Shown here: piece after piece, positions 1 through 39,245 of the stretch
Layout of the letters: each line of letters begins with the position of its first letter
Numbering within the stretch: the first letter of the stretch is position 1
Program-made: the position numbers and the translations under genes
The notes under the pieces: generated by a model
What the model saw: only the letters and a program-made list of their open reading frames with translations
What the model was told of the DNA's origin: nothing
The model's database searches: none
Virus record (IMG/VR): IMGVR_UViG_3300027793_002327
Span: 1 to 39,245 of that record
Source: a virus
Direction: 5' to 3' (one strand)
Length of the DNA stretch: 39,245 nt

Positions 1-750
1 ACGTTGATTCCACATTAAAGAGATTGCTCGTTTAGGAACACCTATTGAATTATAATACTCCATTTCATCACCAGTTCCATCCCATTTTCCAGAATACTTA
101 CCCGTTCTTAAATGTACATATCTCTCACTCTTACTTAATTCTCTCGTATAAACTTGAAATCCATAATGACAAGGAGGAAGAACCATTTGGTCTAATTCTC
201 CTACATTCCAAGCTGAAACCATTAGTCGTCTTGAGTCTGGATTTGTTTTAAGGTCGTTGATTAGGTTTTGGATTTGGTCTATTTGTTTTGTATAAACACC
301 AGGGTCAACTATTTTCTCATCACGGGTTGCATTTCGGCTCCAACTTCTCCATTGCTTACCATAGATTGGTCCTAACTCACCCCACTCCTTAGCAAACTCA
401 TCATTAGTTTTAATCAGATGAATGAATTGGTCTTGGTTCCATATCATGTCAGGGTCACCTTCACTTGTAGTCATAAAGTTTTTGAACGCATCACCATCCC
501 AAATATGGCAATCATTATCAACAAGGTATTTGATGTTTGTATCACCTCGTAAAAACCATAGTAATTCTGTCACCATTGTCTTCCAAGCCATTTTCTTGGT
601 TGTAAGTAATGGAAACCCATCACTCATTTTATGACGGATTGTATAACCAAAAATAGATTTGGTTCCTGTACCTGTACGGTCTTTCTTTTCTACACCATAA
701 TCTAAAATAGATTTGAGTAGGTCTTGGTATTGTTTATCTAGGTTGTTCAT
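1..750 (-). CDS. thyA: Thymidylate synthase (ThyA family), 3' end cut by window edge
   Basis: Read on the minus strand from the ATG at 750; 250 codons are open to the window edge. The enzyme methylates dUMP to dTMP using methylene-tetrahydrofolate. Seen: RTGTGT near residue 25 (phosphate-binding Arg), the folate-side segment around FPLLTTKK, and the catalytic loop LPPCHYGFQ with Cys194. ISLMWNQR at the edge corresponds to the conserved LxxxQRS segment, so roughly 80-100 residues are missing. About 25-30 extra residues lie between the catalytic loop and that segment compared with the E. coli enzyme. The start lies inside the 3' end of the upstream gene (17-nt overlap), with GAGGAG about 10 nt before the ATG. 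Nucleotide-metabolism genes like this are common in T4-like phages (td). Confidence 0.93.
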
Positions 751-931
751 TTAATTCAATCTCCTCTTCGTATTGTCGTTTTAATTCAATATAAGCTAAT
801 TCGGCACATTCAACAGTATTTAAGTCAGGGTGTTTTTTTCTACACTCATTTACTTTACCATGCATTTCATTGTACTTACCAATCTCATGAGATAGGTGAT
901 ACAATTCCTCAATCCATTCTTCGTTTGTCAT
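734..931 (-). CDS. Small hypothetical protein, 65 aa
   Basis: Not recognised. A charged, mainly helical 65-residue protein starting [10 protein letters not shown], with two Cys residues (motifs NECRKK and VECAEL). The ATG at 931 is preferred over a TTG three codons upstream because it overlaps the stop of the preceding small gene as ATGA. It overlaps thyA by 17 nt at its 3' end. It sits in a chain of overlapping minus-strand genes that includes the CYTH gene and thyA, so co-transcription is likely. Confidence 0.65.
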
Positions 932-1035
932 ATTAACCAATTGTCTTTTTTGTCGTTTCTAATAAACCGCATGATTATCGGTCCTGGTATTAAACATAAG
1001 AAAAAAATAATAACTTTGTCCACTATTTTTCTCAT
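928..1035 (-). CDS. 35-aa single-span membrane peptide
   Basis: Begins MRKIVDKVIIFFLCLIPGP and ends DNWLI. Residues about 6-22 are hydrophobic and could form one transmembrane segment, followed by a basic tail (MRFIRNDKK), which predicts a cytoplasmic C-terminus. Its ATG overlaps the TGA stop of the CYTH gene (ATGA at 1032-1035), and its own TGA overlaps the ATG of the next gene (ATGA at 928-931). This double overlap supports real, coupled translation although the gene is very short. No family recognised. Confidence 0.55.
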   Translation of the reverse strand: MRKIVDKVIIFFLCLIPGPIIMRFIRNDKKDNWLI

Positions 1036-1493
1036 TCCGCTAAATTTTTATTACTAAATTCTTTTATACCCGTTACTTCATAAAGGACTTCTTTTTCAAT
1101 ATATTTCGGTAATGAATATTTTTCATTAATATCACCAAGTTCAATCTCCATGATGACAATATTTAAACCTTCATATTTGTCAATTTCCAATTTATGACCC
1201 TTATGTTTTACAACAGTTCGGGTTTTTTTAATATGAAGTGAATTTGCCAAATCAAGTTGTTGGAACTCCTCAGATGTTAAAGTTGTTTCTTCCTCAGTAT
1301 TAATACCTTTGGAAATATTTGTTTTTTTGGTTTTAAAAATATGGATTTCACCTGTAGGAATTTCAACTTGATATCTATATCTAAAACCATCGGCATGATA
1401 CCATTGTTCAATTTGGTATACAGTATTGATTTTGGCGAGACGTGGGAATCTCTTCAATAAAAATTTACGTTCAATTTCCTGAAATGTTATCAT
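1032..1493 (-). CDS. CYTH-domain phosphohydrolase
   Basis: 153 aa. The N-terminal EIERKFLL (residues 6-13) is the ExExK signature of the CYTH / triphosphate tunnel fold. Further alternating charged strands (RYRYQVE, IFKTKK, EEETTL, LEIDKYEG, MEIELGD) fit the tunnel-lining beta strands. Family members hydrolyse tripolyphosphate, thiamine triphosphate or RNA 5'-triphosphates, or act as class IV adenylate cyclases; the substrate here cannot be read from sequence. Length is typical of bacterial single-domain CYTH proteins. It lies downstream of a 58-aa membrane peptide and a host-type promoter, and is coupled to the next gene by an ATGA overlap. Confidence 0.85.
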   Translation of the reverse strand: MITFQEIERKFLLKRFPRLAKINTVYQIEQWYHADGFRYRYQVEIPTGEIHIFKTKKTNISKGINTEEETTLTSEEFQQLDLANSLHIKKTRTVVKHKGHKLEIDKYEGLNIVIMEIELGDINEKYSLPKYIEKEVLYEVTGIKEFSNKNLAE

Positions 1494-1509
1494 ATCGTTT
1501 ATTTTTTTT

Positions 1510-1686
1510 TTAGTCCATGTCTTTTTCTATTGAACCGTAATTTATTGGTCCATTTAATCCTGATTTAATACAATCTTTCATACCTTCTTCAAGGTCTTCA
1601 ATTTTTTGTGCCATTGGTCTGTACCATTGGAAATAAGTAAAAATTACCCCAATCCACATGCCGAATACAATATATAGTAGTTCCAT
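1510..1686 (-). CDS. 58-aa membrane-anchored peptide
   Basis: Starts MELLYIVFGMWIGVIFTYF, a single N-terminal hydrophobic anchor (residues 2-19), then a charged helix (MAQKIEDLEEGMKDCI) and a polar tail ending SIEKDMD. The ATG at 1686 lies 8 nt downstream of a TATCTTTG promoter element, and the stop is 16 nt before the CYTH start. Not recognised. Probably the first gene of the operon that runs through CYTH to thyA. Confidence 0.6.
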   Translation of the reverse strand: MELLYIVFGMWIGVIFTYFQWYRPMAQKIEDLEEGMKDCIKSGLNGPINYGSIEKDMD

Positions 1687-1694
1687 AATATGTT

Positions 1695-1702
1695 ACAAAG
1701 AT
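1695..1702 (-). promoter_or_regulatory. Host-type (Bacteroidota) promoter -7 element
   Basis: TATCTTTG on the minus strand, matching the Bacteroidota -7 consensus TAnnTTTG. The -33 side is weak because it runs into the upstream terminator. It drives the 58-aa gene, CYTH, the small genes and thyA. Confidence 0.6.
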
Positions 1703-1708
1703 AAACAA

Positions 1709-1740
1709 AAAACCCGAGACTTTTACATCCCGGGTTATTT
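1709..1740 (-). terminator. Intrinsic terminator after the SPFH gene
   Basis: Minus-strand hairpin with AACCCG / CGGGTT arms and a run of T after it. It lies directly after the SPFH stop at 1745 and before the next promoter. Confidence 0.65.
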
Positions 1741-1744
1741 TTTT

Positions 1745-2599
1745 TTACTTATTTAATCCAAACATTAGGTTTTGGTTACTTCCGAGAACAGTACTTGGAA
1801 CATTACCTTCCCATTTTTCAATCCACATTTGTTGAAGCAACAACGGTGTTAAAGTTTGTTGTCTCAATTTGTTAGATTCCGCCTCAGCCCTTGCGTTTGT
1901 CAACAAAGCCTGTGCATTACCTTCAGCGGTTGCAATTTTAATTCTTGCTTGTGCTTCAGCGGTTTTAACTTGATTTTCCGCCATAAGTGCCGATTGTACA
2001 GCGTTGTTCTTAGCCTCAATCGCTTTCTTAAATGTTTCAGGGTAAACTAAGTTTGATGTAAATTGTTGTAATACAAATCCTTCAGGTGATAATTGTTTTT
2101 CCAATACCTGTCGGACTTTGATTTCAAACTCTTGTCTATTAGATATAAGAGCGTCTGCTGTGTAACTATTTGCTACCACACGGAACGCATCAAAGATAGA
2201 TGTCTTTAAGAAACCTTCTTCAATTCGGTCCAACTCAACACGATATTTTGCAAATATATAAGGAACCTTTTCACGTTTTACTGCGTAGTTTACCATTGGT
2301 GAACAATGGAACTCGGAACCGTCTTTAGAGTTTACCACAAAAGATTCATCAACACCGTCTTCAGTTTTTTTATATTCTTTATGTTGAACATAAGTTGGGA
2401 ATTCAACAATTTTGGTTGAAATCGGGTTATACAATACCCATCCTGTAACCTCAGTTACATCATCAACACCTTTACCATCACCGTAAAGATTTACTTTAAC
2501 ACCTACGTGTCCTGCGTCAATTCGTTCACATCCCGTGAACCCGAAAATCAAAAGTACCAGTACCGATACTCCGATTAGAAGTTTAGTTAGATTGCTCAT
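1745..2599 (-). CDS. SPFH / band-7 domain lipoprotein
   Basis: 284 aa. The N-terminal hydrophobic segment (residues 7-22) ends in a lipobox FTGC with Cys24, predicting a lipoprotein. An SPFH/prohibitin-like domain follows (GHVGVKVNLYG, a D/E-rich middle, ESFVVNSKDG), then a long Ala/Glu-rich helix (about 190-250: EAKNNAVQSAL, AEAQARIKIATAEG, AEAESNKLRQ) typical of the stomatin/HflK-type coiled coil. Family members build ring-shaped membrane scaffolds and often regulate proteases such as FtsH. Its start lies within the upstream membrane gene (17-nt overlap), suggesting coupled expression. The role in the phage is unknown; membrane remodelling or protection from host proteases is inference. Confidence 0.85.
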   Translation of the reverse strand: MSNLTKLLIGVSVLVLLIFGFTGCERIDAGHVGVKVNLYGDGKGVDDVTEVTGWVLYNPISTKIVEFPTYVQHKEYKKTEDGVDESFVVNSKDGSEFHCSPMVNYAVKREKVPYIFAKYRVELDRIEEGFLKTSIFDAFRVVANSYTADALISNRQEFEIKVRQVLEKQLSPEGFVLQQFTSNLVYPETFKKAIEAKNNAVQSALMAENQVKTAEAQARIKIATAEGNAQALLTNARAEAESNKLRQQTLTPLLLQQMWIEKWEGNVPSTVLGSNQNLMFGLNK

Positions 2600-2840
2600 C
2601 TTTATTTTTTGTTTTTGTTTGTTTTATGTAGTTAATAATTCCCATTGCTCCAAGATAAATTGATATTGTTTGGAGTAAAAACAATATAAATGTTAGTACA
2701 ACACCCACGTTAAATGATACTGTACTAGGAACGTTAGCCATACTCAATGTGTATGACACAAGTTGGTTTGAAAAAAATAGGACAAGACAAGTGATAATCA
2801 TTTGTAGTCCAAAATCTAATTTATAAAATTTGTTAAACAT
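2583..2840 (-). CDS. 85-aa two-span membrane protein
   Basis: Two predicted hydrophobic segments (about residues 12-30, IITCLVLFFSNQL, and 45-70, VGVVLTFILFLLQTISIYLG), then a basic tail (KQTKTKNKDEQ). It overlaps the SPFH gene start by 17 nt, which suggests the two proteins work at the same membrane. A late-like element (TATTTAAA, minus strand 2850-2843) sits 2 nt before the ATG. No family recognised. Confidence 0.65.
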   Translation of the reverse strand: MFNKFYKLDFGLQMIITCLVLFFSNQLVSYTLSMANVPSTVSFNVGVVLTFILFLLQTISIYLGAMGIINYIKQTKTKNKDEQSN

Positions 2841-2855
2841 GTTTTAAATATAGTT

Positions 2856-3233
2856 TTATTTTTTTAACCAATCAACAAGGTTTTCAATAGGTTCAATAAA
2901 AACTCTTCCAATCCAACCATCAATTGAATGATGATATTCAACGTCTTTTTTAAATTCCTCAACAATTGGTGTTAGTGTTTGAATGAATCTATCCATAAAA
3001 TCATCATCACGAACCCATTTGAAACCAAGAGTTATATTCTTAATATAAGCACCTGCAATAGAATTGATTGTATATCTATTTAAATCATTTATATCATATG
3101 AGTGATGTGCACCATTAAGGTTAACAGTTAGCTCATGATATCCTTTATTAATAAATTTATTTTTTATCCAATAAATTTCTAAAATTTCGTGTTTTTCATT
3201 TTTAGATGAGTAGTAGATTTTTTTGTTTTTCAT
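2856..3233 (-). CDS. Hypothetical protein, 125 aa
   Basis: Not recognised. A soluble, aromatic-rich protein with a beta-rich N-terminal half (KIYYSSKNEK, ELTVNLNGAHHSYD) and a helical C-terminal half ending in an amphipathic stretch (FIEPIENLVDWLKK). Its ATG overlaps the TGA stop of the upstream gene (ATGA at 3230-3233), indicating translational coupling inside the operon that begins with the RNA ligase gene. Confidence 0.7.
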   Translation of the reverse strand: MKNKKIYYSSKNEKHEILEIYWIKNKFINKGYHELTVNLNGAHHSYDINDLNRYTINSIAGAYIKNITLGFKWVRDDDFMDRFIQTLTPIVEEFKKDVEYHHSIDGWIGRVFIEPIENLVDWLKK

Positions 3234-3499
3234 GAGTATTTTTCAACCAGAGCCTTTATGGTATCTTCCTCTTCAATTGACAATCTCTGTCTTAATAAAG
3301 ATAATTTATCAATCATATCATTCCACTCAATTTCTATCAAAGACGGTTTTTGAATTTCATCATTGATACTACTGTTAGGAACTCTTGTAACATGTCCTTC
3401 CTCAACCAAAAGGTCGATTAACTCTTTTTTTTCACTTCTTGAGCATTCATCCCAAAATTCATCAACATCAATGTCGATTTCCGTACTAAAATCTGGCAT
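3230..3499 (-). CDS. Hypothetical acidic protein, 89 aa
   Basis: Not recognised. An acidic helical protein. The first half (DFSTEIDIDVDEFWDECSRS, then KKELIDLLVEEGHV) resembles short phage proteins of unknown role that begin with an EIDID-type strand followed by a helix. Four nt separate it from the upstream gene, and it ends in an ATGA overlap with the downstream gene. Confidence 0.7.
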   Translation of the reverse strand: MPDFSTEIDIDVDEFWDECSRSEKKELIDLLVEEGHVTRVPNSSINDEIQKPSLIEIEWNDMIDKLSLLRQRLSIEEEDTIKALVEKYS

Positions 3500-3503
3500 A
3501 ACT

Positions 3504-3737
3504 TTATATTTTAATTTTTATTGTTTTTCCTTGTTTAACTCGTTCTTCCATTTCAATATCATCAAGACATTGTTGGTAGGCGGCTTTCAAAGACCGCCCA
3601 CCCCAATCTAAATTATCAGTCTCAGGACTATTCCAATTGTTTTCATTCCACATAGAATACCATCCACGTGATTTGACCAATGAAACCATTTCTTCACGGG
3701 TTACAGTTTCTTCCATTCTGGTTTTATTATGTTCCAT
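3504..3737 (-). CDS. Hypothetical protein, 77 aa
   Basis: Not recognised. The sequence has a Trp/Asn-rich centre (GWYSMWNENNW) and a basic C-terminus (KQGKTIKIKI). It overlaps the 3' end of the RNA ligase gene by 37 nt if the ATG at 3737 is used; an in-frame ATG at 3716 (MEETVTREE) would shorten the overlap to 16 nt and is equally plausible. Co-transcribed with the ligase. Confidence 0.6.
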   Translation of the reverse strand: MEHNKTRMEETVTREEMVSLVKSRGWYSMWNENNWNSPETDNLDWGGRSLKAAYQQCLDDIEMEERVKQGKTIKIKI

Positions 3738-4732
3738 ATCAATTTATCATAAGGTTTTCCATCCCACATGGCGAACATCACCGCTCTGTATGGTGGATGT
3801 CCATGATTCATAACATGTTCTGCGAACTGTTTTTTAGTTGGTTCAATTTCTTTATCACTATATTTTCCATATCTGAAGTAATAGTGTGCCTTTCCACAAT
3901 CTTCAGATACTCGGTAAAACCCATACTTCAATAAATCCGCATAATCTTTTACTTTCTTATAAAATTCATCAGGTACGTCCTTTAAGAACTCATTGATGTC
4001 GCCACCATTAGATAACAATTCCCAAACACCAGTGGTTGATACATTTGTCATTATCTTATGAAGTCGTAGATATTCCTCACCTTTAATTTTCATTCGGTCT
4101 CCGTTAGAAAAACGAACAACAAATCCTTCAGAGTTTTGCTCAACTTTACCCTTTAATTCGGAATAATCCCGAACTCCATCGTATTTTTTGACAACGTCAA
4201 ACCCTTCAAACAACTCATTGTGTGGAAGTTCTTCACCTGTCTCAGTATTGATGATACCTAACAATACCAATCTTTCTTGACCATCATAATTAACAACTAT
4301 TCTATTTTCAGGGTAGATGATTTCAAACAAATAAGTGAACCCTTCAACTATGATGTCTTGGTAATTGTACTTTTGAGCGAACTCACTCATCCACTTTGAT
4401 TGGTCTGAAGTAAAAGAACCACGAGTGGCACATATCATTTCACCATTGTACTTGAACATGATTCCCAATGAACCATCCATCTTATCAAATACCTCAAAAT
4501 CTTGGGTAGGTGTGTGTTTGTTTTCTTCTATGTTGAAGAATTTTTTAAATGGTCTTGCAACTACATTACCTTCAGTACCAGTCACTAAACCACGGCACTG
4601 TAAAGTTACTTCATCCCACTTTTCACCGTATTGAACCGCTGGTGTATAATTCCATATGGTTAACGGTAATGTAGGATGTGTCTGTTTATATAACAGTCCA
4701 TCATTGTGATATTTGTTTAATTTAGGTAACAC
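3701..4732 (-). CDS. RNA ligase, T4 Rnl1-like
   Basis: 343 aa. Nucleotidyltransferase motif I is KMDGS with the adenylated Lys at residue 84. Also seen: an upstream CRGLV segment matching the Arg-containing element before motif I in Rnl1, motif IIIa-like FEIIYPENRIVVNY, motif IV EGFVVR, and motif V MKIKGEEY. This is the Rnl1-type pattern that seals 5'-phosphate to 3'-OH RNA ends; T4 uses Rnl1 with Pnkp to repair tRNAs cut by host anticodon nucleases. The only plausible start is the GTG at 4732, just 4 nt after a TATCTTTG promoter element, so the mRNA may be leaderless. Candidate end-healing partners (kinase and phosphoesterase) lie at 11057-12140. Confidence 0.87.
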   Translation of the reverse strand: MLPKLNKYHNDGLLYKQTHPTLPLTIWNYTPAVQYGEKWDEVTLQCRGLVTGTEGNVVARPFKKFFNIEENKHTPTQDFEVFDKMDGSLGIMFKYNGEMICATRGSFTSDQSKWMSEFAQKYNYQDIIVEGFTYLFEIIYPENRIVVNYDGQERLVLLGIINTETGEELPHNELFEGFDVVKKYDGVRDYSELKGKVEQNSEGFVVRFSNGDRMKIKGEEYLRLHKIMTNVSTTGVWELLSNGGDINEFLKDVPDEFYKKVKDYADLLKYGFYRVSEDCGKAHYYFRYGKYSDKEIEPTKKQFAEHVMNHGHPPYRAVMFAMWDGKPYDKLIWNIIKPEWKKL

Positions 4733-4736
4733 AATA

Positions 4737-4744
4737 CAAAGATA
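4737..4744 (-). promoter_or_regulatory. Host-type promoter -7 element upstream of the RNA ligase
   Basis: TATCTTTG on the minus strand, with TTTC 20 nt upstream at the -33 position. It ends 4 nt before the GTG start codon. Confidence 0.7.
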
Positions 4745-4750
4745 ATAAAA

Positions 4751-5431
4751 TTATCTGATAATATGAAATTTCATGTCATGAATTACTTTCATTCCAATTT
4801 TTTTGTGACCTTCAGGGTTCATATGACATAATTCGTCCCAACATCCTGTTCTATCAATTACACGTGTATCAACAACAGTTGCACCTGATATTGAATCCAT
4901 TAACATTTTTTGAAACTGAGCGTATCTTGGACCATAAGCGGGATTTGATGTCCTTGTACATTTAACAGGGTCAAAACCTGTTAAAACCACACAACGAATG
5001 TTATATGTATGACATAAGTCAACAATTTGTTGAATATTAGAAACTGCTCGTTTAGGTGTTATTGATTTTGTGAACATATCGTTGGCACCACCATAAACAA
5101 AACAATAATCAATACCCTTATGTAGTGATGTTTTTGCGGTTTCAAGCATCCAACCTGTTGTCTTACCTGAAACTGATAGATTATTCATTCTTAGACCTGT
5201 TTTTTTACAAACAACAACTTGCCATCCTGAATTATGATTTGATGTGTGTGAATCACCAATAAAAGTTCCATATTTTCCGTTAATATTAACAACGGTATCT
5301 TGAACTTTTGGTATTACAATGATTGTATCATTTGGTAAATTGGGTTTTGAATATAGGGTTGAACTAATACCTATAAAACTTAAAATTATTAGAATAATTA
5401 AAAGGATAATTCCTATTATATTTTTTTTCAT
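4751..5431 (-). CDS. SGNH/GDSL-type hydrolase with N-terminal membrane anchor
   Basis: 226 aa. Residues 4-24 form a hydrophobic signal anchor (Ile/Leu rich, ending at GISSTLYSK). SGNH blocks are visible: block I FIGDSHT (nucleophile Ser), block III GGANDMF, and block V DELCHMNPEGH carrying the catalytic Asp and His. These enzymes are esterases, lipases or acyl hydrolases acting on polysaccharides and lipids. The export signal predicts action in the periplasm or at the cell surface. It lies between the RNA ligase and a run of lipoprotein and secreted genes; surface-glycan deacetylation is one possibility (inference). Confidence 0.8.
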   Translation of the reverse strand: MKKNIIGIILLIILIILSFIGISSTLYSKPNLPNDTIIVIPKVQDTVVNINGKYGTFIGDSHTSNHNSGWQVVVCKKTGLRMNNLSVSGKTTGWMLETAKTSLHKGIDYCFVYGGANDMFTKSITPKRAVSNIQQIVDLCHTYNIRCVVLTGFDPVKCTRTSNPAYGPRYAQFQKMLMDSISGATVVDTRVIDRTGCWDELCHMNPEGHKKIGMKVIHDMKFHIIR

Positions 5432-5446
5432 AACCGCATAATAATA

Positions 5447-5475
5447 AAAAAACCCAAGATAATCAAATCTTGGGT
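5447..5475 (-). terminator. Intrinsic terminator
   Basis: Perfect 9-bp hairpin ACCCAAGAT-N6-ATCTTGGGT (5452-5475), followed on the minus strand by a T tract. It ends the transcript of the lipoprotein gene at 5483-6208. Confidence 0.85.
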
Positions 5476-5482
5476 CTTATTT

Positions 5483-6208
5483 TTATTTCTTTTTGTAGTT
5501 ATGTTTGTGACACTCCATCCATTTCTTATATCTTGATTTACCAAGTATATCTAACACCTTATGTAGATACTCCTTTTCACAATCTTTTATTTTACCACAC
5601 GCAGTTGCTCTATCCAAACTTGTTTTGATTTTTTCTTTTACCTGATTATTTAAATAGGACATTTTACTTTTCCATGTTTTTTCTAAAGTGGTAAGTTTTT
5701 CTTTATATTGGGATTCAGTTATTACACCCATTTTTAAATCATAATCTAATTTTGATTTTTCAACCATATACCAATTTACATAATAATTATATTTTTGTGT
5801 TTTAGCCCAACCTTCAATTTCTCTATTAATTCTTGCAACAATTATTTTGTTTTGTTTTTGACATTCAACTTTATTTAAATGAGCCTTAGTTAAAAGTTCT
5901 TTTTCGGCCTTTGTAACTTCAATACCTTTTACACAAGAATCAATTTTACCAGTTCTTGATGTAACCATTGTAAATGGGTCGTAATCCAAAAATAATGGAT
6001 AATCCATTATTGTTGCATCAGTTGTTGGTGTTATGTCAGATGTCATTGGGTTATCAAAGATAACGGTACCCATAGAATCTACTACAGCGTTTGGTTCTTC
6101 ATCTACCAAAAGATTAACTGTTGGGTTTGGTGTTGGTATAGGTTCTTTTTCACAACCCATAAAACCAATCATACCAACTAAAACGAGCGATAATATTATT
6201 TTTTTCAT
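5483..6208 (-). CDS. Lipoprotein, 241 aa, unknown function
   Basis: Signal peptide MKKIILSLVLVGMIGFMGC with lipobox Cys19, then a Pro/Thr-rich linker (EKEPIPTPNPTV) and a long Lys/Glu-rich helical domain (about 90-241) with several Cys (SCVKGIE, VECQKQ, ACGKIKDCEKE, MECHKH). The residues after Cys, EKEPI, are identical in the small lipoprotein gene upstream. Not assigned to a family. A TATTTATA late-type motif lies 12 nt upstream of the start. The product is probably in the host envelope. Confidence 0.75.
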   Translation of the reverse strand: MKKIILSLVLVGMIGFMGCEKEPIPTPNPTVNLLVDEEPNAVVDSMGTVIFDNPMTSDITPTTDATIMDYPLFLDYDPFTMVTSRTGKIDSCVKGIEVTKAEKELLTKAHLNKVECQKQNKIIVARINREIEGWAKTQKYNYYVNWYMVEKSKLDYDLKMGVITESQYKEKLTTLEKTWKSKMSYLNNQVKEKIKTSLDRATACGKIKDCEKEYLHKVLDILGKSRYKKWMECHKHNYKKK

Positions 6209-6218
6209 GTTTTTTTAT

Positions 6219-6425
6219 TTATAAATAGTTTTTAGTTTTTGTTTTTAGAATTTTTGGAATACGGAATGTTCTTTTACCCAATTTACGCTTTTTTGAATTA
6301 GGTTTAGAAATTGTTTTAACTTCATTTTGGTAATTATTTAAAATTTTAGGTGGGTTTATTTGTATTGGTTCTTTTTCACACCCTACTAATAAAATACATG
6401 CCAAAATTATTTTATGTAGCTTCAT
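6219..6425 (-). CDS. Small basic lipoprotein, 68 aa
   Basis: Signal peptide MKLHKIILACILLVGC with lipobox Cys16, then EKEPIQINPP and a very basic tail (SKKRKLGKRTFRIPK). It shares GCEKEPI with the 241-aa lipoprotein immediately downstream, suggesting duplication or a shared sorting signal. Only 1 nt separates it from the stop of the giant secreted protein gene, so the two are probably one transcript. Confidence 0.65.
   Translation of the reverse strand: MKLHKIILACILLVGCEKEPIQINPPKILNNYQNEVKTISKPNSKKRKLGKRTFRIPKILKTKTKNYL
6221..6228 (-). promoter_or_regulatory. Late-type motif TATTTATA upstream of a lipoprotein gene
   Basis: Minus-strand TATTTATA, 12 nt before the start at 6208. The surrounding TATTTATAAATA is a palindrome, so orientation is ambiguous. 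Confidence 0.4.
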
Positions 6426-6426
6426 A

Positions 6427-9400
6427 TTATCTTAATAATGTAAAAGTTCCATTATATTGGAAAACCTTATCTTCCAATGAAGTTACAATCATCTTATACA
6501 CATATACACCATCGGGTGCTGGTTTACCCAAATAGTTTCCATCCCATCCTTTTGAAAGGTCAGTTGTTTCAAACATTTTTTCTCCCCAACGGTTAAAGAT
6601 TAACATTTCGTATGTTTTATTATTAATAACGAATGGTTTGAATGTATTGTTTTCATTTGGACCTGCATTGTCAGGTGTGAAAGCGTCAGGAACAAACACA
6701 ATTATGTCAGGCCCAATTAGTACTCTACTAATTGTTGAGTCTTTACATCCTTTATCTGTTGTAACAACTAACTTAATCCAATAAGTTCCCGTATCTTTAC
6801 CAAATACAATGTTTGAATTCTTAAATGTATCACTACCAATCTTAAATAATTTACCCCAAGTCCAATTGTACTTCATATTAGTCACAAATGGATTCTGACT
6901 AACACTTGATGTATTAATAGTTTTAAACTTAGGTAATGCCACCGTTGTTTTGTACAATGGGTCAGTAGTAAACACAACACTTGGTTTTGGATAAACTTCA
7001 AATGTTTTTGTTATAGATGTTCCACATATCTTTTCAGGAAAGAACGTGTTATTAACCGCTGTTAATGATGTTCTATAATAACCAAAGTTATTAAAAGTTT
7101 TTGACCAACTAAAATTATCTCTTAGTAAGAATGTATCATTTACAACCCACGAATACTCAATTGATTTAATTCCGCGTTTTTCAGTCGGTGTGAATGTTGA
7201 AAAATGTGGTTGACATCCATTTGTTGTGGTGAAGTCAGGTTCAGGATAAGGTGTGATTAAAATCTTGACACTGTCAATTACTCTAGCACAAAGTGGTGCG
7301 TCCCAAGATTTGAATTTAACCGTAAAGTATCCTCTTGCAGTATCATTATCAGATGGTACGTATTGTTTTTTACCAAAACCTCTTTTGTTACCAATCATTT
7401 GACCACCAGGAGGTGTTAGAGTATCATAAAGATTAGTATTAACTACCCATCTGAATTTAACTGCGGAGTCAATGTTTGCAGTGTCTAATTTTAGAGTCCA
7501 AGTATCTTTACCACAACTCACAAATGGTGGAACAAACTTAATTTCAGGTTGGTTCATTACTGTTAGTTTTAATATCTCAGTATCTTTACAACCATATTGA
7601 CTTTCACCAACCATCATAAGTTTGTAAGGATTATTAAAACCTCCGATATATCCTTTAGCCTTCGGTGTTGGTGTAAAAAGTCCCCCATCAGGGTAAGTGA
7701 TTTTTGTCACACCCCAACTACCATCGGTTATTACATTTTTCAATTCATATGGCCAAGGATATGTTGAACAAAAACCCATACCTATTACTTTCAGGTCAGG
7801 TTTATAACTAATAATCACATCAAAACTATCCACTCTTGAACAAGTAACTGAATGGTCAGGAGCTATAAGGTTACTTACAAACTTAATGTTATAATTACCT
7901 ACACCTATACTAGTTTTGAATATACCTGTTGATATATCTGTAGATACTTTAGGGTCATTTCTATCACCATTCCTATCCTGAATAAAGATGGTACCTTGAG
8001 TAGGTTTAACACCATCCACCAAAATGTAATCAAATAAATTAATACTCACACCTGAATTTTCACAATAAAGAGGTATGGTTGTCAATTCAACTTTAGGTTC
8101 TGTAATGATATTTACATCAACAGTGTCGGTACTTTGACAACCCGTAATTAAATCTTTAACGGTAAGTTTGAAAGTGTACAAACCTTTGTAATAATCCTGT
8201 GAAGGTGCACCAAAGTTAAATCTAATGTTTGGAATTGAGTTCGTAGAAATATTATAAAGTAGTTTAGATGTGTCCACACCATTAGGTGCTCTAACAACTT
8301 CCCATAACATGTTCACACCATTTTTGGTTGCTGGTCTTACTCTCAAATTGTCCATCATCATTGACCCAATATCTTGACATACTGTCGCCTTTCTTAATTG
8401 GATAATGGGTGTACCATATATTGTTTGTGTTGTTGAATCCATGTTTGAACAACCATTTGTATCGTTAAACTTAACATAAACTTTTGTAGTAAAGTTATTA
8501 CCTCCTTGTAATTTACTATTATCTACTGATATTGTGTTGAATAGGAACCTTCCGTTAGATGGATTCGTAACAATGTTTCCTATTTTATTTTTGTTTCCGC
8601 TCCATATTTCATATGTTCCAAAGTTATGAGGTTTAACCAAGAATGGTTCCATCCATACACTACCATAAGAATAACATTGAGGTTTCAATGGTTTTGGGTC
8701 CCAACCAATTTTTGGTAATGGTTTAACCCTTACAAAAATTGTATCCATATCTTCACAAGTGTGCCCGTTTTGAGTCAACACCGTCTTCAATGTAAACATA
8801 TAAGTTAACTTTGTAATATCAGATTTTAACTTATAGGTTGATAAATTCCCTAATCCACCCCAAGTATATGTAGGAGTCAATGATGTTGGTTTATGATTGG
8901 CAGTCAAGGTGAATGTATCTTTATCACATATTGATTGGTTAGGTCCAGCATTAGATATGACAGTATCATTCACAACAAGTATTGCCGTGTCATACTTCAC
9001 ACACTGATATGTCGTATCAGTAATTCTAACCCAATAACTACCTTTTAGGTTTGTTGTCATGTAACGAGTTGTATCACCCGTACTCCACAAGTATTTTACC
9101 GTGTCATTGTTTTGACCATCAAATGTATTAGTTTCATAGGTACAGATAACCTTATCTGAACCCAAAGTAATAACAGGTAGTGGTTTAACAAATGTTAATG
9201 TGGTATCACGGAACTTACAACCATCACCATCAGTTACTTCCAACATCAATGTTGAATCGGATTTGAAGTTTTTAATCGTTGTGAAATCGGTGGTATCACC
9301 ATTATTCCATTTGTATTTCAAAGTAGGTTTACCAGCAATTACTTTAGCCTTCAATGTAAATGTAGTTTCTTTACAAGCAAAACTATCAGCATCTGCCAAT

Positions 9401-10962
9401 ACAACTTTTGGTGGTTGGGTTAAATAAACGGTATCACTATAAATCGTAACACATGATTGGGCACTTGTTAATTTATGAATGATAATATACTTACCTTCAT
9501 AATAGTAATTCATGGTATCGGTTTTCTTTGAAGAGTAAAATAACTCGTTCGCCAAAGTATCTCTAACACTCCATGAATAACTTGTTGCGGCATATAACTC
9601 ATACGCTTCCATGGCGAACCTTCCACATTTTAATTGGGTATATCTACGTTTTGATGTAGGTTTTGGATTTACCTTAATCTTAAATGAACGAATTGATGTT
9701 GCTGGTGGTTCACAGTGTTCGTCACTAACGGTAACTGTAAATGAATATGATATATCAGAAGCCGAACCAATTGGCGGTGTCCATTCAAAGTTTGCGTAAG
9801 ACTTTCTTTTTTCTGGCCAATCACTCTTATTCGCCAATGTAAACTTCGCGCCAGGAATACCGTTGTTCCATTTCATTGTTGTTGTATCAGGAGTTGTCTG
9901 ATATGGTGTAAAAGTTTCATCATCAGATTCAACCTTAAACTTCAAAGTTTCACCCTCACATACTTTGTAAGTAAACTTGGGACCCAAAGTCGGTGCTTTG
10001 TTATATCCACAATCATCCCTAACCCATACCTGCATGTCACGTCTTGTTCTACCAATTACACGCCATACACCAGACGTGTCTTTTCTCCATTCAGTTTGTT
10101 CAACACATATAACCGCAGATTCATCACATTTGGTTGGTGTTGTAATAATATCACCATTTGTTGTATCAAAATAAAAACCTCTTGGTGGGTTTGTTTTTGG
10201 GTTTGGTGTACAGTTAATTGTCGTTGGTGGTACACAATACGGTGTCATAGGCACTCTAGCAGTAAATGGTGATGAATATGAAACTGAACTGTTAGGAATA
10301 CCCTGAAGCCCATTTACTAACTTATATGAAATTGAATCATAATCTATTGTGTCAGTCGCACCATTATTGTAATACCAAGGTTGATTACAACATAAAAAGG
10401 CAATAGGTGGGTTAGATAATTGTGGTGAACTGTTACACTTGTTCTTCATTTTTTGAAGGTTACAAATGTTAACCATTGCCGTGGCGTAAAAGTTTTGATT
10501 TGACTGTCCTGTTGTAATACCACCATTTCTACAGCACTCATTCACATAAAATGTAACCTCACAACATGTTGATTTATTTACAAAATTGTTTAATGGTGAC
10601 GTATTAAAATCAATCGTGGCTTCAAATGTGTGTTCTTCAACACCTTTATTCGCAAAGGCGGAATTTGCGGTACCACATGGATTACTACTTGTTGAACATC
10701 TTGTTGTTACGTCTTTAATTGAAACCCTTGATAGTCCACTTAATGTGTAACTACCACATCCATTTCCACCATTTAATCCTGCATAAGTGCCAAATGACGG
10801 TGTACCCATAGACACACCTCTACAATCTCGGTAAACTTTAGCAATTATTTTGTACTTTCCATTTCCTAAACATTTGTAGGAAACATCTGCACCCATCATG
10901 TGGGTTGCCTGAACAGTTAAAAAACTGAACAAGAACATCATTAAAAGTAATAATTTTTTCAT
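6427..10962 (-). CDS. Giant secreted protein with Ig-like repeats and a type B T9SS (gliding-motility) C-terminal sorting domain
   Basis: 1511 aa, the largest gene in the window. Residues 1-19 are a signal peptide (Leu/Phe-rich, cleaved after VQA). The mature start THMMGADVSYKCLGNGKYK followed by YRDCRG resembles the N-termini of large Bacteroidota surface proteins. The middle holds many Ig/PKD-like modules with recurring CxxxxFTL starts and WSTGDTT or WNNGDTT strands, and each module contains Cys. The last ~90 residues match the CHU_C / gliding-motility C-terminal domain: FVPDAFTPDN, IFNRWGEKMFET, WDGNYLGKPAPDGVYVYKM. In hosts this domain directs cargo through the type IX system and attaches it to the surface. 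A degenerate late-like motif (TACTTATA) precedes the start. A phage origin is clear from the flanking genes; function as adhesin, decoy or exclusion factor is inference. Confidence 0.88.
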   Translation of the reverse strand: MKKLLLLMMFLFSFLTVQATHMMGADVSYKCLGNGKYKIIAKVYRDCRGVSMGTPSFGTYAGLNGGNGCGSYTLSGLSRVSIKDVTTRCSTSSNPCGTANSAFANKGVEEHTFEATIDFNTSPLNNFVNKSTCCEVTFYVNECCRNGGITTGQSNQNFYATAMVNICNLQKMKNKCNSSPQLSNPPIAFLCCNQPWYYNNGATDTIDYDSISYKLVNGLQGIPNSSVSYSSPFTARVPMTPYCVPPTTINCTPNPKTNPPRGFYFDTTNGDIITTPTKCDESAVICVEQTEWRKDTSGVWRVIGRTRRDMQVWVRDDCGYNKAPTLGPKFTYKVCEGETLKFKVESDDETFTPYQTTPDTTTMKWNNGIPGAKFTLANKSDWPEKRKSYANFEWTPPIGSASDISYSFTVTVSDEHCEPPATSIRSFKIKVNPKPTSKRRYTQLKCGRFAMEAYELYAATSYSWSVRDTLANELFYSSKKTDTMNYYYEGKYIIIHKLTSAQSCVTIYSDTVYLTQPPKVVLADADSFACKETTFTLKAKVIAGKPTLKYKWNNGDTTDFTTIKNFKSDSTLMLEVTDGDGCKFRDTTLTFVKPLPVITLGSDKVICTYETNTFDGQNNDTVKYLWSTGDTTRYMTTNLKGSYWVRITDTTYQCVKYDTAILVVNDTVISNAGPNQSICDKDTFTLTANHKPTSLTPTYTWGGLGNLSTYKLKSDITKLTYMFTLKTVLTQNGHTCEDMDTIFVRVKPLPKIGWDPKPLKPQCYSYGSVWMEPFLVKPHNFGTYEIWSGNKNKIGNIVTNPSNGRFLFNTISVDNSKLQGGNNFTTKVYVKFNDTNGCSNMDSTTQTIYGTPIIQLRKATVCQDIGSMMMDNLRVRPATKNGVNMLWEVVRAPNGVDTSKLLYNISTNSIPNIRFNFGAPSQDYYKGLYTFKLTVKDLITGCQSTDTVDVNIITEPKVELTTIPLYCENSGVSINLFDYILVDGVKPTQGTIFIQDRNGDRNDPKVSTDISTGIFKTSIGVGNYNIKFVSNLIAPDHSVTCSRVDSFDVIISYKPDLKVIGMGFCSTYPWPYELKNVITDGSWGVTKITYPDGGLFTPTPKAKGYIGGFNNPYKLMMVGESQYGCKDTEILKLTVMNQPEIKFVPPFVSCGKDTWTLKLDTANIDSAVKFRWVVNTNLYDTLTPPGGQMIGNKRGFGKKQYVPSDNDTARGYFTVKFKSWDAPLCARVIDSVKILITPYPEPDFTTTNGCQPHFSTFTPTEKRGIKSIEYSWVVNDTFLLRDNFSWSKTFNNFGYYRTSLTAVNNTFFPEKICGTSITKTFEVYPKPSVVFTTDPLYKTTVALPKFKTINTSSVSQNPFVTNMKYNWTWGKLFKIGSDTFKNSNIVFGKDTGTYWIKLVVTTDKGCKDSTISRVLIGPDIIVFVPDAFTPDNAGPNENNTFKPFVINNKTYEMLIFNRWGEKMFETTDLSKGWDGNYLGKPAPDGVYVYKMIVTSLEDKVFQYNGTFTLLR

Positions 10963-11010
10963 ATCTTATAAGTATAGACAATATTATGTACAAAAAGGTA
11001 TTCTGAGTGT

Positions 11011-11039
11011 AAAAAAAATCCCCACTTTTGATGGGGATT
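11011..11039 (-). terminator. Intrinsic terminator after the kinase gene
   Basis: 8-bp hairpin AATCCCCA-N7-TGGGGATT (11017-11039), followed on the minus strand by eight T. It separates the kinase/phosphoesterase operon from the giant gene. Confidence 0.85.
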
Positions 11040-11056
11040 TTAAATAGTTATTTTTA

Positions 11057-11497
11057 TTAAACTAATTTAACTTCAAATCGGTCTTTCATTGCCTGTAATT
11101 TGTCCTCAGGTACTCCGTGTTCATTAACACCACCATGCCTGTTTTCCACAATTATACTGAATACCTTATACCCATATTGACTTGCCAAATCATAGTAATG
11201 TTTCATTTCCCACTCTTGTGTAAATGTGTTGGAAACAACAATGTCAGATGAATCCAAACCACTTGTAATATGATTTTGAATCATTGCCATCTCAACTTGA
11301 GATTGACACCACTCATGTGCTTGTTTTAATTTTAATCCATCAAAATTGTAGTTTCCATGAATATCCGTAAAATATTTATCGGTCTCAAAATGAGTACAAC
11401 CAAGTTGTTTTGCCAAGGTGGATTTACCAGCCCCTGGTATTCCACGTAATAGATAAAGGTTTTTTCCTGCTGATGTATAAGTTGTCATATTAGTCAA
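11057..11497 (-). CDS. P-loop kinase, polynucleotide-kinase-like
   Basis: 146 aa. Walker A GIPGAGKST at residues 19-27, then ETDKYF (the Asp position of the PNK/N4BP2-like kinase family) and a C-terminal lid with Arg residues (ENRHGG). This matches single-domain AAA_33-type kinases related to the 5'-kinase half of T4 Pnkp, which phosphorylate 5'-OH polynucleotide ends. It overlaps the upstream metallophosphoesterase by 8 nt. Inference: the pair could heal RNA ends (5' kinase plus 3' or 2',3'-cyclic phosphatase) for the Rnl1-like ligase at 3701-4732. Other small-molecule kinase roles are not excluded. Confidence 0.8.
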   Translation of the reverse strand: MTNMTTYTSAGKNLYLLRGIPGAGKSTLAKQLGCTHFETDKYFTDIHGNYNFDGLKLKQAHEWCQSQVEMAMIQNHITSGLDSSDIVVSNTFTQEWEMKHYYDLASQYGYKVFSIIVENRHGGVNEHGVPEDKLQAMKDRFEVKLV

Positions 11498-12140
11498 TTC
11501 TTTTTTCGTGATGGTCTTTAGGTAATGTCAATTTTTTGTGTGGTCGGTCTTTCATAATTGAACGAATTTCTTTGATGTTAATTGGATACAAGTTGTTACC
11601 ATCAACACCCACGTCCATTGCCTTACCATCGTTAATTCTAAGGTGTGGAGGTAAGTGAACGTGACCGTGTAAGTGAATTACACCATCGTTCATTCCGTTC
11701 CAACTTGCAATTGGGTAGTGCATACATACAATTGAAAGTTTGTCCATTTCTTTTCCGTTTGGGATTCTTAAATCCAAGTGGATATAATCTTGAGTTGATG
11801 TGAACAAACTTTGAACATTCTCTTTGTTTCTACGAATGTGATGGTCGTGGTTTCCATAAACCAAGTGAACATTTTTACATAAAATTCTGTTACGAAACTC
11901 TTCAATTTGTTCAAACCCGCCAAAAGACCAGTCACCTAAGTGAATCAAAACATCATTTTCACCAACCATTTCGTTGATGTTATTTACCAATGTGTCATTC
12001 ATGTGGTCAAGAGACTTGAAATCACGGGTTAAGTTTTCAGAACCAGCCCAACGAGTTGTTGCACGGCAGATATTAGAGTGAGAATAATGTGTATCACTCG
12101 TGAAAAATAACTGCTGACCTTTTTCTAAAATCAATTTCAT
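11490..12140 (-). CDS. Calcineurin-like metallophosphoesterase
   Basis: 216 aa. All family motifs are visible: SDTHYSHSN (Asp16, His18), HLGDWSF, GNHDHH, MHYPI and HGHVH. The fold binds two metals and cleaves phosphomono- or diesters. Close relatives are frequent in large phages. It is the first gene of a two-gene operon with the P-loop kinase, overlapping it by 8 nt. The ATG at 12140 lies 4 nt downstream of a TATCTTTG element, so the transcript may be leaderless. In bacterial Pnkp enzymes a calcineurin-type phosphatase is fused to the kinase, so this operon may be a split version (inference). Confidence 0.88.
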   Translation of the reverse strand: MKLILEKGQQLFFTSDTHYSHSNICRATTRWAGSENLTRDFKSLDHMNDTLVNNINEMVGENDVLIHLGDWSFGGFEQIEEFRNRILCKNVHLVYGNHDHHIRRNKENVQSLFTSTQDYIHLDLRIPNGKEMDKLSIVCMHYPIASWNGMNDGVIHLHGHVHLPPHLRINDGKAMDVGVDGNNLYPINIKEIRSIMKDRPHKKLTLPKDHHEKRID

Positions 12141-12144
12141 ACCA

Positions 12145-12152
12145 CAAAGATA
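12145..12152 (-). promoter_or_regulatory. Host-type promoter of the phosphoesterase/kinase operon
   Basis: TTTG-N20-TATCTTTG on the minus strand, an exact match to the Bacteroidota -33/-7 pattern. The -7 element ends 4 nt before the ATG at 12140. Confidence 0.85.
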
Positions 12153-12163
12153 GTATTAAAATT

Positions 12164-12460
12164 TTAACTAACCAAATACTTGTAACCTTCTCCTGTTTTT
12201 TTTACGGACACATCAACATCAAGGAATACCGCATTTTGTTCACCAGCATGTAAACCTAAAATGTTATAATCGTAAAATTCTTCGGCCTCACCCATTGTCA
12301 TCAAATCTCTTTCACATAATATTGATAGTATTTTTGGTTTGGAATATAAGATTCGTCTACCATTTCCAAATTCCTCAACAATTCCAATAATCGCCTCCTC
12401 AAGTCCATCTAACAAAATGGCTCCTTCGGCATATTCATCTAAATCTATTGTAAAACTCAT
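12164..12460 (-). CDS. Hypothetical acidic protein, 98 aa
   Basis: Not recognised. An acidic protein (ITIDLDEY-type N-terminus, LLDGLEEAIIGIVEEFGNGR, then LSILCERDLMTMGEAEEFYDYN and a terminal DVDVSVKKTGEG). The pattern resembles small conserved phage proteins of unknown role. Its ATG overlaps the stop of the upstream secreted-protein gene (ATGA at 12457-12460). Confidence 0.7.
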   Translation of the reverse strand: MSFTIDLDEYAEGAILLDGLEEAIIGIVEEFGNGRRILYSKPKILSILCERDLMTMGEAEEFYDYNILGLHAGEQNAVFLDVDVSVKKTGEGYKYLVS

Positions 12461-12852
12461 GGGAAAAAATAATATGATATTCTTTGTTCCTTATCAAATA
12501 CAACAATACCAAGACCATTTTCAGTTTTTCTTATAACTATTTCCATGACTCTTTGTGCCCTAATGTTGAATACTTTGACGTAAGCGGCATCATCAACTTT
12601 TGAATATGATAAGATATCATAATTGACACCTCCATTTGAAATCATTCCTGTGTTTTCATCAGTTATGTTGAAAGTCCAATCACTAACAAATGATGTGTAA
12701 TCATTGTTTGATACAAAATCCCATTTATCAGTTTGATAGTTGAATATCATTTTTGATGTTGATACCGTATTTGTTCGGATTTGTGTGGTCGTGTATTGAC
12801 CAAATAGACTTGTTGATAACAACAATAATAGGGATAGAAATATATTTTTCAT
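12457..12852 (-). CDS. Small secreted protein, 131 aa
   Basis: The N-terminal signal peptide (MKNIFLSLLLLLSTSLFGQ, predicted cleavage near the Gln) has the SLFGQ ending common in Bacteroidota. The mature part is beta-rich (KMIFNYQTDKWDF, SDWTFNITDENTG, VMEIVIRKTENG, ISYYFF). No family recognised. It is the first gene of the minus-strand block next to the strand switch, and its product is predicted to leave the cytoplasm through Sec. Confidence 0.7.
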   Translation of the reverse strand: MKNIFLSLLLLLSTSLFGQYTTTQIRTNTVSTSKMIFNYQTDKWDFVSNNDYTSFVSDWTFNITDENTGMISNGGVNYDILSYSKVDDAAYVKVFNIRAQRVMEIVIRKTENGLGIVVFDKEQRISYYFFP

Positions 12853-13005
12853 TTGTTTTTTTCGGTCAAAAAAAGGGGGAAATGGAATTTAGGGCTTTTA
12901 CAAATTACCAAGATGCTTTTAGACTCAAATCACCATTTCCTTACCCTGTAGTGAAATTGTAATAAAGATTAAAATTATAATCAAGTGGATTTTAAACAAA
13001 TAAGA
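12853..13005. other. Divergent intergenic region at the strand switch
   Basis: About 150 bases between the minus-strand block and the late plus-strand block. It contains AAAGGGGGA 1 nt before a plus-strand ATG that opens a 26-codon frame (12882-12962). That frame is too short to call. No clear TAnnTTTG promoter for the minus gene is seen. Confidence 0.4.
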
Positions 13006-13013
13006 TATTTATT
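13006..13013 (+). promoter_or_regulatory. Late motif TATTTATT
   Basis: Ends 4 nt before the ATG at 13018; one of about twelve plus-strand copies with the same spacing. Confidence 0.65.
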
Positions 13014-13017
13014 GTGT

Positions 13018-13689
13018 ATGAGATACATGTTAAACATTTCTGATGAAGAAAAACAAGCCCTATTAAACCAACATAGCAGACCATATGATGGTTATCAAAC
13101 ATTAAGATTCCCTGAACCTGACAATAGAATTCATACTTATGACCCTGCTGGTGATAAAGCGGGAATCACTGTTAATAACAAAGGTGAAGTTAAACGATAT
13201 ACCAATGTGGGTATTAATGAATCAATGAATAGTGATGTTGCTGAACCACACTACGGTTCGTTTGATTACGTTGAGAACAAAATGTGTGAAGCGTGTGGTG
13301 GTTCTATTCAAGAAGATGTTTGCGAAGTGTGTGGTGAAAGTTACATGAATGAAGATATTACTGAACCTTATTCTGAAATTGATTTTTCTAATTATGATTT
13401 TGATTCAAAAGGACCTGAACAATTTGAAGATGAAGACATGCAAGCTGGTGGTGAGGAATTATTTCCTTCTTATGATTCTGATGGAAATTTTTTAGGAATG
13501 GTAAAACTCAACGGCGACATGGAAGATGGTAAAGAAATGTACCCTGAAGAAAAACCAGCATACGAATTTGATTCACCAGGTCCTTATGGCGCAACAAATA
13601 CTTTTGAGGGTGTTGAAAATCCTGAAAAAGTTAAAGATTCAATTAAAGAATCTTTGAATTGGTTCAAGAGATTCTCAAACTTTAACTAA
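13018..13689 (+). CDS. Zinc-ribbon protein, probable virion component, 223 aa
   Basis: An acidic, Pro/Gly/Asp-rich protein with one treble-cysteine cluster CxxC-N8-CxxC (about residues 90-105: CEACGG then CEVCGES), a zinc ribbon. The N-terminus MRYMLNISDEEKQALLNQH resembles the short leading helices of other late gene products here. The ATG at 13018 is chosen because the late motif lies directly before it; the upstream GTG at 12985 would place the motif inside the gene. The stop overlaps the convergent 70-aa gene by 15 nt. Function unknown; the late position suggests a head or tail part. Confidence 0.65.
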   Translation: MRYMLNISDEEKQALLNQHSRPYDGYQTLRFPEPDNRIHTYDPAGDKAGITVNNKGEVKRYTNVGINESMNSDVAEPHYGSFDYVENKMCEACGGSIQEDVCEVCGESYMNEDITEPYSEIDFSNYDFDSKGPEQFEDEDMQAGGEELFPSYDSDGNFLGMVKLNGDMEDGKEMYPEEKPAYEFDSPGPYGATNTFEGVENPEKVKDSIKESLNWFKRFSNFN

Positions 13690-13887
13690 TTTCGTTTCTT
13701 GAAGTTTTTTGGACACCAATTTCATTAAATGTTGGTGGGTGGTAAAATCTTTATTTTTGACGTAATAAAGATTTGCATAATTAATTGCAATTTTTAATTG
13801 AGCATAGGTCTTACAAGAGTTAATAACAACACAAGCTTTACGAAATTCAATCAAATTTGGTTCGGTTTTAGTTTTTTTAAATAACAT
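13675..13887 (-). CDS. Hypothetical basic protein, 70 aa
   Basis: Not recognised. A basic helical protein (MLFKKTKTEPNLIEFRKAC, AQLKIAINYANLYYV, LMKLVSKKLQETK). It is convergent with the zinc-ribbon gene, with a 15-nt 3' overlap, and divergent from the 97-aa acidic gene. Codon use resembles neighbours and the region has no competing plus-strand frame, which supports a real gene. Confidence 0.55.
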   Translation of the reverse strand: MLFKKTKTEPNLIEFRKACVVINSCKTYAQLKIAINYANLYYVKNKDFTTHQHLMKLVSKKLQETKLVKV

Positions 13888-13969
13888 ATTTTTTTGGTTT
13901 AATGTGTCTTTTGTAAATTATTAAGATATTTTGATAAGCAAAGATAAATATTTTTTACAACAAAACAAA

Positions 13970-14263
13970 ATGGAAATAGTAGAAATTATTTCCTACCACC
14001 AATCCGAAAACATTACTGAAGTCACCTTTAGATTAATGAATGATGAAGAAGACATGGTTAGGACAGATGTAATTGAAAACAACTTCTTTGAAGAGTTTGG
14101 ATACGATTACTTAGCGCCAGTTACTGACTGGTTATTTGAAGAAGATTCATTAGAAATTAACAACGAGTTCCCTGAATATTTGGATGAAGATGAACTTATG
14201 TCATTTCTAAATGAATTTTATATTGTTTACCCTGACAAAATTCCACCCGCAGAATACGAATAA
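13970..14263 (+). CDS. Hypothetical acidic protein, 97 aa
   Basis: Not recognised. A strongly acidic protein (MEIVEIISYHQSENITEV, LMNDEEDMVRTDVI, WLFEEDSLEINNEFPEYLDE). The ATG at 13970 is preferred over the TTG at 13931, which would add 13 codons spanning AT-rich DNA. No clear late motif precedes it, only TAAATATTTTTTA. Possibly a DNA-mimic-like or regulatory protein, but this is only a composition argument. Confidence 0.6.
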   Translation: MEIVEIISYHQSENITEVTFRLMNDEEDMVRTDVIENNFFEEFGYDYLAPVTDWLFEEDSLEINNEFPEYLDEDELMSFLNEFYIVYPDKIPPAEYE

Positions 14264-14278
14264 TATACAATATTGTTG

Positions 14279-14286
14279 TATTTATT
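14279..14286 (+). promoter_or_regulatory. Late motif TATTTATT
   Basis: Ends 4 nt before the ATG at 14291. Confidence 0.65.
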
Positions 14287-14290
14287 GGTA

Positions 14291-14617
14291 ATGCTTAACG
14301 AGGAATTGAAAAGAATTAAACAACTGATGATGGTAGAGGATGAAGAACCTGCCGCTGAACCAGCTGCGGCTTCTACACCATCAGAACCATCAACACCTTC
14401 GTCAAGTTCTTCATCTTCAAGTTCATCGGGAGGAGCGGAAGGTGGAAAAGGATACCCATCAGTAACCAAATGGGAATCAGGTGTGTCAAGAGGTAAAGCA
14501 AATCCTGTTGGAACCACTAAATGGGAATCAGGATTAACAAGAAGTAAATCTAATCAAATTGGTGTTACCAAATGGGAATCAGGAACTAAAAGAGGTAAAG
14601 GTAATACATTACTATAA
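14291..14617 (+). CDS. Repeat-containing small virion protein (TKWESG repeats), 108 aa
   Basis: Starts MLNEELKRIKQLMMVEDEE, the same kind of leader helix as other late proteins here. An Ala/Pro/Ser linker with a run of ten Ser follows. The C-terminal half has three 17-residue repeats of the form TKWESGxxRxKxNxxGx. TKWESG...RG-type repeats occur in tail and baseplate-associated proteins of T4-like phages of marine or aquatic bacteria, from memory of the family and not checked here. The start at 14291 is set by the late motif. Its TAA overlaps the next ATG (TAATG at 14615-14619), so translation is coupled. Confidence 0.65.
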   Translation: MLNEELKRIKQLMMVEDEEPAAEPAAASTPSEPSTPSSSSSSSSSSGGAEGGKGYPSVTKWESGVSRGKANPVGTTKWESGLTRSKSNQIGVTKWESGTKRGKGNTLL

Positions 14618-16551
14618 TGAGTAATCAGAATCCACAAGACATATTAAATGAAATTTTACTTTGTATGAGGTATGATTCTTCAAAAACGCTTTCTGAAAAC
14701 AGAGAAATAATATTGGAACAAGGTGGATATTATTACACACCATCAGGTAAATTGGTTGGGTATCCTGGAACTAACAACTCAAACATACCAGCAAAAGATA
14801 TATACCCAAACATTACAAATAATCAATACCCACAAACCGCTGATTTTAATAAAATTCAAACAGCATTGGCAGGAAGAAACATTAATAAAATTGTTTCTCA
14901 GATGCCAAAAACACAAACAACTCAAATTCCAAAATTTGAAAAGCCTCAAATACCTCAATCAGACTACTTAGGACCAGGTGGAAGATTCCAACAACAATTT
15001 CCTGAGTATGACCCAAAACAACAAGAAAAATTAACACCGGTTTTAAAACAAAAAGAACAACTTAAAAATATTGAATCTTTATATCAAAGAGAATTAGCCG
15101 AACTAAAAAAACAATTTGGTGTTGGTACCAAAAAAATGGTTTCACCATATGGGAGTGGTTTATCAGGAAAAGAATTGGATGATTATATTATACAATATCA
15201 AAAAAATTCGGGTAGCTGTGCGTACTATCCCGAGTACTGCCAAGAGGTTAAAAAATTGAATGATAAATATGGTAAAACAAAATTTGCATCCTTTAATGAA
15301 TATGGTGATGTTGACCTACCAAAAAATAGTAAAGTTAGTTATTTTACTTACGAAGATTTTAATTCGGTAGACTCAATTAAAAAATCATTTATAACCAAAT
15401 TGACAGATGATGAATTAAGACGTTTTACAAATTCACCTAAAGGACTTTATCAATCAGGTAACGCACCTAAAAATGGTGATTTATATCAATTGATATTTAG
15501 TAAAATTAAAGATACTGTAAAAGATTTTATACTACCACCACCATATGATGAATATGTTTGGAAAAAAAATTTATATGTAAATAACGAAGGAAATTACGAA
15601 ATATCAAAAAAATATTATTTCAAATCAAATGATAAATTAATTCCTTACGATAAATTAAGATATGGTAATGCATCATTTATTGAAGAATATGGTCCTTTAA
15701 TACTAAATGGGGTTTCCATAATTGTTAGCGTACTTGGTAAAGGTAATTTAATTGCTTATTTAGCATCTCTTGGTTTAGATTTAGTTGCAGCAAAAATACA
15801 ATCAGATTCAGGTGATTCTGCGGGAGCTTTGTTAAGTACCATACTTGCATTTACACCATTTGCATCATTTGGTAAAGTTAGTCCTTCGGAGGCCACAAAC
15901 TTGGCCAAAAAGTTTGCAAACGCTACAAAAAGTGATGTTGCAAATGTATTCAAAACATTGACTGACGAAGAGTTAAAAATAATGGATGCGTTATCAAAAA
16001 CAGGTAATTTAGAAAAGGTAATAAATTCAGTAAAAAATATAAACGCACAGAATAAAATTAAAGAACTTGTAAAATCAAGTCCTGTTAAATCTAACATAAT
16101 TGGTCAAAAAATAGGTGCTGAACTTGGTGTAACAGGATTAGCCTTATATTCTCTTTGGGATACATTGGATGATGCAGAAATACAATCTAAAACTAGATTG
16201 GAAATGTTTGATTTAATCTTTAACTCATTGTCTGCGGACCAGACCCTAACAGAAAATGAACAAAATCAATTAAAAACAAATTTTGAAAAGTTATTTACCG
16301 AAAAAAAATTCAATAACGCTAAAGAAATTCTTGATGATATTAAGGAAAAAAGAAAGATTATTAATAAGATAAAAGAAAACACCGCTAAAAATGAATATAA
16401 TACTTTCTTAGAAAAAATTACAAATGGTTTAGACACAACAATTAATAATATGGATAATGAAATTGATTTATCAGGTATGTTTGATGTTGAATTAAAACCA
16501 GATGAAAAGAATTTATTTATCAATGCTGATACTACACAAACAAATAAATAA
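14617..16551 (+). CDS. Probable virion protein, 644 aa
   Basis: Not assigned to a known family. The N-terminus contains MRYDSSKTLSENREIILEQ, a leader motif recurring in late proteins of large aquatic phages. Residues about 20-160 are Pro/Gln/Tyr-rich and low in structure. Residues about 365-430 carry two hydrophobic stretches (LILNGVSIIVSVLG, LIAYLASLGLDLVAA) that could insert in a membrane, and about 495-510 holds another (GVTGLALYSLW). The C-terminal third is a long charged helix. Membrane segments in a late protein suggest an internal or ejected virion protein (inference). Confidence 0.6.
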   Translation: MSNQNPQDILNEILLCMRYDSSKTLSENREIILEQGGYYYTPSGKLVGYPGTNNSNIPAKDIYPNITNNQYPQTADFNKIQTALAGRNINKIVSQMPKTQTTQIPKFEKPQIPQSDYLGPGGRFQQQFPEYDPKQQEKLTPVLKQKEQLKNIESLYQRELAELKKQFGVGTKKMVSPYGSGLSGKELDDYIIQYQKNSGSCAYYPEYCQEVKKLNDKYGKTKFASFNEYGDVDLPKNSKVSYFTYEDFNSVDSIKKSFITKLTDDELRRFTNSPKGLYQSGNAPKNGDLYQLIFSKIKDTVKDFILPPPYDEYVWKKNLYVNNEGNYEISKKYYFKSNDKLIPYDKLRYGNASFIEEYGPLILNGVSIIVSVLGKGNLIAYLASLGLDLVAAKIQSDSGDSAGALLSTILAFTPFASFGKVSPSEATNLAKKFANATKSDVANVFKTLTDEELKIMDALSKTGNLEKVINSVKNINAQNKIKELVKSSPVKSNIIGQKIGAELGVTGLALYSLWDTLDDAEIQSKTRLEMFDLIFNSLSADQTLTENEQNQLKTNFEKLFTEKKFNNAKEILDDIKEKRKIINKIKENTAKNEYNTFLEKITNGLDTTINNMDNEIDLSGMFDVELKPDEKNLFINADTTQTNK

Positions 16552-16562
16552 CTTTTACAATA

Positions 16563-16570
16563 TATTTATA
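16563..16570 (+). promoter_or_regulatory. Late motif TATTTATA
   Basis: Ends 5 nt before the ATG at 16576. Confidence 0.6.
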
Positions 16571-16575
16571 TGATT

Positions 16576-17892
16576 ATGAAACAAAATATTATTAGTGAAA
16601 TCAAAAGATATAGAGAATTGATGTTGATAACGGAAGCTGAAGGATTACTCCCAACAGTTTTAAGTGTATTAGATAACGTACTATCAGGAATTAAAACATT
16701 TTCAAGAGCCGAAAAAAATGTGTTCGCAAATTCAATTGATGATTTTTTGACTGAGTTTCCTAATTTAGGTAAAAATATAACAAATGTTGATGATGAATTT
16801 GCAAGAGCTAGTAAAATAGTTTCTGAATTAGCTACTTCAACTAAAGAAGACGCAATATCAAAATTTTTAAAATTAATAAATAGCAATACTAAATTAGAAA
16901 AAACTTTTGTTGATAATTTATTAATAAACAAACCATTACTTAAAGATTTAGGAGCTCTAGAATACGATGACTTTAAATTATTTTTGAAAAAAGTAGGTAT
17001 AGAAGACATAGTAAATATTAAAAAAATTACAAACTCACTTTTAACTGACCCATCTATTCTAACACAGAAAAAAATATTTAATTGGGTATACGAAGAAATC
17101 AAAGTTGGTAAAAATACAATAACTAAAAACGCAGATGATGCTTTAGTTGAATTACTTACCGACCCAAATACAAAAGACCAATTTAATGCAATAACTAAAA
17201 AAAGAAATGCTCAAGAGTTTTTAGATGGTTTATATAATAAAATTGTTAAAAATGTTAACGAACCCACATATGAAAATGTTTTAACATATTTAACCAATGA
17301 TATTCAAAAAATTTATGATGAGTTACCAGCAAATTATAAAACATCATGGATAACTAAGTTTTTGAAAAATTATAAATTTGAAGGTAATAAATTGACAGGA
17401 GTACTACAGTGGTATTTTACAATCGGGTTAGTAATTAGCGGATACTCAATAATTCAGAGTTTAAGAATTAAAGATGCACTTTTTACAAAATGGGTTAACA
17501 CCAAGTATCCTGAATGGGAAACAATGACTGACACCCAAAAAGAAGTTGCTTTAACTGAATGGCAAGAATACTTTATAAGTAAAATTGGTATGAAGTTTTT
17601 TTACACACCACTTTGGTTACCAGCAACATTCTTATCGGATACCAAAGATATGCTATCTGAAAACATTTCAATGGAATCGGCTAATAAATTGTGGGATAAA
17701 GGTAAAAAACAAATACAGAAGGTTGACCCATTATTTAATTTTAAAGAATTTATTAAAAAAGATTGGGGAGCTGACTACACTGGTAAAGAAAAATTCAATA
17801 AAGAAGGTAATGTTTATATTGTAACAGATGTAAATGGTGTTGATTATAAATACACTGAGGACGGCAACAGTTTTAAATATCTTGAACAATAA
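16576..17892 (+). CDS. Probable virion protein, 438 aa
   Basis: Not recognised. The N-terminus MKQNIISEIKRYRELMLITE is another copy of the leader-helix pattern (I/E-xx-R-xx-LM-x-ITE). The body is helical and Lys/Asn-rich, with one hydrophobic stretch near residues 275-295 (WYFTIGLVISGYSIIQSL). The ATG at 16576 fits the usual distance from the late motif; an ATG two codons upstream (16570) overlaps the motif. It is followed after 5 nt by the next gene and probably shares a transcript. The similar make-up to the 644-aa protein suggests both belong to one virion substructure. Confidence 0.6.
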   Translation: MKQNIISEIKRYRELMLITEAEGLLPTVLSVLDNVLSGIKTFSRAEKNVFANSIDDFLTEFPNLGKNITNVDDEFARASKIVSELATSTKEDAISKFLKLINSNTKLEKTFVDNLLINKPLLKDLGALEYDDFKLFLKKVGIEDIVNIKKITNSLLTDPSILTQKKIFNWVYEEIKVGKNTITKNADDALVELLTDPNTKDQFNAITKKRNAQEFLDGLYNKIVKNVNEPTYENVLTYLTNDIQKIYDELPANYKTSWITKFLKNYKFEGNKLTGVLQWYFTIGLVISGYSIIQSLRIKDALFTKWVNTKYPEWETMTDTQKEVALTEWQEYFISKIGMKFFYTPLWLPATFLSDTKDMLSENISMESANKLWDKGKKQIQKVDPLFNFKEFIKKDWGADYTGKEKFNKEGNVYIVTDVNGVDYKYTEDGNSFKYLEQ

Positions 17893-17897
17893 TTATC

Positions 17898-19202
17898 ATG
17901 GGATTAGAAAAAATATTATTAGAAGACAAACCAAAAAAAACTGGTAAACCTCAAAAAACTAACACTAACACAGGTGAGAATTCAGGAGGTACCCAATTAC
18001 CTTCAACACCGTTTAAAACACAAGCTGAAGGTGATGCGTTTAGAGCGTGGGTTAGACAAACTGATGCGGCATATGCAACGCAAATAAATTTATCAGCGAC
18101 AGGACCATTTAACAATAATACAATTAGAACTGCATACCAAAAGTATGGTAATGAGTATCAACAATCTTTAACGTCAGGTGGTGGTGCAGCACAACAATCA
18201 GAAACCGTAGACAAAGCAAAAGAAATATTTGATAAATTTAATGAATCAGTAAATTTTTTATCAGTTAATAATGAAAAATTCAATTTAGAATACAATCAAC
18301 AAGTAAGTAATAAAATTAAACATTTTTTAAGTAAAAACTTTAATGAAGAAACTTCATATGTTGGAGCAATTTTATCGTTATATGGTAAAAATATTTCTAA
18401 ATATAAAACAGATGAAGATATACAAAGTAAAATTGACCTTCATTTACCAAGTCTACAAAACTACTTAACATTATATGAGGGAATTCAATTAAAAAGAAGT
18501 AGTGGTTTATCACAAATTTTAGAACAAGCATCAAAAATAGTTGTTGTTAATGTTGTTAATGGCATTCCAAAAAAACAAACTGAAGATGACAACTACAAAA
18601 ACGCTTCAGGTAAAATAATTACATCAGTAATTGGTGGTGGTGATGAAGTAATAAGGGGAGAAAAAAGCGATACAGTTGCCAGAATTAAAAAAGCTTTAGG
18701 TTATACAAAAGATAGTACACCTTATTTTACTGATGATTTTGATAAGTTTATAATTGATTATAAAGGTAAAAACGGATTAGATAATACCAATGGTAATATC
18801 AGTAAAGAATTAATATGTAGTATTGAACAATACAAAAAGTTGTGTGTCTCATCTTCGGGACAAAAAACAACTGCACCACCAACAAATACTACAACATCAA
18901 CACCAATTGAGTTAAAGTATTTAAATGATTACGCAAATGCTGTTGGTACTGGTATACCTGCTTACGCAACTTGTAAATCATTGTTTGATTATTATTCCGA
19001 ACAAGCATTAAATTACAGAAGATTGAAAAAGGTAAACCAAGCGCCAAATATAACTGACGCACAATTAAGACCAATTAAAGACAAAATATTATATTGTCAG
19101 AAATCTTCTGATTTAAAAGACAGAGCTAAGTTAGATACATTAATTTCACAGAGATTTAGAATCCAACAAGATAAAGATAGTCCATATTATTTGGATATTT
19201 AA
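17898..19202 (+). CDS. Probable virion protein with peptidoglycan-binding-like segments, 434 aa
   Basis: Begins MGLEKILLEDKPKK, then a Thr/Gly/Asn linker. About residues 48-90 (QAEGDAFRAWVRQTDAAY ... TGPFNNNTIRTAYQKYG) and about 252-300 (KSDTVARIKKALGYTKD ... FTDDFDKFIIDYKGKNGL ... NGNISKEL) resemble PG_binding_1 modules, which bind cell-wall peptidoglycan. This is judged by eye and should be tested by profile search. The protein has no signal peptide, so a virion location (tail or internal wall-binding protein) is more likely than export. It lies 5 nt after the 438-aa gene. Confidence 0.55.
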   Translation: MGLEKILLEDKPKKTGKPQKTNTNTGENSGGTQLPSTPFKTQAEGDAFRAWVRQTDAAYATQINLSATGPFNNNTIRTAYQKYGNEYQQSLTSGGGAAQQSETVDKAKEIFDKFNESVNFLSVNNEKFNLEYNQQVSNKIKHFLSKNFNEETSYVGAILSLYGKNISKYKTDEDIQSKIDLHLPSLQNYLTLYEGIQLKRSSGLSQILEQASKIVVVNVVNGIPKKQTEDDNYKNASGKIITSVIGGGDEVIRGEKSDTVARIKKALGYTKDSTPYFTDDFDKFIIDYKGKNGLDNTNGNISKELICSIEQYKKLCVSSSGQKTTAPPTNTTTSTPIELKYLNDYANAVGTGIPAYATCKSLFDYYSEQALNYRRLKKVNQAPNITDAQLRPIKDKILYCQKSSDLKDRAKLDTLISQRFRIQQDKDSPYYLDI

Positions 19203-19213
19203 TTACAACCATA

Positions 19214-19221
19214 TATTTATA
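19214..19221 (+). promoter_or_regulatory. Late motif TATTTATA
   Basis: Ends 3 nt before the ATG at 19225. Confidence 0.65.
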
Positions 19222-19224
19222 GTT

Positions 19225-19863
19225 ATGAATCTTAGAAATAAATTGCGTGGGGCTTTATTAGAAGAAAAACAGAACAAAAATTCTTTGGTGATTGAGAGTA
19301 AAATACTTGATGGTCATTTTGGAACTTTAAAAAATTGTTCTGATATAGATTCTCTAATTGAGACTACCATACATAAAGTTAATACATTCCAAAACAAAAA
19401 CTTTTCAAATAAACTAATTAACGAATCTTTGTTCAATATGTTACAAGGTTTGTTTGGTGATTTTGATAGTGAGTTTTTTGGAACAGTTAAATCAAGATTG
19501 GCCGATTGGATTTCAGATAAAATGGAATTTGATGGTTGGGTAAGAAATGCAGTAAAAGTAGAAATTGAAAATGTAAGTGATGAAGATGTTCCAAAACTTT
19601 TTTCTGATTGTAGATTTTTAACAGACAAAGTGTCTAAAGGAATGATACAAGGTTTTGGTGATAATATCTTGGCAACAGGGATTGATACCGAATTAGGGTC
19701 AAAAACAGGTCAGGTATTTAAATCTTCAGTTCAAACAATCATGGGTGATGATAATTTCCACAGAGATTTACAAGATAAAATGATGGGAGAAATTTGTTCA
19801 GAACTCAAAAAGGTGTCCGATAAAATGGATGCTAAAGCCGAAGAGATTCGGAATTCCATATAG
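19225..19863 (+). CDS. Probable virion protein, 212 aa
   Basis: Not recognised. The N-terminus MNLRNKLRGALLEEK again fits a short leader helix ending in acidic residues. The body alternates amphipathic helices (MLQGLFGDFDSEFFGTV, LADWISDKMEFDGWV) and ends in a coiled-coil-like helix (ICSELKKVSDKMDAKAEEI). It has its own late motif upstream and a strong terminator about 40 nt downstream, so it closes the first late block. Confidence 0.6.
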   Translation: MNLRNKLRGALLEEKQNKNSLVIESKILDGHFGTLKNCSDIDSLIETTIHKVNTFQNKNFSNKLINESLFNMLQGLFGDFDSEFFGTVKSRLADWISDKMEFDGWVRNAVKVEIENVSDEDVPKLFSDCRFLTDKVSKGMIQGFGDNILATGIDTELGSKTGQVFKSSVQTIMGDDNFHRDLQDKMMGEICSELKKVSDKMDAKAEEIRNSI

Positions 19864-19902
19864 GATAAACATTTAATTGAAAGGAGGGGTCCTAAATCTA
19901 AG

Positions 19903-19926
19903 AAAAGGTGTCGTGAGACACCTTTT
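19903..19926. terminator. Bidirectional intrinsic terminator
   Basis: 10-bp stem AAAAGGTGTC-GTGA-GACACCTTTT, with T runs on both strands. It can end the 212-aa gene transcript (plus) and the tRNA-Leu transcript (minus). Confidence 0.88.
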
Positions 19927-19934
19927 TCTTTTAG

Positions 19935-20020
19935 TACTTGAGACGGGAATCGAACCCGTACGAACATTACTGTTCACTGGATTTTAAGTCCAGCGCGTCT
20001 ACCTATTCCGCCACCCAAGC
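19935..20020 (-). tRNA. tRNA-Leu (anticodon UAA)
   Basis: An 86-nt class II tRNA. Acceptor arms are GCTTGGG / CTCAAGT (two G.U pairs, including 1-72), with T8 G9, a D-arm GCG...CGC with GG in the loop, anticodon stem CTGGA/TCCAG and loop CTTAAAA (anticodon TAA). The long variable arm is GAACA-GTAA-TGTTC, and the T-arm ACGGG-TTCGATT-CCCGT is canonical. CCA is not encoded (the DNA reads ACTA after the acceptor). It reads UUA, the Leu codon favoured in this AT-rich genome. A host-type promoter lies 14 nt upstream and a terminator follows directly. Confidence 0.95.
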
Positions 20021-20034
20021 AATTATTTCTTATA

Positions 20035-20042
20035 CAAAGATA
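20035..20042 (-). promoter_or_regulatory. Host-type promoter of tRNA-Leu
   Basis: Minus-strand TATCTTTG with TTTA 19 nt upstream; the transcription start would fall just before the tRNA 5' end. Confidence 0.75.
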
Positions 20043-20047
20043 AGAAA

Positions 20048-20557
20048 TTATTTTGGATAACTAAAGAAGTCTTGTTGAAACTCTTCCCAAATATGTGCGG
20101 CACGACCTGCAACCAATTCAGAAAAAACGGAGGGTCTATAAGGACGAACCCTAAATTTCAGACCAGCCTCTTCAGGTGTCTTACTCCCCTTCCTTGAGTT
20201 ACAATCAAAACAACAAGTGACCATGTTTTCCCAAGTGTTATCACCACCACGAGATTTTGGTATGACATGGTCAATCGTTAATTTCTTTAATCCTCCACAA
20301 TATACACAAGCATAATCGTCCCTTTGATAAACTCGTGAACGGGAAATCTTGATATCTTTAGCGTTTTTCTTAATTCTGATATAACTGAGCAATCTAATGA
20401 TGATAGGTCTTACAAAGTTACCAATAGTGGTAATAATGGGATTCTCATCCTTCTTCAATACCTCAGCTTTACCTTTATCAACCAATACAAATCCTCTACG
20501 CATTGTTGTTACGTTCAAGGGTGTGTAATCGCTGTTTAATACTAATACTTTTTCCAT
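20048..20557 (-). CDS. HNH endonuclease
   Basis: 169 aa from the ATG at 20557. The N-terminal strand MEKVLVLNSDYTPLNVTTMR is typical of the widespread bacterial HNH family related to McrA-like nucleases. The HNH core is intact: CVYCG, LTIDHVIPKSRGG (catalytic His), ENMVTCCFDCNSRKG (Asn and second Cys pair), so it holds a structural zinc. A GTG at 20602 could extend the frame, but that sequence forms a stable hairpin and reads poorly. Such genes in phages act as homing or free-standing nucleases or in packaging; the location beside tRNA and tmRNA genes fits a mobile role (inference). Confidence 0.87.
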   Translation of the reverse strand: MEKVLVLNSDYTPLNVTTMRRGFVLVDKGKAEVLKKDENPIITTIGNFVRPIIIRLLSYIRIKKNAKDIKISRSRVYQRDDYACVYCGGLKKLTIDHVIPKSRGGDNTWENMVTCCFDCNSRKGSKTPEEAGLKFRVRPYRPSVFSELVAGRAAHIWEEFQQDFFSYPK

Positions 20558-20579
20558 ATACTTTGTGTAATGATAAGTA

Positions 20580-20599
20580 TTTGATACCGAAGTATCAAA
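20580..20599. promoter_or_regulatory. C(UUCG)G tetraloop hairpin upstream of the HNH gene
   Basis: On the minus strand TTTGATAC-TTCG-GTATCAAA, an 8-bp perfect stem with the extra-stable UUCG loop closed by C-G; it extends with four more pairs after one mismatch. No T tract follows, so it may be an mRNA end-protection or leader element and not a terminator. T4 is known to carry such hairpins between genes. Confidence 0.65.
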
Positions 20600-20619
20600 C
20601 ACTTATCGGTTTTTGTTTA

Positions 20620-21360
20620 TTAGAATTTCAACAACATTGCTGAAACTCCGTTCCACACTTTGATTTGACGACGAGGAACCCAAAATTCCATTTCACCAAT
20701 CTCTTCAATTCTTGCAAGTACATCTTGGTTGAAACGTTCAACTTCAGACTTGTCTTTGATGTACTCAACTCTCAAGTGTTTTGCACATGTCTTACCGTAT
20801 CCTGTTAGACGAGAGAACTCATCGGTCAAGGTACGACCACATGATTTGCAGACACCACAGTTTTTGGTTGTCAATTTACCTTTGAATTTTACCGCTTTTG
20901 CAGTCAAGGTAACAACCTCAGTGATGTCCAACAAAAGTGGGTTGAAGTTCAAACCTTTTTGTTTTTTCAAGTCCTCACCTGTGTTACGACCTACCACGAT
21001 TGTTTCACCGATTACGTCAATGTTCACGTCCATTCGGTTTTTGTCGTCATTTTCTTTTTGGATTTGTTTGTTTGCTGCAGATACTTGTGCGTCTGACAAA
21101 GTACCGTATTTAAGGAACTTACCTTTTACATCCAACACGAAGGTGTTTTCACCTGAGTAGTCAGCGATTTTTCTCATATTGTCAGGTAGGAAACGTGTCT
21201 CAACTTTTGTTGGTTCGGCCAATGCTTTTTCAGCTGCTTGGGCTTGTTTTTCAGTTAGTCCTCCGTATTGGAATACTACTTGTTTCATTTTGCGAACGAA
21301 GTCATTTTGACCGTTGTAGTTTCTGATTTTGGCGTTGAGTTTAGTGGTTGTGTTTGTCAT
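20620..21360 (-). CDS. Zinc-motif phage protein (DUF6011-like), 246 aa
   Basis: The ATG at 21360 is used; an upstream TTG gives a poorer start. Two similar ~40-residue units lie in the N-terminal half (KIRNYNGQNDFVRKMKQVV ... YGGLTEKQAQAAEKAL and IADYSGENTFVLDVKGKFL ... YGTLSDAQVSAANKQI), apparently an internal duplication. Around residues 175-200, NCGVCKSCGRTLTDEFSR then GYGKTCAKH matches the CxxCGRxLT...GxGxxC pattern of DUF6011-type zinc-binding proteins. Role unknown; possibly nucleic-acid binding. Codon use is richer in G/C than its neighbours. It has its own host-type promoter about 20 nt upstream. Confidence 0.75.
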   Translation of the reverse strand: MTNTTTKLNAKIRNYNGQNDFVRKMKQVVFQYGGLTEKQAQAAEKALAEPTKVETRFLPDNMRKIADYSGENTFVLDVKGKFLKYGTLSDAQVSAANKQIQKENDDKNRMDVNIDVIGETIVVGRNTGEDLKKQKGLNFNPLLLDITEVVTLTAKAVKFKGKLTTKNCGVCKSCGRTLTDEFSRLTGYGKTCAKHLRVEYIKDKSEVERFNQDVLARIEEIGEMEFWVPRRQIKVWNGVSAMLLKF

Positions 21361-21380
21361 AGTGGTAGTGATTAACAATA

Positions 21381-21388
21381 CAAAGATA
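21381..21388 (-). promoter_or_regulatory. Host-type promoter of the zinc-motif gene
   Basis: Minus-strand TTTG-N19-TATCTTTG, 20 nt before the ATG at 21360. Confidence 0.82.
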
Positions 21389-21408
21389 CGACAATTTTTT
21401 TAATTTAC

Positions 21409-21439
21409 AAAAAAAAAAGTGGTCAAATTAGACCACTTT
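21409..21439 (-). terminator. Intrinsic terminator of the tmRNA
   Basis: 9-bp hairpin AAAGTGGTC-N6-GACCACTTT followed on the minus strand by a run of T, 12 nt after the tmRNA 3' end. Confidence 0.88.
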
Positions 21440-21450
21440 AATTTGTTTAG

Positions 21451-21840
21451 TGGAAGTGCGCAGTACCGCCCTGCGGTCTTGTTCGTCCCAACCAAAAGAT
21501 ACTACACGTTTAGGTTATTGTTTTCTAACAATCCAAAATATCTGAATTTTCACACCGTTCAGCCACGGTGGTAGAACTTAAAGGATGTCCTACACCCTGT
21601 TTGTTCCTTTTAAGATAGAAACCACATCTTTCAAGACTTCTGTTCCTAGGTTATATGTCTCCCGACCTGTGTTGTATTAACAATTAAGCTAATACAGAAG
21701 CATCTTCACGGATTAAACCGATAGCTGCCATTTTGTTCAAAACGTTGCCGTTTAATTTTTTAAATCAGTTTTTAATGAGTTAACTCAGCTCATACGTGCA
21801 TCCATTGACTAGCCACGCCAATCGATTCTATTTCACCCCC
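21451..21840 (-). ncRNA. ssrA: tmRNA (transfer-messenger RNA), one-piece, about 390 nt
   Basis: The 5' end GGGGGTGAAATAGAATCGA is the tmRNA 5' signature. Its first seven bases pair with CACTTCC at the 3' end, including the G3.U70 pair that marks alanine charging. Helix 2 forms between TGCACGT and ACGTGTAGTA, as in E. coli tmRNA. A tag frame near the middle reads (N)GNVLNKMAAIGLIREDASVLA-stop (stop around 21707), followed by hairpin TGTATTA...TAATACA enclosing the stop, as in helix 5. Oddities: the T-arm is CGCAG-GGCGGTA-CTGCG, lacking the usual TTCRANY loop, and the tag ends in SVLA instead of ALAA. CCA is not encoded. It tags and releases proteins from stalled ribosomes with SmpB (no smpB is visible here). 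Confidence 0.85.
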
Positions 21841-21859
21841 ATATTTTCAAAGAACATTA

Positions 21860-21939
21860 AAATCACTTTCGCCCCCTGTATAGACTTGCGTCAGATGCTT
21901 AAGGTCAGCCTTAACTATTAAGGGAGTCACCCGTGATTT
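21860..21939 (-). ncRNA. Structured 80-nt leader upstream of the tmRNA
   Basis: Closed by a perfect 7-bp helix AAATCAC/GTGATTT. Inside, TTAAGG can pair with either of two flanking CCTTAA copies (3-nt or 4-nt loop), giving mutually exclusive hairpins, and GAC-GCAA-GTC forms a GNRA tetraloop hairpin. It has the size of a tRNA but no T-arm or anticodon arm. It lies between the promoter and the tmRNA 5' end, so it would be removed during 5' processing. No known RNA family recognised. Confidence 0.5.
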
Positions 21940-21945
21940 GTTATA

Positions 21946-21953
21946 CAAAGATA
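21946..21953 (-). promoter_or_regulatory. Host-type promoter of the tmRNA
   Basis: Minus-strand TTTG-N20-TATCTTTG; leaves a leader of about 100 nt before the tmRNA. Confidence 0.82.
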
Positions 21954-21983
21954 TAAATATTATCTCAAAGTGCCAAATCAAAG

Positions 21984-21991
21984 TATTTATT
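21984..21991 (+). promoter_or_regulatory. Late motif TATTTATT
   Basis: Ends 4 nt before the ATG at 21996, within TATTTATTTATA. Confidence 0.65.
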
Positions 21992-21995
21992 TATA

Positions 21996-24146
21996 ATGGA
22001 ACAAATAAGTTATTTCGGACAACCAGCTTCATATTTTTCTTATATTACTAAAATACAAGAGATTTTGGGAAAATTTGATTTCCCAACAGAAAGAATTACT
22101 TGTACATATGATGATAACACTGATGTTGGAACTGAACAATATGTTATTGAAGGTGACGGATTAACATTTACATTAACCATAACACCTGAAGGTGGAATTT
22201 ATTGTGAGTATAATGGTAAAAGTGAATATCTTGGTAGTGTTGAAGATAAACCTGAGGAAACGTCACATTATATTGACGTGATGCTTAACGGTCCTTCAGA
22301 GGACCTAAGAACGTTATTTGAGGGGTTATTAAGAGAAGATAAACAAACTGATTTATATAATGACTTTAAAAGTTTGGATATTGATTGGGGAAAAGATGTT
22401 GATAATGAAAATTTAAAAAAAGAAATATTTGATTCACTTTGGGCTCGTGATGAAAGTTCAACAAAAAAGTATTTGCCTTGGGTAATATCACAGGCAAGAG
22501 AAATTAAAAAACTTGATTGGATTAATTTGTTAAATTCAATGTCTCAGGTTAGTGACATAATGATTTTTATTGATAGAAGAGTTTCCAAAAAAGACACCGA
22601 AGAATTTGCAAATAGATTGAAGAGAGGTGATTTAGAAAATTTTGGTTCGTCGTATAATAAAATTGTTAAATCACCAAAAGACATCAACGCATATCCAGAT
22701 ATAAATGCGATGAGAGAGTTTTTTCGTCAAATCAAAAATAGAACATATACAACAGATGAAATTAAAAAAGCCAAGAATGAGTCAAGAAAATTATACGAAG
22801 ACCAAAAATATTTGATTGTTCAACCAATGACTTACCAAGCATCTTGTGTTTATGGTGCGGAAACAAAATGGTGTGTTTCATCAAGAGATAGTTCAAGATA
22901 CTTTGACGATTACACTAGAAATTCAAAATTTGTTTATGTAATCAATAAAAAAGGAACCAACATTAGAAATTCAAAATTTGCCATTAGAATACCTGAAAGT
23001 GGAAAACCTGAAGTATGGGACCAACAAGACAATCGTTCAAATTTTGATGTGTTATACGCATCAATGCCAGGAATGGACGAAATATTAAGTAACATTTTAA
23101 ACATTGGTGGAACTGATTATCAAACATTACTTAACTATAAAAAAGATAAAATTGACGCATCGTTTAATATTACAAGTGGTGAAGAAACTTTTGAAATTGT
23201 TGATGGAAATGTTATGTTATTTTTTGACCCTGAAGATTATTTTAAATTATTTAAACATCAACTATACGAATACACAATATCACAGTTAGAGTCATTTGCG
23301 GGTAATAGTTATGGTAGACAAACTGAATGGGTTGATTCATATACTGCCGAGGAAGATTGGAAGGAAGGTTATGTTTTAACATCTTTAAATCAAGAAAATA
23401 AAGAAAAATTAGATAATATTATCACTCTCATTTCACCACAATTATTTCAACAAAAAGATGAATTGATGAAAAATTATAGGAGTGATTATTATTCTAAATG
23501 TGCTGAAATTTTAAACGCACACAATTGGTTTAAAGAAAAAATGACGGAAGAATATGAATATGCTACTAATGATGCGTATACAGTTGGAATTGAAGCTGCG
23601 GTTAATGATGAATATTGTAATGTTTTAGAACCAATTGGTGTTGAATCTAAAGTTTGTTTTCGTAAATATTATACATCGGTTGACAATATGTTGTCACTTT
23701 ATGAAAAATATGGTTCACCACAAAAATCAATTAGAGCCGTTATTACTGCTGCGATTGATGATGAAATCTCGGTAAGTGATATTTTTGATAATTATTATGA
23801 ATACAAAGATGATGATACTTTTGACGCAAGGTTTAATTTTGAATCCGAAAAATTGTTAGATGAATTATATGAAAACTTATTTGATGAAGAAGATGGTGCA
23901 TTTGATGATATCCAAGAATATCAAAAAATAGTATCATACATTGTTGATAAGATTGGTTTTAATGTTAAAAAAGACATACCAACTTTAAAAGACACACAGA
24001 TTATAATTATTGGTGTGGAACCTGATAATACAATAACCGTGAAAATACAAAAAAATATTGGGTACTCAGCAAAAGTTAAAAAATACACATTAACTTTTGA
24101 ACAACTAATTTCTTTGTTAAAAAATTATCAACTTTTTGAAATTTAA
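21996..24146 (+). CDS. Large phage protein of unknown function, 716 aa
   Basis: Not assigned. The centre holds a segment recurrent in large-phage proteins: MTYQASCVYGAETKWCVSS ... SRYFDDYTRNSKFVYVIN, followed by KFAIRIPESGKPEVWDQQDN. The G-x-x-TKWC pattern with an aromatic-rich follow-up suggests a conserved domain of unknown activity. The C-terminal third is strongly acidic (YNEYKDDDTFD-like stretches). The gene stands alone between divergent tmRNA and the peptidase gene and has its own late motif. The length and late control suggest a virion or assembly role, but no structural family was recognised. Confidence 0.7.
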   Translation: MEQISYFGQPASYFSYITKIQEILGKFDFPTERITCTYDDNTDVGTEQYVIEGDGLTFTLTITPEGGIYCEYNGKSEYLGSVEDKPEETSHYIDVMLNGPSEDLRTLFEGLLREDKQTDLYNDFKSLDIDWGKDVDNENLKKEIFDSLWARDESSTKKYLPWVISQAREIKKLDWINLLNSMSQVSDIMIFIDRRVSKKDTEEFANRLKRGDLENFGSSYNKIVKSPKDINAYPDINAMREFFRQIKNRTYTTDEIKKAKNESRKLYEDQKYLIVQPMTYQASCVYGAETKWCVSSRDSSRYFDDYTRNSKFVYVINKKGTNIRNSKFAIRIPESGKPEVWDQQDNRSNFDVLYASMPGMDEILSNILNIGGTDYQTLLNYKKDKIDASFNITSGEETFEIVDGNVMLFFDPEDYFKLFKHQLYEYTISQLESFAGNSYGRQTEWVDSYTAEEDWKEGYVLTSLNQENKEKLDNIITLISPQLFQQKDELMKNYRSDYYSKCAEILNAHNWFKEKMTEEYEYATNDAYTVGIEAAVNDEYCNVLEPIGVESKVCFRKYYTSVDNMLSLYEKYGSPQKSIRAVITAAIDDEISVSDIFDNYYEYKDDDTFDARFNFESEKLLDELYENLFDEEDGAFDDIQEYQKIVSYIVDKIGFNVKKDIPTLKDTQIIIIGVEPDNTITVKIQKNIGYSAKVKKYTLTFEQLISLLKNYQLFEI

Positions 24147-24157
24147 AATATTTGTTG

Positions 24158-24165
24158 TATCTTTG
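24158..24165 (+). promoter_or_regulatory. Host-type promoter of the peptidase gene
   Basis: TTTG-N19-TATCTTTG; the -7 element ends 7 nt before the ATG at 24173, and the -33 TTTG lies within the last codons of the 716-aa gene. Confidence 0.85.
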
Positions 24166-24172
24166 TAGTCAA

Positions 24173-24994
24173 ATGACTCCAGAAAAAATTCAACACCTAA
24201 AAGAAGTCCTTTCTATTCCGACTAAAACTTACCAAGAAACTCTTATGATTGAGTATCTTGACAAGTATTTTACTGAAAAAGGATACGACCACACAATTGA
24301 CCAGTATGGTAACGTTTATGTTACAAAAGGTGAAGCAGATGTCTATCCATGTGTTATTGCACATACTGACACCGTCCACTCAATCACTGAAATGGTTGTA
24401 GAGGAAGAACAACTCCCAAACGTACATGGGGAACTAAAAGATTCCTTTAAGGCTTATCACGCAGTTACAGGTAACCCTGTTGGAATTGGTGGTGATGACA
24501 AATGTGGTGTCTATTCATGTTTAGATGTCCTTGAACAACTCCCCGTTATTAAAGCGGCTTTCTTTGTATCTGAAGAAACAGGTTGTCACGGTTCACGAAA
24601 AGCAAGTCCTGAGTTTTTCTCTAATGTTGGTTACTGTATTCAGTTTGATGCTCCCGAATCTTGGATGGTAACTGAATATTGTTGGGGTGTAAAACTTTTT
24701 GACCGTAACTCTCCTTTCTTTGAAAAGGTTGGACCACTTCTTAATGAACATTTTGGTGAAAAACATGAATTGATGAAACACCCGTACACTGACGTTTCAC
24801 AAATTGCATCAAAATTCAACATTGCTTGTTTAAATGTATCTTGTGGTTATTACAACTACCACACAGCCAATGAGTATGTTGTTATTGAGGATGTGTTCAC
24901 AGCGATTGAGATGGTAAAACAAATGATTGAAAGTTTGGGTCACACATTCCACGAACACAAACCAAAAACGGAACGATGGATGTTATGGGATTAA
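24173..24994 (+). CDS. M20-family (peptidase T-like) metallopeptidase
   Basis: 273 aa from the ATG at 24173; a TTG further upstream would lie in the promoter. Metal and catalytic motifs of the M20 clan are present in order: VIAHTDTVH (His and Asp), GIGGDDKCG (bridging Asp), FFVSEETGCHGS (Glu-Glu), FDAPESW (Asp), and a late YHTANEYVV (His). The family cleaves di- and tripeptides or deacylates small amides using two zinc ions. At 273 aa it is much shorter than PepT (about 410), so the dimerisation/lid domain is reduced. It has a host-type promoter and a bidirectional terminator. Possible role: finishing peptides made by Clp-type proteolysis (inference). Confidence 0.85.
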   Translation: MTPEKIQHLKEVLSIPTKTYQETLMIEYLDKYFTEKGYDHTIDQYGNVYVTKGEADVYPCVIAHTDTVHSITEMVVEEEQLPNVHGELKDSFKAYHAVTGNPVGIGGDDKCGVYSCLDVLEQLPVIKAAFFVSEETGCHGSRKASPEFFSNVGYCIQFDAPESWMVTEYCWGVKLFDRNSPFFEKVGPLLNEHFGEKHELMKHPYTDVSQIASKFNIACLNVSCGYYNYHTANEYVVIEDVFTAIEMVKQMIESLGHTFHEHKPKTERWMLWD

Positions 24995-25025
24995 AAAAAA
25001 GGGGTCTTAATTGACCCCTTTTTTT
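24995..25025. terminator. Bidirectional intrinsic terminator between convergent genes
   Basis: Stem AAAAAAGGGGTC-TTAATT-GACCCCTTTTTT. It serves the peptidase (plus), and the other strand overlaps the last codons and stop of the Clp gene. Confidence 0.87.
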
Positions 25026-27091
25026 GTTCTACCCCTTTTTGGTTTTTCTGAAACATCAGTAATTTCTGATGTTTTTTCTTTTATACGAACTTTGTCATCA
25101 ACAAACTCCAATATATATACTGAATCATTAACAATATTCTTCTTAAGAATCTCATCTGAGATAAAATCCTCAATTTGATTTTGGATAGCTCTTTTGATTG
25201 GACGAGCCCCAAATTTTTCATCAAACCCAACTTCACAAATTCTACTAACCAAACTTTCATCAATAACAATGTTATAGTTCATAGAACGTAATCGTAAAAT
25301 TAATTTAGAAATTTCCAAAGTAACAATTTGTTTAATTTCATTTTCTTTTAATGAATTAAAGAAAACAACATCATCAACACGATTCAAAAATTCAGGTGGA
25401 AAAAACTTTTTAAGTTCATCCTCAATCATCATTTGTTTGATTTCAGTTTCTTTTTCATTTTTAGAACGAGTTCCAAATCCAACTCCAGTACCAAAGTCTT
25501 GTACTTTTCTAGCACCAATGTTAGATGTCATAATAATCAAGGTATTTTTAAAGTTGATTTTTCTACCAAGACCGTCAGTCAAATGTCCCTCATCCATCGC
25601 TTGTAGCAAAAGTGAATAAACGTCTTTGTGTGCCTTTTCAATTTCATCAAACAAGATTACACAATAAGGTTTGTTTTTAACTTGTTCAGTTAATTGTCCA
25701 CCTTCTTGGTGACCAACATAACCTGGAGGCGAACCAACCAATCTTGTCATTGTAAATTTTTCTTGATACTCAGACATATCTACACGAATCAAAGCATCTG
25801 AACTTCCAAAGATTTCTTTGGCTAATTGTTTAGCCAAATGTGTTTTACCAATACCTGTTGAACCCAAGAAAATAAATGAACCAATTGGTTTATTCGGGTC
25901 TTTAATACCTACACGATTCCTACGGATTGCTTTTGAAATTTTAGATACCGCATCTTCTTGTCCAATAACCGCTTTGGTTAAACTTTCTTCTAAATTAATT
26001 AACGAATCTGATTCTGATTGTGAAAGTTTTGAAATTGGGATTTTGGTCATTTGGGAAACAACTTCATAAACCATTTCTTCGGTAACTTCTTTTTTATTTG
26101 TTAGTCGGTCTTTTTCAAACTTCTCTTTTTCTTCTTGAAGACGAGCTAAAACTTTACGTTCCATATCTCGTAATTCCGCAGCTTCTTCGTACTTTTGACT
26201 TCTAACAACTTCAACTTTACGGTCCTTAATTTGGTTTGCTTCCTCTTTAAGTTTTTCAATAATTTCAGGAACGGTTACGTTGATTTGACATCTTGCACCT
26301 ACCTCATCCATAATATCAATTGCTTTATCAGGAAACTCACGGTCAGTGATGTATCGGTCCGCCAACATTACACAAGTTTTAATAACTTCATTACTAAAAT
26401 GAACCTTGTGATGTTTTTCGTAGTTTTCTTTGGCACGATTCATAATTATAATTGTGTCCTCAATAGATGTTGCATCAACATGTACTTTTTGGAAACGACG
26501 CTCTAACGCACCATCCTTTTCAATATGTTCACGGTATTCATCTAAGGTTGTCGCACCAATACACTGGAGTTCACCACGAGCAAGTGCTGGCTTAAAGATA
26601 TTAGAAGCGTCCAACGAACCTGATGAATTTCCAGCACCAATGATTGTGTGAATTTCATCAATGAATATGACAACATCATGGTTATCACTCAACTCATCAA
26701 GTATTACTTTAATACGTTCTTCAAACTGTCCACGATATTTTGTACCGGCAACAATTGATGTCATATCTAAACTAACAATTCTTTTATCAATTAAGTTTTG
26801 AGGACAGTCTCCTTGAAATATTTTCATAGCTAAACCTTCAACAATTGCGGTTTTACCACAACCTGGTTCACCAATCAAAATAGGGTTGTTTTTCTTTCTT
26901 CTTGAAATAATCTGTGCCAATCTTTCAATCTCATGTTCCCTACCAATTACAGGGTCAAGTTTGCCTTCTTTTGCTAGTTTAATAAGGTCACGAGAAAAAT
27001 TGTCCAAAACAGGTGTTTTGGAGTTAATTGTATCTGTTTTACCTTTTCGGTTTCCACCCATCTTTTCGTTTTGGTCTTGTGATTCAATCAT
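25007..27091 (-). CDS. ClpC-like AAA+ unfoldase without N-terminal domain
   Basis: 694 aa. Two AAA+ modules: D1 with Walker A GEPGCGKT (74-81) and Walker B VIFIDE (141-146); D2 with GSTGIGKT (410-417) and VILFDE (478-483). Between them is a ClpC-type middle segment with a UVR motif (about 298-313, [12 protein letters not shown]). D2 carries a VGF tripeptide in GTGVGFG (about 536-540), where ClpC and ClpA bind ClpP. The usual repeated Clp N-domain is replaced by about 30 polar residues, so adaptors that dock there would not bind. It unfolds proteins for ClpP, here presumably the host's since no clpP is in the window. It is divergent from a UVR-domain protein gene, and two palindromes lie between them. 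Confidence 0.92.
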
Positions 27092-27129
27092 ATGTTAAAG
27101 TATAAGTTTTTATTCTAAATTATCAATAA

Positions 27130-27163
27130 TGTCAAAATGACATACAAATATGACATATTGTCA
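27130..27163. promoter_or_regulatory. Tandem palindromic operator candidate
   Basis: Two perfect 13-bp palindromes, TGTCA-AAA-TGACA (27130-27142) and TGACA-TAT-TGTCA (27151-27163). Their centres are 21 bp apart, two helical turns. They overlap the -33 region of the plus-strand promoter and lie in the leader of the clp transcript. Confidence 0.6.
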
Positions 27164-27180
27164 GGTTTACTTGTTTGGCA

Positions 27181-27188
27181 TATTTTTG
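27181..27188 (+). promoter_or_regulatory. Host-type promoter of the UVR-domain gene
   Basis: TATTTTTG fits TAnnTTTG, with ATTG 20 nt upstream inside the second palindrome; leader about 40 nt to the ATG at 27236. Confidence 0.55.
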
Positions 27189-27202
27189 TATAATTGGTTT
27201 TA

Positions 27203-27210
27203 CAAAGATA
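27203..27210 (-). promoter_or_regulatory. Host-type promoter of the Clp gene
   Basis: Minus-strand TATCTTTG, about 110 nt upstream of the ATG at 27091; the -33 side is T-rich and weak. The leader would contain both palindromes. Confidence 0.55.
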
Positions 27211-27235
27211 AACTAAAAAAATTAAGAAAAAAAAT

Positions 27236-27691
27236 ATGTTTGAATTATTTGGAAGAAACAGAAAAAGTTTAAAAGAAATGATGAGTGAATTGGATGAGAT
27301 GATTGGTTCATTAAACCAAGAATTTTCATCTATCTCACATGATGAATCTGAAATTAAAGAAGGTTCTAATGAAAATGGTGAATGGAAAACAGAAACGTAT
27401 ACATCACCAAATGGAATGTTTAGGTACGTGATTACAACGACTTATGGAACTCCAAACAAAAAGTCTCCTAAAGAAACTGATGAAATTTCTCTACTTAAAA
27501 AAGAGATTGAAAATTATGTTGAAAATCAAGAATTTGAAAAGGCTGCCGAAGTTAGAGATAAAATCAAAAAACTTGAAAAGAACAAAGATGAAGTCAAAAA
27601 ACTACAAACCGAATTGGACGAGGTTATAAGTAAACAAGACTTTGAATCGGCAATTAAATTACGAGACAAAATAAATAAAATGAAGTCCTAA
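27236..27691 (+). CDS. UVR-domain protein, McsA-like ClpC partner candidate
   Basis: 151 aa. Residues 1-75 are an unassigned domain (MFELFGRNRKSLKEMMSEL ... GEWKTETYTSPNGMFRYVITTTYG). The C-terminal half holds two UVR motifs: about 97-113 (NQEFEKAAEVRDKIKKLE) and about 133-148 (KQDFESAIKLRDKINKMK). UVR motifs pair with each other in UvrB/UvrC and occur in McsA and ClpC. The zinc CxxC pairs of McsA are absent. It is divergent from the Clp gene, whose middle domain carries a matching UVR motif, so the products may interact (inference). A terminator follows directly. Confidence 0.75.
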   Translation: MFELFGRNRKSLKEMMSELDEMIGSLNQEFSSISHDESEIKEGSNENGEWKTETYTSPNGMFRYVITTTYGTPNKKSPKETDEISLLKKEIENYVENQEFEKAAEVRDKIKKLEKNKDEVKKLQTELDEVISKQDFESAIKLRDKINKMKS

Positions 27692-27694
27692 AGA

Positions 27695-27723
27695 AAAACC
27701 CCTACACAAAGTAGGGGTTTTTT
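27695..27723 (+). terminator. Intrinsic terminator after the UVR gene
   Basis: Stem AAAACCCCTAC-ACAAA-GTAGGGGTTTT followed by T residues. Confidence 0.88.
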
Positions 27724-27725
27724 TG

Positions 27726-27733
27726 TATTTATT
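27726..27733 (+). promoter_or_regulatory. Late motif TATTTATT
   Basis: Ends 3 nt before the ATG at 27737, right after the terminator T run. Confidence 0.65.
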
Positions 27734-27736
27734 AGT

Positions 27737-27979
27737 ATGGCAATTTTAAGAGAAGAAATTAAAGGTATGATGATTTATAATGTAATTGAATCATCCAACA
27801 TCACAGAATCACAGTATGATATGTCAACCGAAAATATGGTTGTTACATTTAAAAACGGTACAAAGTATGAATATGAAAATGTACCACACAAAGTTTACGC
27901 TAAGTTCAGATTATCAGAATCACAAGGTAAGTTTTTCACCACTGAAATCAGTAAAAATTATAAATACAAAAAATTGTAA
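27737..27979 (+). CDS. KTSC-domain protein, 80 aa
   Basis: Residues about 14-78 match the KTSC domain: VIESSNITESQYDMST, MVVTFKNGTKYEYENVP, YAKFRLSESQGKFFTTEIS, YKYKK. The domain is small, alpha+beta and common in phages and bacteria; it is named after lysyl-tRNA synthetase C-terminal fusions and its activity is not established. Preceded by a late motif and followed after 20 nt by the nucleotidyltransferase gene with its own motif. Confidence 0.85.
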   Translation: MAILREEIKGMMIYNVIESSNITESQYDMSTENMVVTFKNGTKYEYENVPHKVYAKFRLSESQGKFFTTEISKNYKYKKL

Positions 27980-27988
27980 AGTTCTTTG

Positions 27989-27996
27989 TATTTATC
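27989..27996 (+). promoter_or_regulatory. Late motif TATTTATC
   Basis: Ends 3 nt before the GTG at 28000. Confidence 0.6.
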
Positions 27997-27999
27997 ATT

Positions 28000-28755
28000 G
28001 TGAAAGACTTGCAAAAAATTATTTCTAGTTTTGGTGTTCAAGAAGAATTAAATCCTGAAATATGGGTAAGTCCTGACGATGCTTCTAAGTCACATATGAA
28101 GTTGGAAATTAGAGACCAACTTGAAGAAATCGCTGAAGAGTTTATTAAATTCGTTAATGTTGATATGTTTGTTCAAGACATTATCATGACAGGTTCATTG
28201 TGTAATTACAACTGGTCTGAATATTCTGATGTTGATTTACACATCATTGTAAACTTTGAAGATTTTGGGGAACAAAAAGAATTGTATTCTGAATTGTTCA
28301 AATTAAAGAAAACATTATTTAACTCATCACACAATATCACAATCAAAGGATTTGAAGTTGAATTGTATATCCAAGATTCAAACGAAGCACACTTTTCATC
28401 GGGTGTATATTCCATCATGAACGATGAGTGGGACACCGTCCCAAAGAAAGAAGAAGATGTCAATATTGATAAAGACATTTTAGTTCAAAAGGTAGGACAA
28501 TTACAAGATATGATAGACACTGTCATTGATAATGCTGAGGAAGAAGAATTGGATGACGCTAAAGAAATGATTAAAAAAGTTAAAGATAAAATAAAAAAAT
28601 ACAGAACAAGTGGGTTAGAAAAAGAAGGTGAATACTCGTATGAAAATTTAACTTTTAAAGTTTTAAGAAGAAATGGATATCTTCAAAAACTTTTTGACTT
28701 TGAAAATGATTTGATGGATAAACGTCTTTCTTTGGAAGATGATGAATTATTTTGA
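28000..28755 (+). CDS. Predicted nucleotidyltransferase (pol beta superfamily)
   Basis: 251 aa with a GTG start, supported by the late motif 3 nt upstream. Catalytic pattern of the MNT/pol-beta fold: TGSLCNYNWSEYSDVDLHI, with Gly-Ser at 65-66 and the DxD pair at 78/80; a third carboxylate could be the Glu in GFEVELYI. A helical C-terminal domain follows (VGQLQDMIDTVID, KEMIKKVKDKIKKYR). The family adds AMP or other nucleotides to proteins, RNA or small molecules. It lies within the head-assembly block of late genes, which is unusual for an enzyme; it could modify a virion or host protein (inference). Confidence 0.8.
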   Translation: MKDLQKIISSFGVQEELNPEIWVSPDDASKSHMKLEIRDQLEEIAEEFIKFVNVDMFVQDIIMTGSLCNYNWSEYSDVDLHIIVNFEDFGEQKELYSELFKLKKTLFNSSHNITIKGFEVELYIQDSNEAHFSSGVYSIMNDEWDTVPKKEEDVNIDKDILVQKVGQLQDMIDTVIDNAEEEELDDAKEMIKKVKDKIKKYRTSGLEKEGEYSYENLTFKVLRRNGYLQKLFDFENDLMDKRLSLEDDELF

Positions 28756-28765
28756 TGTAATAACA

Positions 28766-28773
28766 TATTTATA
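28766..28773 (+). promoter_or_regulatory. Late motif TATTTATA
   Basis: Ends 10 nt before the ATG at 28784, so this copy leaves a longer gap than most. Confidence 0.6.
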
Positions 28774-28783
28774 AAGAAAAATT

Positions 28784-28975
28784 ATGGCGACAACAGCATG
28801 TACTTCTAATAATACCGCAGTCGTAGTAGGTTACGTACCTGGTACAGGAAATACCGTTGGTGAAATTGTTACGTTCAACACACCACACCCTGTATGGACC
28901 GAAACCGATAATACATCAATCGCAATCCAATGTAGTGCAATAACATTGGGTGGATTTAATGGACTAAACTCATAA
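28784..28975 (+). CDS. Small hypothetical virion-type protein, 63 aa
   Basis: Not recognised. A Thr/Asn/Gly-rich beta protein (MATTACTSNNTAVVVGYVPG ... GEIVTFNTPHPVWTETDN), composition typical of phage surface or decoration proteins. Its position at the head of the block before terminase suggests a structural part. It is 26 nt upstream of the 409-aa gene with no separate motif between them. Confidence 0.6.
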   Translation: MATTACTSNNTAVVVGYVPGTGNTVGEIVTFNTPHPVWTETDNTSIAIQCSAITLGGFNGLNS

Positions 28976-29001
28976 AAGATAAAAATTAAACAACATATAA
29001 A

Positions 29002-30231
29002 ATGGCAGATTTAAAACCAATAGGTAGTGAAAAACTTCAAGGAGCCGAGAAGATTGCAAGAATAATGGAAATTGCAAGATACGGTGAAGCACCTAAACAA
29101 GAAATCAATGTAAATGAAACAACCGATTATACAAGAGTACTTGCCGATGGCAATGTGTACGGTATTGTAAAAGAAAGAAACGGATATATCGTTAAAAAAG
29201 GTATTGATGAATCTACTTTGGATTACATTGACCCAATGAAAAATAGAAAATATCATTCATCTTATTCACAAGCATTAAAGAAATTAAATTTAATTGCAGG
29301 TGAATTAAATAGATTGAATGAAAATGAACAAGGTACTGCATTGTTTGGTGAACAAAAAAAGTTTGTTTTAAAAACACCAAAATCTGATGTTCCCGCACCT
29401 GCACCCGTTGCACCCGCACCTGAAATGCCGGCAGCACCATCACCTGAACCAGCACCTGCTCCTATGGGAGATGAGGCAATGCCTGAACCACCAAGTGATG
29501 ATATGATGCCGGATGATATGGGTATGGAAGAACCACCAAGTGATGATATGATGCCAGATGATATGGGTGGTGAAGGAGATGAAGGTCCTGTGACATTGAA
29601 ACAAGTTCAAAAGTTAACCGGTAAATTGGGGCAAAAATTAAGAGCTTACGCATCTGAACAAGAAATGACTTCTGAAGATGTTAAGTATGTTCTTAATTCT
29701 ATCTTATCAGCTGTTGATTTGAATTTATTGGACGAAACTGATAAGGAGGATATCTTATCAAGATTTGAAGGAGAGGAAGGTGGTGAAGATGGTTCTAGTT
29801 ATGACGAAATCGGTATGGAACCAACTGAACCTGATACTTCTGATTTGGACATGGGTGATGAAATTACTGCTGAACCTGAAGTAGGTGAAGGTAATAGTTA
29901 CAATTCTAAGATAAATGCAATTATGGACGGTATGTTTACTGAGTCTAAAGTTGATAAAATATTATCTAAGTATTTTGTTGAAACACCTGAAGAAAAAGAA
30001 CTTAACGAATCAAAAAAAGTACAAACTTATATTAAGAAAAAAATAAACAAAGTTAGTGTTATGGAAGAAGTTAAAAATCTTTCAGAAACAATTGAACAAG
30101 AATTAACATCTGAATTTATTTTAAGGGAAAATGAAGGTGCTAAATTTATTGGTAAAACTAACTTGAAAAACTTAGTATTTGAAAACGAGGGAAAACAAAT
30201 TAAGGTTTCTCCAAAAGGTGAAATTCTATGA
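29002..30231 (+). CDS. Acidic Pro-rich late protein, 409 aa
   Basis: Not assigned. Residues 1-115 are a folded-looking domain (GAEKIARIMEIARYGE, VYGIVKERNGYIVKKG, SSYSQALKKLNLIAGELNRL). Residues about 130-195 are a Pro/Ala/Met/Asp linker with a repeated unit EPPSDDMMPDDMG (two near-identical copies). A helical region follows, then a C-terminal domain (FIGKTNLKNLVFENEGKQIKV). The domain-linker-domain layout and position before terminase suggest a head scaffold/core or neck protein (inference). It overlaps the next gene by 4 nt (ATGA at 30228-30231). Confidence 0.6.
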   Translation: MADLKPIGSEKLQGAEKIARIMEIARYGEAPKQEINVNETTDYTRVLADGNVYGIVKERNGYIVKKGIDESTLDYIDPMKNRKYHSSYSQALKKLNLIAGELNRLNENEQGTALFGEQKKFVLKTPKSDVPAPAPVAPAPEMPAAPSPEPAPAPMGDEAMPEPPSDDMMPDDMGMEEPPSDDMMPDDMGGEGDEGPVTLKQVQKLTGKLGQKLRAYASEQEMTSEDVKYVLNSILSAVDLNLLDETDKEDILSRFEGEEGGEDGSSYDEIGMEPTEPDTSDLDMGDEITAEPEVGEGNSYNSKINAIMDGMFTESKVDKILSKYFVETPEEKELNESKKVQTYIKKKINKVSVMEEVKNLSETIEQELTSEFILRENEGAKFIGKTNLKNLVFENEGKQIKVSPKGEIL

Positions 30232-30632
30232 ACCGTTTAGTTTTCGTAAATGAGTTAGGACCAAACTTTAGAGGCGACAACCTTTATGAGTTTATATTCT
30301 CAGACAACGAAGACGTAAGCGGGGAAGATTGGGAATCATCACCAGCTGGTGGAAATCCACAACCCCCTCATATAGACTACATAACAAAAGTTGGAGTTCT
30401 AAAAAACGATAAAATAAAACTTAACGTTATTCAGAACTCTGACTTTTTTTCTTTCTACGACGCAGTTGATAAAGTGATTGCATTATCGTGGGAAGACATT
30501 GAAAATGAATACTATAATGAAGAAGATACAAGATTGGTATTTCATTATGGTGATAGTGAACAAGATGTTATGTCAAAACTATACGAGAGGGATATTATAT
30601 TAACATTTGAAAAAAATTTAACACATGTCTAA
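30228..30632 (+). CDS. Conserved late protein, 134 aa
   Basis: Not recognised. Starts MNRLVFVNELGPNFRGDNLY, then ISDNE-like acidic segment and GGNPQPPHIDYIT; the C-terminal half is alpha/beta (FYDAVDKVIALSWEDIENEY, RLVFHYGDSEQDVMSKLYERD). The start overlaps the previous stop (ATGA), and AAGGTGA about 7 nt before the ATG is one of the few Shine-Dalgarno-like sequences in the window. It overlaps the next gene by 8 nt. Located two genes upstream of the pre-terminase protein. Confidence 0.65.
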   Translation: MNRLVFVNELGPNFRGDNLYEFIFSDNEDVSGEDWESSPAGGNPQPPHIDYITKVGVLKNDKIKLNVIQNSDFFSFYDAVDKVIALSWEDIENEYYNEEDTRLVFHYGDSEQDVMSKLYERDIILTFEKNLTHV

Positions 30633-31569
30633 CATTGGTGAAAAAATAGAAAAATTGATAAGTAATGGTTTTACTTACAACACCCTAAGAGGTTTGAATG
30701 AATCTCAGATTGGGTTATTATATACAAGATTGGTTGAACAACCAACAAATCCTAACTTAGAAAAAAACATTCAGGGATTGGATTTATTGAATAGAAAATT
30801 AACCGATGTTGAGTTAAAAATGAAAAAATTAGGTTTAGCCGAAAAAAATATTGATGAAGATGATTTTGGATTAGACGCTGACCAAGATTATACAGGACAA
30901 TTAGGTGCTCACGGTGAGATTCAATCTGCCGATGATGGTATGGATGATGATACATCACCACAAAATAATGATAGAAAAATGGTAGGTGAAACTGAAGTAA
31001 CCGAAAAGTTTCAATCAAAATCACAACAAAGATTATTTTGGGCAAAATGTGAAAACTCAAGAACTGAGAAAGCCAAAAGAAAATGGTGTAAATGGGCTAA
31101 AGAATTTTCAGATGATACTGATTTCAGTAAATTACCTGAAAAAAAGAAGAAAGATATGCAAGAATTGGAGGAAAGCTTGACTAAGTTAATTGAAAAGCAT
31201 ATACCTGAACATATCACTAAAGGTCAATTAATGAAAATGTTTGAAGGTTCAACTAAATCGGCACCGGCACCTGCAAAGGTACCAACTGTAAAACCAGGTG
31301 AAAAAGTAAAACAACCTGGTAAGAAGAACCCTTTTAAAATTGAACCTGCGCAAAAACCAAATCCAAAAGCTGAGATGACTGAAGCGGGAGTTGGAGCACC
31401 AGCTCCAACAAAAGCACCTGTTAAGACACCAACAAAAACACCAAGTAAAGCACCTGGTAAGAAAAATCCTTTCAAGATTGAACCGGCACAAAAACCAAAT
31501 CCAAAAGCTAAAGGTCCAAAATGGTTGAGCTATAATACATTCACCTCAATGGGTTACAAGTTAAAATAA
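30625..31569 (+). CDS. Late protein with Lys/Pro-rich repeats, 314 aa
   Basis: Not assigned. The N-terminus MSNIGEKIEKLISNGFTYN continues into TLRGLNESQIGLLYTRLVEQ, a helix motif frequent in late proteins of large phages. The middle has KFQSKSQQRLFWAKCENS ... KRKWCKWAKEF. The C-terminal 100 residues are Lys/Pro/Ala-rich, with the block PGKKNPFKIEPAQKPNPKA present twice. A strongly basic disordered tail suggests nucleic-acid or capsid interior contact (inference). It overlaps the previous gene by 8 nt, and its stop overlaps the next ATG (TAATG). Confidence 0.6.
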   Translation: MSNIGEKIEKLISNGFTYNTLRGLNESQIGLLYTRLVEQPTNPNLEKNIQGLDLLNRKLTDVELKMKKLGLAEKNIDEDDFGLDADQDYTGQLGAHGEIQSADDGMDDDTSPQNNDRKMVGETEVTEKFQSKSQQRLFWAKCENSRTEKAKRKWCKWAKEFSDDTDFSKLPEKKKKDMQELEESLTKLIEKHIPEHITKGQLMKMFEGSTKSAPAPAKVPTVKPGEKVKQPGKKNPFKIEPAQKPNPKAEMTEAGVGAPAPTKAPVKTPTKTPSKAPGKKNPFKIEPAQKPNPKAKGPKWLSYNTFTSMGYKLK

Positions 31570-32900
31570 TGAAAAACAAAAGAAAAATATTTGAAGCTCC
31601 AATTGATGAGCCAACAGGTTTTAGTATAAACCCTGATTTAAAAAGGGCAATTGAAAGAGGTGAAACACCACTTTCTAATAGTCCATTTATTCCTAAAAAG
31701 GGTGAAGATGATAGACAATCATTTGAAGAAATTGCAGCATCTAAAAGATTTAGAGATGTTGTGACAAAACTTGAAAGATATTTGGGAATGAATGTTCCTA
31801 ACAATATGGGTGGACTTCAAATGATGATGATGAGATTGTTTGGTGAGGTTAGTCAATTTGAAAGTTCAAGAAGACAAGAACTTGAACAATTGGCAAAAGA
31901 TTTAGTATCAAATGAATTGGTTGACCCAAAATATGCCGAATTTATACAATTTGACCCTAAGTTGGTTGGAATGGGTGAAGCGGGGAATGAAAATTTCCAA
32001 GCAGAACCTGAAGAGTTTTCATCTGAAGATATTGAATTAGCATTTGAAGATTCAGGTGAAGATTTAGAAGAATTTGTAGATGCGTTTGAAAACTTTGATT
32101 ACATGGTTGCAAAACGTAGATTTATGAACGCAATTATTCAAGGTGCCGCTAAAAAGGGTCACTTTATGTTTGAATTAATCAGAGATTCATTGGAAGAAAT
32201 GGAACCTGGTATTACTGACAAGTATGGTGCTTTGATGGCAATGAATGATTACTTGTATTGGTTATTACCACCTGAAATGGTACAACAAATGGCTGCGGCG
32301 GGACAAAATATGGGTGGTTCTGAAGAAGTAGAAATGGAACAAGATGAGGACGGTGAATATACTGGTAATTTTGTTGTTAGAGCAAAGGCGGTTATGTTCC
32401 CAATTTTGGTTCATGAATTAATTAAAGGTTATTACGATATTTTAGGTGCGGCATCTTTACCAACTGACCCAATTCAAGCTCAAATGGTTAAACAAACTGC
32501 TGACACATTAGTAAACGAAATATTTGATATTATCACAGGTACATATTTGTGGGAAAAATTGTTGGAAACATATCCTGCAAAAGTATTAGAAGACAACATG
32601 AAGATTGTTCAAAGTTTAATTTTCAGAGAGTTTTCTAAATTACCAAAAAACAAATTCACATCATTAGCCCAAAGAGTTAATAAGGGTGATGCAACTGCGT
32701 ATACTGAAATGGAACGTATTGCTGACCAAATCATCGATGAGTTAAACAAACAAGATTTAGAAGAAATTTTAGGTAGTTCAAACTATGAAGATGATGACGA
32801 TGACGACACTATGGGTTATCCATCTGACGATGATGATGACGATGATGTTGACTTGAGTTTCTTAAGTGATTTAGGTATTGATACTCCGCCAACCAAGTAA
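31569..32900 (+). CDS. Late protein upstream of terminase, 443 aa
   Basis: Not assigned. A helical protein with a conserved-looking N-terminus (KIFEAPIDEPTGFSINPDLK) and a long central helical domain (VVTKLERYLGMNVPNNMGGL, QMMMMRLFGEV, then FVVRAKAVMFPILVHELIKGYY). The last 40 residues hold two runs of Asp. The gene directly precedes terminase, the slot of the small terminase subunit in many T4-like phages, but the size and composition do not fit that family, so no assignment is made. The start overlaps the previous stop by 1 nt. Confidence 0.6.
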   Translation: MKNKRKIFEAPIDEPTGFSINPDLKRAIERGETPLSNSPFIPKKGEDDRQSFEEIAASKRFRDVVTKLERYLGMNVPNNMGGLQMMMMRLFGEVSQFESSRRQELEQLAKDLVSNELVDPKYAEFIQFDPKLVGMGEAGNENFQAEPEEFSSEDIELAFEDSGEDLEEFVDAFENFDYMVAKRRFMNAIIQGAAKKGHFMFELIRDSLEEMEPGITDKYGALMAMNDYLYWLLPPEMVQQMAAAGQNMGGSEEVEMEQDEDGEYTGNFVVRAKAVMFPILVHELIKGYYDILGAASLPTDPIQAQMVKQTADTLVNEIFDIITGTYLWEKLLETYPAKVLEDNMKIVQSLIFREFSKLPKNKFTSLAQRVNKGDATAYTEMERIADQIIDELNKQDLEEILGSSNYEDDDDDDTMGYPSDDDDDDDVDLSFLSDLGIDTPPTK

Positions 32901-32905
32901 CGGAG

Positions 32906-32913
32906 TATTTATA
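32906..32913 (+). promoter_or_regulatory. Late motif TATTTATA
   Basis: Ends 4 nt before the ATG at 32918 and follows the TAA at 32900. Confidence 0.65.
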
Positions 32914-32917
32914 AGGG

Positions 32918-34687
32918 ATGAGTATCACAAAAGAACAAGCCCTTATAGAATATGCTAAGTGTGTCAAAAACACTCCATACGCTTTAAGAAATTATTTACA
33001 AACGTATGACAACACACAGTCAAAATACGTTCCGTTGGATTTATTTCCTGACCAAGAAACCTTAGTAGAAGATTATGATAACTACGAGGAAAACATTGCC
33101 TTAAAATATCGTCAAGCCGGTGTATCAACAGTTACTGCCGCTTGGGCGTCTAAAAAAGTAGTTTTTGCAAACAAACAAAAACCTGAAAAAATTCTTGTAA
33201 TTGCCAACAAATTAGATACTGCGGTAGAATTTGCTAATAAAATTAGAGGGTTTACGGAACAGTGGCCAAATTGGATGGGGGTATCATTTTCATCTGAAAA
33301 GAATTCACAAAGACACTTTAAATTATCAAATGGGTGTGAAGTCAAAGCGGTTGCAACTTCACCTGATGCACTTCGTGGTTATACCCCTACCGTATTGATA
33401 TTTGACGAGGCTGCGTACATCGAAGCTAATGACGATTTCTGGGCAGCTTGTATGGCATCGTTATCAACAGGTGGTAAAGTTATTGTAATTTCAACACCAA
33501 ACGGATATGATGCAATCTATTACAGTATCTATGAACAGGCTATTAAAGGAATGAATAGTTTTAAAGTTACTGAAATGTATTGGTGGAGAGACCCAAGATA
33601 TACTAAAGATTTATACTTTATTAAAGTCAAAGATTTAATTCACTATTTTTTAAATCGTGATGAATACCCCAACCCTGAGATTATTAGTTTTGATGGTGTA
33701 CCAACAAGTCAAAGAAATTTTGGTGATTTCAAAAAATTAATGGATGATGGTTACAAAGTAAGTTCTGGTTGGTTTGAAACTATGGCCAAAAAGTTAAAAT
33801 TTGATAAGAGAAAAATTTCTCAGGAGTTGGAATGTAACTTTTTAGGTTCGGGAGATAACGTATTCGATGCACAATTAACTGATAAGATTAGAACTGAAAT
33901 GGTTCGTCAACCTGAATCAAAGATGGTTCAAAATCAATTATGGATTTGGAAAGAACCAGTTGTTGGTCACAGATACATTATGGGTATGGACGTATCAAGG
34001 GGTGACTCTGAGGATTTTACATCATTCCAAGTTATCGATTTTGACGAAAGGGAACAAGTTGCCGAGTATGTTGGAAAACTTCCTCCTGATGTTGCGGCTG
34101 AAATTGCTTATAAGTGGGGAAATTACTACGATGCGTTTATTGTTATTGATATTACGGGTGGTATGGGAGTTTCAACATCAAGAAAATTACAAGAATTGGG
34201 TTATAAAAACTTATATGTTGATGGAATTAATTATGGTAATATTTGGGAGTCAACTGTTAAGTCTAATGAAAAAATACCGGGTATAAACTTTAATGGTAAA
34301 AGGGTTCAAATTATTGCGGCGTTTGAGGAAGCGTTAAGACATGGATTTAAATTGTATTCTGCTAGATTACTTGGTGAGATGAATACGTATGTTTATATAA
34401 ACGGACGACCTGACCACATGAAAGGGCAACATGATGATTTAATTATGTCAATGTCAATGGCTTTATATGTTGGACAAAACGCATATAATCAACTTGAAAA
34501 GGTTAATGAACAAACAAAGGCTATGTTAAGCTCTTGGACCGTAGCTGACGACAGTACAAATAGAGAAATAACACAATTTAATCCGGGAATGCCTGTTTTA
34601 TCACCAACAGGATATAACGATGCTTTTTCATCAAATCCAACAAAAAAGGATTATGAACAGTATTTATGGTTATTCGGTAGAAGATAA
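32918..34687 (+). CDS. Terminase large subunit (T4 gp17-like)
   Basis: 589 aa. The ATPase domain has the Walker A-like segment YRQAGVST (residues 64-71, the Arg-Gln form without the classical GKT, as in several T4-like terminases), Walker B VLIFDEAAY (159-167), and coupling motif ISTPNG (191-196). The nuclease domain follows: MGMDVSRGDSED with the metal Asp at 358, VIDITGGMG, and QHDDLIMSM near the end. It translocates DNA into the prohead and cuts concatemers. The start is defined by the late motif. It is followed by the portal gene, the usual order in this phage group. Confidence 0.95.
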   Translation: MSITKEQALIEYAKCVKNTPYALRNYLQTYDNTQSKYVPLDLFPDQETLVEDYDNYEENIALKYRQAGVSTVTAAWASKKVVFANKQKPEKILVIANKLDTAVEFANKIRGFTEQWPNWMGVSFSSEKNSQRHFKLSNGCEVKAVATSPDALRGYTPTVLIFDEAAYIEANDDFWAACMASLSTGGKVIVISTPNGYDAIYYSIYEQAIKGMNSFKVTEMYWWRDPRYTKDLYFIKVKDLIHYFLNRDEYPNPEIISFDGVPTSQRNFGDFKKLMDDGYKVSSGWFETMAKKLKFDKRKISQELECNFLGSGDNVFDAQLTDKIRTEMVRQPESKMVQNQLWIWKEPVVGHRYIMGMDVSRGDSEDFTSFQVIDFDEREQVAEYVGKLPPDVAAEIAYKWGNYYDAFIVIDITGGMGVSTSRKLQELGYKNLYVDGINYGNIWESTVKSNEKIPGINFNGKRVQIIAAFEEALRHGFKLYSARLLGEMNTYVYINGRPDHMKGQHDDLIMSMSMALYVGQNAYNQLEKVNEQTKAMLSSWTVADDSTNREITQFNPGMPVLSPTGYNDAFSSNPTKKDYEQYLWLFGRR

Positions 34688-34713
34688 AGTTTATTCATAA
34701 AAAAAAGATACTA

Positions 34714-34721
34714 TATTTAGA
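34714..34721 (+). promoter_or_regulatory. Late motif variant TATTTAGA
   Basis: Ends 3 nt before the ATG at 34725; one mismatch to the common form. Confidence 0.55.
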
Positions 34722-34724
34722 GGG

Positions 34725-36566
34725 ATGGCAGACAATTTCACCATATGGCAACGACTTACCAAAGTCTTTGGTCCCGACTCAACTTTGGGTCAACAGCCTC
34801 CAGTTTATAAATTTGATAAGAAGGAATTATTAAAAACCACAGATAAGCAAGAATTTGAGAAGGAAAAACTCCAAGCTCAACAGACAATGTATCTTGGTCA
34901 ACAATGGGGTAAAGTAGAAAATAATTTATATTCTCAGGCAATTTATTATGAACCAACAAGATTGGCATCATATTATGATTATGAATCAATGGAATACACT
35001 CCTGAAATTTCCGCAGCTTTAGATATCTACGCTGAAGAATCAACAACAACAAATGAAGATGGATATATTCTACAAATATATTCAGAATCAAATAGAATTA
35101 AGGGAATATTAGCGGATTTATTTAATAACAGATTAGATATTAACACCAACTTACCAATGTGGACAAGAAACACTTGTAAGTATGGTGATAACTTTGTTTA
35201 CTTAAAATTAGATTCTGAAAAAGGTATTATGGGTTGTCAACAACTTCCAAACATTGAAATTGAACGTTTGGAACGTGGTATGAAAATCAAACCATCACAT
35301 AATACAACTGAGGATGCAAAATCTTTGAAATTCGTATGGAAAGTAAAAGATATGGAAATGAATACTTGGGAGGTCGCACACTTCCGTTTGTTAGGTGATG
35401 ATAGAAAACTTCCTTATGGTACTGCTATGTTGGAAAAAGCAAGACGTACTTGGAAACAGTTGTTATTATCAGAAGATGCAATGTTGGTGTATAGAACATC
35501 AAGAGCACCTGAAAGACGTGTATTCAAAGTTTATGTTGGTAACATGGATGATAAGGACGTTGAACCATACATTCAAAGAATTGCTAATAAGTTTAAGAGA
35601 GACCAAGTTGTTGACTCAAAAACAGGTAACGTTGACTTAAGAATGAACCAAATGGCGGTTGACCAAGATTATTTCATTCCTGTTCGTGACCCAGCACAAA
35701 CAAGTCCTATTGAAACATTGGCGGGAGCACAGAACCTTTCTGAAATTGCCGATATTGAATATATCCAAAAGAAATTATTAACCGCTCTTCGTGTACCAAA
35801 AGCGTTCTTAGGTTTTGAAGAAGTTGTTGGTGATGGTAAGAACTTGGCATTACAAGATATTCGTTTTGCGAGAACAATTAATAGAATTCAAAAATCAATG
35901 ATTCAGGAATTAAATAAGATTGCAATTATTCACTTGTTTATTCTTGGTTTTGAAGATGAATTAACAAACTTCACATTAGGATTAACTAACCCATCAACTC
36001 AAGCTGATTTATTAAAGATTGAGAATTGGAAAGAAAAAATACTTCTTTATAAAGATGCGGTTTCTGACCCAGGTAACGGTATCCAAGCGGTATCAACAAC
36101 ATGGGCAAAAAAACACATTCTTGGATTCTCTGATGAGGAAATTAAATTGGATATCCAACAACAAAGAATTGAAAAAGCAGTTGGGGCTGAATTACAAAAA
36201 ACTCCTGAGGTAATTATTCATACAGGTATTTTTGATAATATTGATAGATTGTATGGTAAGAAACCCGGTGAAACAGCCACGCCACCTGCTGAGGGTGACG
36301 ATATGGGTGGAGCACCACCAAGTGGTGATATGGGTAGTTTAGGTGGAATAGGTGGAGGACCTGAAGATATGGGTGGAGCACCTGATATTCCTGAATCCCC
36401 TGAACCACCGGCTGGAGGTGAAGTAACACCTGAAAGTAAAATGAACGATTTAAATTTAATTTTGGAAGATGATTTAATTAGTGGTAGAGATGAAATTGAT
36501 TTATCTAAAGGTAGAACATCAATTAATGAAATTGAAACCAAATTAAACGAATTATTAAATACTTAA
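34725..36566 (+). CDS. Portal protein (T4 gp20-like)
   Basis: 613 aa. Matches the T4-type portal pattern: TRLASYYDYESMEYTPEIS, AALDIYAEESTT, TCKYGDNFVYLKL, LPYGTAMLEKARRTWKQL, YRTSRAPERRVFKVYVGN, ADIEYIQKKLLTALRVPKAF. The dodecameric portal forms the DNA entry vertex and docks terminase, which is encoded just upstream. The last 110 residues are an added Gly/Pro/Met-rich linker (DDMGGAPPSGDMG repeats) plus a short helix (INEIETKLNELLN). Such tails are frequent in this phage's late proteins. The late motif fixes the start. Confidence 0.92.
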   Translation: MADNFTIWQRLTKVFGPDSTLGQQPPVYKFDKKELLKTTDKQEFEKEKLQAQQTMYLGQQWGKVENNLYSQAIYYEPTRLASYYDYESMEYTPEISAALDIYAEESTTTNEDGYILQIYSESNRIKGILADLFNNRLDINTNLPMWTRNTCKYGDNFVYLKLDSEKGIMGCQQLPNIEIERLERGMKIKPSHNTTEDAKSLKFVWKVKDMEMNTWEVAHFRLLGDDRKLPYGTAMLEKARRTWKQLLLSEDAMLVYRTSRAPERRVFKVYVGNMDDKDVEPYIQRIANKFKRDQVVDSKTGNVDLRMNQMAVDQDYFIPVRDPAQTSPIETLAGAQNLSEIADIEYIQKKLLTALRVPKAFLGFEEVVGDGKNLALQDIRFARTINRIQKSMIQELNKIAIIHLFILGFEDELTNFTLGLTNPSTQADLLKIENWKEKILLYKDAVSDPGNGIQAVSTTWAKKHILGFSDEEIKLDIQQQRIEKAVGAELQKTPEVIIHTGIFDNIDRLYGKKPGETATPPAEGDDMGGAPPSGDMGSLGGIGGGPEDMGGAPDIPESPEPPAGGEVTPESKMNDLNLILEDDLISGRDEIDLSKGRTSINEIETKLNELLNT

Positions 36567-36568
36567 GA

Positions 36569-36576
36569 TATTTATT
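36569..36576 (+). promoter_or_regulatory. Late motif TATTTATT
   Basis: Ends 3 nt before the ATG at 36580. Confidence 0.65.
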
Positions 36577-36579
36577 GAT

Positions 36580-37305
36580 ATGAGAAATTTTGGATTATTA
36601 AAAAGTATTGTTGAAAATGCTTTAGTTAAAACATACAAAACTGAAGATTTTAAACAAATTATAAAAGAATTTAGAGATTTTATTAAGGACAACAAATCCG
36701 TTGGTGAACTATATGTTGAATACGGTTCCTTAATGAAAACCAAAGGATTGAACGAAGAAGTTGCGAAAGAATTTTTGGGACTTTCAGTTGATTTCATAAA
36801 AAATACAATTAACAGTAACAAACGTGAATTTGAACAGTTCGACAGCTGGGTTGAAACTTTAGGAGAAAGTATTGATAATCAATATGAGTTATTAGATAAC
36901 ATGGTTTATGCAAAAACCGCCGATGATTTTACTAAATTGGTTGAATCAAGAAAACAAATGTGGAAGTTAATGTCAGAAACAAAAGAAGAATCAACAATCA
37001 CAGAATCAGTTAACATTCCATTAGAATCTATGTTTGGTGTGGCAGCTGACACATTCGCAAAAGAATATTCACAATTAAGTGAATCTGAATTGTTTGAATT
37101 AAAATCAATCTTAAGAATGTCACAAGAAGAATTGAGTGAAGGTATTGAAAGATTGAAAACTGAGGTTCTTGGAAAACTTTCAAGTATTAACGAAAGTGAT
37201 GATGATACCAACAAAAAATTAAATGAAACAAAGGTAAGAATAGAATCAACACCGATTGATTCCTTATCATATTACAAACTTAAAAAGTTGTCAGAAGGAC
37301 TTTAA
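36580..37305 (+). CDS. Probable head-assembly protein, 241 aa
   Basis: Not recognised. An almost entirely helical, acidic protein with coiled-coil-like stretches (EDFKQIIKEFRDFIKDNK, ESELFELKSILRMSQEELSEGIERLKTE-type helices). It lies between portal and prohead protease, the region where T4-like phages keep small core and scaffold genes (gp67, gp68), so a prohead core or scaffold role is the best guess. It has its own late motif and is followed by a bidirectional terminator. Confidence 0.6.
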   Translation: MRNFGLLKSIVENALVKTYKTEDFKQIIKEFRDFIKDNKSVGELYVEYGSLMKTKGLNEEVAKEFLGLSVDFIKNTINSNKREFEQFDSWVETLGESIDNQYELLDNMVYAKTADDFTKLVESRKQMWKLMSETKEESTITESVNIPLESMFGVAADTFAKEYSQLSESELFELKSILRMSQEELSEGIERLKTEVLGKLSSINESDDDTNKKLNETKVRIESTPIDSLSYYKLKKLSEGL

Positions 37306-37309
37306 AATA

Positions 37310-37333
37310 AAAACCCCTCAAAAGAGGGGTTTT
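37310..37333. terminator. Bidirectional intrinsic terminator
   Basis: Stem AAAACCCCTC-AAAA-GAGGGGTTTT between convergent genes, with T runs on both strands. Confidence 0.88.
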
Positions 37334-37336
37334 TTG

Positions 37337-37576
37337 TTATTCAGCTTTTTTGTCTGAACCTTTTGAGAAAATCTTCTCAACAACTGTAAGACCCAATCCA
37401 CCACCAGCAATTAAACAAAGTGCATCAAACATATACTCAGGTGTTACACCATCTTTAGATGTAAATGTTGCAACATAAGCTAAGATAATTACGTTTAATA
37501 AAGTGAATAAAGATGCGAATCTTTTTGATGAAACGTCAGAACCGTTTCCTAGTAAATTCATAATAAAGTTTTTCAT
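37337..37576 (-). CDS. Holin-like two-span membrane protein, 79 aa
   Basis: The ATG at 37576 is used; the upstream TTG would put the promoter motif inside the gene. Two hydrophobic segments (about 23-42, FASLFTLLNVIILAYVATF, and 50-70, FDALCLIAGGGLGLTVV) are joined by a short polar loop, with charged ends (MKNFIMNLLGNGSDVSSKR, SKGSDKKAE). Size, two spans and a charged C-terminus fit phage holins, which set lysis timing. No endolysin gene is adjacent, so the assignment is tentative. It has a minus-strand late motif and an inverted repeat just upstream. Confidence 0.6.
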   Translation of the reverse strand: MKNFIMNLLGNGSDVSSKRFASLFTLLNVIILAYVATFTSKDGVTPEYMFDALCLIAGGGLGLTVVEKIFSKGSDKKAE

Positions 37577-37580
37577 ATTC

Positions 37581-37597
37581 TTGGTATTTGTTACCAA
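37581..37597. promoter_or_regulatory. Inverted repeat before the holin-like gene
   Basis: TTGGTA-TTTGT-TACCAA between the late motif and the ATG; a possible operator or mRNA hairpin next to the start codon. Confidence 0.5.
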
Positions 37598-37603
37598 TAA
37601 ATA
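37596..37603 (-). promoter_or_regulatory. Late motif TATTTATT (minus strand)
   Basis: Starts right at the bS21 stop codon and lies 19 nt before the holin-like ATG. Confidence 0.6.
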
Positions 37604-37798
37604 TTAGTCAAAGTTACTTTGGGCGATTTGTTGTTTGTATATTGCTTTTTTTATTTGTTCCCTTTTCAAAGTTGTTTTTTTAACATACTCTTGTTTTGCA
37701 CGAAGTTGTTCAATTTGTTTTGTTTTGATAACTTTGTGTTTGTAACGTTTTAAAGCTTTTTCCAAACTTTCACCTTTTTCTAAAATTATTTTTATCAT
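37604..37798 (-). CDS. rpsU: Ribosomal protein bS21
   Basis: 64 aa with the bS21 pattern: MIKIILEKGESLEKALKRYK, then a basic helix with LRAKQEYVKKTTLKREQ and more Lys/Arg to the end. The spacing of GES-LEKALKRYK and of the Y-x-K-x-x-x-K-R stretch is that of cellular bS21. bS21 sits next to the 16S rRNA 3' end; in Bacteroidota it helps hide the anti-Shine-Dalgarno sequence, and phage copies are known from large phages. A late-type motif (minus 37827-37820) precedes it, suggesting late expression to bias host ribosomes toward phage mRNA (inference). Confidence 0.88.
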   Translation of the reverse strand: MIKIILEKGESLEKALKRYKHKVIKTKQIEQLRAKQEYVKKTTLKREQIKKAIYKQQIAQSNFD

Positions 37799-37819
37799 AT
37801 AAAAAATGTGTGTTATTGA

Positions 37820-37827
37820 TATAAATA
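37820..37827 (-). promoter_or_regulatory. Late motif TATTTATA of the bS21 gene
   Basis: Minus strand, 21 nt before the ATG at 37798. Confidence 0.55.
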
Positions 37828-37866
37828 TACAAATAAAATTAAATTTGTTAATAAGTTTTTTTTTAT

Positions 37867-37874
37867 TATCTTTT
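37867..37874 (+). promoter_or_regulatory. Host-type promoter candidate
   Basis: TTTG-N19-TATCTTTT, one mismatch to TAnnTTTG, 36 nt before the ATG at 37911. No TATTTAT motif is visible for this gene. Confidence 0.45.
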
Positions 37875-37910
37875 CACTACAACAAATAAACATTTCACAA
37901 ATGAAAAAGA

Positions 37911-38369
37911 ATGAAAAAAGGAAAAACATCAAAATTGGATTTATTCCAAGATGCTAAGTGCTATTACGGTAGTGTAGATGCGACAGAATTAAAATCAATT
38001 TATTTAGTATTACAAACATGGGTAACACCCACACAAGAAAGGGATAATTGGGAAAGAGTAGTTGGGACAATATCTCGAACTATTAAACATAAAGTTTTAG
38101 AAGTTTACAATAAATCATTATTCAAAGAACATTTTATTGTTGATTTAGATTTAAGAACAAGTGGGATAAAAGTAGATAAAGCAAGTTTTTTAAATCTTGA
38201 AATTACATTCTTTACAAAAGAAAATATTGAGTTCAAATCTGAAAATATATCAACAGAATTAAATCACGTATTAAAAGAAGTTCACGACAATGTTTTAAAG
38301 AAATCAAAGTATTTTACCATTCAATATTCTAAAAACAAGTTGAAAAACAAAAACTTTGAGATATTCTAA
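37911..38369 (+). CDS. Conserved late protein, 152 aa
   Basis: Not recognised. Starts MKKGKTSKLDLFQDAK; the body is alpha/beta (SIYLVLQTWVTPTQERDN, FIVDLDLRTSGIKVDKASF, LNLEITFFTKENIEF) with a basic C-terminal stretch. It lies between the portal-side genes and the prohead protease, so it may be a head protein. An out-of-frame ATG at 37901 lies just before the start; it opens a short frame and is ignored. Confidence 0.6.
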   Translation: MKKGKTSKLDLFQDAKCYYGSVDATELKSIYLVLQTWVTPTQERDNWERVVGTISRTIKHKVLEVYNKSLFKEHFIVDLDLRTSGIKVDKASFLNLEITFFTKENIEFKSENISTELNHVLKEVHDNVLKKSKYFTIQYSKNKLKNKNFEIF

Positions 38370-38377
38370 TATTTATT
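38370..38377 (+). promoter_or_regulatory. Late motif TATTTATT within an inverted repeat
   Basis: Part of AATATTTAT-TG-ATAAATATT, a 9-bp inverted repeat; 15 nt before the ATG at 38393. Confidence 0.55.
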
Positions 38378-38392
38378 GATAAATATTTTAAT

Positions 38393-39115
38393 ATGAAGAT
38401 ACTTAAACCGAATGAAATAGGTAAAGGAATATTGATAGAATATGATGCAGGTCATATATCTATGAAAAATGCCGTAGATACTGATTTAGTTAATGAACAA
38501 AAATCACAATTAGACCACTCTAAACCATTTGTATTTTACGCAACTCTACAAAAGTATGGTACACCTAATAGAAATGGTCGTGTATATCCTGAAAATATTC
38601 TTAAAAGAGAAGCTGAAAAATATAAACAAACAATATCTAAAGGTTTGGCAACATCAGAACTTAATCACCCTGAATCATCTTTGATTGATTTAGACAGAGT
38701 ATCACACATTATTGATGATATATGGTGGGATGATAACGTTCTTATGGGTAAACTAAGGTTATTAACAACACCAGGTTTCCATGAAAGAGGTATTGTATCA
38801 TCTAAGGGTGATGTAGCGGCAAACTTAATGAGACAAGGTGTTACGATGGGGGTATCTTCACGTGGTGTAGGTTCTTTAGCTAAAAAGGGAGAACACAATG
38901 AAGTTCAAAATGATTATGAAATGATTTGTTTTGACTTGGTTATGAATCCATCTACACCCGGCGCTTATCTATTCCTTAATAAGGATGACCGTCACAAATA
39001 CGATGAAAATCTTGAAGAAGAAAAAAAATCAAAAGAAGATGGAAGAATTGATGGTGGTTTAGGTAAATCGCTTGACTTAATGGGAAAATTGAACGATTTT
39101 TTGGGATATAGATAA
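38393..39115 (+). CDS. Prohead core protease (T4 gp21-like)
   Basis: 240 aa. Serine protease of the herpes/T4 prohead fold: TSELNHPESS with catalytic His92, GVSSRGVG with the nucleophile at Ser155/156, and CFDLVMNPSTPGAY downstream. The first part, FVFYATLQKYGTPNRNGRVYP, is typical of this family in large T4-like phages. It cleaves core and capsid proteins during head maturation; its targets may include the leader helices seen on many late proteins here (inference). The C-terminal 45 residues are Lys/Glu-rich and could be a self-processed tail. Confidence 0.9.
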   Translation: MKILKPNEIGKGILIEYDAGHISMKNAVDTDLVNEQKSQLDHSKPFVFYATLQKYGTPNRNGRVYPENILKREAEKYKQTISKGLATSELNHPESSLIDLDRVSHIIDDIWWDDNVLMGKLRLLTTPGFHERGIVSSKGDVAANLMRQGVTMGVSSRGVGSLAKKGEHNEVQNDYEMICFDLVMNPSTPGAYLFLNKDDRHKYDENLEEEKKSKEDGRIDGGLGKSLDLMGKLNDFLGYR

Positions 39116-39125
39116 AATTATTATT

Positions 39126-39245
39126 ATGGACGAAAAATATTTTGTAGCAAAAATTCAGTACGACTTGATTGATGAAAACTCAGGAAAAATCAAAAAAGTT
39201 AGAGAAGAAAAATTAGTTAAAGGTTACAGTGTAACAGATGTTGAA
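39126..39245 (+). CDS. DUF4494-like protein, 3' end cut by window edge
   Basis: 40 codons are visible to the window edge: MDEKYFVAKIQYDLIDENSG, then KVREEKLVKGYSVTDVE. The pattern KYFxAKxxYxxxDExGK...KKVxExYLVxxxSxTxxE matches the DUF4494 family, which is common in Bacteroidota and their mobile elements and has no assigned function. It follows the protease by 10 nt, so it may be co-transcribed. Confidence 0.6.
   Translation, partial: MDEKYFVAKIQYDLIDENSGKIKKVREEKLVKGYSVTDVE

Follow-up and report, generated by a model that had tools for sequence, protein, structure and literature searches.

A T4-like phage carries a giant gene that, as judged by sequence comparison, was captured from a bacterial host and belongs to a family with mosaic structure. 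The gene lies in a viral stretch of 39,245 nucleotides, which was analysed as a whole and is called the window below. It belongs to a T4-like phage lineage in which a type B giant protein of the type IX secretion system (T9SS) has been taken from the host and maintained under selection; one relative has had it refitted with a host-type head. No description of such a combination of host head and phage stalk was found in the literature. That the host T9SS displays the protein on the surface of the infected cell is well supported by the sequence. The explanation favoured here, with a little more than even confidence, is that a T4-like phage of freshwater Bacteroidota carries a gene for its own form of a giant type B protein of the host; the phage protein would be displayed by the T9SS and would compete with or replace the host's protein. 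All genomes used are metagenomic.

The giant gene and its phage setting

The product of the giant gene ends in a T9SS type B sorting domain, which was identified in profile searches by PF13585 (CHU_C; residues 1423-1493, 39.7 bits with a cut-off of 27, E 5e-10) and by TIGR04131 (residues 1424-1511, 42.8 bits with a cut-off of 35, E 4.5e-11). The domain is found at the extreme C-terminus and above the curated cut-offs in the full-length phage homologs as well. An earlier note on this DNA had proposed this domain from the motifs FTPDN, FNRWGEKMFET, WDG and PDGVYVYK, all of which are present, and the last ~90 residues do match the CHU_C profile. Scanning for the pattern WDG...PDGVYVYK gave matches to this giant protein family only. 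The signal peptide and the T4-like nature of the phage were also recognised correctly in that note. Its description of about 1400 residues of Ig/PKD modules stands in part: the AlphaFold2 (AF2) model has beta-sandwich domains in a chain and there is one PKD_4 match, but the ~300 residues after the signal peptide form a separate beta-rich head in which clear Ig/PKD repeats are not apparent. Foldseek with the N-terminal model rendered generic Ig/cadherin chains only, and no fold match was obtained for residues 19-318, which the fold search scarcely covered. The whole protein, which contains 41 Cys, had no match when its sequence was compared with those of solved structures.

Features of the giant gene, its product and its neighbourhood in the window
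Feature	Position	Strand	Basis or remark
Giant T9SS type B surface protein gene, 1511 aa	6427..10962	(-)	Single unbroken ORF; PF13585 and TIGR04131 above cut-off; phage and host homologs
Signal peptide MKKLLLLMMFLFSFLTVQA, ~residues 1-19	10906..10962	(-)	By inspection; homologs share the design
Head, residues 1-690	8893..10962	(-)	Without one common phage origin; host-type in L005
Cadherin/Ig-like adhesin domain, residues 319-435	9658..10008	(-)	AF2 model; VIA-align Z ~10 against cadherin-like domain of SraP
PKD domain, residues 596-643	9034..9177	(-)	PF18911 (PKD_4), 33.6 bits; one match above cut-off
Stalk of Ig-like beta-sandwich domains, residues 691-1300	7063..8892	(-)	AF2 model; best Foldseek matches GhpA neck and base
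T9SS type B C-terminal sorting domain, residues 1423-1511	6430..6696	(-)	PF13585, TIGR04131; single origin among these phages
Promoter-like stretch TTGTCTATACTTATAAGAT	10963..10985	(-)	Consensus only, weak
Intrinsic-terminator-like stem, AAATCCCC-loop-GGGGATTT, T run	11011..11040	(-)	Sequence; between upstream kinase gene and giant gene
Small predicted lipoprotein, 68 aa, LVGC-EKEP	6219..6425	(-)	Directly downstream of giant gene
Predicted lipoprotein, 241 aa, MGC-EKEP	5483..6208	(-)	Also near giant gene in L004, L005/L007
GDSL lipase/acylhydrolase with N-terminal membrane anchor	4751..5431	(-)	PF13472, 51 bits; same cluster

The T4-type genes of the window include Terminase_6N (T4likevirus-type), a portal (phrog_213) and a head maturation protease (phrog_207), and an RNA ligase/tail-fibre attachment catalyst (phrog_562) lies ~1.7 kb from the giant gene. 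Six distinct related phages, the window phage counted, have the giant gene, and two other assemblies contain a near-identical one. Homologs are found amid phage genes in L004, L005/L007, L006, L008 and L195, and a terminase is present on contigs L003, L005, L007 and L008. Comparison of the window gene with the L004 and L008 copies (dN/dS 0.05-0.16) places the phage gene under purifying selection. Relatives L004 and L005/L007 encode a separate T9SS type A protein, and L005/L007 also a second type B protein. Secreted proteins of 275-291 aa in L008 and L004 look type-A-like by eye, yet no model matched them. MT839536, a 'phage' record with a match to the C-terminal domain (CTD), was excluded as evidence because its other large ORF reads like excinuclease UvrA and the record looks bacterial.

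The giant gene is located beside nucleotide-metabolism genes and outside the structural cluster, whose genes run on the other strand. A TATTTAT element precedes 8 of 20 plus-strand genes and is absent before the giant gene. From this position, the missing element and the gene's own terminator and promoter-like stretch, we infer that it is not a late gene. A similar stem with a T run is found at L004, L005 and L008; the stem in the window is missing from the consensus scan listing. At the promoter-like position L004 has TATCTTTG, a weak match by consensus only to a host-type -7 (TAnnTTTG). A sigma-70 consensus scan, with 84 matches compared with 63 in shuffles, was set aside as evidence.

Host relatives and the head/stalk mosaic

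The giant protein is a homolog of a widespread chromosomal surface protein of Bacteroidota, 1450-1620 aa long and 40-47% identical over the full length, and the alignment with L020, L021, L022, L033 and others is collinear across residues 1-1511. Relatives are found in both hosts and phages, and the full-length chromosomal homologs had been missed earlier. These four host proteins resemble the phage protein in length, domain order, the N-terminal head with THMMG...YRDCRG and the type B CTD. The host genes (dN/dS 0.02-0.03) occupy a conserved chromosomal locus that is flanked on one side by aminopeptidase P and PCMT, whereas the phage copy sits amid phage genes with a phage upstream region, and the phage copies have a stalk/CTD clade of their own.

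Trees of the two parts of the protein differ. In the C-terminal part the phages form one clade (SH-aLRT 100), while a single phage clade is rejected for the N-terminal part (AU p 1e-8). By these trees the C-terminal part is of one phage origin and the N-terminal ~690 residues are not. In L005, nucleotides 1-2078 have 87% DNA identity to bacterial L033, starting at the ATG, and the sequence beyond nucleotide 2078 is 86-98% identical to phage L006. No match to the host is seen in the 600 bp that precede the gene. On this comparison the L005/L007 protein has a head of host type and a stalk of phage type, a host copy having taken the place of the outer half. Such a replacement suggests that the virus alters what the infected cell wears on its surface. 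The clade of L020 and L033 is the best host candidate for L005/L007. A clear recent swap is found in L005/L007 only, and other cases are older or weakly placed. It is possible, though doubtful, that the phage retains its own stalk and sorting domain and repeatedly borrows the exposed head from its current host. If true, infected cells would wear a host 'face' on a viral support, a molecular mimicry of the bacterium by the virus that is tuned through recombination with host alleles. With the mosaic it can be tested whether phages use the host giant protein as a receptor or whether exclusion is directed at it.

The full-length host homology and the exchange of the head with a host allele also change the question. 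The earlier note had the protein coat the infected cell; the display part of this claim remains likely, but a homolog of a host protein would be a substitute or mimic rather than a coat.

Probable display on the infected cell and competing explanations

Display is likely because the protein has a type B domain and a signal peptide, and because the T9SS is found in host-like genomes and not in the phage records. SprA was present in 7 of 7 and PorP/SprF in 12 of 12 host-like genomes examined. Neither was found in the phage records, where the PF11751 search that matches all 12 host genomes gave nothing, beside the giant gene or elsewhere; this agrees with the use of the host T9SS proposed earlier. 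Type B cargo may require a cognate PorP-like protein (PMC9143113), and the lack of one in the phage records counts against the favoured explanation. The phage CTD is 58-62% identical to CTDs of the host giant family but at most 44% identical to the other host type B CTDs compared in the same three genomes.

Secretion, anchoring, timing and purpose can be outlined from these comparisons. Export would depend on host Sec, and the type B domain would then guide the protein through the SprA translocon of the host. As the CTD similarity suggests, its anchor would be the PorP-like partner to which the host giant protein is normally attached. Handled in this way by host machinery, it would stand on the infected cell as a rod, host-type in the head and phage-type in the stalk, and would compete with or replace the host protein. 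The most likely benefit would be to alter or mask a feature of the surface that other phages make use of, so that the purpose is perhaps superinfection exclusion, with the cell surface otherwise kept normal until lysis.

The protein could instead be a surface adhesin, displayed by the T9SS, that makes infected cells adhere to particles or to other cells and so brings the progeny into contact with new hosts. Its cadherin-like domain resembles bacterial adhesin modules, and its stalk and CTD resemble the grappling-hook protein GhpA of Aureispira. The phage/host CTD profile finds the CTD of GhpA (E 1.8e-10), and in Foldseek the rod structures of GhpA match the fold of the stalk best; GhpA itself is a bacterial protein of 5898 aa, with no similarity found to the head. 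Ig-like rods are generic, however, and the nearest relatives are host proteins without assigned function, so this role is unlikely. It is decidedly unlikely that the phage copy, with no exclusion involved, only stands in for an important surface protein and keeps the envelope working until lysis once the phage has shut off host synthesis. Such a role fits the full-length, collinear alignment with a host protein on which purifying selection is strong, and also the head exchange, which keeps the phage protein host-like, but residues 691-1511 are only ~35% identical to the host, a divergence beyond what a pure substitute needs.

Ig-like domains are common on phage particles, and with the tail-fibre attachment gene close by, a head fibre or tail-associated protein could be considered. 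The signal peptide and type B CTD, the lack of any PHROG match, the opposite strand, the absent late-type element and the homology to bacterial surface proteins make a virion component very improbable. A phage contig with bacterial DNA fused to it, or a functionless passenger gene, is hardly credible even with full-length bacterial homologs and metagenomic data, given a dN/dS far below 1, and contamination or chimera is ruled out by the several assemblies, the phage gene neighbours and the phage-specific C-terminal clade.

Relation to known systems

Phage-encoded T9SS cargo has been reported before. Bellas et al. (2020, PMC7468147) described Cryophage proteins that bear T9SS sorting domains and vary between phages, and proposed that the host system is hijacked, with a possible role in superinfection exclusion. 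The domains there are of type A and are found on enzymes and on a PA14 protein, unlike the type B giant protein, and exchange with host homologs, as in L005/L007, is not described there. In crAss-like phages (PMC6949934), another phage group with other domains, the sorting domain was mentioned in passing, in one case sharing an ORF with BACON repeats, and no function was proposed. SprB-type adhesins, anchored by SprF/PorP-like proteins (PMC9143113), are likewise large surface proteins with a type B CTD; in contrast, the phages have no sprF/porP-like gene that could be found, and a gliding role of the giant protein is not implied. Llp of T5 (PMC9586334) is also a phage-encoded envelope protein of the infected cell and protects it from other phages, but the likeness is by analogy only, Llp being a small periplasmic lipoprotein that acts on FhuA.

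The type B sorting domain is encoded by at least 262 viral contig stretches, and a strong T4-type terminase is also present on 10 of the 43 contigs with this domain that were checked. These numbers suggest that surface remodelling of infected cells by way of the T9SS may be common among phages of Bacteroidota.

A predicted giant type B surface protein in T4-like phages

The reading frame of the giant, a predicted T9SS type B surface protein, is uninterrupted. Its last 88 residues match TIGR04131 with 42.8 bits (cut-off 35) and its C-terminus matches PF13585 with 39.7 bits (cut-off 27), which bears out the type B sorting domain (CTD) proposed in the earlier note; the signal peptide also proposed is evident on visual inspection of the sequence. 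The record is a linear virus, and its description as a T4-like phage holds, since a T4-type terminase, portal, head maturation protease and RNA ligase/tail-fibre attachment protein are encoded. Among deposited phages, the terminase has its best-covered matches, at about 28% identity, in the Flavobacterium phages 'immuto', consistent with a Bacteroidota host.

The giant gene is a phage gene. It is encoded on seven further viral contigs, of which L002 and L003 represent the virus of the window itself (99.9-100%). Identity to the window giant is 90% in L004, 85% in L008, 73% in L006, where the giant is cut off by the contig end, and 63% in L005 and L007. The phage contig L195 has a 56% homolog adjoining genes common to L006, and L118 adds one CTD (86%). 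The gene order around the giant in L003 and L008 is that of the window, and terminases 70-100% identical are present on the L003, L005, L007 and L008 contigs. Pairwise dN/dS of the giant between the window and L004 or L008 is 0.05-0.16, thus selection maintains the gene.

Phage-encoded T9SS cargo is already known, with precedents in Cryophage (PMC7468147) and crAss-like phages (PMC6949934), and two deposited uncultured phages of 634-642 kb have several type B domains. What is new is the variant seen here, a type B giant captured from the host and given another head; no description of type B cargo in T4-like phages was found in the PMC literature searched. An alignment search with the CTD found at least 262 viral stretches, of which 80 were kept, and 10 of 43 records checked had a strong match to T4-type terminase (E below 1e-34). 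In many members of a second recurrent phage type B family of about 680-840 amino acids (L135-L137, L158, L191 and other viral loci), the signal peptide is followed by QYCPxxGPD; the contigs of this family reach 291 kb, and several of them encode a T4-type terminase.

Host origin and exchange of the head

The phage giant is homologous to a host protein. Among the best 80 of 99 loci in a genome scan with the giant, nearly all are titled Bacteroidota, many of them freshwater MAGs, and on contigs that are long enough the bacterial homologs (about 1450-1620 amino acids) are collinear over the full length. In L020-L024, L032, L033 and L037 the host gene occupies a single conserved chromosomal locus, with aminopeptidase P and PCMT as neighbours; these contigs are as long as 654 kb. 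Because this locus is conserved and the phages are nested within the bacteria, the direction of transfer is host to phage.

The L005 giant is a mosaic. By block identities, residues 1-690 (the head) are about 90% identical to bacterial L020, L033 and L043, residues 700-1200 are 93-97% identical to phage L006, and the last 200 residues are 80-87% identical to the window phage. The DNA from the ATG to nucleotide 2078 is 87% identical to L033; beyond it the sequence matches phages, and in the 600 bp 5' of the ATG the match is to phage L004 and not to the host. All phages form a single clade in the tree of residues 1301-1511 (SH-aLRT 100) but not in that of residues 19-690. For the head, AU tests reject both a single phage clade (p 1e-8) and a grouping of the window group with L005 (p 0.002); for the tail end they reject placing L005 among the hosts (p 1e-34). 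L005 and L007 come from separate assemblies that are not alike in the nearby sequence, which argues against an assembly error. On the simplest reading the whole gene was captured once, long ago, and the L005/L007 lineage later exchanged its head for that of a host allele. Head replacement may also have occurred in L195, a less clear case because of its long branch.

Probable secretion and display, and predicted structure

The translocon SprA is present in all seven host-like genomes tested and the anchor PorP/SprF in all twelve; neither was found when looked for in the phage records. The phage thus brings the cargo and depends on the host for the machine. Three host genomes examined have 16-21 type B matches each, and the L020 and L033 genomes encode two giant-family proteins each. 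In a comparison of 30 loci, the identity of the phage CTD is 58-62% with CTDs of host giant-family proteins and at most 44% with the other type B CTDs compared from these genomes. PorP-like proteins anchor type B cargo (PMC9143113), and these sequence identities suggest that the phage CTD uses the host's cognate anchor. Display of the giant on the infected cell is very probable, and the balance tips slightly towards its replacing or competing with the host protein. That the benefit is superinfection exclusion is a guess, and a rather doubtful one.

The AlphaFold2 model of residues 19-445 has a mean pLDDT of 87 and shows a cadherin-like domain over residues 319-435 (Z 10 to SraP). Residues 430-1511 are modelled as a chain of Ig-like sandwiches (mean pLDDT 80), whose arrangement is not fixed by the model (pTM 0.30). 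The best Foldseek matches of this part are the neck and base of GhpA, the Aureispira grappling hook protein, whose sequence also matches the CTD profile.

Genes and signals around the giant

The giant belongs to a minus-strand cluster that also contains thymidylate synthase, a polynucleotide kinase-like ATPase, a phosphoesterase and the RNA ligase; the structural genes are on the other strand. It is followed on its 3' side by genes for two predicted lipoproteins and for a GDSL acylhydrolase. On the 5' side there is a stem that resembles a terminator, with a run of T, and L004 shows a -7 element of host type. Related phages encode T9SS proteins of types A and B, and the L195 contig carries sugar-nucleotide genes. 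Taken together, the neighbourhood and the relatives' genes look like a surface-remodelling region.

Features of the window and of related phage contigs
Feature	Record	Position	Strand	Remarks
Giant	window	6427-10962	-	1511 aa
SPFH/Band_7 lipoprotein	window	1745-2599		adjoins the 85-aa membrane protein
Membrane protein	window	2583-2840	-	85 aa; SieB superinfection exclusion protein match under cut-off (E 0.005)
M20-like peptidase	window	24152-24994		
ClpA/B-like AAA protease ATPase	window	25007-27091	-	phrog_4871
TATTTAT sites	window	upstream of 16570, 19225, 21996, 27737, 28000, 28784, 32918, 36580		
T9SS type A protein	L005	4983-6731		583-584 aa; TIGR04183, 44 bits; also in L007
T9SS type A protein	L004	5075-6826		583-584 aa; TIGR04183, 44 bits
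Second type B protein	L005	16550-18436		629 aa; also in L007; weak RCC1-like match, well under cut-off; C-terminus (QYNGTFTLIR) nearly that of the giant
PPDK-like enzyme	L005	21383-23782	+	
NuoB-like NADH-quinone oxidoreductase 20 kDa subunit	L005 phage contig (L111)	4807-5349	-	181 aa; PF01058
DegT aminotransferase, TPP enzyme, epimerase, glycosyltransferase	L195 phage contig (L196, G021)	8000-22000		possible surface-glycan remodelling

Of 20 plus-strand genes, 8 have the element TATTTAT no more than 22 nt upstream of the start codon, where the background frequency is 0.6%; the giant gene is not preceded by it. The element may be a late promoter or act in translation. Reverse-complementing its 8-letter form, TATTTATA, gives the T4 late box, TATAAATA.
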